From Thermogemmatispora sp. (lineage in GTDB: Bacteria; Chloroflexota; Ktedonobacteria; Ktedonobacterales; Ktedonobacteraceae): a stretch of 48,578 nt of DNA. Positions 1 to 48,578 of the stretch are shown one piece after another (position 1 is the first letter of the stretch; every line of letters starts with the position of its first letter). The notes under the pieces were generated by a model, which was not told the DNA's origin, did not search any database, and saw nothing but the letters and a program-made list of their open reading frames with translations. The translations under genes and the position numbers were made by a program. The stretch lies in the NCBI RefSeq assembly GCF_019683635.1, contig NZ_JADGIA010000010.1, forward strand, positions 1-48,578, read 5' to 3'.

Positions 1-60
1 CCTCCCAGAAGATACCTCCGACCAGACCTCTCTGCTCTGTTCTGTACGTCTGTACGCAGG

Positions 61-453
61 CTATAAGAATTCATGGCCCTGCGCCAGAAGCACTGAGCGG
101 GCAGACTCCAGCAGCGGTTCGCGAACTAAAAGATAGTCGGTATCGTAGGTAGAGAGCGCAAAGACCGGAATATGGGCTTCGGCCAGCGGTCTGAGCAGCG
201 TGGCGAGAATGCCAGTTAAGCTCAGATCCAGCGGGCCTACGACCTTGAGCGCCACCCAGTCGGCTTCACAGCGCACTCCCTCTGGGACCAGCTGCTGCGG
301 GCAAACTACAGACAGCTCATCGGCGGTCCAGGTGAGCGCTAACAAAGGCTGCCGTTCCAGTCCGGCGGCAGAGAGCCAGACCGGCAGCGGGCTGCCAGGA
401 GCGAGACGACAAATCGCCAGCCTGTGCGCGGCTACCAGCAACTGCATAGGCAT
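61..453 (-). CDS. ACT-domain protein (CASTOR/ACT_7-like)
   Basis: A 130-residue protein made of two short alpha/beta halves. The second half (about residues 65-128, from DWVALKVVGPLDLSLTGILA to the C-terminus) reads like the ACT fold of small stand-alone amino-acid-binding proteins: a G-L-x-L-tv-G-I-l pattern, then PLAEAHIPVFALSTYDTDYLLV, which is the conserved strand-helix-strand of this family. Such proteins are cytoplasmic and presumed to sense amino acids; no catalytic residues are expected. Two start codons lie close together (ATG at 453 and at 447); the AAAGGA upstream is better spaced for 447. It stands alone, divergent from the ArsR gene. The specific ligand is unknown. Confidence 0.75.
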   Translation of the reverse strand: MPMQLLVAAHRLAICRLAPGSPLPVWLSAAGLERQPLLALTWTADELSVVCPQQLVPEGVRCEADWVALKVVGPLDLSLTGILATLLRPLAEAHIPVFALSTYDTDYLLVREPLLESARSVLLAQGHEFL

Positions 454-609
454 CAGTCCTTTCTATCCTCTGTTGTGTCTGTCGGCACTGCCGCCCTGAC
501 TCCAGCCAATCAGGAAAAGCAGGCTCGTCCAGGAGGGCCTCGTGAGGGCAGGACCCAGGATAGCATAGCCTTCTGGTCCTGTCCAGGATCGTTCATCCTT
601 TCCAGTGGA

Positions 610-638
610 TTGCAAGCAAGCAGCAACGATGTTATAGT
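610..638 (+). promoter_or_regulatory. Sigma-70-type promoter of the arsR-CDF operon
   Basis: TTGCAA (610-615), a 17-bp spacer and TATAGT (633-638) lie 62 bp before the ArsR start codon. No clear ArsR-type dyad was found next to it, so the operator is not assigned. Confidence 0.55.
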
Positions 639-700
639 AGTAAGAGAAAGGAAAGCTGCATAGCTGTACAGGTTTACGAAGACGAAAGGAGCAAGCCGGG

Positions 701-1150
701 ATGGCCACTCGTCCGCGAGGAAGCGAGACAAGGGGCGGCGCTGAGGCGACAGACCTCTGCCAGGTGCGCGCGGTGCATCCTGAGCAGGTGGAAGCTGTGC
801 GACAAAGCTTGCTGCCTCTGGACAGTGCAATGCGTACGGCAGCCCTTTTTGCCGTGCTCAATGATCCAACGCGCCTGCAGGTGCTCTTTGCGCTGCTGCA
901 CGCGCCGGCTGGCGAGCTTTGTGTGTGCGATTTGGCTGCTGGCCTGGGTCGAGATGATACGACGATCTCTCACCAGCTGCGTGTGCTGCGCACCCAAGGC
1001 ATTGTGAGTATGCGCAAAGCCGGGCGAGTGGTCTACTACCGTCTCGTTGATGACCATGTGCGTCAATTGCTTGAGCTGGGCCTGGCCCATGCGAGCGAGC
1101 CGGCAGGAGGGTCACCTGGTACCTTTTCCAAGGTGGAGGTTTCCGCATGA
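701..1150 (+). CDS. ArsR/SmtB-family metal-sensing repressor (CadC-like)
   Basis: A 149-residue winged-helix repressor. An N-terminal arm with DLCQVRAVHPEQVEAV resembles the arm of CadC-type sensors. The core has ELCVCDLAAGLG (the CVC motif of the alpha3N metal site, about residues 70-81), then the recognition helix TTISHQLRVLRTQGIVSMRK and the wing GRVVYYRL. The Cys in the arm plus the two Cys of CVC suggest a thiolate site for Cd, Pb or Zn, as known for CadC. The AAAGGAG-like ribosome site just upstream supports the ATG at 701. Its stop overlaps the start of the CDF transporter (ATGA), so the two are translationally coupled and the regulator probably represses its own operon until metal is in excess. 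Confidence 0.88.
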   Translation: MATRPRGSETRGGAEATDLCQVRAVHPEQVEAVRQSLLPLDSAMRTAALFAVLNDPTRLQVLFALLHAPAGELCVCDLAAGLGRDDTTISHQLRVLRTQGIVSMRKAGRVVYYRLVDDHVRQLLELGLAHASEPAGGSPGTFSKVEVSA

Positions 1151-2238
1151 CCATGTTTGTCGGTCATGGTAAAGAGCCTGCTATGAAGCAGATGAATAAG
1201 GGAAAGAACCCTGAGCAGGTGGGATGGAGAGAGGCCAATTCCAGTCATGAGCGCCATACTCATCCTCATGTTCACTCTCATGCCCATGCCCACCATGCTC
1301 ATCAGGAGATGCCGCGGCGGAGCCTCCGTCTGGCCTTTCTGTTGACAACGGTGATCCTGCTCAGTCAGCTTGTAGGTGGCCTCCTGGCTAACTCGCTGGC
1401 CCTCTTGTCGGAGGCTGGTCATGTGGTGACAGACCTCTTTGCACTTGGTCTGGCCTGGTTTGCAGCGGTTCAGGCTGAGCGGCCCGCGAATGCGCGCCGT
1501 ACCTTCGGCTATCATCGCGTCGGCATCCTGGCAGCGCTGATTAATGCGGTGACCCTGATTGCCATCGCGGTGGGGATTCTTATCGAGGCGATTGGGCGCC
1601 TGCGCCATCCGGCTGAGGTGCAGCCGTTGGCGATGTTCGTGACGCCCTTGATCGCGATCGCCATCAATCTCTTTATCAGCGCTGTACTCCAGCGCAATGG
1701 TCACCATAATCTGAATACGCGCGCGGCTCTGCTGCACGTGCTCGGCGATGTGGGGGCCTCACTGGCGGTTATCGCCGGCGGCCTGGTGCTCCTGGCGACC
1801 GGCTGGAGCGCCGTCGATCCGCTGTTGTCAGTGGGAATCGCCCTGCTGCTGGCCTTGGGTGCCTGGCAAGTCGTGCGGGAGGCGACCGATATCCTGCTGG
1901 AAGCGGCACCGCGCGGCCTTTCAGTCTCCCAGCTCGCGCACGATATGCTGCAAGTCGAGGGAATCCGCGAGGTACACGATCTGCATGTCTGGACGATTGC
2001 GAGCGGGATGCCAGCGCTGGCCTGCCATGCGACGATCGAGGATGGGACGCCAGCCCGCAGCGCTTCGATCCGCCATGCGCTGACGCAGATGCTGACGGAG
2101 AAGTACCATATCGATCACGCGACGATCCAGTTCGAGTCGGAGAAGGATCGCCAGAGCTGTTGCCACGGTCAGAGCCTCTACTGTTGTCTCGACCCTTCGC
2201 GGCGTCCACGCCAGCCCCAGGTCACAGCTGAGGAATAA
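1147..2238 (+). CDS. Cation diffusion facilitator zinc exporter (CzcD/ZitB type)
   Basis: A 363-residue inner-membrane proton/metal antiporter. The N-terminal cytosolic tail is His-rich (HERHTHPHVHSHAHAHHAHQ, about residues 36-55), followed by six predicted membrane helices. The intramembrane metal site is formed by H-x3-D in helix 2 (SEAGHVVTDLFAL) and H-x3-D in helix 5 (HVLGDVGASL); a His-Asp/His-Asp site is known to favour Zn(II)/Cd(II). The cytosolic C-terminal domain (about residues 255-335) carries HDLHVWTIASG and CHATIED, the usual dimerisation fold. The tail ends with a Cys cluster (SCCHGQSLYCCLD), unusual for the family and a possible extra metal site. It overlaps the ArsR stop by four bases, giving a regulator-exporter operon for zinc or cadmium efflux. 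Confidence 0.93.
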   Translation: MTMFVGHGKEPAMKQMNKGKNPEQVGWREANSSHERHTHPHVHSHAHAHHAHQEMPRRSLRLAFLLTTVILLSQLVGGLLANSLALLSEAGHVVTDLFALGLAWFAAVQAERPANARRTFGYHRVGILAALINAVTLIAIAVGILIEAIGRLRHPAEVQPLAMFVTPLIAIAINLFISAVLQRNGHHNLNTRAALLHVLGDVGASLAVIAGGLVLLATGWSAVDPLLSVGIALLLALGAWQVVREATDILLEAAPRGLSVSQLAHDMLQVEGIREVHDLHVWTIASGMPALACHATIEDGTPARSASIRHALTQMLTEKYHIDHATIQFESEKDRQSCCHGQSLYCCLDPSRRPRQPQVTAEE

Positions 2239-2531
2239 GCGCGGGGTCAGAGCCAGGGCCAAGAGCTTGCCTGGCCTCGCGCCCCCCTGGATGGTCAAAG
2301 CGTGAGAGAGCTGAATCTGTCTCTCTCTTCCCTCCTTCTTTTTGCTGCTCTCTGGACCTCAAACGCTGGATTCTCAGCTATCCATCTGCCTGGCAGAGTG
2401 CGGGGGAGCGCTGGCCTGGGGAAGCTCCTCTTCTGTCCAGCCCGCTCCCGGGTCTGCCAGCCAATAGGCCGCCGAACCAGGAGCGAGTCAGGGGAGGAAA
2501 GAGGAGTGCAGGTAGCGCCAGGGTGGGTCAG

Positions 2532-3818
2532 TCAGTGACCTTCCAGGTGCTCGACCTCTGCCCCCAGCGAGGAAGCAGCCTTGACGGGCTTCCTTTGTCC
2601 GAGGAGGAGAAAGGAGAGGAGGGCCGCCAGGCCGAGGAAGCAGATCACACTCGCCATCGGCAGAGCGGTGTGCACGCCAGCAATGCCAACGAGCGGCGAG
2701 GCCAGCGCACCCAGGACAAATTGCAGCAACCCAAGGAGGGCAGAGGCGCTGCCAGCAGAGTGTGGATGGTCGGCCAGAGCTAAAGCAGCAGCATTCGGGA
2801 ATACCATGCCCTGACTGGCAACGACAATGAAAAGGGCAGGAAGAATGCCTGCCAATCCGACTCCGCTGATCACTGCTAAGAAGAGTCCTCCACTGCCCAG
2901 AGCCACGGCTGTTAAGGCTGCCGCCAGCAGCTTGCGCGGCTCTACTCTGCCAACAAGACGCCCGCTGATCTGTCCCATAACGGCAATGCCCAGGGCGTTC
3001 GTGCCGAAGATGAGGCTGAAGGCCTGGGGCGAGAGACCATAGATCTCCTGCGTGACGAAGGGCGAGCCAGAAATGTAGGCGAACATGGCCGCCGCCGAGA
3101 GACCACAAGAGAGCGCATAGCCAACGAAGGCTTTATCGATAAGCAGACGGCGAAAGGTGCCCAAGGTCGCACTTAACTCTCCGCTCTGCCGTCGCTCCGG
3201 CGGCAGGCTCTCAGGTAGCCCCAGAAGGACCGCTACCCACATCAGGGCTACAAGCACGGCGAGGAAGAGAAAGATGCCACGCCAGTTGGTGAGACGCAGC
3301 ATGAGGCCGCCGATAACAGGGGCAGCAATGGGCGCAACACCACTCACCAGCATGAGCATGGAGAAGAAACGGGCCAGGGCGATCCCACTGTATTTGTCGC
3401 GCACAATGGCTCGGGCGATGACGATTCCCGCGGCTCCGGCCAGGCCCTGGATCAGTCTGAGACCAATCAGGAGCGTAACCGATGGCGCGACGGCACATAA
3501 GAGGGAGGCCACAATATAGGCAAGCAGCCCGATGAGCAGTGGCCGCCGCCTCCCAAGGCTATCGCTCAATGGCCCCGCTAGTAGCTGACCAAGAGCGAGT
3601 CCAATCAGACAGGCGCTCAGCGTGAGCTGGGCCGCCGAGGCGCTGGCCCCCAGGTCACGGCTGAGCAGCGGCAGCGCGGGCAAATACATATCAATCGAGA
3701 GAGGACCAAAGGCTGCCAACGATCCAAGGATGATGATCAGCAGGATATAGCGCCATCTCTCCAATGAATCCACCTGATGATTGGCTCGCTCTGTATCGTT
3801 CAATGATGTCTGTCCCAT
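2532..3818 (-). CDS. Bcr/CflA-family multidrug efflux MFS transporter
   Basis: A 428-residue transporter with twelve predicted membrane helices. The N-terminal region FGPLSIDMYLPALPLLSRDL is the family signature of Bcr/CflA drug exporters, and motif A appears as GPLSDSLGRRRPLLIGL in the loop between helices 2 and 3. It should export hydrophobic drugs (bicyclomycin or chloramphenicol type) by proton antiport; the substrate cannot be read from sequence. The assigned ATG at 3818 follows an AAGGA with almost no spacing, which is unusual. The AT-rich tract just upstream (about 3830-3860, TATATA runs) is the likely promoter. It is convergent with the CDF gene and monocistronic. Confidence 0.9.
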   Translation of the reverse strand: MGQTSLNDTERANHQVDSLERWRYILLIIILGSLAAFGPLSIDMYLPALPLLSRDLGASASAAQLTLSACLIGLALGQLLAGPLSDSLGRRRPLLIGLLAYIVASLLCAVAPSVTLLIGLRLIQGLAGAAGIVIARAIVRDKYSGIALARFFSMLMLVSGVAPIAAPVIGGLMLRLTNWRGIFLFLAVLVALMWVAVLLGLPESLPPERRQSGELSATLGTFRRLLIDKAFVGYALSCGLSAAAMFAYISGSPFVTQEIYGLSPQAFSLIFGTNALGIAVMGQISGRLVGRVEPRKLLAAALTAVALGSGGLFLAVISGVGLAGILPALFIVVASQGMVFPNAAALALADHPHSAGSASALLGLLQFVLGALASPLVGIAGVHTALPMASVICFLGLAALLSFLLLGQRKPVKAASSLGAEVEHLEGH

Positions 3819-4010
3819 TCCTTCAACTATCTGCTATATATACATATATTTATGCAAGGACGAAAAAATAAGCGCCACAGCAGAGATACATGCTCCGGGC
3901 AGGGGGATTCCTCTGCTGCTCTCTTCCGATCGCCTTTTTGGCCGCAGTATCCCAAGGGAAGGGCCTGGATGTGGCCCGTGCTGTGAGATGCCGGGGCGAC
4001 TACCTTTATT

Positions 4011-4619
4011 TTACTCTTGCAGGGAGGGCGTTGGCTCCCCTGGGTGCCTCAAGTGCTCTTCCTGCTGACGAAGCTTCTCCAGAGCTTGCTGATAGAGAGG
4101 TGTGGCCAACTGGCGGGCCTCCGGCAGCCGTATCCGCGTGTACATCCAGGAGAACTTAGCGCGCACCTTCTCAGGGGACCAGCCAGTGCGAGTATTGCTC
4201 ATCATGTTGAGAAAAGGCTGGACGTTGACCTCCAGGAAGCTGAGGCTGTCCGCCGCCTGAACCCAATCAGCTGCGGGCCACCCTCCTACCTCATGGACGC
4301 GGATCAGGGCCATGACCTCCTCTATCAGGTCGGGTGGCGCCTGTTGTTCGCGCAGAAAGTCGCCCACGATGCGCGCCGAGCGTTCAGAGTGGGCTTGGAG
4401 ATAGAGGGGATCATCCGGCCCACGTGAGGGGTCCTGTTTTGGGCTATCGGGTCCCGGAAAGGCCCTCTCCATGTCATGGGTCAGGGCTGCCAGTAACATG
4501 GCCTCCGAGGCAGCCGGGTTGATCTGCCGAAGCCATTCTTCCGCTCTTAGAAGATGGGGGACCTGGGAACCGGCATGCTCCTTGACCCAGGAGCGAGCGC
4601 ATGCCAGTAAGCTCTCCAT
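4011..4619 (-). CDS. HD-domain protein (predicted metal-dependent phosphohydrolase)
   Basis: A 202-residue cytosolic protein with the spaced metal ligands of the HD superfamily: His in VPHLLRAEEW (about residue 22), the HD doublet in LAALTHDMERAFPG (about residues 47-48), His in IRVHEVGG (about 110) and Asp in AADSLSFLEVN (about 122). These fit the H...HD...D ligand set of HD hydrolases, so phosphate-ester hydrolysis is likely, but the substrate is unknown. The start is supported by an AAAGGA upstream at longer than usual spacing. It is transcribed away from the GT39-like gene and no partner is evident. Confidence 0.7.
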   Translation of the reverse strand: MESLLACARSWVKEHAGSQVPHLLRAEEWLRQINPAASEAMLLAALTHDMERAFPGPDSPKQDPSRGPDDPLYLQAHSERSARIVGDFLREQQAPPDLIEEVMALIRVHEVGGWPAADWVQAADSLSFLEVNVQPFLNMMSNTRTGWSPEKVRAKFSWMYTRIRLPEARQLATPLYQQALEKLRQQEEHLRHPGEPTPSLQE

Positions 4620-4952
4620 CGATGGTCTTGTCCTTTCCTAATCAACGCAAGCAAGAAAGAACTGATCACTATCTCTAAGCTTAATCACCCCTGTCAAGCT
4701 CGCTCGGGTGTTGGTGTCGCAGTTCACGCCCTGAGCATAGCGGTGATGCCCGGGCCTCAACCGGAAGGCCGCCAGGCGTCTGCTGATGATGACAGTTTCC
4801 CCACCACTGAGCTTCATCGCTAGCTGAGCAGCTTTTAGCCGATCCGCGCAGCAAATAGCTCCCCTGTCTCTGGTCGGTTGACACCCTATTTTATCCATGC
4901 TACCATCAACAGCAAAATTGGTCCTTTATCATGATATGTTCTATCGAAGTGC
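4620..4952. other. Divergent intergenic region (HD gene / GT39-like gene)
   Basis: About 330 bases without a supportable gene. A short open frame on the minus strand (4638-4898) has no recognisable domain and no convincing ribosome site. The right end carries the promoter at 4878-4906. I see no repeat or RNA structure. Confidence 0.6.
4878..4906 (+). promoter_or_regulatory. Sigma-70-type promoter of the GT39-like gene
   Basis: TTGACA (4878-4883), 17-bp spacer, TACCAT (4901-4906); the ATG at 4953 follows about 40 bases after the expected transcription start. Confidence 0.6.
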
Positions 4953-6665
4953 ATGACTATGATAGCTGTTGAAGGGAAATTGCGTAGATTGGTTCTCCTG
5001 GAAAAATGGAATCTGGCCGCGCTCGGCCTTATTCTGGTTGGGGTCTGCCTGCGCCTGATGCTGCTCAAGCAACACTGGCCCTGGACCGACAGCGATGAGG
5101 GGGTCTTTGGCCTGATGGCGCGCCATATTGCCTATCAGGGCGAGCGCCCAACGTTTATGTATGGCTCGTTCTATATGGGACCACTTCAGGCTTACCTGGG
5201 CGCCGCCTTCTTTCATCTGTTTGGATCATCGCTTCTTGCTCTGCGGCTTGGCTTGGTCATGCTCTTTGCACTCTTTCTGGTTGCTCTCTATCTCCTGACC
5301 CGTACACTGTATACCCCAGGGCTGAGCTTGCTGACGCTGGCATTGCTGAGCCTCGGCTCGCCTTATATGCTCACCTATCAACTGCGCTCCTATGGGGGCT
5401 ATCTGGAAATCTTGCTCTGCGGAACGCTGGCCCTCCTGATCGCTACCTGGTTAGCGCTCTCCACTTCCACTAGTCCGACGCTCTCGTGGCGCCGCCTCCT
5501 GCTCCGCTTGGGGGGCTATCTGGCCTGGGGCATCGTGGTGGGCCTGGGCCTCTGGAGCGATATGCTTATCTTACCACTGATGGGCCTCTCCGGTCTGTTG
5601 ATCGTACTTTTCTGCTGGCGTGAGTTAGTGCTCGTGTTACCCGTCTTTTGCATGCTGGGTGGCCTGGCCCTGGGCATGTGGCCGCTGCTGGCCTATAATC
5701 TGCACGCTCCTCCAGGTCTTGATACGCTCAGCGCCGTGGCTGTGCAACAACAAGGACCGGTACCGCTGCACTATACGCCAGCCCTGGTCTGGCAGCAGAT
5801 TAAGGCCACTATTCAGCTCTCTCTGCCCACGATTAGCGGCAATCCTTTCTGCCCAGTCAGCGAAGTGCCGGTCTTGCGGGACCCCACCAGCGCCCCTACG
5901 CTGGCCTGCCGGCTGATTCATCTCGGCTGGGGCACTGGCTATTTGCTGCTTTTTCTCGCTGCTCTGGGACTGGCCGGTTGGGATCTGTGGCGCCTGGGAC
6001 GGCGCTCCCGTCTGGAGGGTAAGGCTGATCAGCAGGCTGACCTGGTCCGGGCCAGCGCTCGTCTGCTGCTGTTGATTACCGCGGCCATCACCCTGGCGCT
6101 CTTCATTCATAGTCTTGCACCGCTCAAGTGGCCCTCTCTTCATGGGCGCTACCTGATCATTTTTTGGGTTGCGCTCCCCGCGATCCTCTGGCCCCTGTGG
6201 CAGGGTACGCGGGCCACGTGGTCCTTTCTGCCCAGGTTACGCCAGCCTGGTCGCGCGCTCTGCCTGGCTCTGCTGCTGTTGCTACTGCTCTTCTATGGAC
6301 TGGGCACAGCTCAGGCTTTTGGTGAAACTTCCACAGCTCAGCTGTACTATCAGCAGGATATGGCTTTTGTACATCGGCTGGAGGAGCTGGGTGTGAGCCA
6401 CTTCTATAGCGATTATTGGACCTGCTATAAGGTGGCTTTTCTCAGCCAGGAGCGCCTGACCTGTGGAGTTGTTAACCAGCAGTTGCAACCGGGCTATATT
6501 CGCTACTGGCCCTATTACTGGGCTGCCCACGCCGATCGCCATGCAGCCTACGTGCTGCCACGCGGCGACTACGAGGCCGCTCTGCAAGCGCTGATGGCCC
6601 AGAAGAGCCGGCGTTATCATCTGACGCTCTACGGAGACTACTTTATTGTGCAACCAGCGGGATGA
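4953..6665 (+). CDS. Polytopic membrane glycosyltransferase-like protein (GT39/PMT superfamily)
   Basis: A 570-residue membrane protein with roughly ten predicted helices in the first 430 residues and a soluble tail. The first extracytoplasmic loop holds WPWTDSDEGVFGLMARHIAY, an acidic cluster placed like the catalytic Asp/Glu of the GT-C (PMT/ArnT-like) fold, followed by MYGSFYMGPLQAYLGAAFFHLFG, also typical of this superfamily. These enzymes move sugars from polyprenyl-phosphate carriers to lipids or proteins on the outer face of the membrane. The C-terminal part (LEELGVSHFYSDYWTCYKVAFLSQERLTC onward) reads like the soluble domain seen in other bacterial GT-C proteins. Sugar donor and acceptor are unknown. 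No other cell-envelope gene is adjacent. Confidence 0.7.
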   Translation: MTMIAVEGKLRRLVLLEKWNLAALGLILVGVCLRLMLLKQHWPWTDSDEGVFGLMARHIAYQGERPTFMYGSFYMGPLQAYLGAAFFHLFGSSLLALRLGLVMLFALFLVALYLLTRTLYTPGLSLLTLALLSLGSPYMLTYQLRSYGGYLEILLCGTLALLIATWLALSTSTSPTLSWRRLLLRLGGYLAWGIVVGLGLWSDMLILPLMGLSGLLIVLFCWRELVLVLPVFCMLGGLALGMWPLLAYNLHAPPGLDTLSAVAVQQQGPVPLHYTPALVWQQIKATIQLSLPTISGNPFCPVSEVPVLRDPTSAPTLACRLIHLGWGTGYLLLFLAALGLAGWDLWRLGRRSRLEGKADQQADLVRASARLLLLITAAITLALFIHSLAPLKWPSLHGRYLIIFWVALPAILWPLWQGTRATWSFLPRLRQPGRALCLALLLLLLLFYGLGTAQAFGETSTAQLYYQQDMAFVHRLEELGVSHFYSDYWTCYKVAFLSQERLTCGVVNQQLQPGYIRYWPYYWAAHADRHAAYVLPRGDYEAALQALMAQKSRRYHLTLYGDYFIVQPAG

Positions 6666-6743
6666 CAACCCTGGCTGGCAAGGGACTCGAAGCAGGCCCC
6701 AGAGCAGCGCCTCGCGTTAGTGGGAGAGCCAGAGGGAACGACT

Positions 6744-7664
6744 CTAACTAGGAGAAAAGGGCTTCTGTCCGTAGCAAATGATAAAAGAGCAACTGGCGTG
6801 CAGGCTGTTCCATTCCTGATTGGCACTGTCGATAAGATTGTGCACTTCTTGCTGTGAAAGATTGAAATGGGCAGCCAGAGGTACACTGATCGCTTTCCAG
6901 ATCTCGCGCAGGTCCAGGGCCAGCAGGGAGCCGATCCGTCCTCCCCACTCACCTACCGGTGCTTCGACGATGCGCATATGTACGTTGACAAGCCTGGCCT
7001 CTTGAAGATAGCGTTCCAGGGAGCGCGCCACTGCTCCCTCCATGTCTAAGCCCCGCTGTGCAGCCAATTGGGTTCCCATGCTCAGGAGCTTCTCGTTTGC
7101 CGGTCCCGCAGGGGTGACACGCAGACCCAGCCCAGGCTCGACCAGCTCAACCCAGCCGCCGGGGGCAGTCACCCGAGCCAGCTCACGCACTATCTCCGGC
7201 CAGGCGGCCAGGGGCAGAGCTGAGGTCAGGAGCCGCTGGTGGACAAAGTCGAAGGAGGCGTTGGCGAAAGGTAGGCCCCGCAGCACGTCACCCTGGACGA
7301 AGCGGTAATTGGAGGGAGGGGTGGTAGCCTTGACCTGTTCCAGATCGACCCCGACTACTTCCACCTGCGGAAACTGCTGGCAGAGTTCGAAAGCCCACTG
7401 CCCTGTGCCACAGCCAACATCCAGAATGCGCCGCGGCTGGCCAATCGGGGCCAGGTAGTTAGCCCGTAGCAGGGCCCACAGAACGTAATGCTGGAAATCC
7501 AGCCGATTGACTTCGCCCAGATCCTTGGGCAGCATGTAGGGCTGCTCTTGCAAAAAGCGGCGCTCACCCTGCAGCGGCGGCAAAGCAGCGCCCTCCGCCA
7601 CTACCCGGCCCGTCGCGCGCGACGCTGGCACCGAGCGCCGCCGCCGAAAAACCCACCAGGGCAT
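6744..7664 (-). CDS. Class I SAM-dependent methyltransferase (paralogue 1)
   Basis: A 306-residue enzyme. After a short basic leader (MPWWVFRRRRS) comes LPKDLGEVNRLDFQHYVLWA, then the Rossmann SAM-binding motif ILDVGCGTGQWAFEL (about residues 100-115), motif II VEVVGVDLEQVK with the acidic ribose ligand, VQGDVLRGLPFANASFDFV, and the PGGWVELVEPG post-motif. It clearly aligns over its full length with the product at 11025-11963, including the MPWW-x-FRRR start and the NQEWN-x-L tail, so the two are paralogues. The start is supported by AAAGGAG seven bases before the ATG. The substrate is unknown; no biosynthetic neighbours point to one. Confidence 0.88.
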   Translation of the reverse strand: MPWWVFRRRRSVPASRATGRVVAEGAALPPLQGERRFLQEQPYMLPKDLGEVNRLDFQHYVLWALLRANYLAPIGQPRRILDVGCGTGQWAFELCQQFPQVEVVGVDLEQVKATTPPSNYRFVQGDVLRGLPFANASFDFVHQRLLTSALPLAAWPEIVRELARVTAPGGWVELVEPGLGLRVTPAGPANEKLLSMGTQLAAQRGLDMEGAVARSLERYLQEARLVNVHMRIVEAPVGEWGGRIGSLLALDLREIWKAISVPLAAHFNLSQQEVHNLIDSANQEWNSLHASCSFIICYGQKPFSPS

Positions 7665-7883
7665 GAAGAAGCTCCTTTCTGCAACGAGATGACCTGGCGC
7701 TGGTGGCAGCAGAAGCAGTAGTCGGCAAACAGGTAGTCAGACAGGCACAGACAACGAGGCGCAGATACCCTGACCTGCCTCTTCTGGAACAGGCCCTGCC
7801 CTGCTTGTTCTCCAAAGACAGGAAGGGGAGCGCATCCGGCGCCAGGCACGGCGTCGTTATCCGCGAGCAATCGCTCAATTGAG

Positions 7884-7913
7884 AGTGTAGGCAAGACAAG
7901 CGGTCTCTGTCAA
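7884..7913 (-). promoter_or_regulatory. Promoter of methyltransferase paralogue 1
   Basis: Read on the minus strand: TTGACA (7913-7908), 18-bp spacer, TACACT (7889-7884). The transcript would have a leader of about 210 bases. Hexamers and spacer length are identical to the promoter of paralogue 2 (12134-12105). Confidence 0.6.
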
Positions 7914-8044
7914 TTGTAAGCACAGACAGTTGAGGAGCGCACCGCCCTTTATTAACAGATTTTTTATGTGAGTAGGTCGGACGTGCGGTAGAAGCGAGTC
8001 TTGACATCAGCCTGGCACCGCCATCCCAGCGCCCTTGTTTGCTG

Positions 8045-8074
8045 TTGCCGCCAGCCGGAACAGTCGTGTACGAT
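8045..8074 (+). promoter_or_regulatory. Weak promoter candidate for the PHP gene
   Basis: TTGCCG (8045-8050), 18-bp spacer, TACGAT (8069-8074). Match quality is moderate only. Confidence 0.3.
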
Positions 8075-8220
8075 CTAAGAGATGATTTTACCCAACCGAA
8101 CCAACAACATGAGCCATGACTCGCTTCTTGTCGGCGACGGCGGCGCTCGCTCCAGCAAAGAGCTATCGGAATATGCCAAGAGGGGCCGTCTCTGTTGCTG
8201 AGATCAGAAGGAGGCATTAA

Positions 8221-9096
8221 TTGCAGCGACGTCTTTCCGAGCAGGCCATGATCGATCTCCATCTGCACACGACCTGGAGTGATGGGCGCTGGACCGCAGC
8301 AGATCTTTTAGCCCACGTCCGCGAGCGGGGCTTTAAACTAATTGCCGTCACGGATCACGACCGGGTGGATACGATCCCCCAGCTGCAACACCTGGCGAAG
8401 GAGCAGGGGGTCACCGTCCTCAATGGCGTTGAGATCAGCGCCGCCTGGGGAGGCCAGATGGCCGATGTGCTTGGCTACGGCTTTGATCCTGAGCAGCCGG
8501 ACCTGCGGCGGCTGGTGAAGCAAGTACGCGAGGGGCAGCGAGCCAACGCAGAGGAGGTTTATGCAGAGCTGCTCCGTCGCGGCTACTCCTTTCCCGAGCG
8601 GGAGAGGCTCCTTGCAGCGCAAGGTAACCGGCTGCGAGTCGCTGGCGACTGCGGGTTCCTCCTGCTGAAGCATGGCTATGTCTCCAGTTGGGAAGAAGCG
8701 CTCGCGGTGATTCGCGACGCGGGCTATCGGGAGATTAAGGTGGATCTGGCCGCGGCAGTCGAGGCGCTCCACCGCAGTGGGGGTCTGGCCCTGATCGCTC
8801 ACCCGGGCCGCGGCCTGCATGAGCCGGCAGAGTTCACCTTCTACAGCCCCGAGCTACTGGATCGGGTACGGGCGGAGGTCGCTTTCGATGGGGTAGAGGC
8901 CTACTATCCCACCCACGGGCCGGAGCTGGAGGCGATCTATGAAGCTTATGCCCGGCGTCATGGACTGGTCATGAGCGCTGGCTCGGATTCGCATGGCCCT
9001 CCCGGTCGTCTGCCTGTCGGCTACCCGGCGTGGCGCTGCCGGGCACTATTGGAGCGGCTGGGGATCGCGGTCGAGCCGGAAGGCCAGGCCCCTTAA
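8221..9096 (+). CDS. PHP-domain phosphoesterase
   Basis: A 291-residue metal-dependent hydrolase. The PHP motifs are all present: DLHLHTTWSDG (motif I, about residues 11-21), AVTDHD (motif II, about 42-47), GVEISA (motif III, about 67-72), LIAHPGRG (about 190-197) and SAGSDSHGPPG near residue 260. This is the pattern of the YciV/RNase AM-like group, which acts on 3',5'-bisphosphorylated nucleotides or on the 5' end of RNA in characterised members; activity here is inferred. The start is a TTG at 8221 because AAGGAGG (8208-8214) is six bases upstream; the first ATG (8248) has no such site and would begin right at motif I. No operon partner. Confidence 0.85.
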   Translation: MQRRLSEQAMIDLHLHTTWSDGRWTAADLLAHVRERGFKLIAVTDHDRVDTIPQLQHLAKEQGVTVLNGVEISAAWGGQMADVLGYGFDPEQPDLRRLVKQVREGQRANAEEVYAELLRRGYSFPERERLLAAQGNRLRVAGDCGFLLLKHGYVSSWEEALAVIRDAGYREIKVDLAAAVEALHRSGGLALIAHPGRGLHEPAEFTFYSPELLDRVRAEVAFDGVEAYYPTHGPELEAIYEAYARRHGLVMSAGSDSHGPPGRLPVGYPAWRCRALLERLGIAVEPEGQAP

Positions 9097-9352
9097 GGCA
9101 GTCGTCCAGCGAAGCGGTGCCGGGGCCCGGAATAGCAACGATCAGGTGATAAGATGAAAATGGGCACGATGCCACCTCCTCTTTGATTACCAGGCATGGT
9201 CTCTGCAGAAGAGAATAAGACGGTCGCCAGCGCTTTCGCGGGATGGTCACAAAGCTGCGCTGGCAGGGTCCGTCCTCTGTGAAGGCAGGGCCTGGCGGCG
9301 GCAGTGAGGCCCTTACTAAAGCTTATCTGCATCGATGAGCAGGAGTAGAAGC

Positions 9353-10867
9353 ATGAGTCAATGTATTGTCGAAACACGCTATGGCAGGGTTCAGGGCTAT
9401 CAGCAAGGAGAGATTTGCGTCTGGAAGGGCATTCCGTTTGCCCGGCCTCCTCTCGGGACCAGGCGCTTCCGCCCGCCTGAGCCACCTGAACCGTGGACGG
9501 ATGTGCGCCCAGCAACAGCCTTTAGTCCGATGGCCCCCCAGGTAGCCGAGATGGGGGCCAGTATGGTCGGGGCCATTGGGGCCGAGCGCGTCGTTGATCC
9601 GCGCCCGATCAGCGAGGACTGCCTGTACTTGAATATCTGGTCTCCCGCCGCAGACCAGGGGAAGCGCCCGGTGATGGTCTATATTCATGGTGGCGCCTTC
9701 ACCATCGGCTCGGCCTCTGATCCGTGGTACGACGGCGCTTCGTTCGCAGCCCGTCACAATATTGTAGTGGTCTCGCTCAATTACCGGCTGGGGATTCTGG
9801 GCTTTGTCTACCTGAAGGAGCTGGCCGGCGCTGCCTCCGGCTACAGTGGCAATTGCGGTCTGCTCGATCAGATCGCTGCCTTGCGCTGGGTACGCGAGAA
9901 TATCGAGGCTTTCGGCGGCGACCCCGAGAATGTGACTGTGATGGGCGAATCGGCGGGAGCCATGAGCATCGCGGCGCTGCTGGGCATGCCCGCGGCGCGC
10001 GGTCTCTTTAAGCGGGCGATTCTGCAGAGCGGAGCCGCCGGCGACCTTCCTACTGGTGCCGAGGCCACCCGCGTGGCTCAGGCTTTGTTGACCAGGCTTG
10101 GCCTGGACCCTTCGCAGGTCGAGGCGCTGGCTGAGGTGCCGCTGGAGGCGCTGCTCAAGGTCCAGCCGGAGCTGGGACAGGAGTTCGGTGGGGTCCGCGC
10201 TTTTAGCCCGGTGATCGATGGCGAGACACTGCCGCAGCACCCGCTGGCCATGCTGGCCCAAGGCTCAGCCAGAGACGTGACCGTGTTGCTGGGTACGAAC
10301 CGCGACGAATGGCGGCTGTTCGCTTTGATGAGTGGAGGTGTGCAGATAAACGAAGCTCTCCTCAAGCGGCTCTTCGGGGACTCGGCTCAGCAGGTGCTCG
10401 CGCTTTATACAGCGGCGCGAGAGGACCATTCTCCAGAGTTCGCCTGGATCGATCTGATGAGTGATCTGGTCTTTCGCATCCCGGCTATTCGCCTGGCGGA
10501 AGCTCAGGTCCGGCAGGGGGCACCCGTCTGGATGTATCGCTTCGATTGGAAGTCGCCCGCCTTTGGCGGGGTGCTCGGAGCCGCACATGCGATGGATATT
10601 CCTTTTGTCTTCAATACGCTCGATGTGGGACTCTCGCGCGTCTTTACTGGTACTGCGCCCAACCGGCAGGCCCTGGCCGATCTGATGCACGCCTCATGGG
10701 CGGCCTTTATCCGCAATGGGAACCCGTCCATTCCTGGCCTGCCAGAGTGGCCTCGCTACGATCTGGAACGGCGCGCAACGCTGATCTGGGATGAGACTCC
10801 CTCTCTCGCAGAGGACCCCCAGGGAGAGCTGCGAGCACTGTGGGAGGAGATCAGGCTGGTATCCTGA
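9353..10867 (+). CDS. Type-B carboxylesterase (PnbA-like)
   Basis: A 504-residue alpha/beta-hydrolase. The nucleophile elbow GESAGAMS puts the catalytic Ser at about residue 200; the oxyanion segment is YIHGGAFTIGS; the early signature GIPFARPPLG and EDCLYLNIWSP are diagnostic of the carboxylesterase/p-nitrobenzyl esterase family. The catalytic His lies in AAHAMDIPFVF near residue 410. It would hydrolyse carboxylic esters. No signal peptide is seen, so it is likely cytosolic. The ATG at 9353 is chosen over the in-frame ATG at 9335 because AGGAG (9341-9345) is correctly spaced for it. The gene is followed by a hairpin and converges with the second methyltransferase. Confidence 0.92.
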   Translation: MSQCIVETRYGRVQGYQQGEICVWKGIPFARPPLGTRRFRPPEPPEPWTDVRPATAFSPMAPQVAEMGASMVGAIGAERVVDPRPISEDCLYLNIWSPAADQGKRPVMVYIHGGAFTIGSASDPWYDGASFAARHNIVVVSLNYRLGILGFVYLKELAGAASGYSGNCGLLDQIAALRWVRENIEAFGGDPENVTVMGESAGAMSIAALLGMPAARGLFKRAILQSGAAGDLPTGAEATRVAQALLTRLGLDPSQVEALAEVPLEALLKVQPELGQEFGGVRAFSPVIDGETLPQHPLAMLAQGSARDVTVLLGTNRDEWRLFALMSGGVQINEALLKRLFGDSAQQVLALYTAAREDHSPEFAWIDLMSDLVFRIPAIRLAEAQVRQGAPVWMYRFDWKSPAFGGVLGAAHAMDIPFVFNTLDVGLSRVFTGTAPNRQALADLMHASWAAFIRNGNPSIPGLPEWPRYDLERRATLIWDETPSLAEDPQGELRALWEEIRLVS

Positions 10868-10926
10868 CCGCCAGCCAGCAGGAAGGTAAACTGGCACCAG
10901 GAGAGCCTCGCGCTGATCAGTGACAG

Positions 10927-10957
10927 GTGCGAGGTGGGAGTAGCACCCGCCTCGCAC
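10927..10957. terminator. Hairpin terminator between convergent genes
   Basis: GTGCGAGG (10927-10934) pairs with CCTCGCAC (10950-10957), extended by a wobble and GGG/CCC around a 7-base loop. The U-tract is weak (TTC, later CTTTCC). It probably serves the esterase and methyltransferase from both sides. Confidence 0.5.
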
Positions 10958-11024
10958 TTCAGGCAGTCTTTCCTTCCTGGCTGCACGGCATAATGGCGCC
11001 ATAAGCTGGGTCGGGCCAGGAGGG

Positions 11025-11963
11025 TTAGCTAGCTGCCGGTTTTTGAGCGTAGGCAACAGCCAGAGAGTAGGAGGTTCGCAGCTCATTCCATTCTTGGTTG
11101 GCTTGATCCAGCAAATCAAGCACTTGCTGCTCGGAGAGGCCAAAGCGCGCCGCGACAGGAGCACTGATAGCCTTAATTCCCTCACGCACATCAATAGCCA
11201 TCAACGAGCCGAGACGTCCTCCCCATTCCCCAACAGGAATCTCGATTGGATAGCGCTGGACATTGATCAGACCAGCTTCTAGCAAGTAGCGGTCCAGCGA
11301 GCGCATCACTTGGCCTTCGCTATCGAGACCGCGTAGAGCTGCTAGCTGCCCAATCAAGCCGATCAACTGCTGGGTAGCTGGACCAGCAGGGGTAAAGTTA
11401 CTCGAACTAGAGCTTCCCTCAACGAGTTCGATCCATCCGCCTGGAGAGGTGACGCGCACCAGCTCCTGTATCACGCCCGGCCAAGCTGACAAAGGAATAG
11501 CCAGGAAGAGAAGGCGCTGATGGACAAAGTCGAACCAGTTGCTCGCAAAGGGGAGGCCATCCAACACATCTCCCTTCACAAAGCGATAGTTGGCCGGTGG
11601 CGAGCTACTCACCTTGACCTGCTCCAGGTCAAGACCGATGACTTCGGCTTGAGGAAATTGCTGGGCCAGTTCGATAGCCCATTGCCCGGTGCCGCAGCCG
11701 ACATCTAGAATGCGCCGCGGTTGCCCAATGGGAGCCAGATAGTTGCCTCGCAAGAGACTGCGCAACACATAGTGTTGGAAATCGAGACGGTTGACCTCTC
11801 CCAGATCCTTCGGTAATAAGTAAGGCTGCTCATCTAAATAGCGGCGATGGCCTCGCAGAGGCGGCAAAGCCACCTCTCCAACCGACCTTCGCGTCGGCTG
11901 CACTGCCGGATCTGAACCTCCGGCATCTTTGCTAACTCGGCGGCGAAACAGCCACCAGGGCAT
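11025..11963 (-). CDS. Class I SAM-dependent methyltransferase (paralogue 2)
   Basis: A 312-residue paralogue of the product at 6744-7664. The reading frame is open to 12134, but the start is placed at 11963: there the protein begins MPWWLFRRR exactly like its paralogue, and AGGAGG lies upstream at proper spacing, while the upstream extension has no homology. The SAM motif is ILDVGCGTGQWAIELAQQFP, followed by AEVIGLDLEQVK, FVKGDVLDGLPFASNWFDFV and PGGWIELVEG. The C-terminal helical part ends with LLDQANQEWNELRTSYS. The substrate is unknown. It is divergent from a third methyltransferase. Confidence 0.88.
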   Translation of the reverse strand: MPWWLFRRRVSKDAGGSDPAVQPTRRSVGEVALPPLRGHRRYLDEQPYLLPKDLGEVNRLDFQHYVLRSLLRGNYLAPIGQPRRILDVGCGTGQWAIELAQQFPQAEVIGLDLEQVKVSSSPPANYRFVKGDVLDGLPFASNWFDFVHQRLLFLAIPLSAWPGVIQELVRVTSPGGWIELVEGSSSSSNFTPAGPATQQLIGLIGQLAALRGLDSEGQVMRSLDRYLLEAGLINVQRYPIEIPVGEWGGRLGSLMAIDVREGIKAISAPVAARFGLSEQQVLDLLDQANQEWNELRTSYSLAVAYAQKPAAS

Positions 11964-12467
11964 CCTTTCCTCCTTCCTGATCCCGCCCTTATCATCTGCC
12001 ACGTAAGGGAGACGAAGAACAAGGCCGCGACGGCCTTCTCCCCCAACAAGTGGACGGAACACGAAGCCAGTGAGCTCCTCTGGAAAAAGCGTAGTTCGGA
12101 AGAAAGTGTAGAAAAGAGGACAAGTTACTGTCAAGATGCCTCGCAGGGAGGAAGGACGGTCGCTCTGATTTTTATGGATTTTTCACGCCCTGCTCACCAG
12201 AGTAGGAACTGGCCCAGCCAGGAGCGGAGAGCAGTTACCGCTATCCCCAGGAAAACGAACTGACGGCAGGTCTGGCCCTGGTCTCGATCATTGTTTTCTG
12301 ACCTGGGCTGGGCCACTCCTACCAATGTCACAGCCATGTTATCCTGGCCCTTCCAGCATTGGGCTGCTTTCTGCTACACTTGAGGAAGATGCATGCTCAA
12401 GAAGATGCCATCAGCCCAGAGGCGCCCAGAGCAACGCGCCTCTTCAGACTGGAAAGGAAGCAAGTGC
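11964..12467. other. Divergent intergenic region between methyltransferases
   Basis: About 500 bases with no supportable gene. It holds the minus-strand promoter at 12105-12134 and, on the plus strand, a TACACT (12375-12380) about 88 bases before the third methyltransferase with only a poor -35 region 18 bases upstream. Nothing else recognised. Confidence 0.55.
12105..12134 (-). promoter_or_regulatory. Promoter of methyltransferase paralogue 2
   Basis: Read on the minus strand: TTGACA (12134-12129), 18-bp spacer, TACACT (12110-12105), giving a leader of about 135 bases. Same hexamers and spacing as the promoter of paralogue 1. Confidence 0.6.
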
Positions 12468-13337
12468 ATGGCCGACGTAGATCATACGTATGTGATGGAT
12501 CCAGAGAATGCCGGCGAGCTAGCCCGCCTGATGCAACAGGATCGGCTGCTAACGGAAGGCATGGGGGGCCTCTTTCCCGAGGGCCAGCTCCTACCCGAGG
12601 GCGGACGTCTGCTTGATCTGGCCTGTGGTCCTGGCGGCTGGGCCTTAGAGGTGGCGTTTCACTATCCCCACGTCGAGGTGATTGGCATCGACATCAGCCC
12701 ACCGGTGATTGAATATGCCCAGGCTCAGGCTCAGTCACGTGGACTGAGGAACGTCCGTTTCCAGGTCGGCAATGTCATGGAGCCGCTGGCTTTCGCTGAC
12801 GCCTCTTTTGATTTGATCAACGGACGCGCTCTGTCGGGCTTCATGTTGCCAGCGGCCTGGCCCCGCCTGCTGGCTGAGTGTTTCCGTCTGCTTAAGCCTG
12901 GCGGCATCTTGCGCCTGACCGAGGGGGAACTTCCTCTGACAACCAGTCCAGCCTACGAGCATTTCAGCTCCTTGATCGCCGAAGCCTTCCGGCGGGTGGG
13001 GCAGAGTTTTTCCCCAGATGGGCGCCATCTCGGTATTACGCCGGTGCTGCCACGGATGGTACGCCAGGCTGGCTTTGAGGAGGTACGGCTCCGAGCCAGC
13101 GCTATCGAGTGGTCGATGGGGACGGAGACGTATTATCCTGTCTTCAAGGATCATCTGGCCGGGATGGAATTGATTCAGCCCTTTCTCGTGAAAGTCGGCC
13201 TCATCGGTCAAGAGGAGTTAGGGAAACTGACTCAGCAGGCGATGGCCGAGATGCAACAAGAGGATTTCTGCGCGCTCTGGACGCTGCTCACCGTCTGGGG
13301 ACGTAAGCCTACGACCACGACCAGCTCCACTGTCTAG
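12468..13337 (+). CDS. Class I SAM-dependent methyltransferase
   Basis: A 289-residue enzyme beginning MADVDHTYVMDPENAGELAR. SAM motif I is LLDLACGPGGWALEVAF (about residues 45-61), motif II VEVIGIDISPPV, then FQVGNVMEPLAFADASFDLI and PGGILRLTEGE. The C-terminal half is helical and differs from the two MPWW paralogues, so it belongs to a related but separate group. The ATG at 12468 is preferred to the in-frame ATG at 12393 because an AAGGAAG lies just upstream and the preceding residues look non-coding. Substrate unknown. Confidence 0.85.
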   Translation: MADVDHTYVMDPENAGELARLMQQDRLLTEGMGGLFPEGQLLPEGGRLLDLACGPGGWALEVAFHYPHVEVIGIDISPPVIEYAQAQAQSRGLRNVRFQVGNVMEPLAFADASFDLINGRALSGFMLPAAWPRLLAECFRLLKPGGILRLTEGELPLTTSPAYEHFSSLIAEAFRRVGQSFSPDGRHLGITPVLPRMVRQAGFEEVRLRASAIEWSMGTETYYPVFKDHLAGMELIQPFLVKVGLIGQEELGKLTQQAMAEMQQEDFCALWTLLTVWGRKPTTTTSSTV

Positions 13338-13341
13338 AAGA

Positions 13342-13428
13342 GCTGGCAGTTGCTCGCTGACGGTTGAGCTGCGCGAGGTGCTGAGAGCGCGCTGCCAGCC
13401 CCCGGGAAGCGCCCCGCCGTCAGCGAGC
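13342..13428 (+). other. Interleaved inverted repeats (possible pseudoknot RNA)
   Basis: Right after the methyltransferase stop, two perfect inverted repeats interlock: A = GCTGGCAG (13342-13349) with A' = CTGCCAGC (13392-13399), and B = GCTCGCTGACGG (13352-13363) with B' = CCGTCAGCGAGC (13417-13428). The A-B-A'-B' order means an RNA could form a pseudoknot or switch between two hairpins. No U-tract follows, so a simple terminator is not the best reading. Confidence 0.4.
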
Positions 13429-13901
13429 TGCCTCCTTATCCTGGTCGTGCCGGATATTCTCCCCAGCTCCCAAGAGTGATGCGCCCTCCACTCCCAACGC
13501 CCAGCAAAAGAAATAGATTGGCCGCAAAGGTCCAGTCATTCCTCTCATAAGGGACGCCCCCATTCAATGCAGCCCCTTCTACAGGGCCATAGACCGCTCA
13601 CTGGGCAAGCCCCTGACAGATATTCCGCCTACTAGCGCGCCACGCTCTGAGGAGAGCCTTCCCTTGAAAAGCAATGAGCATTTATACAATGTTTAACTCT
13701 CACCAAGGGTCATTTATGCGTTATTTATCCATTATGAGCTAAACTCATAGTGTCCGCTCAGAGACGAGCCATTGAGAACGGAGCCAGTCAGCCAGTCGGG
13801 TCGTCTCGCAATGCCCTGACCGTCCCACTGGCTGGCTGGTCGGCTAGCCGACCGAGATCGTGAAAGAGTCGTCTTTTCTCCGGCAGCGAGAAGAACGAAT
13901 A
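13429..13901 (+). promoter_or_regulatory. Upstream region of the NMT1-class ABC operon
   Basis: About 470 bases without a gene. An AT-rich block at 13675-13745 carries TTGAAA (13664-13669) and TACAAT (13685-13690) with a short 15-bp spacer, then a small dyad TATGAG-N5-CTCATA (13733-13749). Further down is a perfect 16-bp palindrome GGTCGGCTAGCCGACC (13838-13853), preceded by further complementary blocks (GAGACGA near 13760 with TCGTCTC near 13801). This could be a regulator-binding or folded leader region; no known riboswitch consensus was recognised. Confidence 0.4.
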
Positions 13902-14795
13902 ATGCAACACCCACAGAGAAACCTCTCACCCGCATCATCTCCTACGCCACGCTCACCGGCCCAAGAGGTACCCAGCACCCGGTATTCTAAGGACAGCACG
14001 CCGGTTATCGAGCTGCGGCAAGTGACCAAACGCTTTCTCACGCCCGGCGGGCAGACCTATACCGCGCTACGCGACCTGAGCCTGAGCGTGGCCCCGGGCG
14101 AGTTCTGTGCGCTCATCGGCCCCACCGGCTGCGGCAAGTCCACGACATTGAGCCTCATCGCCGGGCTGGATACCCCAAGTGCCGGCTCCGTCCTGGTCAT
14201 GGGGGAAGAGGTGCATGGCAACGACCCGCGCATCGGCTATGTCTTTCAGACCGACGCTGTCTTTCCCTGGAAGAACGTGCTGCACAACGTGGCCGCCGGT
14301 CCCCTCTTTCGCGGCGTTCCCAGGCGGGAAGCTCTGGAGCGGGCCCGCTCCTGGATCGCCCGCGTTGGCCTGGCCGGCTTCGAAGACCGCTATCCCCATC
14401 AGCTTTCGGGCGGCATGCGCAAGCGTGTGGCCCTCGCCCAAACCTTCATCAATGAGCCACAGATTCTGCTGATGGATGAGCCTTTCAGCGCTCTCGATGT
14501 GCAGACACGCACGCTGATGGAGAACGAGCTGCTGCAGCTGTGGTCCGCGCTTTCGGCCTCAGTGGTCTTTGTGACCCACGATCTGGAGGAGGCGATCGCC
14601 CTCGCCGATCGCGTCTGCGTGCTGACCGCCGGACCGGCTACGGTCAAGGGCATCTATACCATTGACCTGCCTCGTCCGCGCAATGTGGCCGAGATCCGCT
14701 TCGATCCGCGCTTTGTTCAGCTCTACCACGATATCTGGGAGGACCTCCGCGACGAGGTGATGATTAGCTATGAGCGAGCCAAACACTCTTCTTGA
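13902..14795 (+). CDS. ABC transporter ATP-binding protein (nitrate/sulfonate/taurine type)
   Basis: An ATPase of about 297 residues. Walker A is GPTGCGKST, the Q-loop is in GYVFQTDAVFPWKNV, the ABC signature is LSGGMRKRV, Walker B is ILLMDEPFSALD, and the H-loop is VTHDLEEAIALADRV. The FPWKNV motif after the Q-loop is typical of SsuB/TauB/NrtD-type importers. The frame is open back to a GTG at 13860, but the ATG at 13902 has a GAGAAG-like ribosome site and is preferred. It energises the permease encoded next, with which it overlaps by 26 bases. Confidence 0.9.
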   Translation: MQHPQRNLSPASSPTPRSPAQEVPSTRYSKDSTPVIELRQVTKRFLTPGGQTYTALRDLSLSVAPGEFCALIGPTGCGKSTTLSLIAGLDTPSAGSVLVMGEEVHGNDPRIGYVFQTDAVFPWKNVLHNVAAGPLFRGVPRREALERARSWIARVGLAGFEDRYPHQLSGGMRKRVALAQTFINEPQILLMDEPFSALDVQTRTLMENELLQLWSALSASVVFVTHDLEEAIALADRVCVLTAGPATVKGIYTIDLPRPRNVAEIRFDPRFVQLYHDIWEDLRDEVMISYERAKHSS

Positions 14796-15660
14796 GCGGC
14801 AGCAGAGCATTGCCCATCCGATGGCGGAGACGGACAGCGCTGCCCTGGCGGCCCTGGTTCGGCGACGCCGGCGCCGACGCTGGCTCATTAACGCCCTGCG
14901 GCTGCTGCTGTTGGTGGCGTTGATTGGTGGCTGGGAATTGGGGGCCCGCCTGGGCCTGATCGATTCATTCTTCTGGGGACGCCCGTCTGGGATCTGGCAG
15001 CAGCTGGTGACCTGGGTGCTCCACGGCACCGCCCAGGGGCCGCTCTGGGTACAGATAGCCATGACCCTGGAGGAGGCTCTGCTTGGCTTCCTGATCGGGG
15101 TCGTTCTCGGCATCAGCTTCGGCGTCCTCCTGGGCCGCAACGCCTTCCTGGCCGAGCTGCTCGGCCCTTATATTAAGGCAGCCAATTCTATTCCCCGCGT
15201 GACCCTGGCGCCGCTCTTTGCCATTGGGCTGGGCCTGGGGAGTCAGTCGAAGGTCGCCCTGGCGGTCGTCCTGGTCTTTTTCATTGTCTTCTTCAATGCC
15301 TTCCAGGGCGTGCGCGAGGTCGACCGGAATCTGCTGGCCAACGCCCGCATTCTGGGAGCCAACCGCTGGCAACTGTTCCGCGAGGTGATCCTGCCTTCGG
15401 CGCTCACCTGGATCATCGCCAGCCTGCACACAAGCTTTAGCTTTGCGCTGGTGGGGGCCGTGGTCGGCGAGTTCGTCGGCTCGATCGAGGGCATCGGTCT
15501 GCTGATCCAGAACGCCGGCGCCACTTTCAACGCCAATGGGGTCTTCGCGGCCATGCTGATTCTGGCCGCAGTCGCTCTGCTCTCGGAGATAGTGATTACC
15601 GCCCTGGAGCGGCGTCTCCTGCGCTGGCGCCCGACAGCCCTGAGCGAGGTCACCCTCTGA
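14770..15660 (+). CDS. ABC transporter permease (SsuC/TauC type)
   Basis: A 296-residue inner-membrane permease with six or so helices. The cytosolic N-terminus is very basic (VRRRRRRRWLINALR). The EAA coupling loop is ANARILGANRWQLFREVILPSALTWI (about residues 195-220), which docks on the ATPase. The downstream segment FALVGAVVGEFVGSIEGIGLLIQNA is the family signature. It starts inside the end of the ATPase gene, so translation is coupled. Confidence 0.9.
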   Translation: MSEPNTLLERQQSIAHPMAETDSAALAALVRRRRRRRWLINALRLLLLVALIGGWELGARLGLIDSFFWGRPSGIWQQLVTWVLHGTAQGPLWVQIAMTLEEALLGFLIGVVLGISFGVLLGRNAFLAELLGPYIKAANSIPRVTLAPLFAIGLGLGSQSKVALAVVLVFFIVFFNAFQGVREVDRNLLANARILGANRWQLFREVILPSALTWIIASLHTSFSFALVGAVVGEFVGSIEGIGLLIQNAGATFNANGVFAAMLILAAVALLSEIVITALERRLLRWRPTALSEVTL

Positions 15661-15792
15661 TACCGCTCCACTTCAGAGAGACCAACGCTCGCCCTCGCCG
15701 GGACAGCACCACGCCCCGCAAGAGGTAGCGCCTGAGCGCTGCCTCAATCGCACAACAAATGAAAGGCACGAAGGGAAAGGAAGAGGAAGACC

Positions 15793-16836
15793 ATGCGTGT
15801 CAAGCGACAGTGGCTGCGACAGCCCATGACCGTGCTCATTCTTCTGCTGGCCGCCCTGGCCAGCGCCTGTGGCAGCAGTGCAAGCGGGCCAACTGTGAGT
15901 AATGGCAAGGTCCAGCTCAAGATCATGGTCGGGGGGCTGAGTAAGCAGATTTATCTGCCCAATATGCTCACCCAGCGGCTGGGCTACTTCGCCCAGGAGG
16001 GCCTGGCTGTTACCCTCATCGATGAAGCTTCCGGCCAGTCGGCAGAGGACGAGGTGCTGGCTGGCCAGGTCGATGCTGGCTCCGGCTCCTACAATCACAC
16101 CATTGAGCTGCAAGCGGCAGGCAAGCAAATGGAGTGCGTGGTGCAGCTCGACATCGCTCCGGGCGAGGCCGAAATTGTGGCCGCGCGCGAGGCCGGCCAG
16201 ATTCGCTCGGTCAGCGATCTCAAAGGGAAGAATCTGGGGGTGACCGAGCTGGGTTCGGGAACTCAGACCCTGACAACTGTCCTGCTTCACAAGGTTGGCA
16301 TCGCCCCCAATCAGGTCCACTTCGTTCCGGTGGGGGCCGGGGACACGTTCATTGCTGCCCTGCAACAGGGCAAGATCGACGCCGGCATGACGACTGAGCC
16401 AACTATTTCGCGCATCCTGGCGAGCGGTATCGGCAAGGTCCTGGTCGACCTGCGCACTCCCCAGACCACACAGGCCGCCCTCGGTGGTCCTTACCCCTTT
16501 ATCTGTGTCTTCATGCGCAACGACTATGTGAATGCTCATAAGGATGTGGTGCAGAAGCTGGTCAATGCCTACGTCAAGACCCTGAAATGGATTCACAGCC
16601 ATACGGCGGAGCAGATTGCCGACATGATGCCCGCCGACTACTACGCCGGCAATAAGCAGCTGTACGTGACAGCGCTGCAGAACCAGCTGGCGATCTTCAG
16701 TCCAGACGGACTGATGCCCGCCGGTGGCCCGGAGTTTGTGCTGAGTACCGAGCAGCAGTCAAATAGCTCGGTGCAGGGGAAGCAGATCGATCTGAGCACG
16801 ACCTACACCAATGAGTTCGCCAGCAAGGCCAGTTAG
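15793..16836 (+). CDS. ABC substrate-binding lipoprotein (NMT1/THI5-like)
   Basis: A 347-residue lipoprotein. The signal peptide ends in a lipobox LASAC (Cys about residue 26), so it is anchored outside the membrane. The mature part has the NMT1/THI5-like pattern: KIMVGGLSKQIYLPNMLTQRLGYFAQEGLAVTLID, then GQVDAGSGSYNHTIELQAAGKQMECVVQLD and LKGKNLGVTELGSGTQT. This fold binds small solutes such as sulfonates, nitrate, pyrimidine precursors or aromatic acids; the substrate is not readable here and no catabolic genes adjoin. The ribosome site AAAGGAAGAGGAA is strong. Third gene of the ABC operon. Confidence 0.9.
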   Translation: MRVKRQWLRQPMTVLILLLAALASACGSSASGPTVSNGKVQLKIMVGGLSKQIYLPNMLTQRLGYFAQEGLAVTLIDEASGQSAEDEVLAGQVDAGSGSYNHTIELQAAGKQMECVVQLDIAPGEAEIVAAREAGQIRSVSDLKGKNLGVTELGSGTQTLTTVLLHKVGIAPNQVHFVPVGAGDTFIAALQQGKIDAGMTTEPTISRILASGIGKVLVDLRTPQTTQAALGGPYPFICVFMRNDYVNAHKDVVQKLVNAYVKTLKWIHSHTAEQIADMMPADYYAGNKQLYVTALQNQLAIFSPDGLMPAGGPEFVLSTEQQSNSSVQGKQIDLSTTYTNEFASKAS

Positions 16837-16884
16837 GGGGAGAGCACGGTCTGGGCGCTAGACGGATTAGGAGCATCAACATAG

Positions 16885-16978
16885 TATAATGGGATGTCGT
16901 TGACGCTGCCCTTGCTTCGAGAACACAGGCAAACAGAGCAGGGCAGCGTCTCCCGGGTCTCGGCCTTTGGCCCTGCTC
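16885..16978 (+). promoter_or_regulatory. Leader of the two-component operon with competing hairpins
   Basis: A consensus -10 TATAAT (16885-16890), with no good -35, is followed by GACGCTGCCCT (16902-16912), perfectly complementary to AGGGCAGCGTC (16940-16950). The right arm overlaps GAGCAGGGC (16937-16945), which is perfectly complementary to GCCCTGCTC (16970-16978). The two hairpins share bases and exclude each other, as in attenuators. The leader runs about 210 bases to the kinase start. Confidence 0.45.
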
Positions 16979-17110
16979 GGAAGATAGCCATAACACTGGG
17001 GTGCCTGTGCCTGGCCCCAGAGAGACGCACCGCGAGAGCTGCGGGACCGACCAGGGGGCAGGGAACCCTGAGAGAGAGAAGCCAGCCAGGTTCACTGTGG
17101 AGAAAGGCTT

Positions 17111-19882
17111 ATGTGGCCCACGGTTCGTCGCTCGCTACTGACTCGTCTGCTCACGGTCTATCTGCTCTTCGTCGTGGTCGTCCTGCTCGGCGGAGTGGGG
17201 ATCAACACCCTCGTTGAGCAGCGGCTGCGCAGCGATGTCCAGGCTGCCGATCAGGCCCTGGCCGAGGAAATCGCTCGCGAGACGAGCCTGCAATTGCTAG
17301 GGGCCGAGCAAGCGCTACAGAGCCTGGGCCGGCTGGTAGTGGAGTCCCAGAACGCGACCCCCGCCACACTGGAGCGCCTCTTCCAGGCGTGGCACGATGC
17401 CCGGAGCGATGTCGACCACGTCTACTGGCTTGATCCCTTCGGCGCGGTGCTGGTAGCCTGGCCCGCGGGCCATGTCGCCGCAGGGGCCGAATTCTCGCCG
17501 CCAACGGTCGTTGAGCAGGCCCTCAAGAGTAGTCAGCCCGCCTTCGAGGTGGGCATCGTGGGACTGGCTCCCGGCAGGCTGGCAACGCCAGGCGTAATTG
17601 TGGCTCAGGCCGTGCGCTCTCAGGGACGCCTGCGCGGTCTGATCGCCGCCAGCTTCTCCCTGGCTGAGTTGAGCCTGCCGCTGGTCAATGTGGTTCAGGC
17701 TCAGCAGAGACAGAGCAAGCACCTGATGATTACGGTGATCGATGGGGATGGTGTCGTGGTGGCCTCCTCCGAGCGCGGGAGCCTGCTGGCGACAGTCCTC
17801 AGCGAGCTGCCAGGGGCAGCCCTGGCCCTCCAGGGTCAGAGCCTCTCGCGCGCAGGACCAGGGCCGGACGGCCAGAACTGGTTGTTCACTTCTGTACCGG
17901 TGCCGAAAGTCGGCTGGGCAGTGGTGGTTGAGCGACCGGCGAGGGAGGCTCTGGCGGTGGTGGATCAGTTCCATCTCTGGCTCTTCCTCGTGGCCGCGCT
18001 TTTCACCCTGGGCGGCCTGCTCTTTTGGCTGCTCCTACACCTGCGCGTCATTCGCCCCCTGCAGACACTGGCCGGTCAGCATCAGGCCCTGCCAGCCAGC
18101 GCCGATGCCATCCCGACCGCCACTCGCCTGCTCGCCCGTCAACGCGACGAGATCGGCGATCTGGCCCGCTCACTGATTCGCCTGGAGCGTGATGGGCTGC
18201 GCAAGCTGAGCGAGCTGCACACTTTACTGGAGACCTCGAACGCTGTGGTCCGCTCACTTGATCCTCGCGCCGTCATCGAGGAGATCATGCACGAGGTTCA
18301 GCGCCTGGTCGATGTCCAGGCGGTGGCGGTCCTTCTGCCCGACGAGCAGGGAGTGCTACGGGTCTTGCAGAGCAGCGGACACAGTGAGCGCTACGATCGT
18401 CTGCTCTCCCTCTCGCCCGAGCGCGTCAGCTCGGCAGCGGTGCTGGCTCTGCACAGCGGTCAGCCTGTGCAGAAGTTGCTCGATGGCAGCCAGCCCTCCT
18501 TCGCCTACGACGACGGCTTCTGTGCTGTTCTGGCCCTGCCCATCATCAGTCATCACGTCGGCAGCGTCGTTCTGGTGGTCCACCGACGGGAGCCGCGCCT
18601 CTTCGAGGAGCATGAGGTGCAGTTGCTGTCGACCTTCGCCAACTATGCGACCCTCGCCTGGGAGCACGCCGTGCTCTACGAGCGCAGCGATGAACGACTG
18701 CGCGAAGTTGCTCAGGAGAACGCCCGCCTCTATCGGCAAGCCACGGAGGAGAAACAGCGGCTGGCGGCTATCATGGAGAGTATGCAGGATGGGCTGCTCC
18801 TGTTGGGCACCGACAATCAGATTCTCTACGTCAATCAGGCCGCCTGCACCATCGCTGGTCTGCCACGGACGACTCTGGAGAGGCAGTCTATCGCGGCCTT
18901 CTATGAGGCCCTGCAGGCCACAGGGGCCGAGGCCGCAGCCTGCGCCCAGGCGCTGCAGCAGACGGAGCCAGCCACATTCCTGATCGAGAACCGTGAGGGG
19001 AGCCAGGCACGCACGCTGCAGCTGCGACTCTTCGCTGTGCAGAGCGAGACCGGGGAGACGATCGGGCGGGGCCTGCTCGTGCGCGATGTCACACGCGAGC
19101 GGGAGCTGGACGAGTTTAAGACGACCTTGCTGGCAGCGGTGGGCCATGAGGTACGCACACCACTGGCGGCGATCAAAGGCTATGCTTCGACGCTGCTGCA
19201 GCCAGATGTGCTCTGGTCCCCCGAGGAGCAGCAGCAGTTTCTGCAGACCATTCTGCAGGAAGCTGATCGTCTGACGCAGCTTGTGCGCAATCTGCTCGAC
19301 CTCTCACGTCAAGAGGCTGGTCTGCTACAGCTTAGGTGCACTCCTGTCGATCCACGCGCGCTGGTGCTGGCGGTTGGCGAACGGATCAAGTCAGGGACAG
19401 CAACGCTGACGGTGGAGATCCCGCCAGGGCTGCCACCGGTCCTGGTAGACCGCGGACGGATCGAGATAGTGCTGCACAATCTGATCAGTAATGCCTTGCT
19501 CTATGGAGCGCGTCAGGTGCAGGTCAGAGCCTGGCGCTCCACAGACGAGGAGGAGGCTCTTATCTTTGCTGTGCTTGACGACGGACCGGGCATCGCCCCC
19601 GAGGAGCTGCCGCATATCTTTGAACGTTTCTACCGGGCTTCCCGCGGACGCCGTCAGCATGCTGCTGGAACGGGTTTGGGCCTGGCAATCTGCAAGGCGT
19701 TTGTGGAGGCCCACAGGGGGCGCATCTGGGCCCAGAGCAGCCCGCAAGGCACAGTGATGTGCTTTTCGTTGCCATGCGCCTCGCAGTCGGCATTGACGAC
19801 GCTGCGCGAGGCAGTCGAAGAGGAGGGAGACCCCAGCGATGGTTATAGGAACAGACAAGGCCAGGCGCATTCTGCTTGCTGA
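17111..19882 (+). CDS. Sensor histidine kinase with Cache, HAMP, GAF and PAS domains
   Basis: A 923-residue membrane kinase. One membrane helix (about residues 13-33) is followed by an extracytoplasmic Cache-like sensor (34-290, with DHVYWLDPFGAVLVAWP and SVPVPKVGWAVVVERP), a second helix (about 291-313), a HAMP-like linker, a GAF domain (about 370-525), a PAS domain (about 550-660, beginning AIMESMQDGLLLLG) and the kinase core. The H-box is AVGHEVRTPLAAIKGY with phospho-acceptor His 679; the N-box is NLISNALLYGA, G1 DDGPGIAPEE, F-box IFERFYRAS and G2 GTGLGLAICKAFVEAH. It should autophosphorylate on an external ligand plus an internal signal and pass phosphate to the regulator encoded next, which starts 44 bases inside its 3' end. 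Confidence 0.93.
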   Translation: MWPTVRRSLLTRLLTVYLLFVVVVLLGGVGINTLVEQRLRSDVQAADQALAEEIARETSLQLLGAEQALQSLGRLVVESQNATPATLERLFQAWHDARSDVDHVYWLDPFGAVLVAWPAGHVAAGAEFSPPTVVEQALKSSQPAFEVGIVGLAPGRLATPGVIVAQAVRSQGRLRGLIAASFSLAELSLPLVNVVQAQQRQSKHLMITVIDGDGVVVASSERGSLLATVLSELPGAALALQGQSLSRAGPGPDGQNWLFTSVPVPKVGWAVVVERPAREALAVVDQFHLWLFLVAALFTLGGLLFWLLLHLRVIRPLQTLAGQHQALPASADAIPTATRLLARQRDEIGDLARSLIRLERDGLRKLSELHTLLETSNAVVRSLDPRAVIEEIMHEVQRLVDVQAVAVLLPDEQGVLRVLQSSGHSERYDRLLSLSPERVSSAAVLALHSGQPVQKLLDGSQPSFAYDDGFCAVLALPIISHHVGSVVLVVHRREPRLFEEHEVQLLSTFANYATLAWEHAVLYERSDERLREVAQENARLYRQATEEKQRLAAIMESMQDGLLLLGTDNQILYVNQAACTIAGLPRTTLERQSIAAFYEALQATGAEAAACAQALQQTEPATFLIENREGSQARTLQLRLFAVQSETGETIGRGLLVRDVTRERELDEFKTTLLAAVGHEVRTPLAAIKGYASTLLQPDVLWSPEEQQQFLQTILQEADRLTQLVRNLLDLSRQEAGLLQLRCTPVDPRALVLAVGERIKSGTATLTVEIPPGLPPVLVDRGRIEIVLHNLISNALLYGARQVQVRAWRSTDEEEALIFAVLDDGPGIAPEELPHIFERFYRASRGRRQHAAGTGLGLAICKAFVEAHRGRIWAQSSPQGTVMCFSLPCASQSALTTLREAVEEEGDPSDGYRNRQGQAHSAC

Positions 19883-20570
19883 GGATGAGCTGGCGCTGCG
19901 GGACTTCGTGAGCCGCAATCTGCGCGTGCGCGGCTTCGAGGTGCTGGAGGCCAGTACCGGCCTGGAAGCGCTGGCGCTCTTTGAACGGGAGCGACCGCAC
20001 CTGCTGATTCTAGATCTGATGATGCCTCGTATGGACGGGCTGGAGGTCTGCCGGCGCGTGCGCGAGCAGTCGACGGTCCCCATCATCGTGCTGACAGCCC
20101 TCGACGCCGAGAGAGACAAAGTGGCCGCCCTGGATTTAGGGGCCGACGATTATCTGACAAAGCCCTTCGGGGTCGAGGAGCTACTGGCGCGGGTGCGGGC
20201 CGTCTTGCGGCGAGCCCAGTGGGAGAGTGGCATGCCTGCACTGCCGGCGCTGGGGGCGCGACGCTTTGGAGAGATCGAGGTGGATCTGGACAGACGAACC
20301 GTCCGCCGCAGCGGCGAGGAGGTTCGTCTGTCTCCAACGGAGTTTGCGCTGCTGGAGCAGCTGGTTACCCAGGCCGGCAAGGTACTGACACATCGCTGGC
20401 TGCTTCAGCGCGTCTGGGGACCAGAGTACGGTGGTGAAGTGGAATATCTGCGGGTTTATCTTAACCGCCTGCGTCAAAAACTGGAGCCTGATCCGGCCCA
20501 CCCTCGCTACTTGCTGACCGAGCCAGGGGTGGGCTACCGCTTTGTGGCCCCTGGCCCCGGGGTGGAGTAG
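19839..20570 (+). CDS. OmpR/PhoB-family response regulator
   Basis: A 243-residue regulator. The receiver domain (about 10-125) has the acidic pair in LLAEDELAL, the phospho-acceptor Asp 59 in LLILDLMMPRMDG, Thr in IIVLTALDA and Lys in DYLTKPFGVEELLARV. The C-terminal winged helix (about 145-240) has FALLEQLVTQAGKVLTHRWL and VEYLRVYLNRLRQKL, ending in GVGYRF. It overlaps the kinase gene, which is its obvious partner. Target genes are unknown; the adjacent ABC operon is a candidate. Confidence 0.94.
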   Translation: MVIGTDKARRILLAEDELALRDFVSRNLRVRGFEVLEASTGLEALALFERERPHLLILDLMMPRMDGLEVCRRVREQSTVPIIVLTALDAERDKVAALDLGADDYLTKPFGVEELLARVRAVLRRAQWESGMPALPALGARRFGEIEVDLDRRTVRRSGEEVRLSPTEFALLEQLVTQAGKVLTHRWLLQRVWGPEYGGEVEYLRVYLNRLRQKLEPDPAHPRYLLTEPGVGYRFVAPGPGVE

Positions 20571-20611
20571 AGCGATGCGCTCCGGCGGTTCGCTGTCACT
20601 GTCCTCCCCGC

Positions 20612-20630
20612 GCCTGGCTGGGGGCCAGGC
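20612..20630. terminator. Hairpin between convergent regulator and EI genes
   Basis: GCCTGGC (20612-20618) pairs with GCCAGGC (20624-20630) around TGGGG. No U-tract follows, so terminator function is uncertain. Confidence 0.35.
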
Positions 20631-20668
20631 TTACGAGGAGGAGACGCGCCACTGACAGGTCCAATGCA

Positions 20669-20713
20669 GATGTGGCTGATGCAGTTGATGTGGTTGATGT
20701 GGCTGGTGCGGCT
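20669..20713 (+). repeat. Five tandem 9-base repeats
   Basis: Five consecutive 9-mers: GATGTGGCT, GATGCAGTT, GATGTGGTT, GATGTGGCT, GGTGCGGCT. They lie in the non-coding gap between the convergent response regulator and EI genes. The role is unknown; replication slippage is a simple origin. Confidence 0.6.
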
Positions 20714-20762
20714 CCAATACTTTCCCGTCGCTGTTTCTTGCCTATCTTCTTCTTCCTCCTTT

Positions 20763-22499
20763 CTATTCTTCGAAGGAAGAAGATTCATCTGGGGAGCACG
20801 TGTGCAAGTACGAGCGCACCTCTGCGGCAGTACGCAGGTGGAGCGCCTGCTGAGCCACTCGCTGAGCGTCGCTCAGTGTCCAGCGACGGATCGCTTGCTT
20901 GCAGCGAGGGACTGCCCTGGGGGCCATGCTCAGCTCATCGATACCCAGTCCCAGCAAGAGGGGCAGTGCGAGCGGCTCGCTCGCCAGTTCGCCGCAGATC
21001 TCCACGCGACGCTGGCGACGGTGAGCAGCCTCAATAGTGAGCTGGAGCAGACGGAGGATCGCTGGATGGAAAGGATCGGCCAGGGAGGCCGTGCCCTCGT
21101 TGGTGCGATCGGCGGCCAGGACATACTGCGTGAGATCGTTGGTGCCCAGGCTGAAGAAGTCAACGACTTCGGCCAGAGCGTCAGCGAGCAGGGCGGCAGC
21201 CGGCACTTCGATCATGATGCCAAGCTCCACCCGCTCAGCCAGAGCCTGCCCTTGCTGGCGTAGCTCCTCCTCTACTTCATGCACGAGCCGACGCAGGGCC
21301 TCAACTTCCTCATAGCTACTCACCATTGGAAAGAGGATACGCAGCTCGTGGCCCGCACCCGCGCGGAGCAAGGCCCGCAGCTGGGTGCGCAGGAGTGGCA
21401 GGTGCTTCAAACCCAGGCGTATACCGCGTACGCCCAGAAAAGGGTTGGATTCGCGCGGCAGGGACAGATAAGGGGCCGGCTTGTCTCCTCCGATGTCAAA
21501 GGTACGGAAGACGACAGGCGCCGGATGGACAGCTTCGATGAGCGTGCGATAGATCTCTCGCTGCTCCTCCTCGCCGGGCGCCTGCTGACGATCCAGGAAA
21601 AGGAATTCGGTGCGCAGGAGACCAATCCCCTCGGCCCCAAAGGCCCGCACATCGGCCACTTCCTCCGGAGCCTGGATGTTGGCCCGCACTGGATAGCATC
21701 GACCATCCCTGGTGCAGGCTGGCTGCTGCCTGGTTTCCGCCGCCAGATTGGCCTGACGCTGAAGCCATTGCGTCTGCCGATGATAGTGAGCCAGGGCCTC
21801 GGCCTCTGGCTCTGCAATGACGAGGCCCTGCTCTCCATCTACAATGACTACTTGACCGGGGCGCAAAACTTCCAGGTTGTCCCCCAAACCAACCACCGCC
21901 GGCACCCCCAAGGCCCTGGCCAGAATGGCAACATGAGAGGTCGGTCCGCCCTGGGCTGTGCAGAAAGCCAGCACGTGCTCCCGCGGGCAGCGCACTATCG
22001 CTGAAGGGGTCAGCTCGCGCGCGACGATGATCGCCGGCTCGCTCAGCTGAAGGCCCTCTTCGGCCTGCCCCGTCAGATGACGGAGCACGCGCTGAGCCAC
22101 ATCTTCTAGATCGAGGACCCGGGCCTGCAAATACTCATTCTGGACCGTTTGCAGTTGCTGAATATAATGCTGAAATGCTGCTTGCCAGGCAGAGGCGGCG
22201 CTCTGTTGGTGACGGATGCGCTCCTGCACCTGCTGCAGGAGCTCGGGATCTTGTAAAAACAGCTCGTGAGCGGAGAAGATGGCCGCCTCTTTGGGGCCAA
22301 CGGCTCTGCCAGCCTCCTCGGCAAGGAGCCGGATTTCCTGGCGGGCCGCAGTCAGGGCGGCTTCAAGACGCGCCAGCTCTGTCGCCACATCCTGGCCCCT
22401 TTCCACTTCGACTTTGATCTGCGACGGCTCATAGCGGTAGACAGGACCGAGAGCAATCCCAGGGGAGGCCGCTATGCCACGGATTCGCTTCTCACTCAT
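20763..22499 (-). CDS. ptsI: PTS enzyme I (phosphoenolpyruvate-protein phosphotransferase)
   Basis: A 578-residue cytosolic enzyme that takes phosphate from PEP and gives it to HPr. The N-terminal HPr-binding and phosphohistidine domain has GGPTSHVAILARALGVPAVVG with active His 189, the same position as in E. coli. The PEP-binding barrel has IGLLRTEFLFLDR, FRTFDIGGDKPAPYL, the region GIMIEVPAAALLAD, FFSLGTNDLTQYVLAADR and VEICGELASEPLALPLLLGLG with the catalytic Cys. Length is normal. Its start overlaps the HPr gene by eight bases, and it is the last gene of the minus-strand arm merR-EIIA-ptsH-ptsI. Confidence 0.97.
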   Translation of the reverse strand: MSEKRIRGIAASPGIALGPVYRYEPSQIKVEVERGQDVATELARLEAALTAARQEIRLLAEEAGRAVGPKEAAIFSAHELFLQDPELLQQVQERIRHQQSAASAWQAAFQHYIQQLQTVQNEYLQARVLDLEDVAQRVLRHLTGQAEEGLQLSEPAIIVARELTPSAIVRCPREHVLAFCTAQGGPTSHVAILARALGVPAVVGLGDNLEVLRPGQVVIVDGEQGLVIAEPEAEALAHYHRQTQWLQRQANLAAETRQQPACTRDGRCYPVRANIQAPEEVADVRAFGAEGIGLLRTEFLFLDRQQAPGEEEQREIYRTLIEAVHPAPVVFRTFDIGGDKPAPYLSLPRESNPFLGVRGIRLGLKHLPLLRTQLRALLRAGAGHELRILFPMVSSYEEVEALRRLVHEVEEELRQQGQALAERVELGIMIEVPAAALLADALAEVVDFFSLGTNDLTQYVLAADRTNEGTASLADPFHPAILRLLQLTIEAAHRRQRRVEICGELASEPLALPLLLGLGIDELSMAPRAVPRCKQAIRRWTLSDAQRVAQQALHLRTAAEVRSYLHTCSPDESSSFEE

Positions 22500-22806
22500 T
22501 GCTTACCTGCTCCTGCTGCTCATCCTCCTCGGCCTCGCCGAAATTGCTGGCGATGAGCCGGGCGATGGTCTCTACGGCCTCTTGTTCGTCTGCCCCCTCG
22601 GCAGCGATGCGCAGCCGATCATGGCGCTGGATGCCGATCGACAAGACCGTCAATGGACTTTTGGCATTCACCGGCTTGCTACCTTGCGTCAGGTTTTCAA
22701 TGGTGATTGTCGACGAGAAGGCCGCTGCTGTTTTTGCCAGCAGCGTGGCTGGACGGGCATGCAGGCCGTCACGATAGGCAACAACCACTTCTGTTGATGC
22801 AGCCAA
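22492..22806 (-). CDS. ptsH: PTS phosphocarrier protein HPr
   Basis: A 104-residue HPr. The phosphorylated histidine is His 16 in RDGLHARPATLLAKTAAAF. A Ser is present in VNAKSPLTVLSIG (about residue 50), at the place of the regulatory Ser46 of Gram-positive HPr; whether an HPr kinase acts on it is unknown. The C-terminus carries an acidic and Gln-rich tail (GEAEEDEQQEQ), longer than the usual 85-90 residues. It relays phosphate from enzyme I to the EIIA proteins, and its end overlaps ptsI. Confidence 0.95.
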   Translation of the reverse strand: MAASTEVVVAYRDGLHARPATLLAKTAAAFSSTITIENLTQGSKPVNAKSPLTVLSIGIQRHDRLRIAAEGADEQEAVETIARLIASNFGEAEEDEQQEQVSNE

Positions 22807-22857
22807 ACCTATCCCCTTTCCTGCTCAGCTGGACTGATCTGAGACCGCGTGAGGCCG

Positions 22858-23259
22858 CTATCCACGATCAGCCAGACGCTGGGTAAGATTAATCACGCCT
22901 TCTTTCGCGGCCTGAATGGCGATAGGCGTGAGATCGCGCAAGCTCATATATTCTCGTTGCACAAGAATTTCAAGGAGCATTGGCAGATTGACGCCGCAGA
23001 TGACTTGCGTCCCTTGCAGCGCCAATTGCAGGGAGGCGCTGGCAGGATTGCCGCCCAGGATATCGATGAGGATGAGCACCTCGCCATCGCTCATCATCTG
23101 GCGAACTGCGGCTTCAACCTCCCGCCTGAGCTGTTCCAGTGAGCCACCAGCGGGCATGCCAATGGCCACAAAGTGCTCCTGGGGGCCAGCGATCATCTCC
23201 ACCGCATCCTTTAATCCGGCGGCTAACGAGCCATGTGAAACAAGGACGACACCGATCAC
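22858..23259 (-). CDS. Stand-alone PTS EIIA of the mannose family
   Basis: A 133-residue EIIA-Man/DhaM-type domain. The N-terminal strand IGVVLVSHGSLAAGLKDAVEMI carries the phosphorylatable His 9; LILIDILGGNPASASLQLAL and CGVNLPMLLEIL complete the fold. No matching EIIB, EIIC or EIID of the mannose type is in the window, and no dihydroxyacetone kinase genes, so it may act as a regulatory phosphate acceptor or serve components elsewhere. It sits between the MerR regulator and HPr in one transcription direction. Confidence 0.9.
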   Translation of the reverse strand: MIGVVLVSHGSLAAGLKDAVEMIAGPQEHFVAIGMPAGGSLEQLRREVEAAVRQMMSDGEVLILIDILGGNPASASLQLALQGTQVICGVNLPMLLEILVQREYMSLRDLTPIAIQAAKEGVINLTQRLADRG

Positions 23260-23340
23260 GCAGCCATTCCTCTCTTCTTCTCAAGGCGGCCCAGAGGCAC
23301 AGCCTATGAAGAAGCCACAGCAATCACATGGACACCAGCA

Positions 23341-24279
23341 TCATGCTCTGATAGAGGCCACAGGCAGGGAACTGCTCCGGCCTGCCCTCTTCTCTCCGCT
23401 CTCCGTCCCTGCTGGACGTCTGCCACTATGGAAGAAGAGCCGACTGGTTCCTCCCTCCCTGCGTTCGACCGGGAGCTGGACCTCGGTCAGGCAGCCCTCC
23501 GGCTCATCCTGGTATTGCAGGAGCAGATGACGGTAGGGGCCAGCGACAGCGTAGCCATGTGCTTCAATCCAGGTGGCCAGCGACTGGTAGACCTCGCTCA
23601 GGCCATAAGGGTCCCCCCGATATAGCAGGGTGGCGGCGGTCACCGGCGGCAGCTCGCGAATGGTGATGTGGCCGCCGCTGCGTTCGACAATATTGCCGAG
23701 CGAGGAGCCTTCGACCGGGATGGCCACCTCCACAAGGCCGCCCTCGCCTTCTCCGCCGTTGGCATCCAGCGTCAATAAAAGGATGTGCTCGCCCGGCTTC
23801 ACTCCGCTGTCCTTCAAAAACTGCAACATCTGCCTGGCAAAGCGCAGTTGGAGCGTGACGCTGGGAGCAGTGGTACGGCTGGCGGCCACGAGCTGCGGCT
23901 TGAGGCGCTTCAGTACGACCTCGTAACTGGTCTGCTGGCCATCGAGCATAAGCTGTTTGAGACGGGCCTCGATACGCGCCTGCCGCTCCTGCTCGATGAG
24001 AATCTGCTGCTGCACTTCTGCCAGTCGCTGCTGGAGCACGGTGCGCAGCTGCTCAGGGGTCACCTGCTCGTCCAGCAACTGGACAATCTGAGCAAGTTCA
24101 AAGCCCATCTCCTTGAGATCGAGGATGCGATGAAGGCGCGTGAGCTGTTCAACGGCATAGTAGCGGTAACCCGTGAGGGTATCAACCTGCACCGGCTTGA
24201 GCAATCCGATCTCGTCGTAGTAGCGCAGGGTCCGCATAGAGACCTGGCCGAGCCTGGCAAAATCGCTGATCTTGAGCAC
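23341..24279 (-). CDS. MerR-family regulator with GyrI-like effector domain (BmrR-like)
   Basis: A regulator of about 312 residues. The N-terminal MerR helix-turn-helix is LKISDFARLGQVSMRTLRYYDEIGLLKPVQVD, followed by GYRYYAVEQLTRLHRILDLKEMGFEL and a coiled-coil dimer helix (about 75-125). The C-terminal 150 residues form a GyrI-like effector-binding domain, as in BmrR, which senses small hydrophobic or cationic ligands. The frame is open to an ATG at 24330, but the GTG at 24279 gives the standard MerR N-terminus and has a GGAGGGGAG ribosome site. It is the first gene of the HPr/EI arm. Two promoters with 19-bp spacers (24363-24393 and 24536-24566) are its likely targets. Confidence 0.88.
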   Translation of the reverse strand: MLKISDFARLGQVSMRTLRYYDEIGLLKPVQVDTLTGYRYYAVEQLTRLHRILDLKEMGFELAQIVQLLDEQVTPEQLRTVLQQRLAEVQQQILIEQERQARIEARLKQLMLDGQQTSYEVVLKRLKPQLVAASRTTAPSVTLQLRFARQMLQFLKDSGVKPGEHILLLTLDANGGEGEGGLVEVAIPVEGSSLGNIVERSGGHITIRELPPVTAATLLYRGDPYGLSEVYQSLATWIEAHGYAVAGPYRHLLLQYQDEPEGCLTEVQLPVERREGGTSRLFFHSGRRPAGTESGEKRAGRSSSLPVASIRA

Positions 24280-24362
24280 CAGCTTGCTCCCCTCCTTCCT
24301 CGTCTCTGAGGAGGCGCGTTGGCCTGGCATCCATAGAGAGTACAGGCGCTTCTCCTCCCTCT

Positions 24363-24393
24363 AGGATAAACATTGCCGCGACGTGAAAGTCAA
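24363..24393 (-). promoter_or_regulatory. MerR-type promoter toward merR-EIIA-ptsH-ptsI
   Basis: Read on the minus strand: TTGACT (24393-24388), 19-bp spacer, TATCCT (24368-24363). The overlong spacer is the hallmark of promoters that MerR proteins activate by twisting DNA. 14 of 19 spacer bases match the plus-strand copy at 24536-24566. Confidence 0.7.
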
Positions 24394-24535
24394 GGTAAAG
24401 GCAGAGCTGGCAGGCGGTCAGCTCAGCTCACCCAGGTCTACTACTGCTAGCTGCCGTCCGCCCAGCATCTTGCTGACCGGCAACGTTGGGCTGGTGGCAG
24501 CAATCTGCAGTCAGAAGAAAGAGCCTGGCGACCGC

Positions 24536-24566
24536 TTGACTTTCACACGACGGCAAAGTTTATCCT
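24536..24566 (+). promoter_or_regulatory. MerR-type promoter toward the EIIA-EIIB-EIIC operon
   Basis: TTGACT (24536-24541), 19-bp spacer, TATCCT (24561-24566), with ACTTT and AAAGT arms inside (ACTTT-N11-AAAGT). It is an inverted near-copy of the merR promoter 170 bases away. The leader to the EIIA start is about 295 bases, gene-free, and includes a small hairpin CTGGCT-N6-AGCCAG (24630-24647). Confidence 0.7.
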
Positions 24567-24866
24567 AGTAGCAAGCAGGCTCTTCCGTCTCACTCAGGTA
24601 GGTCCAGCCTAGGAGACAACAGAGCGGCACTGGCTTCGCTGAGCCAGCCCGGCTCCGGCCAGGTCCCAGCTCCACGAGGCGCCCACCTGGTACCTGGCGC
24701 GTCAGTCAGGTCCGGCAGTGCAGCAAGAGGTCTCTGCCGCCCAGATCTGAGGCCGGATAGACGGAAGAGCCAGCGCAGAACAAGAGTAGGCGAGCGAGAC
24801 GAGAGCCGCGGCTGATTCGCGCAGCGCGTCACCTTGCCCGCCCTCCCGATTCTGGAGAGATCCGCT

Positions 24867-25346
24867 GTGGCTTCATCAGAAGCGCCGTTTCAGCTTAAAG
24901 ATTTGCTGACGCCCGCCACGATTCGCCTGCATGTTGCAGCCAGCGATCCAGGGCAGGTCATCCGCGAGGCTGGCCAATTGTTGCTGGCCAGCGGGGCCAT
25001 TGAGGAGCGCTACATCGAGGCCATGCAGCAGGCCCTGCAGACCTACGGCCCCTATATGGTGATTGTGCCCGGCGTGGCTCTCTTACATGCGCGTCCGGGC
25101 GATGGCGTCAAACGACCCTGCATGAGCCTGCTCACACTGGAGCCTCCCGTGCGCTTCGGCAACGAGGACAATGACCCGGTTAGCATCGCCATTGCCTTCG
25201 GCGCTGTCGATCGTCAGAAGCACTTGCAGGCCCTGACTATGTTGACCCGGCTGCTGGCTGATGAGCAGGCTCTGGCAGCCATCCGCGCCAGTACCTCCGC
25301 CGAGGAGGTCATGCATACCATTGCGGCTTCGCCATCCACTCAGTGA
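24867..25346 (+). CDS. PTS EIIA, fructose/mannitol-ascorbate class (UlaC-like)
   Basis: A 159-residue EIIA_2-type domain. The phosphorylated His lies in VIVPGVALLHARPGDGV (about residue 74), and the C-terminal strand-helix VSIAIAFGAVDRQKHLQALTMLTRLL is typical. It takes phosphate from HPr and passes it to the EIIB encoded next. The start is the GTG at 24867, preceded by GGAGAG; the frame is open back to a TTG at 24834 without a ribosome site. Its stop lies within a few bases of the possible upstream start of EIIB. First gene of the plus-strand arm. Confidence 0.9.
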   Translation: MASSEAPFQLKDLLTPATIRLHVAASDPGQVIREAGQLLLASGAIEERYIEAMQQALQTYGPYMVIVPGVALLHARPGDGVKRPCMSLLTLEPPVRFGNEDNDPVSIAIAFGAVDRQKHLQALTMLTRLLADEQALAAIRASTSAEEVMHTIAASPSTQ

Positions 25347-25381
25347 GCGAAGGCGTCCGAGCTGATCAGGGGGAATGCACC

Positions 25382-25654
25382 GTGAAGATCCTAGCTGTCT
25401 GCGGTATGGGATTTGGCAGCAGCCTGGTTCTGCGCATGACCATCGAGGACGTTCTCAAGGCTGCTGGCCTCAAGGCCCAGGTTGTTGTGAGCGATATCGG
25501 GACCGCGCGCTCGGAGCAGGCTGACATCATTGTCACTTCTGCCGAATTTGCACGCTTGCTGGCCGATAGAGGCCTCCCTATCGTCGTGATCAAGAACTAT
25601 GTCGATCGAAAGGAGATGAAAGAGAAGCTGCTACCCTTGTTGAAAGGCTCCTGA
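25382..25654 (+). CDS. PTS EIIB, ascorbate class (UlaB-like)
   Basis: A 90-residue EIIB. The P-loop and phosphocysteine motif is VKILAVCGMGFGSSLVLRM with Cys 7; the rest (VVVSDIGTARSEQADIIVTSAEFA, VVIKNYVDRKEMKEKL) matches the lactose/ascorbate EIIB fold. The GTG at 25382 follows a GGGGG stretch; an upstream in-frame GTG at 25343, overlapping the EIIA stop, is the alternative. It transfers phosphate to the sugar during transport through the EIIC encoded after it. Confidence 0.9.
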   Translation: MKILAVCGMGFGSSLVLRMTIEDVLKAAGLKAQVVVSDIGTARSEQADIIVTSAEFARLLADRGLPIVVIKNYVDRKEMKEKLLPLLKGS

Positions 25655-25709
25655 TGCTGAGGCCCAACTCAGCGTGAGCTTTTGCCTTCAGCGAAGAAGC
25701 AATGTTGTG

Positions 25710-25731
25710 GCCTGGAGAGAGACCTCCAGGC
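25710..25731 (+). other. Intercistronic hairpin between EIIB and EIIC
   Basis: GCCTGGAG (25710-25717) pairs with CTCCAGGC (25724-25731) around a 6-base loop in the 117-base gap. It may tune expression of the membrane component or stabilise the upstream mRNA. No U-tract. Confidence 0.45.
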
Positions 25732-25771
25732 TCACTCGTTAGCTAGCCAGCCAGAAGAAGGATGGTGAACG

Positions 25772-27196
25772 ATGGACATTGTGCTTGCGATCGTTCAGTT
25801 CATTGTCTCGGAGATTTTGAGCAAGCCACCGCTGCTGGTGGGATTGATCGCCCTTCTGGGCTTGTTGGTGCTGCGGCGCTCCGTCAGTGAGATCATCGCG
25901 GGGACGCTCAAGACCATTGTCGGTTTTTTGATCCTGACAGGCGGGGCCACTATTTTGATCGGGGCCATGACCCCGCTGGGGACGATGGTGCAGGCCGGTT
26001 TCCACTTGCAGGGCGTGGTGCCGACCAATGAGGCAATTGTCAGTCTGGCCCAAAAGGCCTTTGGCGCGCCAACAGCGCTCATTATGGCGTTCGGTTTTCT
26101 GGTCAACCTGATCTTAGCGCGCCTGACTCCGGTAAAGTTTGTCTTTTTAACTGGTCATCATTTGTTCTATATGGCCACAGTGCTGGCCGTGGTTCTGGGT
26201 AGCGCGGGAATCACGGGGGTCCATCAGGTCGTGTTGGGCGCGCTGATGTTGGGAACGATCGGTACGGTGATGCCAGCCCTGGTGCATCCCTTTACGCGTA
26301 AGGTGACGCGCGATGCGGGCTTCGCCCTGGGCCATTTCAATACGTTCGGCTATATTACGTCGGGGCTAGTGGGCAAGCTGGTACGTCGCCTGGGGGCGCC
26401 GCGGGCCAGTGCCGAGGATCTGGCGGTGCCCGAGGGATTGGCCTTCTTGCGCGACTCGCTGGTAATGACGACGCTGACGATGGTGATTATTTATGTGGTG
26501 CTGGCGATCATCGCCGGACCAGCAGCGCTGGCGCAGGCCGCCGGCGGTGGGAACTATATCATGTTCGCCTTGACCCAGGCTCTGACCTTCGGGGCGGGCG
26601 TGGCCATTATCCTGGTCGGTGTGCGCATGATCCTGGCGGAGATCGTGCCGGCTTTCCGCGGTATTGCCGAGAAAGTGGTGCCCAACGCGTTGCCAGCTCT
26701 GGACTGTCCAACGACCTTCCCCTTTGCGCCAAATGCGGTGCTGATCGGTTTCATTATGAGCTTGCTGGGTGGCATTGTGGGGCTGTTTTTGATGGGACCG
26801 CTGGGCCTGGCCTTGATTATTCCTGGGATGGTACCCCACTTCTTTGACGGTGGCACGTCGGGCGTCTATGGCAATTCGACCGGCGGCTGGCTAGGGGCCG
26901 TGGTTGGGTCCTTCATCAACGGGTTGCTGATTACGCTCTTGCCGGCGCTGCTCCTGGCTTTCATGGGATCGCTGGGCCTGGCAAACACGACCTTCGGCGA
27001 TACCGACTTCTGTCTGGCTGGGATTATCACGGGTCTGGGAGCCAGGACGGGGTTCCTCGGCTCGTATGTGATGGTGGTGCTGCTGGCCATCGTGCTCCTG
27101 GCCCTGGCCTCGTTCGTGACCCTGCGTATCACACCGCGCAGCGGACCGCAAGAGGAGGCAACAGAGGCTCAGGCAACTGCCGAAACGACTGCCTGA
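25772..27196 (+). CDS. PTS EIIC, ascorbate class (UlaA/SgaT-like)
   Basis: A 474-residue membrane permease with about eleven helices, the usual size for UlaA. Recognisable segments are GTLKTIVGFLILTGGATILIG, LVNLILARLTPVKFVFLTGHH (substrate region), MPALVHPFTRKVTR, GLALIIPGMVPHFFDGGTSGVYGNSTGG and TTFGDTDFCLAGIITGLG. With the EIIA and EIIB it forms a full importer that phosphorylates L-ascorbate or another sugar acid or pentose; no ulaD-G catabolic genes are nearby, so the substrate is uncertain. A fragment of the same coding sequence is repeated at 27762-27849. Confidence 0.92.
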   Translation: MDIVLAIVQFIVSEILSKPPLLVGLIALLGLLVLRRSVSEIIAGTLKTIVGFLILTGGATILIGAMTPLGTMVQAGFHLQGVVPTNEAIVSLAQKAFGAPTALIMAFGFLVNLILARLTPVKFVFLTGHHLFYMATVLAVVLGSAGITGVHQVVLGALMLGTIGTVMPALVHPFTRKVTRDAGFALGHFNTFGYITSGLVGKLVRRLGAPRASAEDLAVPEGLAFLRDSLVMTTLTMVIIYVVLAIIAGPAALAQAAGGGNYIMFALTQALTFGAGVAIILVGVRMILAEIVPAFRGIAEKVVPNALPALDCPTTFPFAPNAVLIGFIMSLLGGIVGLFLMGPLGLALIIPGMVPHFFDGGTSGVYGNSTGGWLGAVVGSFINGLLITLLPALLLAFMGSLGLANTTFGDTDFCLAGIITGLGARTGFLGSYVMVVLLAIVLLALASFVTLRITPRSGPQEEATEAQATAETTA

Positions 27197-27385
27197 GAAA
27201 GGTCTCTGCCCCACAAGAGAGGCGAGGGCTTGTCTGTCCGCTTTGCTCCGAGCAGGACGCAGACAGGCCCTCTTTGTGTATCTTCCCCTTCTTGCCGGCT
27301 GGAGTCGCAGCAGCTCAGGGCGCCGCTGAGCCGCTCACCTACCCGCGCGACCCAGTCCAATCTCGCAGCTCACTATTCGTTCCTG

Positions 27386-27643
27386 CTAGCGGTTCTTCTG
27401 TTCCTTTTCCTGGCTGGGGTGTTCGCTGCCGGCTTTGTGGTAATGGTACAATCGCTGCTCCAAAACTACGTGATTGATAGTCACTGAGGGCGAGTCTTTG
27501 CGCTCTTCGAGACACTTATCGCAGTAACAATGTTGGGTGGTGCCATTCTTTACTTTCTCTGGTATCCTCACGATCGGTGCTGGCCTGGTTGCGCTGTTCA
27601 TGTTACACGGAGCTACCCTGCATTCCCAGAACCGATCGGCCAC
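27386..27643 (-). pseudogene. Possible decayed zinc-ribbon transposase fragment
   Basis: An 85-codon frame whose middle reads IVRIPEKVKNGTTQHCYCDK with Cys pairs before and after (ECRVAPC, CYCDKC). A KNG-T-x-H/R-C-x2-C pattern is common at the N-terminus of IS1-like and related zinc-ribbon transposases. No downstream catalytic domain is present. This is a pattern impression only; it could be a chance frame. Confidence 0.25.
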
Positions 27644-27761
27644 AGAAGCACACGAACAACACTTTCAGTCTGTAGATGATATCAAAACCTTATCAAGACC
27701 TGAATAACCATATCCATGTACTTGATCATAGATTCTCTCATGTATTACCTCTTTCAGATTT

Positions 27762-27849
27762 GCCGGCGCTGCTCCTGGCTTCACGGGATCGCTCGGCCTG
27801 GCAAACCAACCTTCGGCGATACCGACTTCTGCCTGGTCGGCATTATCAC
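27762..27849 (+). pseudogene. Decayed duplicate of the EIIC gene 3' part
   Basis: These 88 bases align with 26941-27029 inside the EIIC gene, with two single-base deletions and a handful of substitutions (about 90% identity by eye). They correspond to the segment from LPALLLAF to the DTDFCLAGIIT region. The frameshifts make it non-coding. A second EIIC copy once stood here, or the fragment was copied during a rearrangement. Confidence 0.85.
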
Positions 27850-28042
27850 CTGAGCTGCTTCTCCGGGCCATCCAGTCCAACGATGGGAGGCGAAGCCAAA
27901 ACGGGACGGTGATGCGAGCCTGTCCGCCCTCCGAAGCGCAACACGGCCTCCTTTCTTCCACCTGAAGCAGCGCTTCCGCTCAGGGTCTAGCAGAAAGAGC
28001 CTCTCTCATATAACACCGCCAGCAGTTGTCGCTAAAAGCAGA

Positions 28043-29149
28043 CTATACCGTCGTGATCGTCACGGTACTGAATGAGCCGACAAGATTGAGATCATAGACT
28101 GCAGACGGTGAATCGTTGATTTCAGCACTTCGCAAGCGCACGACGCCGCCAGCCTGACTGAAGATTTGTTGATCCAGCTGCAGCTGGACAGCCCAGCCCT
28201 TGAAATACAAACGCACGGCCACGCCTTGGGGACGTTGGATCAAGAGCTGCGAAGCATTGCCCGCAATCGAGACTGGAACACTTCCCGTCGGAGGGGGCAG
28301 CTCCAGGCGCGCATCACCGACGATTCCTTTGAGGTGGAGCCCAAGTAGCTGCAGCTGGCCCAGACGGGCCTCGATTTGAGCGGCCCCCCCCTCAACAACA
28401 ATGCGCCAGGGGATAGCGGCGTTGAGCCTCACCTCTGCCTCACGCATCTTCTCGTCGAGCTCCCAGGAACGACGGGCATAGCGCATCACTACCGCTTCCC
28501 CGCGCAGTCTGATCTCTGGTACCGCCCCCTCGAAACGAGCCTGATAGAGGAGATCCCGCAGGTCGGGGTCCGCCTGGATGAAGAACCTGGCAGGACCGGA
28601 TACCACCAGATGAGCACGTGTCAGCGCCCCAAGTGGAGCCGAGAAGAGACCTTGACCAGCCTCCCGTATGGTCTGTAAGCGCGCCAGCTCCTGCCTGAGC
28701 ACCTGATTGCCGCGCCGCAGAAAATGCAGCAAGGACATCAGCCGCTCCGCATCATCGCTCCCTACCAGCTCCCGCCAGCGCTCGTCGAAGACAGCCAGGA
28801 AGGCCACTACATTCTGCCACTTCTCCTGACTGGGATTAAGCTGCACAAGGACTCGCCGCGCATCCTGTGGGTCGCGCTCCCGCTTTACAAAACCGGCCTC
28901 CTCCAGACGGTTCAACATACCGGTAATAGCCCCGGTGGTCAACCCGGTCAGATCGGCCAGCTGGCCCGCTGACAGCTGGCCAAGGCTGTCAAGAAAGGCT
29001 ATGACCTGGAGATCTGTGATGGTCAGGTTGAGCCGGGCAGCAACAAGACGCCAAAAAGTGACGCTCAGTCCCTGAAATTGCCGCAACTCGCTGGTCAGCT
29101 CTTGACCAATCGGAACCGGCTCCTGGCTCTGCTCTTTCTCACTGGACAT
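28043..29149 (-). CDS. MarR-family regulator fused to a beta-rich adhesin-like domain
   Basis: A 368-residue protein. The N-terminal 150 residues are a MarR winged helix: GLSVTFWRLVAARLNLTITDLQV, LSAGQLADLTGLTTGAITGML (recognition helix), RLEEAGFVKRERDPQDARRVLVQL. The C-terminal half (about 180-368) is a run of short beta strands (GPARFFIQADPDLRDLLYQA, VVEGGAAQIEARLGQLQL, SVPVSIAGNASQLLIQRP) like the DUF4097/LiaF-type putative adhesin fold, unusual on a regulator of about 150 residues. The ATG at 29149 has GGAGG upstream; an ATG at 29164 does not. It is divergent from an MFS exporter, and two operator-like sites lie between them, so it probably represses the exporter and itself. Confidence 0.88.
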   Translation of the reverse strand: MSSEKEQSQEPVPIGQELTSELRQFQGLSVTFWRLVAARLNLTITDLQVIAFLDSLGQLSAGQLADLTGLTTGAITGMLNRLEEAGFVKRERDPQDARRVLVQLNPSQEKWQNVVAFLAVFDERWRELVGSDDAERLMSLLHFLRRGNQVLRQELARLQTIREAGQGLFSAPLGALTRAHLVVSGPARFFIQADPDLRDLLYQARFEGAVPEIRLRGEAVVMRYARRSWELDEKMREAEVRLNAAIPWRIVVEGGAAQIEARLGQLQLLGLHLKGIVGDARLELPPPTGSVPVSIAGNASQLLIQRPQGVAVRLYFKGWAVQLQLDQQIFSQAGGVVRLRSAEINDSPSAVYDLNLVGSFSTVTITTV

Positions 29150-29178
29150 ACGCTCTTCCTCCATAGAGCACAGTTTAC

Positions 29179-29191
29179 CTTAGCAACTAAG
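29179..29191. promoter_or_regulatory. MarR operator candidate 1
   Basis: CTTAG-CAA-CTAAG (29179-29191), preceded by TTTAC. It lies 30 bases before the regulator's start codon, downstream of a minus-strand TATATG-type -10, so binding would block the regulator's own transcription. Core identical to site 2. Confidence 0.65.
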
Positions 29192-29221
29192 CAAAATTCT
29201 CATATAAAAAGGGAATAACCA

Positions 29222-29250
29222 TTGACATTACCCCCAGATTATCATATATT
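29222..29250 (+). promoter_or_regulatory. Consensus promoter of the MFS exporter gene
   Basis: TTGACA (29222-29227), 17-bp spacer, TATATT (29245-29250): near-perfect sigma-70 sequence. Operator 2 begins four bases after the -10, covering the transcription start. Confidence 0.8.
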
Positions 29251-29253
29251 TAC

Positions 29254-29266
29254 CTTAGTAACTAAG
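29254..29266. promoter_or_regulatory. MarR operator candidate 2
   Basis: CTTAG-TAA-CTAAG (29254-29266), flanked by TTTAC on the left, as in site 1. Its centre is 75 bp from the centre of site 1, about seven helical turns, which would place both on nearly the same face of DNA. Confidence 0.7.
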
Positions 29267-29329
29267 CTAAATCACACAGAAAAGCCAGATTGTTTAGCGG
29301 TCACCATTATATTACAGCAGGACATCTCT

Positions 29330-30577
29330 ATGAACAAGGTACCAAAACTGAACCAGGCGAAAGCTCCTGTGAGACGGACGCCCCTGGTGCTGATCCTCGT
29401 GATCACGCTCCTGAATACGATGGGGATAGCGATCATGGTCCCCCTGGTGCCATTTCTTGTCGCCCGGAACGCTGTTCCTGGCCACAACCTTGCCGTCGTC
29501 GTCGGCTGGCTGACTGCCACCTATGGCATCTGCCAGTTACTGGCGGCGCCAGGTCTGGGAGTGCTAAGCGATCGCTTTGGGCGGCGGCCCGTGCTCTTTC
29601 TCTGCCTTCTCGGCTCCGTCGCTGGTTATCTGATGCTGGGCCTGGGCCACACGCTCTGGCTCTTCTTCCTCGGTCGCATCATCGATGGTTTGACTGGTGG
29701 CAATATCAGCATTTTGTTTGGCTACGTAGCCGACCTCACGGAACCAGAGGAGCGCGGTAAGTACTTCGGGCTGCTGGGGAGTGCAGCCGGCATTGGTTCA
29801 CTGCTTGGCCCGGCGCTCGCTGGCCTGCTCGCCACCCTGAATGAGCGCGCGCCCTTTTTCGCTGCAGCGGGCCTGCTTTTGCTCGCCCTGATCTGGGGCT
29901 ACTTCGTGCTTCCTGAGAGCCTGGAGCGCCGGTATCGTTTGTCCTCTTTCTCTATCTATGAGCTGAATCCTCTGAAACAGCTGATTTCGGCATTGAGTTG
30001 GGAAGATCTCCGCTGGCTCCTGTTAGCCTGGTTCCTCTACGCTTTCCCTGTAGGCATTCTACAAGGAACATTCACCGTTCTGCTAAAGGATAGCCTCAAC
30101 TTCACTGTCACGCAGGTCAGCCTCGTATTGACTGTGCTTGGAGCAGTAGACATCTTGGTGCAGGGGTTGTTGATCGGCTGGCTGCTCAGGAAGCTGGGCA
30201 ACATCCGTCTTGGCCTCCTTGCTCTGGCGCTGGTCGGCGCGAGTTACCTGATGCTCGGCTCTCTTACCTGGCTGGCAATGCCGGGTCTGGCGCTCCTTGG
30301 TATTACGCTCTTTGCCAGCGCGGGGAGCTGCGTGGAAAATGCCCTGCGCGGTCTTACTTCACAAGCAGCAGGACGGCAAGATCAGGGGCGTCTGAGTGGA
30401 GCCATGCAGGCTCTCCAGTCACTGGGCTGGGTGGCAGGACCGCTGGTCGGCGGTTACCTCTACACAGTCTGGGGACACTGGCAGGCTTACGCTTTTGCAG
30501 CGCTCACGACGCTCCTGGCTATCGCCTGTGTGCGGCTCGCGCTCCCGCTCTTGCGAGGAAGAGTAAGTCAGAGCTAG
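29330..30577 (+). CDS. MFS efflux transporter (TetA/DHA1 type)
   Basis: A 415-residue transporter with twelve predicted helices. Helix 1 has LNTMGIAIMVPLVPFLV; motif A is GVLSDRFGRRPVLFLCL; GRIIDGLTGGNISILFGYVADLT contains the conserved Arg and Gly-rich helix 4/5 motif; motif C-like GLLGSAAGIGSLLGPALAG marks proton antiporters of the 12-helix DHA1 family. It should export a drug-like compound; the ligand is likely what the divergent MarR protein senses. The frame is open from 29222, but that would include the promoter, so the ATG at 29330 with AGGA upstream is the start. Confidence 0.92.
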   Translation: MNKVPKLNQAKAPVRRTPLVLILVITLLNTMGIAIMVPLVPFLVARNAVPGHNLAVVVGWLTATYGICQLLAAPGLGVLSDRFGRRPVLFLCLLGSVAGYLMLGLGHTLWLFFLGRIIDGLTGGNISILFGYVADLTEPEERGKYFGLLGSAAGIGSLLGPALAGLLATLNERAPFFAAAGLLLLALIWGYFVLPESLERRYRLSSFSIYELNPLKQLISALSWEDLRWLLLAWFLYAFPVGILQGTFTVLLKDSLNFTVTQVSLVLTVLGAVDILVQGLLIGWLLRKLGNIRLGLLALALVGASYLMLGSLTWLAMPGLALLGITLFASAGSCVENALRGLTSQAAGRQDQGRLSGAMQALQSLGWVAGPLVGGYLYTVWGHWQAYAFAALTTLLAIACVRLALPLLRGRVSQS

Positions 30578-30798
30578 GAGCGCCCAGGAGCGCCCTTGTG
30601 GCAAGGTGAGGCGGAACGGGGCAAAGAGCGCCCACCTCTTGGTAATCCACGTAAGGACTGCAACGAGGCCGCTGGAGACGCTCCGGGCCTGCAGGCAGCA
30701 CAGCGCCCGTTTTGGACCGTTGCCTCCCTCCTCTCGCACCATCTCCTCTGCTCTGCTGCTTTCGCAGACTGATGGTCACCAGCAGCCCTGATCAGCCG

Positions 30799-31659
30799 TT
30801 ACTCAGCACCGAAGGTATCAGGGTCGGGGCCAAGACGCACCCCGGTATCGAGGGCCGAAATGGCAGCCACCTCTTCCTGACTTAATTCGAAATCAAAGAT
30901 CAGACGGTTCTCCCTGATACGCTCGGGGTGCACCGACTTGGGAATGACCACCAGCCCAAGCTGGATGTGCCAGCGCAGGACAATCTGAGCCGGAGTCTTA
31001 CCATATTTGTCGGCCAGTTGCCTGAGCAGTGGCGTGCTCAGCAGGGTGTCTTTGCTCCGCTGCCCACCCAGGGGAAACCAGGACTCGACCTGAATGCCAT
31101 GCGCTTTGGCATAGCGCCGCGTCTCTTCCTGGGTGAAGGTGGGATGAAGCTCAATCTGGAGCACCGCCGGGACCACTTCGCTCTCTGGCAGCAGGCGCTC
31201 AAGATGAGACGGCTTGAAGTTGCTGACGCCAATCGCCCGCACTTTCCCATCCTTGTAGGCGCGCTCCAATCCTTTCCAGGTCTGGAGCGTCAGGCCCTTC
31301 ATGGGCAACGGCCAATGGATCAAATAGAGATCCAGATAATCAAGACCCAGCCTCTTGAGGCTCGTCTCCAGGCCCTTAATGGCCTGATCATAGCCGTGAT
31401 CCGAGTTCCAGAGCTTGCTGGTGATAAACAGCTCTTCGCGCGGCAGCCCGCTCTGCCGAATCGCCTCGCCTACCTCTTCTTCGTTGTGGTAAGCGGCAGC
31501 GGTATCGATGAGGCGGTAGCCGTTTTCAAAGGCGGCCAGCACGCTGCTAATGGTCTGCTCCTTCGGCGTCAAGAAAACCCCGAGGCCAAGCTGCGGCATG
31601 CGCACGCCGTTGTTCAAAGTGACCCAGGGAATATCGGAATGTACCTGATGAACCGGCAT
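30799..31659 (-). CDS. Aldo/keto reductase
   Basis: A 286-residue NADPH-dependent oxidoreductase of the AKR5/2,5-diketo-gluconate reductase type. The catalytic tetrad is visible: Asp and Tyr in LIDTAAAYHNEEEVG, Lys in LFITSKLWNSD, His in YLIHWPLP. The cofactor end IPKSVHPERIRENRLIFDFELS, with the Lys-Ser and Arg that bind NADPH phosphate, closes the barrel. It is cytosolic and monocistronic, with a GAGGGAAAG ribosome site. Confidence 0.94.
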   Translation of the reverse strand: MPVHQVHSDIPWVTLNNGVRMPQLGLGVFLTPKEQTISSVLAAFENGYRLIDTAAAYHNEEEVGEAIRQSGLPREELFITSKLWNSDHGYDQAIKGLETSLKRLGLDYLDLYLIHWPLPMKGLTLQTWKGLERAYKDGKVRAIGVSNFKPSHLERLLPESEVVPAVLQIELHPTFTQEETRRYAKAHGIQVESWFPLGGQRSKDTLLSTPLLRQLADKYGKTPAQIVLRWHIQLGLVVIPKSVHPERIRENRLIFDFELSQEEVAAISALDTGVRLGPDPDTFGAE

Positions 31660-32359
31660 CTTTCCCTCTTATCCTTCTCGATGTTATGACTGTGATAGCA
31701 GAAGGAAAGGATAGGAAGAGGTAGCGCAGAAAGCGACATCTGCTGCTACTGCGGTTGAAGACTCTCCCACGCGGAACCCTCTCCCATCCTCGGCAAGTTT
31801 CGCCGGAGAGACGGTCTGACTAGGGCGAATAGCGCCAGGCCGGACTGCTCCCGATGCCCCACCACCTGGCTCGCGCTCATATCAGACGCGAGCCAGATGG
31901 GCTTCTCACAGAGAGAGTATATCCAGTCGGCAGCAGCCAGTGTTAGGAGAATCCTCGTCAGAAATTGGCCGATTCTGCAGGCAAGAGATGCGCAGCTGGT
32001 GCTTTCTCTGCGCCACCACACCACTCTCTTCGGGCGAGGCCGAGCATGAATCATCAGCGGTCCTCGCTGGGCACGTTCCGCTATTGCCAAAACCTGGCCT
32101 GCTATGCCCTCAGTGCCTGACCGATCTGGTGTTCGCCGACAGTGGCCAGACAGGGCAAGGCACAGTGAAAGCAGCAGCGAAAGAAGGCAATGGCTGGAGA
32201 AGCCCATCTACTGGGAAGGCCAGATCAGAAGAGCTTTCCTTGTTCAGGGGAGGTGCCAGCAGTTAAACGTAAAAGAGCATCCAGGGCCAGCCCTGTCTGG
32301 GTACAGGCAGGGGAGAGGCTCACTCTCCAGGCTAGCAGCCAGCGCGGCAGCAGTCTGAT
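31660..32359. other. Intergenic region, 700 bases
   Basis: No supportable gene. The longest frame, on the minus strand (31746-32207), has no recognisable domain, no good ribosome site and irregular composition. I see no repeat, promoter pair or RNA structure worth naming. It may hold decayed sequence. Confidence 0.5.
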
Positions 32360-33382
32360 CTAGCTATTTCCCCTGCCCAGTGGACCCTGACGTGGTGGCC
32401 CACACGACTCTCGAATGACCAGCGAGGTCGCCAGCTCCACGTGATGCGTCTCCAGCGTCTGACCGGCAATCAGGCGCAGCAACATCTCCGCCGCCATGCG
32501 TCCCATCTCCTCCAAAGGCTGGCGGATCGTCGTCAGCGGCGGCGCCATATGGGCGGAGTAGGTTACATCATCGAAGCCGATGACGCTCATCTCCTCGGGA
32601 ATACGAATATGACGCCGGTAGAGCGCCTGATAGACGCCAGCCGCCTGGGCGTCGTTCCCCGCGAAAATGGCGGTCGGCGGGTCCGGCAGGTCAAGGAGAG
32701 CTTCCGTCTGCCGAATGCCGTCACCCAGCAAATAGCTTCCCTCACAGATCAAGGCCGGATCAACGGCGATTCCCGCCTGTTCCAGAGCCTCGCGATAGCC
32801 GGCCAGGCGCGCCCGTGAGGTTGTCAGATGCAGCGGACCGGTGATAATGCCGATGCGCCGATGGCCCAGCGAGAGCAGATACTCCGTAGCGGTATAGCCA
32901 CCAAGCCAGATCGTCGAGCCGATCGTCGGGAAGGCCGTCGTCGGCTCGTTGCGATCGCCAATGGCCACGAAAGGAATCCCCTGCTCCAAGAGCGTATCGG
33001 CGATCCCGACCCGCTCATAGGGAAGCAAGAGGAGCACACCATCGCTCGACTGATCGAGGATGCGCCGCAGCCAGAGCCGCTCTGTCGTCTCATCTTCGTT
33101 GGTCGCAAAGACCACGAGACGGTAGCCACTCTGCTCCAGCACCTCTTGTACGCCCTGCATAATGCCGAGATCGTACCCACCCTCCAGACGCATCAGCACC
33201 AGGTCGATCAGGCCACTGCGGCCTTTGCGCAAGTGGCGCGCGGCATGGTTCTGGACATAGTCACTTTGCTCGATCAAACGCTGAATGCGTGCACGCGTCT
33301 TCTCACCAACGCCAGGTCGCTGGTTCAGGACCTTGGAGACGGTGGTGGTTGAGACACCAGCGCGCCTGGCGATCTCTACCAT
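32360..33382 (-). CDS. LacI-family repressor of the glucan locus
   Basis: A regulator of at least 340 residues. The helix-turn-helix is MVEIARRAGVSTTTVSKVLN with the hinge AARHLRKGRSGLIDL; the rest is a periplasmic-binding-protein-like sugar domain (IFAGNDAQAAGVYQAL, SVIGFDDVTYSAHMAPPLTT). The ATG at 33382 truncates the usual residues before helix 1. The frame continues upstream through KRPKRLT to a CTG at 33412, six bases after AGGGGAGGGG, so translation may begin at CTG. It is divergent from the sugar-binding protein, and matching near-palindromes lie before both transcription units, which points to repression relieved by an imported sugar. Confidence 0.9.
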   Translation of the reverse strand: MVEIARRAGVSTTTVSKVLNQRPGVGEKTRARIQRLIEQSDYVQNHAARHLRKGRSGLIDLVLMRLEGGYDLGIMQGVQEVLEQSGYRLVVFATNEDETTERLWLRRILDQSSDGVLLLLPYERVGIADTLLEQGIPFVAIGDRNEPTTAFPTIGSTIWLGGYTATEYLLSLGHRRIGIITGPLHLTTSRARLAGYREALEQAGIAVDPALICEGSYLLGDGIRQTEALLDLPDPPTAIFAGNDAQAAGVYQALYRRHIRIPEEMSVIGFDDVTYSAHMAPPLTTIRQPLEEMGRMAAEMLLRLIAGQTLETHHVELATSLVIRESCGPPRQGPLGRGNS

Positions 33383-33439
33383 AGTTAAGCGCTTCGGTCG
33401 TTTTGGTTCCAGTGTCGGCCCCTCCCCTGTTCCACTAGG

Positions 33440-33451
33440 GTAAACGATAAC
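33440..33451. promoter_or_regulatory. LacI operator candidate at the repressor gene
   Basis: GTAAACGATAAC, 11 of 12 identical to the site at 33636-33647, with the central CG usual for LacI-family sites. It lies just upstream of the repressor start and fits autoregulation. Confidence 0.6.
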
Positions 33452-33589
33452 TCAAATAGGTTATTTCAATGGTACCATGCCCTGCCCAACGTGTCAACGC
33501 ACGACCAGGGAGAGGCCAGGAGCCAGCGAGGCCCGCACGCAGCCACCAAACGCCCACGAGGTGAGAGAAAACGAGTACTCAACTTCCCC

Positions 33590-33618
33590 TTGACAATCCT
33601 CTCTTTCTATGCTACCTT
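33590..33618 (+). promoter_or_regulatory. Promoter of the glucan-utilisation operon
   Basis: TTGACA (33590-33595), 17-bp spacer, TACCTT (33613-33618). The operator at 33636 starts roughly ten bases after the transcription start. The leader to the first gene is about 375 bases and holds no supportable gene. Confidence 0.55.
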
Positions 33619-33635
33619 CTTCTTCAGAAGGCAGA

Positions 33636-33647
33636 GTAAACGTTAAC
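33636..33647. promoter_or_regulatory. LacI operator candidate at the ABC/GH operon
   Basis: GTAAACGTTAAC, a near-palindrome (10 of 12 symmetric) with central CG, just after the promoter at 33590-33618. Roadblock or occlusion by the LacI repressor is the likely mode. Confidence 0.65.
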
Positions 33648-34000
33648 CTTACGTTGCCTCGGCTCATCTCAGCTCGTCAGCGCTTGACGGGAGCCAGCGC
33701 CTGCCAACGTTTGCCAGCGACAGATACGCTTAAGGAGGTCACTCAGCTATGGCGCTCTTTGCTTCTCCCCCACCAACACCAACACGCTCATCCTGAGCCA
33801 TCCTCACATATATCGCTTGCCTTGCTCCCGCTTCTGCCCGCCGTCTTCTGACCAGGCCAGCGTGGCCGAGCGCAGCAGGCCCTCTCTTCTCTCTGGCTCA
33901 GCCGGGACCATGCACCTGCTATGAGCAGGATGGATCTGATTAGGACATCCGTACGGCAGGTCGTAAAGACGTCATGTCTATTTGACAAGGAGGTTATCCT

Positions 34001-35371
34001 ATGAGCACGCAAGGACCAGGGTCCCCCTTGAATCGCCGTCGCTTCCTGCAGCGCTCGCTGGCGCTGGGGGCCAGCGTCGCGGGCTTAGAGTTGCTCGCGG
34101 CCTGTGGCGGCGCCAGCAGCAGCACCACTACCGTCAGCGCCACCGTCAATACTCTTCCCCCCTCGACCAATCCCGGAGCCGTCTATGTCTTCAACCAGGT
34201 CGTCAAAGACTTCGAGCAGGCCTATCCCCACGAGCATATCATCGGCAAGAACGACCCGTACGATCCCACGACCTACTTCGCCAAGCTGGCCGCCGGTCAG
34301 CTTGAAGACGGCATTCAAAGTTATTTCACCGAGCCACCCTTGCTCATCGCTCGTCACGCTGTGGCCGATATCACCAGCCTGGCCAAAAGTTGGCCCTCGT
34401 TCAAGGACTATATCCCCAGCATCGCCTCGATCGTGACCCGCGGCGACCGCGTCTACGGGATTCCGGTCAATGGCTACGTTCTCGGCATTTTCTATAACCG
34501 CAAGCTGTTCCAGGGAGCTGGCCTTGACCCTGACAAGCCACCCACGACCTGGGAGGACTTCCGCGGCTATGCGAAACAGCTCACCAGTTCGCAGGTAGCC
34601 GGCTTTGCGGAAACAAGCACGGCCAACCAGGGCGGCTGGCATTTCACCAACTGGATGTACACCGCCGGCGGCGATATGGAGTCCTCCGATGGCACTAAGG
34701 CTGTCTTCAATAGTCCCCAGGGGGTGAGCGTGCTGAATTTCCTGAAGGCTATGCGCTTCACCGATCGCTCGATGACGCAGCAGCAGCTGTTGACCCAGGC
34801 CGATACGCTGCAGCTGCTGGCAACCGGCAAGGTGGCGATGGTGGTGATGGCCCCCGATCAGCTCAATGCGCTGCAGGCGCAGTACCAGGCCAACTTGAAG
34901 GATTTCGGCATTGGTCCGATGCCCCAGAATGGCGGCAACGCGGCGCTGACCGGCGGCAATCTCTGGGTCTTCAATCCGAAGTCGGCCCCCGAGGTGATTA
35001 AAGCCGCCTTCGACTATGTGATTTATTCGAACTTCAATCTGGACGTTGTTGAGCGAAGCCTGGCTGAGCAAGCTGCTGCCGGTCAGGCCGTGGGCGCTCC
35101 AACGGCGGTGCTTTTCCAGGGAGCTTTTCAGCAGCAGCTCTCGGCTCTCTATCGCAAGTATGCCACAGTACCTCTGGAGAACTACACTTCCTTTATGAAC
35201 GCTACGCTCCAGCTTCGCCCGGAGCCGCGCAATCAGACGCAGAAAATGTATGCCACCCTCGACCCGGTCATGCAGGCTATTCTGACCGACCCCAAGGCCG
35301 ACCCGGAAACGCTGCTGAACCAGGCCGCTCATCAGTTCCAGCAGATTCTCGATCAGTCGTCTTCGTCCTAG
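34001..35371 (+). CDS. ABC sugar-binding protein, Tat-exported lipoprotein
   Basis: A 456-residue extracellular solute-binding protein (family 1). The N-terminus has a twin-arginine signal (NRRRFLQRSLALGASVAG) followed by a lipobox LLAAC (Cys about residue 35), so it is exported folded and lipid-anchored. The mature domain has QAYPHEHIIGKNDPYDPTTY, YGIPVNGYVLGIFYNRKLF and PPTTWEDFRGYAKQL, standard for carbohydrate binders. The ribosome site AAGGAGGTTATCCT is nearly full complementarity to 16S rRNA, so strong expression is expected. It feeds the two permeases encoded next; the probable ligand is an alpha-glucan oligosaccharide. Confidence 0.93.
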   Translation: MSTQGPGSPLNRRRFLQRSLALGASVAGLELLAACGGASSSTTTVSATVNTLPPSTNPGAVYVFNQVVKDFEQAYPHEHIIGKNDPYDPTTYFAKLAAGQLEDGIQSYFTEPPLLIARHAVADITSLAKSWPSFKDYIPSIASIVTRGDRVYGIPVNGYVLGIFYNRKLFQGAGLDPDKPPTTWEDFRGYAKQLTSSQVAGFAETSTANQGGWHFTNWMYTAGGDMESSDGTKAVFNSPQGVSVLNFLKAMRFTDRSMTQQQLLTQADTLQLLATGKVAMVVMAPDQLNALQAQYQANLKDFGIGPMPQNGGNAALTGGNLWVFNPKSAPEVIKAAFDYVIYSNFNLDVVERSLAEQAAAGQAVGAPTAVLFQGAFQQQLSALYRKYATVPLENYTSFMNATLQLRPEPRNQTQKMYATLDPVMQAILTDPKADPETLLNQAAHQFQQILDQSSSS

Positions 35372-35482
35372 AGAGGTTTGCCCGCTATGTTTCCGCGCCG
35401 TGGGCCTGCGTAGTGCCCAGCATCCTACCCGGCCAGGGCGCTCGCGCCACTGCGCGGGCACGGCGCACTGAAGGAGGACCTC

Positions 35483-36490
35483 ATGTCGCTTTCTTCGTCG
35501 TCATCATCGCCGCTCTCGCCAGCGCAGGAGTCGACGCCGCTCCTGACCTCGGACGAGGGGCTTATGACCGTCCGCTGGGCGCTTGTCCAGCGCCGCGGCG
35601 GCCTGCGCCGACGGCGACGCTGGGCGCTGTGGCGTCAGGTCCAGGGCTATCTCTTCCTGTTGCCAGCGTTGCTGATCTTTGCGCTCTTCGTCTGGTACCC
35701 GGTGGTGCTGGGCTTTGTGATGAGCTTTCAGAGCGTCGACTTGATCAATCCCGCGACCTGGGTCGGCTGGGCAAACTACCGCCACGTCTTCGCCGATCCC
35801 CTCTTCGCCATCGCCTGGCGCAATACGCTGGCATTTACCGGCTATGCCTTGCTCTTTGGGTATCTGGTGCCGCTAGTGCTGGCACTGGCCATTAACGAGA
35901 TGCGCCACGGCAAGAGCTATTTCCGCCTGGCCTTCTACCTGCCAGTCATGCTGCCGCCAATTGTGACGGTCTTCTTGTGGCGCTGGATGTATGACCCTGA
36001 CTCGGGCTTGCTGAACGCGCTCTTGAGCCTGGTCCATCTGCCAGGCCGGCTCTGGTTGGAAGATCCGCAGACCGCGCTCCCTGCGCTGGTAGTGGTGGCG
36101 ACCTGGAGCGCCGCCGGCTCGACGATGCTGGTCTATCTCGCCGCCCTTCAGGGCGTGCCAGCCTCTCTCTACGAGGCCGCAGAGATCGATGGGGCCGGCT
36201 TCTGGCGCCGCCTCTGGCATGTGACGCTGCCCTGCATTCGTCCAATTATGCTGCTGATGCTGGTGCTGCAGATCATCGCGACGATGCAGGTCTTTATCGA
36301 GCCGTTTACGATCACCGATGGCGGCCCCCAGCACGCTACGCTGAGTATCCTGCTGCTGATCTACACCTACGCTTTTCAGAATGCGGATTTCGGCGAGGCC
36401 AGTGCCCTCAGTGTGCTGCTCTTCCTGGTGCTGGCCGCGTTTGGGCTGATCTACCTGCGCCTGACGAGCCGTATGCTGCAAGGAGATTGA
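35483..36490 (+). CDS. ABC sugar permease (MalF/UgpA type)
   Basis: A 335-residue inner-membrane permease with six core helices (GYLFLLPALLIFALFVWYPV onward). The EAA loop is YEAAEIDGAGFWRRLWHVTLPCIRP, which contacts the ATPase. GGPQHATLSILLLIYTYAF is the usual C-terminal family segment. The 50-residue basic N-terminus is longer than average. Start supported by AAGGAGG. No ATPase gene is in this operon, so a shared MsmK/MalK-type ATPase encoded elsewhere must power it. Confidence 0.93.
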   Translation: MSLSSSSSSPLSPAQESTPLLTSDEGLMTVRWALVQRRGGLRRRRRWALWRQVQGYLFLLPALLIFALFVWYPVVLGFVMSFQSVDLINPATWVGWANYRHVFADPLFAIAWRNTLAFTGYALLFGYLVPLVLALAINEMRHGKSYFRLAFYLPVMLPPIVTVFLWRWMYDPDSGLLNALLSLVHLPGRLWLEDPQTALPALVVVATWSAAGSTMLVYLAALQGVPASLYEAAEIDGAGFWRRLWHVTLPCIRPIMLLMLVLQIIATMQVFIEPFTITDGGPQHATLSILLLIYTYAFQNADFGEASALSVLLFLVLAAFGLIYLRLTSRMLQGD

Positions 36491-36492
36491 CG

Positions 36493-37530
36493 ATGGCCAC
36501 AGAGTACCATGAGCCGCTTCTTGAGCAGGAGCCAGGTTCTGACCAGCGCCGCCAGAGAGATTCCGCAGATGGGCTGGCCCGCTCCCTGCTCAGGCGCGGA
36601 TGGCGCTGGCACCGCTCTGCCACAGCGACCTCTCGCTCATCTGAGGTCAGCAGCGAGCGCACGCTGCTTTCGCCCCTGATGCTGCGGCGTCCGCTGGTGC
36701 GCTTCTGCTATTGGGCGGTCTTTCTGCTGTTACTCGTGGGGACGCTGACGACGCTGGGACCGCTCTACTGGATGGTGAGCGGAGCCTTGAAGTCGAATGT
36801 GGAGATTTTCCAGAGGCCCCCCACGTTCTGGCCCGCTCATCCCCAATGGAGCAACTATAGCAATGCCTGGCAGATTCTGCAGCTTCCGCTCTATCTAGGG
36901 AATTCGCTGATTCTGGCTGCGGGGGCGGTGCTGCTGCAGTTGCTGGTCTCAGCGACGGCTGCATATGCCCTCTCGAAACTGCGCCCCTGGGGACGGAGCG
37001 CGATTCTGTTCGCCTTCTTTGCGACGTTGATGGTGCCCCCGGTCGTCTATTTGATCCCGCAGTTTGTCAATATCAGCGATCTGCCCCTGATCCACGTCTC
37101 GCTGATCAATAACTGGGCCGGGGTCTGGCTGCCCGAGGCGGCCAACGCTTTCAATATTCTGATCCTGAAGAGCTTCTTCGATACCATCCCCGGCGAGCTG
37201 ACCGATGCGGCCCGCCTGGATGGCGCCAGTAGCTGGCAGGTCTTTATACGCATTGTGTTACCCCTCTCGCGCCCAGCTCTGGCGGTGATCACGATTTTTA
37301 CGGTGATTGCTTCCTGGAAAGATTTCCTCTGGCCGCTGCTGGTGCTCTCGAATAGCAATCTGCAGCCGTTGATGGTGGCTCTCTACCATGAGTCGGGCCT
37401 TAACGCTAATCTGCCGTTTAGCTATCTGATGGCCGGCCTGGTCTTTGCCAGTCTCCCGCCCATTCTGCTGTTTTTGCTCTTCCAGCGCCAGATCATTCGT
37501 GGTGTCAATTTGACAGGCTTGAAGGGCTAG
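36493..37530 (+). CDS. ABC sugar permease (MalG/UgpE type)
   Basis: A 345-residue permease and partner of the preceding one. After a long hydrophilic N-terminus of about 70 residues, helix 1 is FCYWAVFLLLLVGTLTTLGP; the EAA loop is PGELTDAARLDGASSWQVFIRIVLP. YWMVSGALKSNVEIFQRPPTFWP is characteristic of MalG-type proteins. The ATG at 36493 follows AGGAG by seven bases and lies just past the upstream stop. The extended N-terminal tail is uncommon for this family. Confidence 0.93.
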   Translation: MATEYHEPLLEQEPGSDQRRQRDSADGLARSLLRRGWRWHRSATATSRSSEVSSERTLLSPLMLRRPLVRFCYWAVFLLLLVGTLTTLGPLYWMVSGALKSNVEIFQRPPTFWPAHPQWSNYSNAWQILQLPLYLGNSLILAAGAVLLQLLVSATAAYALSKLRPWGRSAILFAFFATLMVPPVVYLIPQFVNISDLPLIHVSLINNWAGVWLPEAANAFNILILKSFFDTIPGELTDAARLDGASSWQVFIRIVLPLSRPALAVITIFTVIASWKDFLWPLLVLSNSNLQPLMVALYHESGLNANLPFSYLMAGLVFASLPPILLFLLFQRQIIRGVNLTGLKG

Positions 37531-37646
37531 CCTGCTAGCTCATGAGCCTGCCAGGTGCTCTCTGGCAAGGCGCTGCCAGGGCGATAGCAGATGCGATGGA
37601 CAGTCACATGACCAGGCACAATGAGGTCAGAAAGGAATGGTTTCGT

Positions 37647-40600
37647 ATGCAGGATGCAATGCAGCGAATAATGGTCGCGCTGCGCAGGAACAGTAGTCGC
37701 AGGCTGGCGCTGCTGCTCGCGACGCTGCTATTGGTGCTTGGGAGCCTCGGAGCTTTGCTCACGCTGCCGCTCCTGGCGAAGGAGGTGAAGGCGAGCACCG
37801 CCGCGGTCACCGGTGGCGCTGGGGCGACGCTTCCCTATGTGGAGATGGAAGCGCACCAGGCTACAACCAATGGGAGTATTCTGGGACCCGATTTTTCGCT
37901 TGGGAGCCTGGCCTCCGATGCCGTGGATCGCCAGGCAGTCCTGTTGACCAGCGGTCAGTATGTACAGTTTACACTGACGCAGCCTGCCAATGCCCTGAAT
38001 CTGCGCTACAGTATCCCGGACTCCGCCAGCGGCGGCGGCATCTCGGCCACGCTGAGCATCTATATCAATGGGGTGAAGCAGTCTCAGGAGTTGCAGCTGA
38101 CGTCGAAATATAGCTGGCTCTACGGGCAGCCGAATTTTTCGAACTGCAACGCCAACGACTGGAGCGATACGCCTGGCGGCACGCCGCATCATCAGTTCGA
38201 TGAGGTGCATGTTCTGCTGCCGCAGATGAGCACAGGGACGACGGTCAAGCTGCAGGTCGATCCTGAGAATACAGCCCCCTGGTACGCCATTGATGTGGCC
38301 GATTTCGAGCAGGTACCGGCCCCGCTGACACAGCCCGCCGGCTCAATCTCGGTGACCGATCCACCATATAATGCTGATCCTACGGGCAAGGTCGATGCCA
38401 CGAGCGCCATTCAGCAGGCTGTCAATGATGCCTCGGCCCAGGGCAAGACGGTCTGGCTGCCCAAGGGGACCTATCTGGTGACCAGCCATATTCTGGTCAA
38501 CAATGTGACGATGACTGGGGCAGGCCCCTGGTATACTGTGCTGACGGGCGCTCCCGTGGGCAGCAACGGCACGGGCGTCGGTGTCTACGGCTACGATGCC
38601 TACGATGGTCAGACCAGCTCCAATGTGACTCTGTCAAACTTCGCCATCGAGGGGCAGATCACGAACCGCATCGACTGCCTCCAGGATAACGGTATCGGTG
38701 GCTCCCTGAACAATTCAACGATCTCGAACATCTGGATCGAACACACCAAGGTGGGGATGTGGTTCGATGGTCCCTTCAGCGGCCTGAAGATCACCGGCTG
38801 CCGCATCGATAGCGTGCTGGCCGATGGCATCAATTTCCATCGCAACGTGACCAACTCCAGTGTGACGCAGACCATTGTACGTGGCACCGGCGATGATGGT
38901 CTGGCGATGTGGTCGGCTACCGATAATGTGCCGGCCACTGGCGACAGCAACAATACGTTCGATCACGATACGGTGCAGTCGCCGTATCTGGCCAACGGGA
39001 TTGCGATCTACGGCGGTAATGGCAACAGCGTGACCAACGATCTGGTGACCGGCTCGCAGTACCGCGGCGGCGGCATCATGATCGATTATGAGGACTTTGG
39101 CAATGCCACCGCGCCTTTCGCCGGGACAACGACGGTGAGCAATGATACGATCCGGCAGACGGCGGGTATCGGCGACCAGGGCATTCAGCAGTTTGGGGCT
39201 TTGATGTTCTGGGCCGACAGCGGCGCGATGAACGCGACGTTCACGGTCTCGAATGTGGAGATCGATAACAGCCAGTATATGGCGATCTCGTTTGATGGCG
39301 GCAACCCCATCAGTACGGTCAATATGAATGGGGTGAACATCAGCGGCGCTGAGTTCGCCTTTTCGAACAAGGTGAGCCAGGTGACCGGCTCGGCGAGCAA
39401 TGTGACAGCCAGCGGGCTGACGGTGGCCAGCATCCAGAGCTGCGAGAGCAGCGGGTCCTGGAATATCACCCTGGGCAGCGGTAACTCCGGCTGGAGTCCT
39501 AGCTCGCAGGTCTGTGGCTTCCCAACAGGCACGCCAACCCCGACGCCTTCGCCAACGGCTCCATTGCCGACACCAACACCTTCGCCGACCCCAACGCCAC
39601 AGCCGGCACCGACGGGGACGCTGGTCCTGGCGATCAATGCCGGTGGCAGTGCGACTGGCAATTTCGTGGCCGACACCGACTACGATCAGGGCAACCAGTA
39701 CAGCGATACCTCGACGGCCATCAATACCAGCCGCGTGGCCGAATCTATCCCGCAGGCGGTCTGGCAGTCCTGTCGCTGGAATAGCTCCTTTACGTACACA
39801 ATCGGGGGCCTGCGCGCGGGCAACAGCTACACGGTGGCGCTCGATTGGGCAGAATTGACCTGGACGGCTGCGGGCCAGCGCCTCTTCAATGTGGCGATCA
39901 ATGGGACGACGGTGCTGAGCCGCTTCGATGTCTACGCCACGGCAGGCTACAAGACTGCGTTGCAGAAGCAGTTTACGGTAGCGGCCAATAGCAGCGGCCA
40001 GATCGTGATCGCCTTTACACAGGGCGGAGCCGATAATCCCTTTATCAGCGGCATTGAGATCTGGCAGCCGTCAGGCGGCACGGCAACACCGACCCCAACA
40101 GTGACAGTGACGCCAACGAGCACGCCCACACCGACGCCTGCTCCGTCGGGGACGCTGGTGCTGGCCATCAATGCCGGCGGCGGTGCGGCTGGCAATTTCG
40201 TGGCCGATACGGACTACAATCAGGGGAATCAGTATAGCGATACCTCGACGGCCATTAATACCAGTGGCGTCAGCAATCCCGCCCCACAGGCGGTCTGGCA
40301 GTCCTGCCGCTGGAATAGCTCCTTTACGTATACCATCCCCGGCTTGACGGCGGGGACAGTCTATGTGGTGAAGCTGGATTGGGCCGAGTTGACTTTCCAG
40401 GCCCCCGGCCAGCGCGTCTTCAATGTGACGATCAACGGGAGTCCGGCCCTGATAAACTTCGATGTCTATGCCACCGCAGGCTATAAGACTGCCGTACAGC
40501 GCCAGTTTAATGTGGCGGCCAATAGCAGCGGCCAGATCGTCATTGCTTTCACGCAGGGGACTGCCAAGGCCGACAATCCTTTCATTAATGGCATCGAGAT

Positions 40601-41096
40601 CTGGAAGCCAACCAGTACGCCGACGCCTCCCCCGACCGGAACGTTGATCACCGCGATCAACGCTGGTGGTTCGACTGCGGGCAATTTTGTGGCCGATACG
40701 GGCTACAACCAGGGGAACCAGTATAGCGATACCTCGACAGCCATTAATACCAGCGGCGTCAGCAATCCCGCCCCACAGGCGGTCTGGCAGTCCTGCCGCT
40801 GGAATAGCTCCTTCACTTACACCATCACTGGACTGTTCGCCGGGGCACGCTATACGGTGAAGCTGGATTGGGCCGAGCTGACTTTCCAGGCTTCAGGAAA
40901 GCGCGTCTTCAATGTGGCGATCAATGGACAGACGGTGCTGAGCAATTTCGATGTCTATGCCACCGCAGGCTATAAGACTGCTCTGCAGCGCCAGTTCACG
41001 GTTCAGGCTAACAGCAGTGGCCAGATCGTGATCTCCTTTACCCAGGGAAGCGCCGACAATCCCTTCATCAATGGCATCGAGATCTATCAGGCCTGA
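37647..41096 (+). CDS. Secreted GH87-like alpha-1,3-glucanase with three malectin-like repeats
   Basis: A protein of about 1149 residues. Signal peptide about residues 12-50 (LALLLATLLLVLGSLGALL). Then a CBM35-like module (about 60-210: YVEMEAHQATTNGS, GQYVQFTLTQPANALNLRYS, STYSWLYG-type segment) and a right-handed beta-helix catalytic domain starting YNADPTGKVDATSAIQQAVN. The helix carries ADGINFH (Asp 393) and, 23 residues later, the Asp pair 416-417 in TGDDGLAMWS; this one-plus-two Asp spacing is what I recall for GH87 mycodextranases. Three 150-residue malectin-like repeats follow, joined by Thr/Pro linkers. The enzyme should cut alpha-1,3-glucan outside the cell. Start ATG 37647 has AAAGGA upstream; the open frame extends to 37542. 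Confidence 0.78.
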   Translation: MQDAMQRIMVALRRNSSRRLALLLATLLLVLGSLGALLTLPLLAKEVKASTAAVTGGAGATLPYVEMEAHQATTNGSILGPDFSLGSLASDAVDRQAVLLTSGQYVQFTLTQPANALNLRYSIPDSASGGGISATLSIYINGVKQSQELQLTSKYSWLYGQPNFSNCNANDWSDTPGGTPHHQFDEVHVLLPQMSTGTTVKLQVDPENTAPWYAIDVADFEQVPAPLTQPAGSISVTDPPYNADPTGKVDATSAIQQAVNDASAQGKTVWLPKGTYLVTSHILVNNVTMTGAGPWYTVLTGAPVGSNGTGVGVYGYDAYDGQTSSNVTLSNFAIEGQITNRIDCLQDNGIGGSLNNSTISNIWIEHTKVGMWFDGPFSGLKITGCRIDSVLADGINFHRNVTNSSVTQTIVRGTGDDGLAMWSATDNVPATGDSNNTFDHDTVQSPYLANGIAIYGGNGNSVTNDLVTGSQYRGGGIMIDYEDFGNATAPFAGTTTVSNDTIRQTAGIGDQGIQQFGALMFWADSGAMNATFTVSNVEIDNSQYMAISFDGGNPISTVNMNGVNISGAEFAFSNKVSQVTGSASNVTASGLTVASIQSCESSGSWNITLGSGNSGWSPSSQVCGFPTGTPTPTPSPTAPLPTPTPSPTPTPQPAPTGTLVLAINAGGSATGNFVADTDYDQGNQYSDTSTAINTSRVAESIPQAVWQSCRWNSSFTYTIGGLRAGNSYTVALDWAELTWTAAGQRLFNVAINGTTVLSRFDVYATAGYKTALQKQFTVAANSSGQIVIAFTQGGADNPFISGIEIWQPSGGTATPTPTVTVTPTSTPTPTPAPSGTLVLAINAGGGAAGNFVADTDYNQGNQYSDTSTAINTSGVSNPAPQAVWQSCRWNSSFTYTIPGLTAGTVYVVKLDWAELTFQAPGQRVFNVTINGSPALINFDVYATAGYKTAVQRQFNVAANSSGQIVIAFTQGTAKADNPFINGIEIWKPTSTPTPPPTGTLITAINAGGSTAGNFVADTGYNQGNQYSDTSTAINTSGVSNPAPQAVWQSCRWNSSFTYTITGLFAGARYTVKLDWAELTFQASGKRVFNVAINGQTVLSNFDVYATAGYKTALQRQFTVQANSSGQIVISFTQGSADNPFINGIEIYQA
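39615..41093 (+). repeat. Three tandem malectin-like domain repeats
   Basis: Units at about 39615-40070, 40148-40605 and 40640-41093, each encoding LAINAGG...GNFVADT-Y-QGNQYSDTSTAINTS...QAVWQSCRWNSSFTYTI...FDVYATAGYKTA...SGQIVI-FTQG...NPFI-GIEI. Units 2 and 3 share long near-identical DNA stretches (for example 40228-40325 with 40720-40812), so that duplication is recent or maintained by gene conversion. Confidence 0.9.
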
Positions 41097-41182
41097 TCTG
41101 CCTGCATGGGATACAGCATCGCTTTCCCTGACAGGTGAGTGGATAAGCAGACGAGCAAGGAAGCTGGTTGCTGGATAGAAAA

Positions 41183-41228
41183 GACCCCGCTCGGAGCGCG
41201 GAGCGCTCGCTCCGCCTCCGGAGGGGTC
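41183..41228 (+). other. Strong intercistronic hairpin between GH87-like and GH31 genes
   Basis: GACCCC (41183-41188) pairs with GGGGTC (41223-41228), and inside it CGGAGCG (41192-41198) pairs with CGCTCCG (41208-41214). A short GTTTT follows eight bases later or so. It may be a partial terminator that lowers GH31 expression, or an mRNA 3' stabiliser. Confidence 0.55.
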
Positions 41229-41350
41229 AGGTTTTCACAGGCCGGCCCGGCCCAGTTCAACAGCGCTTCTTTGCCCGTTTTTCAGCGAACCGATGATCAG
41301 CGGTCAGCTTATAAAAACAAGCAACTAGAGTGGAAAGGAACCAAGATTTC

Positions 41351-43912
41351 ATGGAGAGGGCACAGCCAGTAGCCACCAATGCTCACCCCGCTGTCACCTT
41401 ACCGGACGGCTATCGGGTCCTGGGTCAAGCCCAGGTCTGCGAGCGAGACGCCGCCAGGATCTGCCTACGCAGCGGACCGGCCAGCGTTGAGGTGACGGCC
41501 CTTGCGCCGGACCTCTTCCGCGTTGGCCTCTTTCTGGATGGCCGTCCCCGCCGCTACGAGTCGCCGGCAGTGGTGGAACAAGCCTGGCAGCCAGAGTCTG
41601 TCACTATCACAGAGCCAGCAGCGGGACAGCTGAGCATGGCCACCTCGTTCGCGACGGCGCACCTCTCTCTTGATCCCTTGCGTCTCAGTTTTTCCGATCC
41701 GAGCGGGCGGATCTTCGCCGCCGATGATCCCGAGCTGGGGATGGGCTGGTTCGAACGGCCCGCCGAGGAGGCCCTGCTACCGCTGGCCAATGTGGCCGGA
41801 ACCCTCGGCCTACCGCTGCGCGTCTATAAGCGACACCTGCCCGAGGAGCGCTATTTCGGCTGTGGCGAGCGCTTCGGCGGTTTGGATAAGACAGGGACCT
41901 ACCAGATCTTTTGGAACACCGATCCGCAACCCGGGCACAGCGTTTTCCACAATAACTTGTATGTCTCTATCCCTTTTACGCTGGTGCTGGCCGATGGTCT
42001 GGCCTGGGGGCTGTTTCTGGATAATCCCGGGCGGGTGGCTTTCGATCTGGCTCATGAGCATCCAGCTCGCTCCTGGTTCGGCACCAGTACCGGCGACCTG
42101 ATCTATTATGTCTTCTGTGGCCCGACCCCACAGGCCGTGCTGGAGCGCTACACCGAGTTGACTGGGCGCACTCCTCTGCCACCACTCTGGTCGCTCGGCA
42201 ACGGACAGAGCCGCTTCAGCTATGCTTCCGCCGAGGAGCTGCGCGAGGTGGCGACCACCTTCCGCGCGCGCGATATTCCGTGCGACACGCTCTATCTGGA
42301 TATCGATGCGCTCGATGGCTACCGCGTCTTTACGTGGGATCAGGAGCGCTTTCCCGATCCCGCCGGCCTCTTCTCCGAGCTGCGCGCGCAAGGCTTCCAT
42401 GTGGTGAGCATTGTTGATGCGGGCATCAAGGTCGATGAGCACTACGCGGTCTATGTAGATGGCAAGCGGCGCGATCTTTATTGCAAGACCCCCGACTATC
42501 AGGATTATCAAAATGCGGTCTGGCCGGGCCTTTGCGTCTTTCCCGATGTGACCAACCCGGCGGCGCGCGCCTGGTGGGGCGAGCAGCATCGCTCACTGCT
42601 CGATGCTGGGGTAGCCGGCATTTGGACCGATATGAACGAGCCGGCTGTTTTTATTCCGGTACATGGGACGCTGCCCCCTGAGACGATCCACCCCGGCGGC
42701 GGGACTCCACGTCTGCATGTTGAGATTCACAATGCCTATGGCTCGTTATTGGTCCAGGCGACGCGCGAGGGTCTGGAGCGCCTGCGCCCGGACCAGCGCC
42801 CGTTTGTGATTTCGCGCGCCGGCTACGCTGGTATCCAGCGCCATGCTTTGATCTGGACCGGCGATAATGCGTCAACGTGGGAGGATCTGGCGCAGAGTGT
42901 GTCGCAGTTGCTCAATCTGGGTCTCTCCGGTGTGAGCTGGTGTGGCAGCGACATCGGTGGCTTCTATGGCGATTGTAGCGGCGAGCTGCTGGCTCGCTGG
43001 ACAGAGTTCGGGATCTTTCAGGCTTTCTGCCGCAACCACTCGGAGAAGCAGACGCGCCGTCAAGAGCCGTGGGTCTTTGGCGAGCCGTACGAGTCGGTCT
43101 GTCGCGCCATGCTCAAGCTACGGCAGCGTCTGCTCCCCTACCTGTATACGCTGTTCGAGGAGTGCCATCGCACTGGTGCGCCAGTGCTGCGCCCGCTCTT
43201 CTGGATGGCGCCGGCAGACCCCGTCGCCTGGGCTTACGATGACGAAGCGCTCTGCGGCCCTGCGCTGCTCGTAGCTCCTGTCTCGCGCCCGGGTGTCAGT
43301 CACCGTCATGTCTATCTGCCCGCCGGCACCTGGTTCCACTTCTGGAGCGGCCAGCGCTTGAGCGGTCCGGCCCATGTGGTAGCCTATGCCCCGCTCGGGC
43401 AGCCAGCGCTCTACGTGCGGGCGAATACGGCGGTGCCACTCTGGCCCGAGATGAACTACGTGGGAGAGCGAGCACCAGATCCGCTGACACTGCTGCTTTA
43501 CCCAGCCGAAGGGAGCGGCGAGAGCAGTCTCTACGAGGACGCCGGCGATGGCTATGGCTACTTGCAGGGGGAATACGCTCGCCGGCGCATCATTTGCGAG
43601 GTCGAGGGCGATGAGATTCGCGTGTTCCTCAGCGCCCGCGAGGGCAGCTTTGTGCCGCAGCGCCAGCGCATCGTGTTGGAGCTGCGTGCCCTTGAGCGCG
43701 CTCCCCGGAGTGTCGAGCAACGCACCGGAGACGGTGACTCTGCCGGTCCGGTCGAGTGGTCCTATGACCAGGAGCAGGGCCGCCTGCTGGTGACGTTGCG
43801 GGAGCAGGTTGAGGCGCAGGAGCTGAGCATCCGCCTGGCGGCAACAGCCACCGAGGGAGGATCTGGCGCCTGGCTGGAGGAGACGGACGAGGAGCCTGCT
43901 GATCGGCTTTGA
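41351..43912 (+). CDS. Glycoside hydrolase family 31 alpha-glucosidase
   Basis: An 853-residue cytosolic enzyme (no signal peptide). Order: N-terminal beta-sandwich with FGCGERFGGLDKTGTYQIFW, (beta/alpha)8 barrel with PPLWSLGNGQSRFSYAS and DTLYLDIDALDGYRVFTWD, then C-terminal beta domains. The nucleophile is Asp 427 in GIWTDMNEPAVF and the acid/base is Asp 505 in IWTGDNASTWEDL. DIGGFYGD and GEPYESVCRAMLKLRQRLLPYLYTLF are also diagnostic. Retaining exo-hydrolysis of alpha-glucosides is expected; preference for 1,3-linked (nigerose-type) substrates is inferred from the locus. The frame opens at GTG 41330, but ATG 41351 with AAAGGA upstream is preferred. Last gene of the operon, before a terminator. 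Confidence 0.95.
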   Translation: MERAQPVATNAHPAVTLPDGYRVLGQAQVCERDAARICLRSGPASVEVTALAPDLFRVGLFLDGRPRRYESPAVVEQAWQPESVTITEPAAGQLSMATSFATAHLSLDPLRLSFSDPSGRIFAADDPELGMGWFERPAEEALLPLANVAGTLGLPLRVYKRHLPEERYFGCGERFGGLDKTGTYQIFWNTDPQPGHSVFHNNLYVSIPFTLVLADGLAWGLFLDNPGRVAFDLAHEHPARSWFGTSTGDLIYYVFCGPTPQAVLERYTELTGRTPLPPLWSLGNGQSRFSYASAEELREVATTFRARDIPCDTLYLDIDALDGYRVFTWDQERFPDPAGLFSELRAQGFHVVSIVDAGIKVDEHYAVYVDGKRRDLYCKTPDYQDYQNAVWPGLCVFPDVTNPAARAWWGEQHRSLLDAGVAGIWTDMNEPAVFIPVHGTLPPETIHPGGGTPRLHVEIHNAYGSLLVQATREGLERLRPDQRPFVISRAGYAGIQRHALIWTGDNASTWEDLAQSVSQLLNLGLSGVSWCGSDIGGFYGDCSGELLARWTEFGIFQAFCRNHSEKQTRRQEPWVFGEPYESVCRAMLKLRQRLLPYLYTLFEECHRTGAPVLRPLFWMAPADPVAWAYDDEALCGPALLVAPVSRPGVSHRHVYLPAGTWFHFWSGQRLSGPAHVVAYAPLGQPALYVRANTAVPLWPEMNYVGERAPDPLTLLLYPAEGSGESSLYEDAGDGYGYLQGEYARRRIICEVEGDEIRVFLSAREGSFVPQRQRIVLELRALERAPRSVEQRTGDGDSAGPVEWSYDQEQGRLLVTLREQVEAQELSIRLAATATEGGSGAWLEETDEEPADRL

Positions 43913-43968
43913 GCTGTAGGCAAGCTGTTGACCTTCCCGCTGCTCGCCCTGGTCACTCACCAGGCATT

Positions 43969-43998
43969 CAGGCCGCCGCGCGGCCTGCTTCGTTTTTT
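43969..43998 (+). terminator. Rho-independent terminator of the glucan operon
   Basis: CAGGCCG (43969-43975) pairs with CGGCCTG (43981-43987) around CCGCG, followed shortly by six T (43993-43998). It lies 57 bases after the GH31 stop. Confidence 0.85.
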
Positions 43999-44060
43999 CA
44001 CCTGGGCTCACTCGTTAGATCTGTCTTCAAGATCTTTGTGCTGCCAGAGCTAGAGAGAGG

Positions 44061-44098
44061 AAGAGTGCTGGCAAGAGGTGCCAGCACTCTTCTTTTTG
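44061..44098 (+). terminator. Second strong rho-independent terminator
   Basis: A perfect 13-bp stem, AAGAGTGCTGGCA (44061-44073) with TGCCAGCACTCTT (44079-44091), loop AGAGG, followed by CTTTTTG. It is independent of the terminator 60 bases before it. The short interval between the two contains no gene, so this one may terminate a small RNA or insulate the cas region. Confidence 0.85.
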
Positions 44099-44131
44099 TT
44101 TCTCTCCTCTTTTTTTTTGAATACTTCCGAG

Positions 44132-44154
44132 GATTCCGATACTTTAGCGGAATC
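44132..44154. promoter_or_regulatory. Inverted-repeat operator upstream of the cas1 remnant
   Basis: GATTCCG (44132-44138), nine bases, CGGAATC (44148-44154). A second copy with the same 9-base gap and 20 of 23 identical bases lies at 44831-44853 before the WYL-cas3 operon. A promoter-like TTGAAT-17-TACTTT (44117-44145) overlaps it. A regulator, most simply the WYL protein, probably binds here. Confidence 0.7.
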
Positions 44155-44280
44155 TTCTCGCTACTCTTGTGGGCATGAGCGCGCTGCTGCTAAGGCTGCT
44201 TCAGCCTGGTAGCTGCAGTATAATTACCAGACTGTTCCGATAAAAATGTCAATGGCTATCGTCTGACGGATAGGGAAACA

Positions 44281-44640
44281 ATGAATCTGATTGTGGAAGG
44301 GAAAGGCATCTTTATTAGTAAACATCAAGGAAGAATTCGTCTGGTCCAGGGATCGCAGGTCGTGGAGGAAATACCTCTGATCCATCTCAAGCAAATTCTT
44401 GTTATCGATACAGGCGTTGGGATCTCCAGCGATGTGGTGAAGCTCTGCAGCGAGGAAGGGATTGCGCTCCATTTCCTGGAGATTGGAAGGCCGGGCCGCT
44501 CAGCACTACGGAGCGGGCGTCAGGTATGTTCTGCCTGAGCAGATCGCTTGGCCCGGATGGCAGACACGGGGAGCCACCGATCTTTTCAATGCCCTCCTCA
44601 ACTACGGCTACGGCGTGCTTTATGCTCAAGTTGAACAGCC
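44281..44640 (+). pseudogene. cas1: Collapsed cas1 (CRISPR integrase) gene
   Basis: The first 65 codons or so (frame of 44281) are a Cas1 beta-strand domain: MNLIVEGKGIFISKHQGRIR, then VVEEIPLIHLKQILVIDTGV and EEGIALHFLEIG. About 44475 onward, in another frame, the helical domain resumes with LEGRAAQHYGAGVRYVLPEQ and TRGATDLFNALLNYGYGVLY. The catalytic Glu of the EGRAA motif is kept, but roughly 90-100 residues between the parts are missing, and the half with the catalytic His and Asp is gone. The sequence then jumps into a Cas4 tail. Cas1 with Cas2 integrates spacers; this copy cannot. A TATAAT (44219-44224) and a weak GGGA ribosome site remain upstream. Confidence 0.85.
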
Positions 44641-44768
44641 GCCGTGTTGAGACAACAGTGGCGGCCATCCGTCAGAGCCTGCAGACAGAGGGTCTGCCAG
44701 GGCCCACAGCTCAGCAGCGCCGCTGCCCACTGTGCGAGTTTCGCCGCTTCTGCAACGACGTGGTGTGA
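44636..44768 (+). pseudogene. cas4: cas4 3' remnant
   Basis: In a third frame, from the deletion joint with cas1, the sequence encodes RRVETTVAAIRQSLQTEGLP and then QQRRCPLCEFRRFCNDVV, ending at a stop. C-x2-C-x5-C after an A-I-R-x-L...G-x-P segment is the C-terminal iron-sulfur signature of Cas4 nucleases. The nuclease core and first Cys are absent. Cas4 trims prespacers with Cas1. The order cas1-part then cas4-part is the reverse of the cas4-cas1 fusion known in type I-G, so the joint arose by deletion from cas1 into a downstream cas4. Confidence 0.75.
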
Positions 44769-44808
44769 GTCAGGAGAACAGGAGAGCAGAGAGCGAACGC
44801 AAGGCGTA

Positions 44809-44830
44809 CCGGTCTTTTCTCTAAGACCGG
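44809..44830 (+). other. Perfect hairpin abutting the WYL operator
   Basis: CCGGTCTT (44809-44816) pairs with AAGACCGG (44823-44830), 6-base loop; the operator begins at the very next base. No U-tract follows. It may be a second protein site or the remnant terminator of the lost cas genes. Confidence 0.5.
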
Positions 44831-44853
44831 GATTCCGACGATTTAGCGGAATC
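44831..44853. promoter_or_regulatory. Inverted-repeat operator upstream of the WYL-cas3 operon
   Basis: GATTCCG (44831-44837), nine bases, CGGAATC (44847-44853). TATACT (44861-44866) starts seven bases after it, so the operator would cover the -35 region. The copy at 44132-44154 likewise has a -10-like TACTCT (44162-44167) exactly seven bases after it. Confidence 0.7.
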
Positions 44854-44946
44854 GTTAGGCTATACTGCTTCCCAGAGCAGCGGGCCGCCTGGCTCAGCTC
44901 CTCGGCCAGGTCAAGACAAGAGCACGAAGGGAAAGGAGACGCCGCC

Positions 44947-46026
44947 TTGAATACCGAGACCATGAAACGGGTCCATCGCCTGCAGACTATCATTCACCTT
45001 TTCGAGAGTCATATGAAGCGGCGGTGGCGCACCCGCGAAATCGCTGAGCGGCTGGGCATCAATGAGGATACGGCGAACAAGTACCTGAATGAGCTGCAGC
45101 TAACCGGCCTGCTGCCTCTCACGAAAGAGGGCCTCTACTGGTTTTTGCCGGAAGGGGCGGTCATCCCCAGGCTACAGCTCTCCCTGAGCTATCCCGAGGC
45201 GGTGGGCCTCTATCTGGCTGGCCGCCTCCTGGCTCAGACGCGCGATGAGCGGAACTGGCATTTGACAATGGCCCTGCATAAGTTGGTAGAGGCCCTGCCC
45301 GCTCCCGTGCGCGAGCAGCAGGAGACTATTGCCGCGCTGCTGCTCACGGAGGATAGCGACAGGGAAGATGTTTCGGCCATTTTTCTGGCACTGGCGTGCG
45401 GCTGGGTCCAACACCGCCGCCTACGCCTGGTCTACGAGCCGCCGCGCAAGAGCCGTTTCGAGACGCTTTTCGATCCTTACCTGCTGGAACCATCAGCTAT
45501 CGGACGGACCATCTACGTGCTCGGCTACAGTCATACCGTGCGGGCCTTGCGTACTTTGAAGCTGGAGCGCATCCGACATGCAGAGCTAACCAGTGAGACG
45601 TTTGTCCCCGATCCCTCCTTTAAGGCTGAGGAATTGCTGCAACGGGCCTGGGGCGTGATGTACGGCGATGAGGAACCGGTCAGGGTACGCTTGCACTTCA
45701 GCAGCCAGGTGGTGAAGCGCGTGCGTGAGACGCGCTGGCATCCGTCGCAGGAGATTCGTCTGACGCGCGACGGCTGCGAGTGGACGGCCCTGATCGGTGA
45801 CCTGGTCGAGATCGAACCCTGGGTTCGCGGTTGGGGCGCCGACTGTGTGGTGTTGGAGCCGGAAGAGCTACGCCTGCGAGTCATTAGCCACGTCCAACGA
45901 GCCAGCCAGAACTATGGATTGCAGCGCCCCGCCCTCTCCACCCACGAGCCAGGCAGGCTCAACGCGGATCTGTTCCGCCGTCCCGCCCGGCCAGAAGAGG
46001 CTGAAGTGAAGGAAAGAAAGGAGTGA
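44947..46026 (+). CDS. WYL-domain transcriptional regulator of the CRISPR-Cas locus
   Basis: A 359-residue regulator. N-terminal winged helix-turn-helix (about 5-65): LQTIIHLFESHMKRRWRTRE, IAERLGINEDTANKYLNELQLTGLLPL. The WYL domain (about 150-215) has RRLRLVYEPPRKSRFETLFDPYLLEP and TIYVLGYSHTVRALRTLKLE, where IYVLGY replaces the usual WYLVGY; a WCX-like C-terminal extension follows (VKRVRETRWHPSQEI, IGDLVEIEPWVRGWGADCVV). WYL proteins are common regulators of CRISPR loci and sense nucleic acid or nucleotides. The TTG at 44947 is eight bases after AAAGGAG and is chosen over ATG 44962; the frame is open back to 44644 through the cas4 remnant. cas3 follows after 12 bases. Confidence 0.9.
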   Translation: MNTETMKRVHRLQTIIHLFESHMKRRWRTREIAERLGINEDTANKYLNELQLTGLLPLTKEGLYWFLPEGAVIPRLQLSLSYPEAVGLYLAGRLLAQTRDERNWHLTMALHKLVEALPAPVREQQETIAALLLTEDSDREDVSAIFLALACGWVQHRRLRLVYEPPRKSRFETLFDPYLLEPSAIGRTIYVLGYSHTVRALRTLKLERIRHAELTSETFVPDPSFKAEELLQRAWGVMYGDEEPVRVRLHFSSQVVKRVRETRWHPSQEIRLTRDGCEWTALIGDLVEIEPWVRGWGADCVVLEPEELRLRVISHVQRASQNYGLQRPALSTHEPGRLNADLFRRPARPEEAEVKERKE

Positions 46027-46038
46027 GCGGTTTCCCTC

Positions 46039-48578
46039 ATGAAGACTCTCTATCCCTATCAGGAGCGTGTGCTCCAGGTGCTGGCCCAGGGCCGCAATGT
46101 GATTCTGGTCATTCCGACGGGCGGCGGAAAGACGCTGGCAGCCCTGCTACCCTTCCTGCAGAGCTGCGCGTTTAACGATGGGACGCTGCCCGGGAAGGCG
46201 CTCTACGTCTCGCCCATGCGGGTGCTGGCCACGCAGTTCATCAGAACCTGCCGCCAGTTACTGGAGGAGGAGCTGAACCCGCTCTTGATCGAGCCGCTGC
46301 GCCAACGCTATGCCCAGTTCGGTCGTTCGCTGCTCAGTTTGCAAACAGGCGAGTCGCCGGACGATCCCCAGTTCGAGTCATTGATCATCGCCTGCACGAT
46401 CGATCAGCTGCTGGCCAGCGCTCTCGGCGTGCCCTATAGCGTCGACGGGGCGCGCGCCAATATCAATGTTGGTCTGCTCGCCAGCACCTACCTGATTCTG
46501 GATGAGCCGCATCTCTATCCGCTCAATCGGCAAGGCCAGAGCTGCTTTGGCGCCCTGACAACAACGATCGAGCTGCTGCGCCAGCTCAAGGATCTGACCC
46601 GCTTTATCTTCATGAGCGCGACCCTCTCCAGGCCACTGGTGGAGCAACTGGCGCAGATGATCGATGCTGAGGTGATTGAGGCAAGCGATGAGGAGCTGAC
46701 CGCCCTGGCCAAGGGACGTCAGCGCGTCTTTCGGCGCGTGGCGGAGCCGCTGAGCGCCGAGCAGGTGCTTGCGCGTCACCAGCGCTGCTCTCTGGCGGTC
46801 TGTAACCGTGTCGAGCGAGCCCAGGAGCTATATCTGCAGCTTGATGAGCTGATTCAAGAGCGCGGGCTTGACATCCGTCTGCAACTGCTGCACAGCCGCT
46901 TTAGTGATGAGGATCGGCGCCGCCAGGGCGAGGAACTGCAGCGTTTGCTTGGTCCCGCCGCCTGGGACGAGGAGAGCGGGCGCTATCAGGGCGAGAATGT
47001 GATTGTGGTGGCGACGCAGGTGGTCGAGGTGGGGCTTGATATCTCGGTTGAGACGCTGCACAGCGAGCTGTCGCCAGCCAATAGCCTGATCCAGCGCGCC
47101 GGACGCTGCGCGCGCTTCCCTCGCCAGCAGGGGCAGGTCTTTGTCTACTCGCTCCCCGTCGATGATCAGGGTCAGCCGCAGACACTGCCCTACGAGCCGG
47201 AACCCTGTCAACGTACCTGGGAGGCCCTGGCCGAGTACGATGGCCAGGTAGTGCGCTTTCAGGAGGAGCGCCGCCTGCTTGACACGGTCCACTGTGAGAG
47301 CGACCTCCAGTTGCTGGCGCGCTACGAGGAGCAACGGCCCCTTCTGCTGGAGAAGATGGTGACCAGCTTGAGGAAACCCGATCCAAGTGTGCGCTCTACG
47401 CTGATCCGTGACGATCTGCAAGTGGCGCTGCTGGTGCACGATGCGCCCGAAGAGGAGATCGTCACAGCGCCCTGGCACTGGCAGCTTTTCACGCTGCGTC
47501 CCAGTCTGCTGCAGGGCCGGCACTGGCGGGCCCTACAGGAGCGGGCCGCCGCACTGGGCCTCGATTGGGTGTGCAAACAAGCGGTGCTCGTGGATAGCGG
47601 GAGCGGGACAGCGGCCCAGGGCGAGGACGATAGCCGGCGCGAGCCACTCTATACGTGGGAGCCGGTGACCAACCCGGCCCAGATCAGCAGTGCGCTGGTC
47701 TTGGCTCTGCCGCAGGCCCTGGTGACCTACGATCGCGATCTGGGCCTGGTCTTCCGCGACGGACGTCTGCCGCTGTCCGCGCGCTGGCGGCAGCGCCTTG
47801 AGGGCACGCGCTACCAGAGCCGTCCGCAGGAGCGGCGGCGTTCAGGTGCGGCCAGTCAGACGGTCTCGCGCCAGCGCTACGAGGAGCACATTGGGGGACT
47901 GGCCGACGCCTACCACTACGGCCTCTACCATGAGCTGGCCTATGCTCTGCGCCGCCTGGAGGAGCGCATGGGAGTGGCAGCGGGCACGATTGATCAGGCC
48001 ATTCAGTTGGCCCTGGCCCTGCACGACCTGGGGAAACTGGCTGAGGGCTGGCAGCGTTGGGCCCGCGCCTGGGAGCGCCTCTATCACGAAAAGAAGGGTC
48101 TGCACTATCAGGAACCGGCAGCCGATTATCTCTTTGCCAAGACGACCTATAATGTGCGAGCCCGCGAAGAGCGACAGTGGGAGCAAGAGCTAGCCGAACG
48201 CCGTCCTAACCACGCCTGTGAGAGCGTGGCTTTGGCGCGCCGCTTCATTGTGGACTGCCTGGGCGCGACAACGCCGGCCAGCCCCACTGCGCCCGTGGCG
48301 CGGGCCACCTGCTATGCCATTGCCCGTCATCATACCACAGGGGCCCACGAATATGGTGCGAGCAGGCTGGCGCCAGGAGCCTTAGAGGCGGTACGGCGAG
48401 CCTTAGCCCTGGTACAGCGCGAGACCCCTCCTCAGCCCATGAACCTGCAGTTGATTCTGCCAGCGTGCCAGCAAGGAGATCTCTTCCCCGAGAACGCCAC
48501 TTCGGGGAAGTTCAGTCAGCCCGCGCTGGACCTGCACAAACCCCACTACGAAACCTGGCTGGCCTTTGTCATGACACG
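46039..48578 (+). CDS. cas3: CRISPR-associated helicase-nuclease Cas3, HD domain C-terminal (partial)
   Basis: At least 846 codons, open to the window end. It begins directly with the helicase: YPYQERVLQVL, Walker A IPTGGGKT (Lys 31), Walker B/DExH LILDEPHLYPL (Asp 155), motif III FMSATLS (about 193), motif V/VI VVEVGLDI and LIQRAGRCARF (about 352). The HD nuclease comes afterwards: EEHIGGLADAYHYGLYHELA, then LALALHDLGKLAEGW (His 662-Asp 663) and IARHHTTGAHEYG. Cas3 unwinds and degrades target DNA after Cascade binding. Most type I Cas3 proteins have HD first; helicase-then-HD order is a known trait of subtype I-G (formerly I-U). No RAMP or Cas8 gene is visible yet, as these would lie beyond the window. 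Co-transcribed with the WYL gene. Confidence 0.92.
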   Translation, partial: MKTLYPYQERVLQVLAQGRNVILVIPTGGGKTLAALLPFLQSCAFNDGTLPGKALYVSPMRVLATQFIRTCRQLLEEELNPLLIEPLRQRYAQFGRSLLSLQTGESPDDPQFESLIIACTIDQLLASALGVPYSVDGARANINVGLLASTYLILDEPHLYPLNRQGQSCFGALTTTIELLRQLKDLTRFIFMSATLSRPLVEQLAQMIDAEVIEASDEELTALAKGRQRVFRRVAEPLSAEQVLARHQRCSLAVCNRVERAQELYLQLDELIQERGLDIRLQLLHSRFSDEDRRRQGEELQRLLGPAAWDEESGRYQGENVIVVATQVVEVGLDISVETLHSELSPANSLIQRAGRCARFPRQQGQVFVYSLPVDDQGQPQTLPYEPEPCQRTWEALAEYDGQVVRFQEERRLLDTVHCESDLQLLARYEEQRPLLLEKMVTSLRKPDPSVRSTLIRDDLQVALLVHDAPEEEIVTAPWHWQLFTLRPSLLQGRHWRALQERAAALGLDWVCKQAVLVDSGSGTAAQGEDDSRREPLYTWEPVTNPAQISSALVLALPQALVTYDRDLGLVFRDGRLPLSARWRQRLEGTRYQSRPQERRRSGAASQTVSRQRYEEHIGGLADAYHYGLYHELAYALRRLEERMGVAAGTIDQAIQLALALHDLGKLAEGWQRWARAWERLYHEKKGLHYQEPAADYLFAKTTYNVRAREERQWEQELAERRPNHACESVALARRFIVDCLGATTPASPTAPVARATCYAIARHHTTGAHEYGASRLAPGALEAVRRALALVQRETPPQPMNLQLILPACQQGDLFPENATSGKFSQPALDLHKPHYETWLAFVMT

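Follow-up and report, generated by a model that had tools for sequence, protein, structure and literature searches.

What becomes of a CRISPR locus that has lost the genes acquiring its spacers, while its regulator, promoters and interference genes are still in place? This question is raised by the end of the window, that is, the whole stretch of 48,578 nucleotides of Thermogemmatispora DNA analysed in this study, which ends with contig C130 of genome G000 (a draft assembly of 361 contigs with 93% completeness). The following features were recognized there, all on the forward strand.

44060..44092, +, terminator-like element after the glycosidase-like gene upstream, 14-bp inverted repeat without mismatches, then a T-rich stretch
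44132..44154, +, inverted repeat 1, operator-like, at the cas1 promoter, 22 of 23 columns invariant
44162..44167, +, -10-like hexamer TACTCT, 11 nt past the GCGG of repeat 1
44281..44482, +, N-terminal part of the broken cas1, roughly codons 1-67
44483..44638, +, middle part of the broken cas1 in another frame, roughly codons 164-222
44639..44768, +, C-terminal end of cas4, from codon 172 to the last, 213
44831..44853, +, inverted repeat 2, operator-like, at the WYL-cas3 promoter
44861..44866, +, -10-like hexamer TATACT, 11 nt past the GCGG of repeat 2
44947..46026, +, WYL-WCX regulator with a putative HTH, frame intact, TTG start assumed
46039..48578, +, cas3, with the helicase first and an HD nuclease at the C-terminus, frame intact, gene cut by the contig end

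The acquisition genes cas1-cas2-cas4 of G000 are present as three out-of-frame scraps left by two deletions. Pfam model PF01867 is matched from its positions 1-64 at 44287-44481 and from its positions 153-204 at 44480-44635 in a different frame, and the cas4 tail lies in the third frame, where the ORF 44526-44768 matches positions 141-179 of TIGR00372 under the cut-off of that model. These matches bear out the preliminary description, in which a cas1 gene without its middle and catalytic half was said to be joined out of frame to a cas4 tail. With an intact congener as reference, G000 lacks the remainder of cas1, the whole of cas2 and codons 1-171 of cas4, and the missing part of cas1 includes the His/Asp motifs. 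At junction 1 (44482/44483), about 307 bp present in G001 are missing, and at junction 2 (44638/44639) about 1.19 kb, comprising the rest of cas1, all of cas2 and most of cas4. It is highly improbable that these scraps are an assembly or sequencing artefact, as the fragmentation of the draft and the restriction of junction 1 and of a type I-D deletion (see below) to G000 could suggest. Junction 2 is common to G000 and G001, the latter being a separate 6-contig assembly, so that assembly error is rejected for this junction and the sequencing error considered in the preliminary description is unlikely. Assembly error is also unlikely for junction 1 and for the I-D deletion, since the deletion junctions, judged by eye, share only 1-4 bp of sequence, probably too little for joining by a graph assembler.

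In three of the six Thermogemmatispora genomes compared (G002, G003 and G004), cas1-cas2-cas4 is intact between both repeats, which answers the earlier proposal to look for such an allele in sister strains. The cas1 gene of G001 carries one deletion, that of G000 the same deletion plus another, and that of G005 a different one, unrelated to that of G000 and G001. The loss of the adaptation genes while the repeat-WYL-cas3 unit stays is thus supported in two unrelated deletion haplotypes, and the suggestion that the regulated unit outlives the acquisition genes holds. The earlier caveat that an intact cas set might lie just past the window is countered by the gene order of congeners, in which cas8a, rather than adaptation genes, comes after cas3. 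The cas8a-cas7-cas5-cas6 genes of G000, which were to be sought beyond the contig, were read on contig C355 and are free of stops; the gap from cas3, judged by G001, is about 200 bp.

The two promoter repeats, already noticed before the cas1 remnant and before WYL-cas3, are identical at 20 of 23 bases, the three differences all lying between the 7-bp arms, which are the same in both. At 0-2 mismatches, the 23-bp pattern was found at two places per genome, both in the CRISPR locus, in all six genomes of the genus; the further matches listed are the same palindromes on the opposite strand and one 3-mismatch site in G002, and a control with the pattern written backwards gave one match in total across these genomes. 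No wider regulon of the repeat was detected among the 0-2-mismatch matches of the six genomes, which fall at the two promoters only. The core, TTCCG-N4-TTTrGCGG, is followed 11 nt downstream by a hexamer at 17 of 17 sites from three genera (12 in Thermogemmatispora, 4 in the genus Ktedonobacter and 1 in G013/L166). The invariance of repeat 1 was counted across G000-G004, with G005 excluded. For repeat 2, 23 of 23 columns are invariant against 42 of 83 before the repeat and 55 of 88 past the hexamer, in a gapped alignment of four of the six genomes anchored on the WYL start, an anchor that missed G002 and G005. Congeners with intact genes also have the pair, as has the genus Ktedonobacter at both promoters, so that a reading of the duplicated operator, noted in the preliminary description, as a sign of decay is not supported. 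Judged from sequence conservation, the repeat is a promoter element that predates the deletions, and a probable, still putative, operator of the WYL protein.

This link between repeat and WYL protein is not universal, since the core was not found, at up to 2 mismatches, at the WYL genes of L167 (Dictyobacter), L045 and L047, or at cas1 genes related to the present one in G007 (L029) and G018 (L048). When the core was searched at up to 1 mismatch, G024 gave two exact sites in the locus and two others with one mismatch (3 in the backwards control), G012 two exact and one other (control 3), G013 one exact site on a short contig (control 0), and G014 none (control 2); no exact core site was found beyond the CRISPR locus in G024 and G012. 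One-mismatch matches are therefore at background level, and the exact ones are informative by their place. In G024, a Ktedonobacter relative, CRISPR arrays end close to the same two promoters. The possibility that the repeat pair represents solitary CRISPR repeats from collapsed arrays was considered and rejected on this genome, because it has both arrays and separate core repeats beside a -10-like hexamer, and because its array repeat differs in sequence from the core repeat.

The interference genes present a different picture from the acquisition genes. As described earlier, the WYL and cas3 frames are open, cas3 up to the window end. The WYL and WCX domains of the regulator both exceed the Pfam cut-off, and its N-terminus matches HTH_23 (E 2e-4) and HTH_11 (E 2.5e-4), both below the curated cut-off. 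Cas3 is a single protein of 846+ aa with a helicase and a C-terminal HD domain, and six motifs of the Cas3 nuclease and helicase are present in all five genomes examined. No stops occur in the effector genes of G000, and a tblastn search with G003 queries found none in WYL, cas3, cas8a, cas7 or cas5 across the six genomes, the search of G004 being partial owing to contig ends. For cas6, the N-terminal matches in G002 and in G005 were short and weak and had one stop each, likely outside the true gene. Between G000 and G001, dN/dS amounts to 0.163 for cas8a, 0.031 for cas7 (10 synonymous changes, 1 nonsynonymous), 0 for cas5 (2 and 0) and 0.148 for cas6, the Cascade genes (0-0.16) remaining under purifying selection in the pair sharing the deletion. 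The value for the cas1 remnant was set aside as unreliable, its protein alignment having overrun the deletion. The values for WYL (0.494) and cas3 (0.328) are higher; together these two genes show 24 synonymous and 27 nonsynonymous changes against 51 and 20 in Cascade (Fisher p 0.008), and both exceed their dN/dS in the G002-G003 pair (p 0.0115 and 0.0047, respectively). This rise may reflect relaxed constraint and early decay. It would also fit general decay, in which the whole locus is dying, adaptation having gone first as the least missed and WYL-cas3 following next, as would the hexamer TGCTAT at the cas1-remnant promoter of G005, unlike all others. We regard this course as unlikely, given the lack of stops in the tblastn search, the counts for cas7 and cas5, and both repeats being intact in G000 and G001.

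Whether the remaining module could still receive spacers depends on a second system. The preliminary description proposed a search for another cas1 in the genome, and a type I-D copy was found, truncated, on contig C217, whose locus gave PADLOC matches to Cas10d (E 1.9e-107), Csc2/Cas7d (1.4e-108), Cas3d (3.2e-58) and, with the G001 protein, Csc1/Cas5d (3.4e-62). The I-D cas1 of G000, broken near 2139-2143 of C217, matches codons 112-365 of 365 only, retaining the C-terminal domain and possibly some function, and its cas4 matches codons 2-167 of 254; a search of G000 for the missing Cas1 N-terminus, run without a positive control, found nothing. PF01867 has three partial matches in G000, at two loci and none complete, with no third cas1 locus. 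Since no full-length Cas1 was found in this draft, in a gap of which an intact cas1 could sit, the genome is probably unable to acquire spacers. G001 and G005 retain a full-length I-D cas1. One stop appears in the I-D cas4 alignment for G002 and one in that for G005; its position, residue 26 of a query ORF that is too long, probably precedes the true start, so that it is no break.

The arrays bear on the same point. Dispersed arrays with the repeat TTCAGTATCC...CTGCnAC were provisionally assigned to the I-A-like effector by repeat similarity. In the stretches fetched, one spacer of this family is shared between the 17 parsed from G000 and the 43 from G001, and in the I-D family one between 30 and 49. 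The earlier idea of a fixed memory is not supported as it was stated, as the parsed arrays of G000 and G001 are almost fully different and G001 and G005 each have an I-D cas1 of full length. It is possible, though the less probable course, that the I-D Cas1-Cas2 feeds these arrays in trans, the loss in cis being costless and the module not frozen, an explanation that overlaps with our own for G001 and G005. The differing arrays of two genomes without an intact I-A-like cas1, the full-length I-D genes and the precedent of VI-B by II-C (PMC8092290) argue for it. Against it, the I-A-like and I-D repeat families are dissimilar, the I-D cas1 of G000 is truncated, and the spacers may have turned over before the deletion occurred, or arrays may have been exchanged by recombination. 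Cas1 is, moreover, usually leader or repeat specific. Quite improbable is a repurposed, non-adaptive effector, in which WYL would control a Cascade serving in regulation or in some other fixed role. Such a role would fit an interference operon that stands alone with its regulator and repeats conserved, and the existence of adaptation-less effector loci (PMC12669027, PMC8616872), while the Cas3 nuclease and helicase motifs are present and no common spacer set was seen in the parsed congener arrays, with 3 shared pairs among 441 spacers parsed from the fetched stretches, which included none from G004 and none of the I-A-like family of G002.

Taken together, we consider it probable that this I-A-like locus shed its own cas1-cas2-cas4 and kept its interference operon, G000 now being interference-only on its last spacers; most likely, the module was shed by redundancy and was frozen only recently in G000. 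Successive deletions removed the spacer-acquisition operon, while WYL-cas3-cas8a-cas7-cas5-cas6 stayed open with its Cascade genes under selection. From the conserved position of the repeats, both operons of the intact relatives, the WYL gene included, are most likely under a single WYL protein, which would bind the promoter-overlapping inverted repeat. The dispersed arrays, with a repeat similar to that found next to this locus in a Ktedonobacter relative, are the probable source of the guide RNAs. The loss in cis was probably tolerated because of the second, type I-D adaptation set, and as this set is truncated as well in G000, spacer acquisition is probably over there. A wider and rather doubtful proposition is that loss of adaptation, with the paired WYL-type repeats and the interference operon retained, recurs in this genus as a state spread by recombination, the memory of G000 having been locked recently; if true, G003, G001 and G000 would form a natural before-and-after series on what is gained by ceasing to learn. 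Interference modules without adaptation genes are known, and in our judgement their origin is seldom caught stepwise. Here, one genus displays intact, once-deleted and twice-deleted alleles and an independent second loss, with the regulator-repeat pair staying. This makes it testable whether a helper Cas1, old spacers or neither of them sustains an adaptation-less effector, and whether loosening of the regulator comes after the loss of adaptation; the repeat itself, short and conserved, is a candidate for the operator through which WYL would control both CRISPR halves.

No description of this locus was found in the literature searched, which is no proof of absence, and among the papers listed for Thermogemmatispora and CRISPR none, by title, deals with its CRISPR loci. 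Among the best matches in the intact congener G003 are Cas8a (PADLOC E 1.7e-56, with none from NCBIfam or Pfam; 94% identity to the copy in G000), Cas7 (1.2e-58; Pfam DevR/Csa2, with NCBIfam Csa2 under its cut-off) and Cas5a (2.7e-58), and G003 also has cas1-cas2-cas4 and Cas6, all as in type I-A. Archaeal I-A systems typically split Cas3 into helicase and HD proteins. The Cas3 found here is single, with helicase first and HD last, and is nearest to a type I-G model (197.6 bits against a cut-off of 400); as it is unsplit, we term the locus I-A-like and not canonical I-A. It further differs from type I-A in that WYL replaces the Csa3 regulators and that G000 is without intact adaptation genes.

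With regard to regulation, BrxR is described as a WYL repressor of a BREX defence island with repeats upstream of its own gene and a defence gene (PMC9122601). A WYL protein, here with a putative HTH, adjoins a defence operon in both cases; the repeats given for BrxR are 11 bp with a 5-bp spacer, whereas the putative sites here have 7-bp arms with 9 bp between and lie at two CRISPR operons. Sll7009 of Synechocystis is presented as a WYL negative regulator of a type I-D CRISPR locus (PMC4012209, PMC6604393) and is likewise encoded within a type I locus, of a different subtype. Csa3a of the Sulfolobus islandicus I-A system, reported to bind imperfect palindromes at adaptation-gene promoters (PMC4333418), is a MarR-like activator, whereas a WYL protein would here use the same putative site at the adaptation and interference promoters. 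As to the loss itself, further effector loci without adaptation genes are recorded (PMC12669027, PMC8616872), and VI-B adaptation in trans by II-C, as outlined in its source (PMC8092290), resembles our case in joining an effector locus without cas1 to a cell that has, or has had, another cas1. The present case departs from that one in the stepwise loss within a single genus and in a helper that is truncated too in G000.

In this study, the type I-A-like CRISPR-Cas locus at positions 44132 to 48578 of the window was compared across six Thermogemmatispora genomes, namely the draft holding the window (G000; 361 contigs, 5.41 Mb, with the window ending where contig C130 ends) and five others. It was observed that cas1 is broken and a cas4 tail is fused to it out of frame, as the preliminary description had claimed: a profile search placed the Cas1 remnant at positions 1-64 and 153-204 of the Pfam Cas1 profile, in two different frames, with the last part of Cas4 following in the third. 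Alignment of the congeners revealed cas1, cas2 and cas4 all present between the two 23-bp repeats in G002, G003 and G004 (340, 116 and 213 aa, respectively, in G003). In the sister genome G001 (T. tikiterensis), cas1 codons 1-222 are fused to cas4 codons 172-213, and G000 has the same junction together with a further deletion of its own. The two junctions of the window, each with about 1 bp of common sequence as judged by eye, are as follows:

44482/44483, second deletion of G000, about 307 bp within cas1
44638/44639, same junction as in G001, about 1.19 kb absent relative to G003

A distinct allele was found in G005, where cas1 runs up to about codon 152 and the sequence then continues near the second repeat. 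The alleles of this locus in the genus form a series of intact, once-deleted and twice-deleted states and, since the G001/G000 and G005 haplotypes are unlike, adaptation in cis has been lost in three of the six genomes through at least two separate deletions.

On contig C217, G000 has a type I-D locus with one further cas1 (PADLOC called Cas10d, Cas7d, Cas3d and Cas6d on the G000 proteins, and Cas5d and Cas1d on the G001 copies), which is truncated too. About 640 bp are deleted there, across a junction where 4 bp are shared as judged by eye; cas4 stops short after codon 167 of 254, and cas1 lacks codons 1-111 of its 365. The cas1 remnant, in which the C-terminal domain is retained, is probably dead. 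A PF01867 profile search found no third cas1 locus in G000, and a direct search of that genome for the absent I-D Cas1 N-terminus, which had no positive control, gave no match. The I-D cas1 is full length in G001, G002, G003 and G005, and in G004 only the I-A-like cas1 was seen; full-length copies of cas1 therefore number two in G002 and G003, one in G001, G004 and G005, and none found in G000. The observation of adaptation loss stands and extends to both cas1 loci of G000.

The WYL and cas3 reading frames are open in the ORF list of the window, as had been stated, and past the contig end the effector resumes on contig C355, about 200 bp beyond by G001 coordinates, with cas8a, cas7 (330 aa), cas5 (245 aa) and cas6 (an ORF of 415 aa), all without stops. 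The cas8a, whose start is cut off by the contig end, is 94% identical to the G003 copy, and PADLOC names the G003 proteins Cas8a, Cas7, Cas5a and Cas6. In Cas3 the helicase comes first and the HD domain last, the nearest model is type I-G at a score below that model's cut-off, and each of the five genomes examined has all six motifs sought; we call the locus I-A-like.

dN/dS (Nei-Gojobori) between G000 and G001, two genomes having the deletion in common
cas8a, 0.163
cas7, 0.031
cas5, 0 (2 synonymous, 0 nonsynonymous)
cas6, 0.148
cas3, 0.328
WYL, 0.494

The Cascade genes (cas8a-cas7-cas5-cas6) are held by selection in this pair. Among eleven tests made on rounded counts, WYL and cas3 together (24:27) were looser than Cascade within the pair (51:20; p 0.008) and also relative to their own counts in G002-G003 (175:58; p 0.0002), and Cascade showed no difference between these two pairs (p 0.57). 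Within G002-G005 the direction was the same as in G000-G001 (p 0.084) and within G002-G003 it was opposite (p 0.073), neither being significant. Because raised dN/dS tends to appear in young pairs, and in view of the number of tests and the rounding, the loosening of WYL and cas3 is only a lead.

Each of the six genomes of the genus has the 23-bp repeat ahead of both cas1 and WYL, with 0-2 mismatches, and a shortened core, TTCCG-N4-TTTrGCGG, occupies these positions in the Ktedonobacter genus too (both promoters in G024 and in G012) and before WYL in the relative G013 (same contig as stretch L166). What had been described as a duplicated operator is thus an older pair, one per operon. The repeat is a conserved promoter element. 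A hexamer starts 11 nt past GCGG in 17 of 17 pattern-matching sites (TATACT 10, TACTCT 5, TATCCT 1, TGCTAT 1), the pattern having been widened so as to include the dead cas1 promoter of G005, where the core is reversed and the hexamer is TGCTAT. In an alignment of four of the six genomes anchored on the WYL start, all 23 columns of repeat 2, the WYL copy, are invariant, compared with 42 of 83 columns upstream of it and 55 of 88 from the hexamer to the WYL start. The strict core with hexamer occurred solely at the two G001 sites in 473,414 bases of fetched genus DNA (33 loci, apart from L052, L055, L056 and L057, which contain known sites), and the window has its two. This position and exclusiveness, together with what is reported for BrxR (PMC9122601), suggest that the WYL protein binds the repeat, a predicted operator; BrxR and Sll7009 (PMC4012209 and PMC6604393) offer a precedent by which it may repress. 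The pairing of WYL and repeat is not a universal rule, as a search for the core (up to 2 mismatches) did not reveal it beside WYL in L167 (= L043, Dictyobacter), L045 or L047, nor beside related cas1 genes in G007 and G018. Stretch L047 holds one 2-mismatch match on the opposite strand.

No arrays were detected around the I-A-like locus in the fetched stretches of G001, G002, G003 and G005. In Ktedonobacter G024 (L064), two arrays at this locus end before the cas1 and the WYL promoters, with similar leader-like sequences after both. Two repeat families are dispersed over the genomes: an I-D family, found next to the I-D locus and at other sites, and TTCAGTATCC...CTGCnAC, which is similar to the repeats that flank the G024 I-A-like locus. 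Copies of the latter under a G024-like pattern (up to 3 mismatches) number 108 in G003, 86 in G002, 61 in G005, 41 in G001, 21 in G004 and 3 in G000, and under a pattern fitted to the genus 52 in G001 and 23 in G000; most are in G002 and G003, where cas1 is intact, and few in G004, where it is also intact, a comparison confounded by draft quality and pattern fit. In the fetched arrays, G000 and G001 have in common one I-A-like spacer among 17 and 43 and one I-D spacer among 30 and 49, and G003 and G005 have one. At one array site the flank is 99.65% identical between G000 and G001 over 1,446 bp, and the arrays have one spacer in common. Both genomes now lack the I-A-like cas1, and yet array contents changed, be it by acquisition at an earlier time, by a trans-acting helper or by array exchange. 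The proposed fixed memory is not supported as dating from the common deletion; recent fixing in G000 is possible. Further observations at array sites were as follows:

L144 (G000 C263), 1447-3676: about 2.2 kb of other DNA between that flank and the array, without a match in the G001 stretch fetched there
L086 (G000 C177), 5635-5670, and L148 (G001), 7872-7907: chromosomal DNA beside arrays matched by two spacers of a G003 array, I-A-like family (36 of 38 bases; 97% in G000 and G001, 94% in G001), within ORFs that match HTH/TPR or, weakly, TPR; having no flanking repeats, the sites look like protospacers
L087 (G000 C97), 968-999 and 1880-1914: matched by two spacers of the G001 array at L090, adjoining an array at the same site, no flanking repeats
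L065 (G000 C217), 1-1082: I-D array extending to the end of cas2, where altered repeats (GGAAC, GGAAT endings) suggest the trailer end, with the leader past the contig start

Identity between G000 and G001 is mostly 82-95% per kilobase over the window, peaking at 97-98% close to 33 and 39 kb; it is 97-99% over the I-A-like locus, 96-99% in the Cascade genes, 94% on contig C222 and, next to arrays on C97, C177 and C263, largely at least 99%. The locus, deletion included, thus seems to have moved between lineages by recombination and need not be as old as the species. From 30001 to 48578, identity swings from 76% to 99.6% in 500-bp steps, a strong recombination-like mosaic. An ORF listed at positions 37542-41096 codes for a protein of 1184 aa whose C-terminal part contains three repeats that resemble one another (about 150 aa each, by eye).

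Taken as a whole, the initial interpretation was half right. An interference module outliving its adaptation genes is of a known kind, and WYL control is likewise known; what is new here is the stepwise deletion series, a promoter-locked site present as a pair, and the loss at both cas1 loci.
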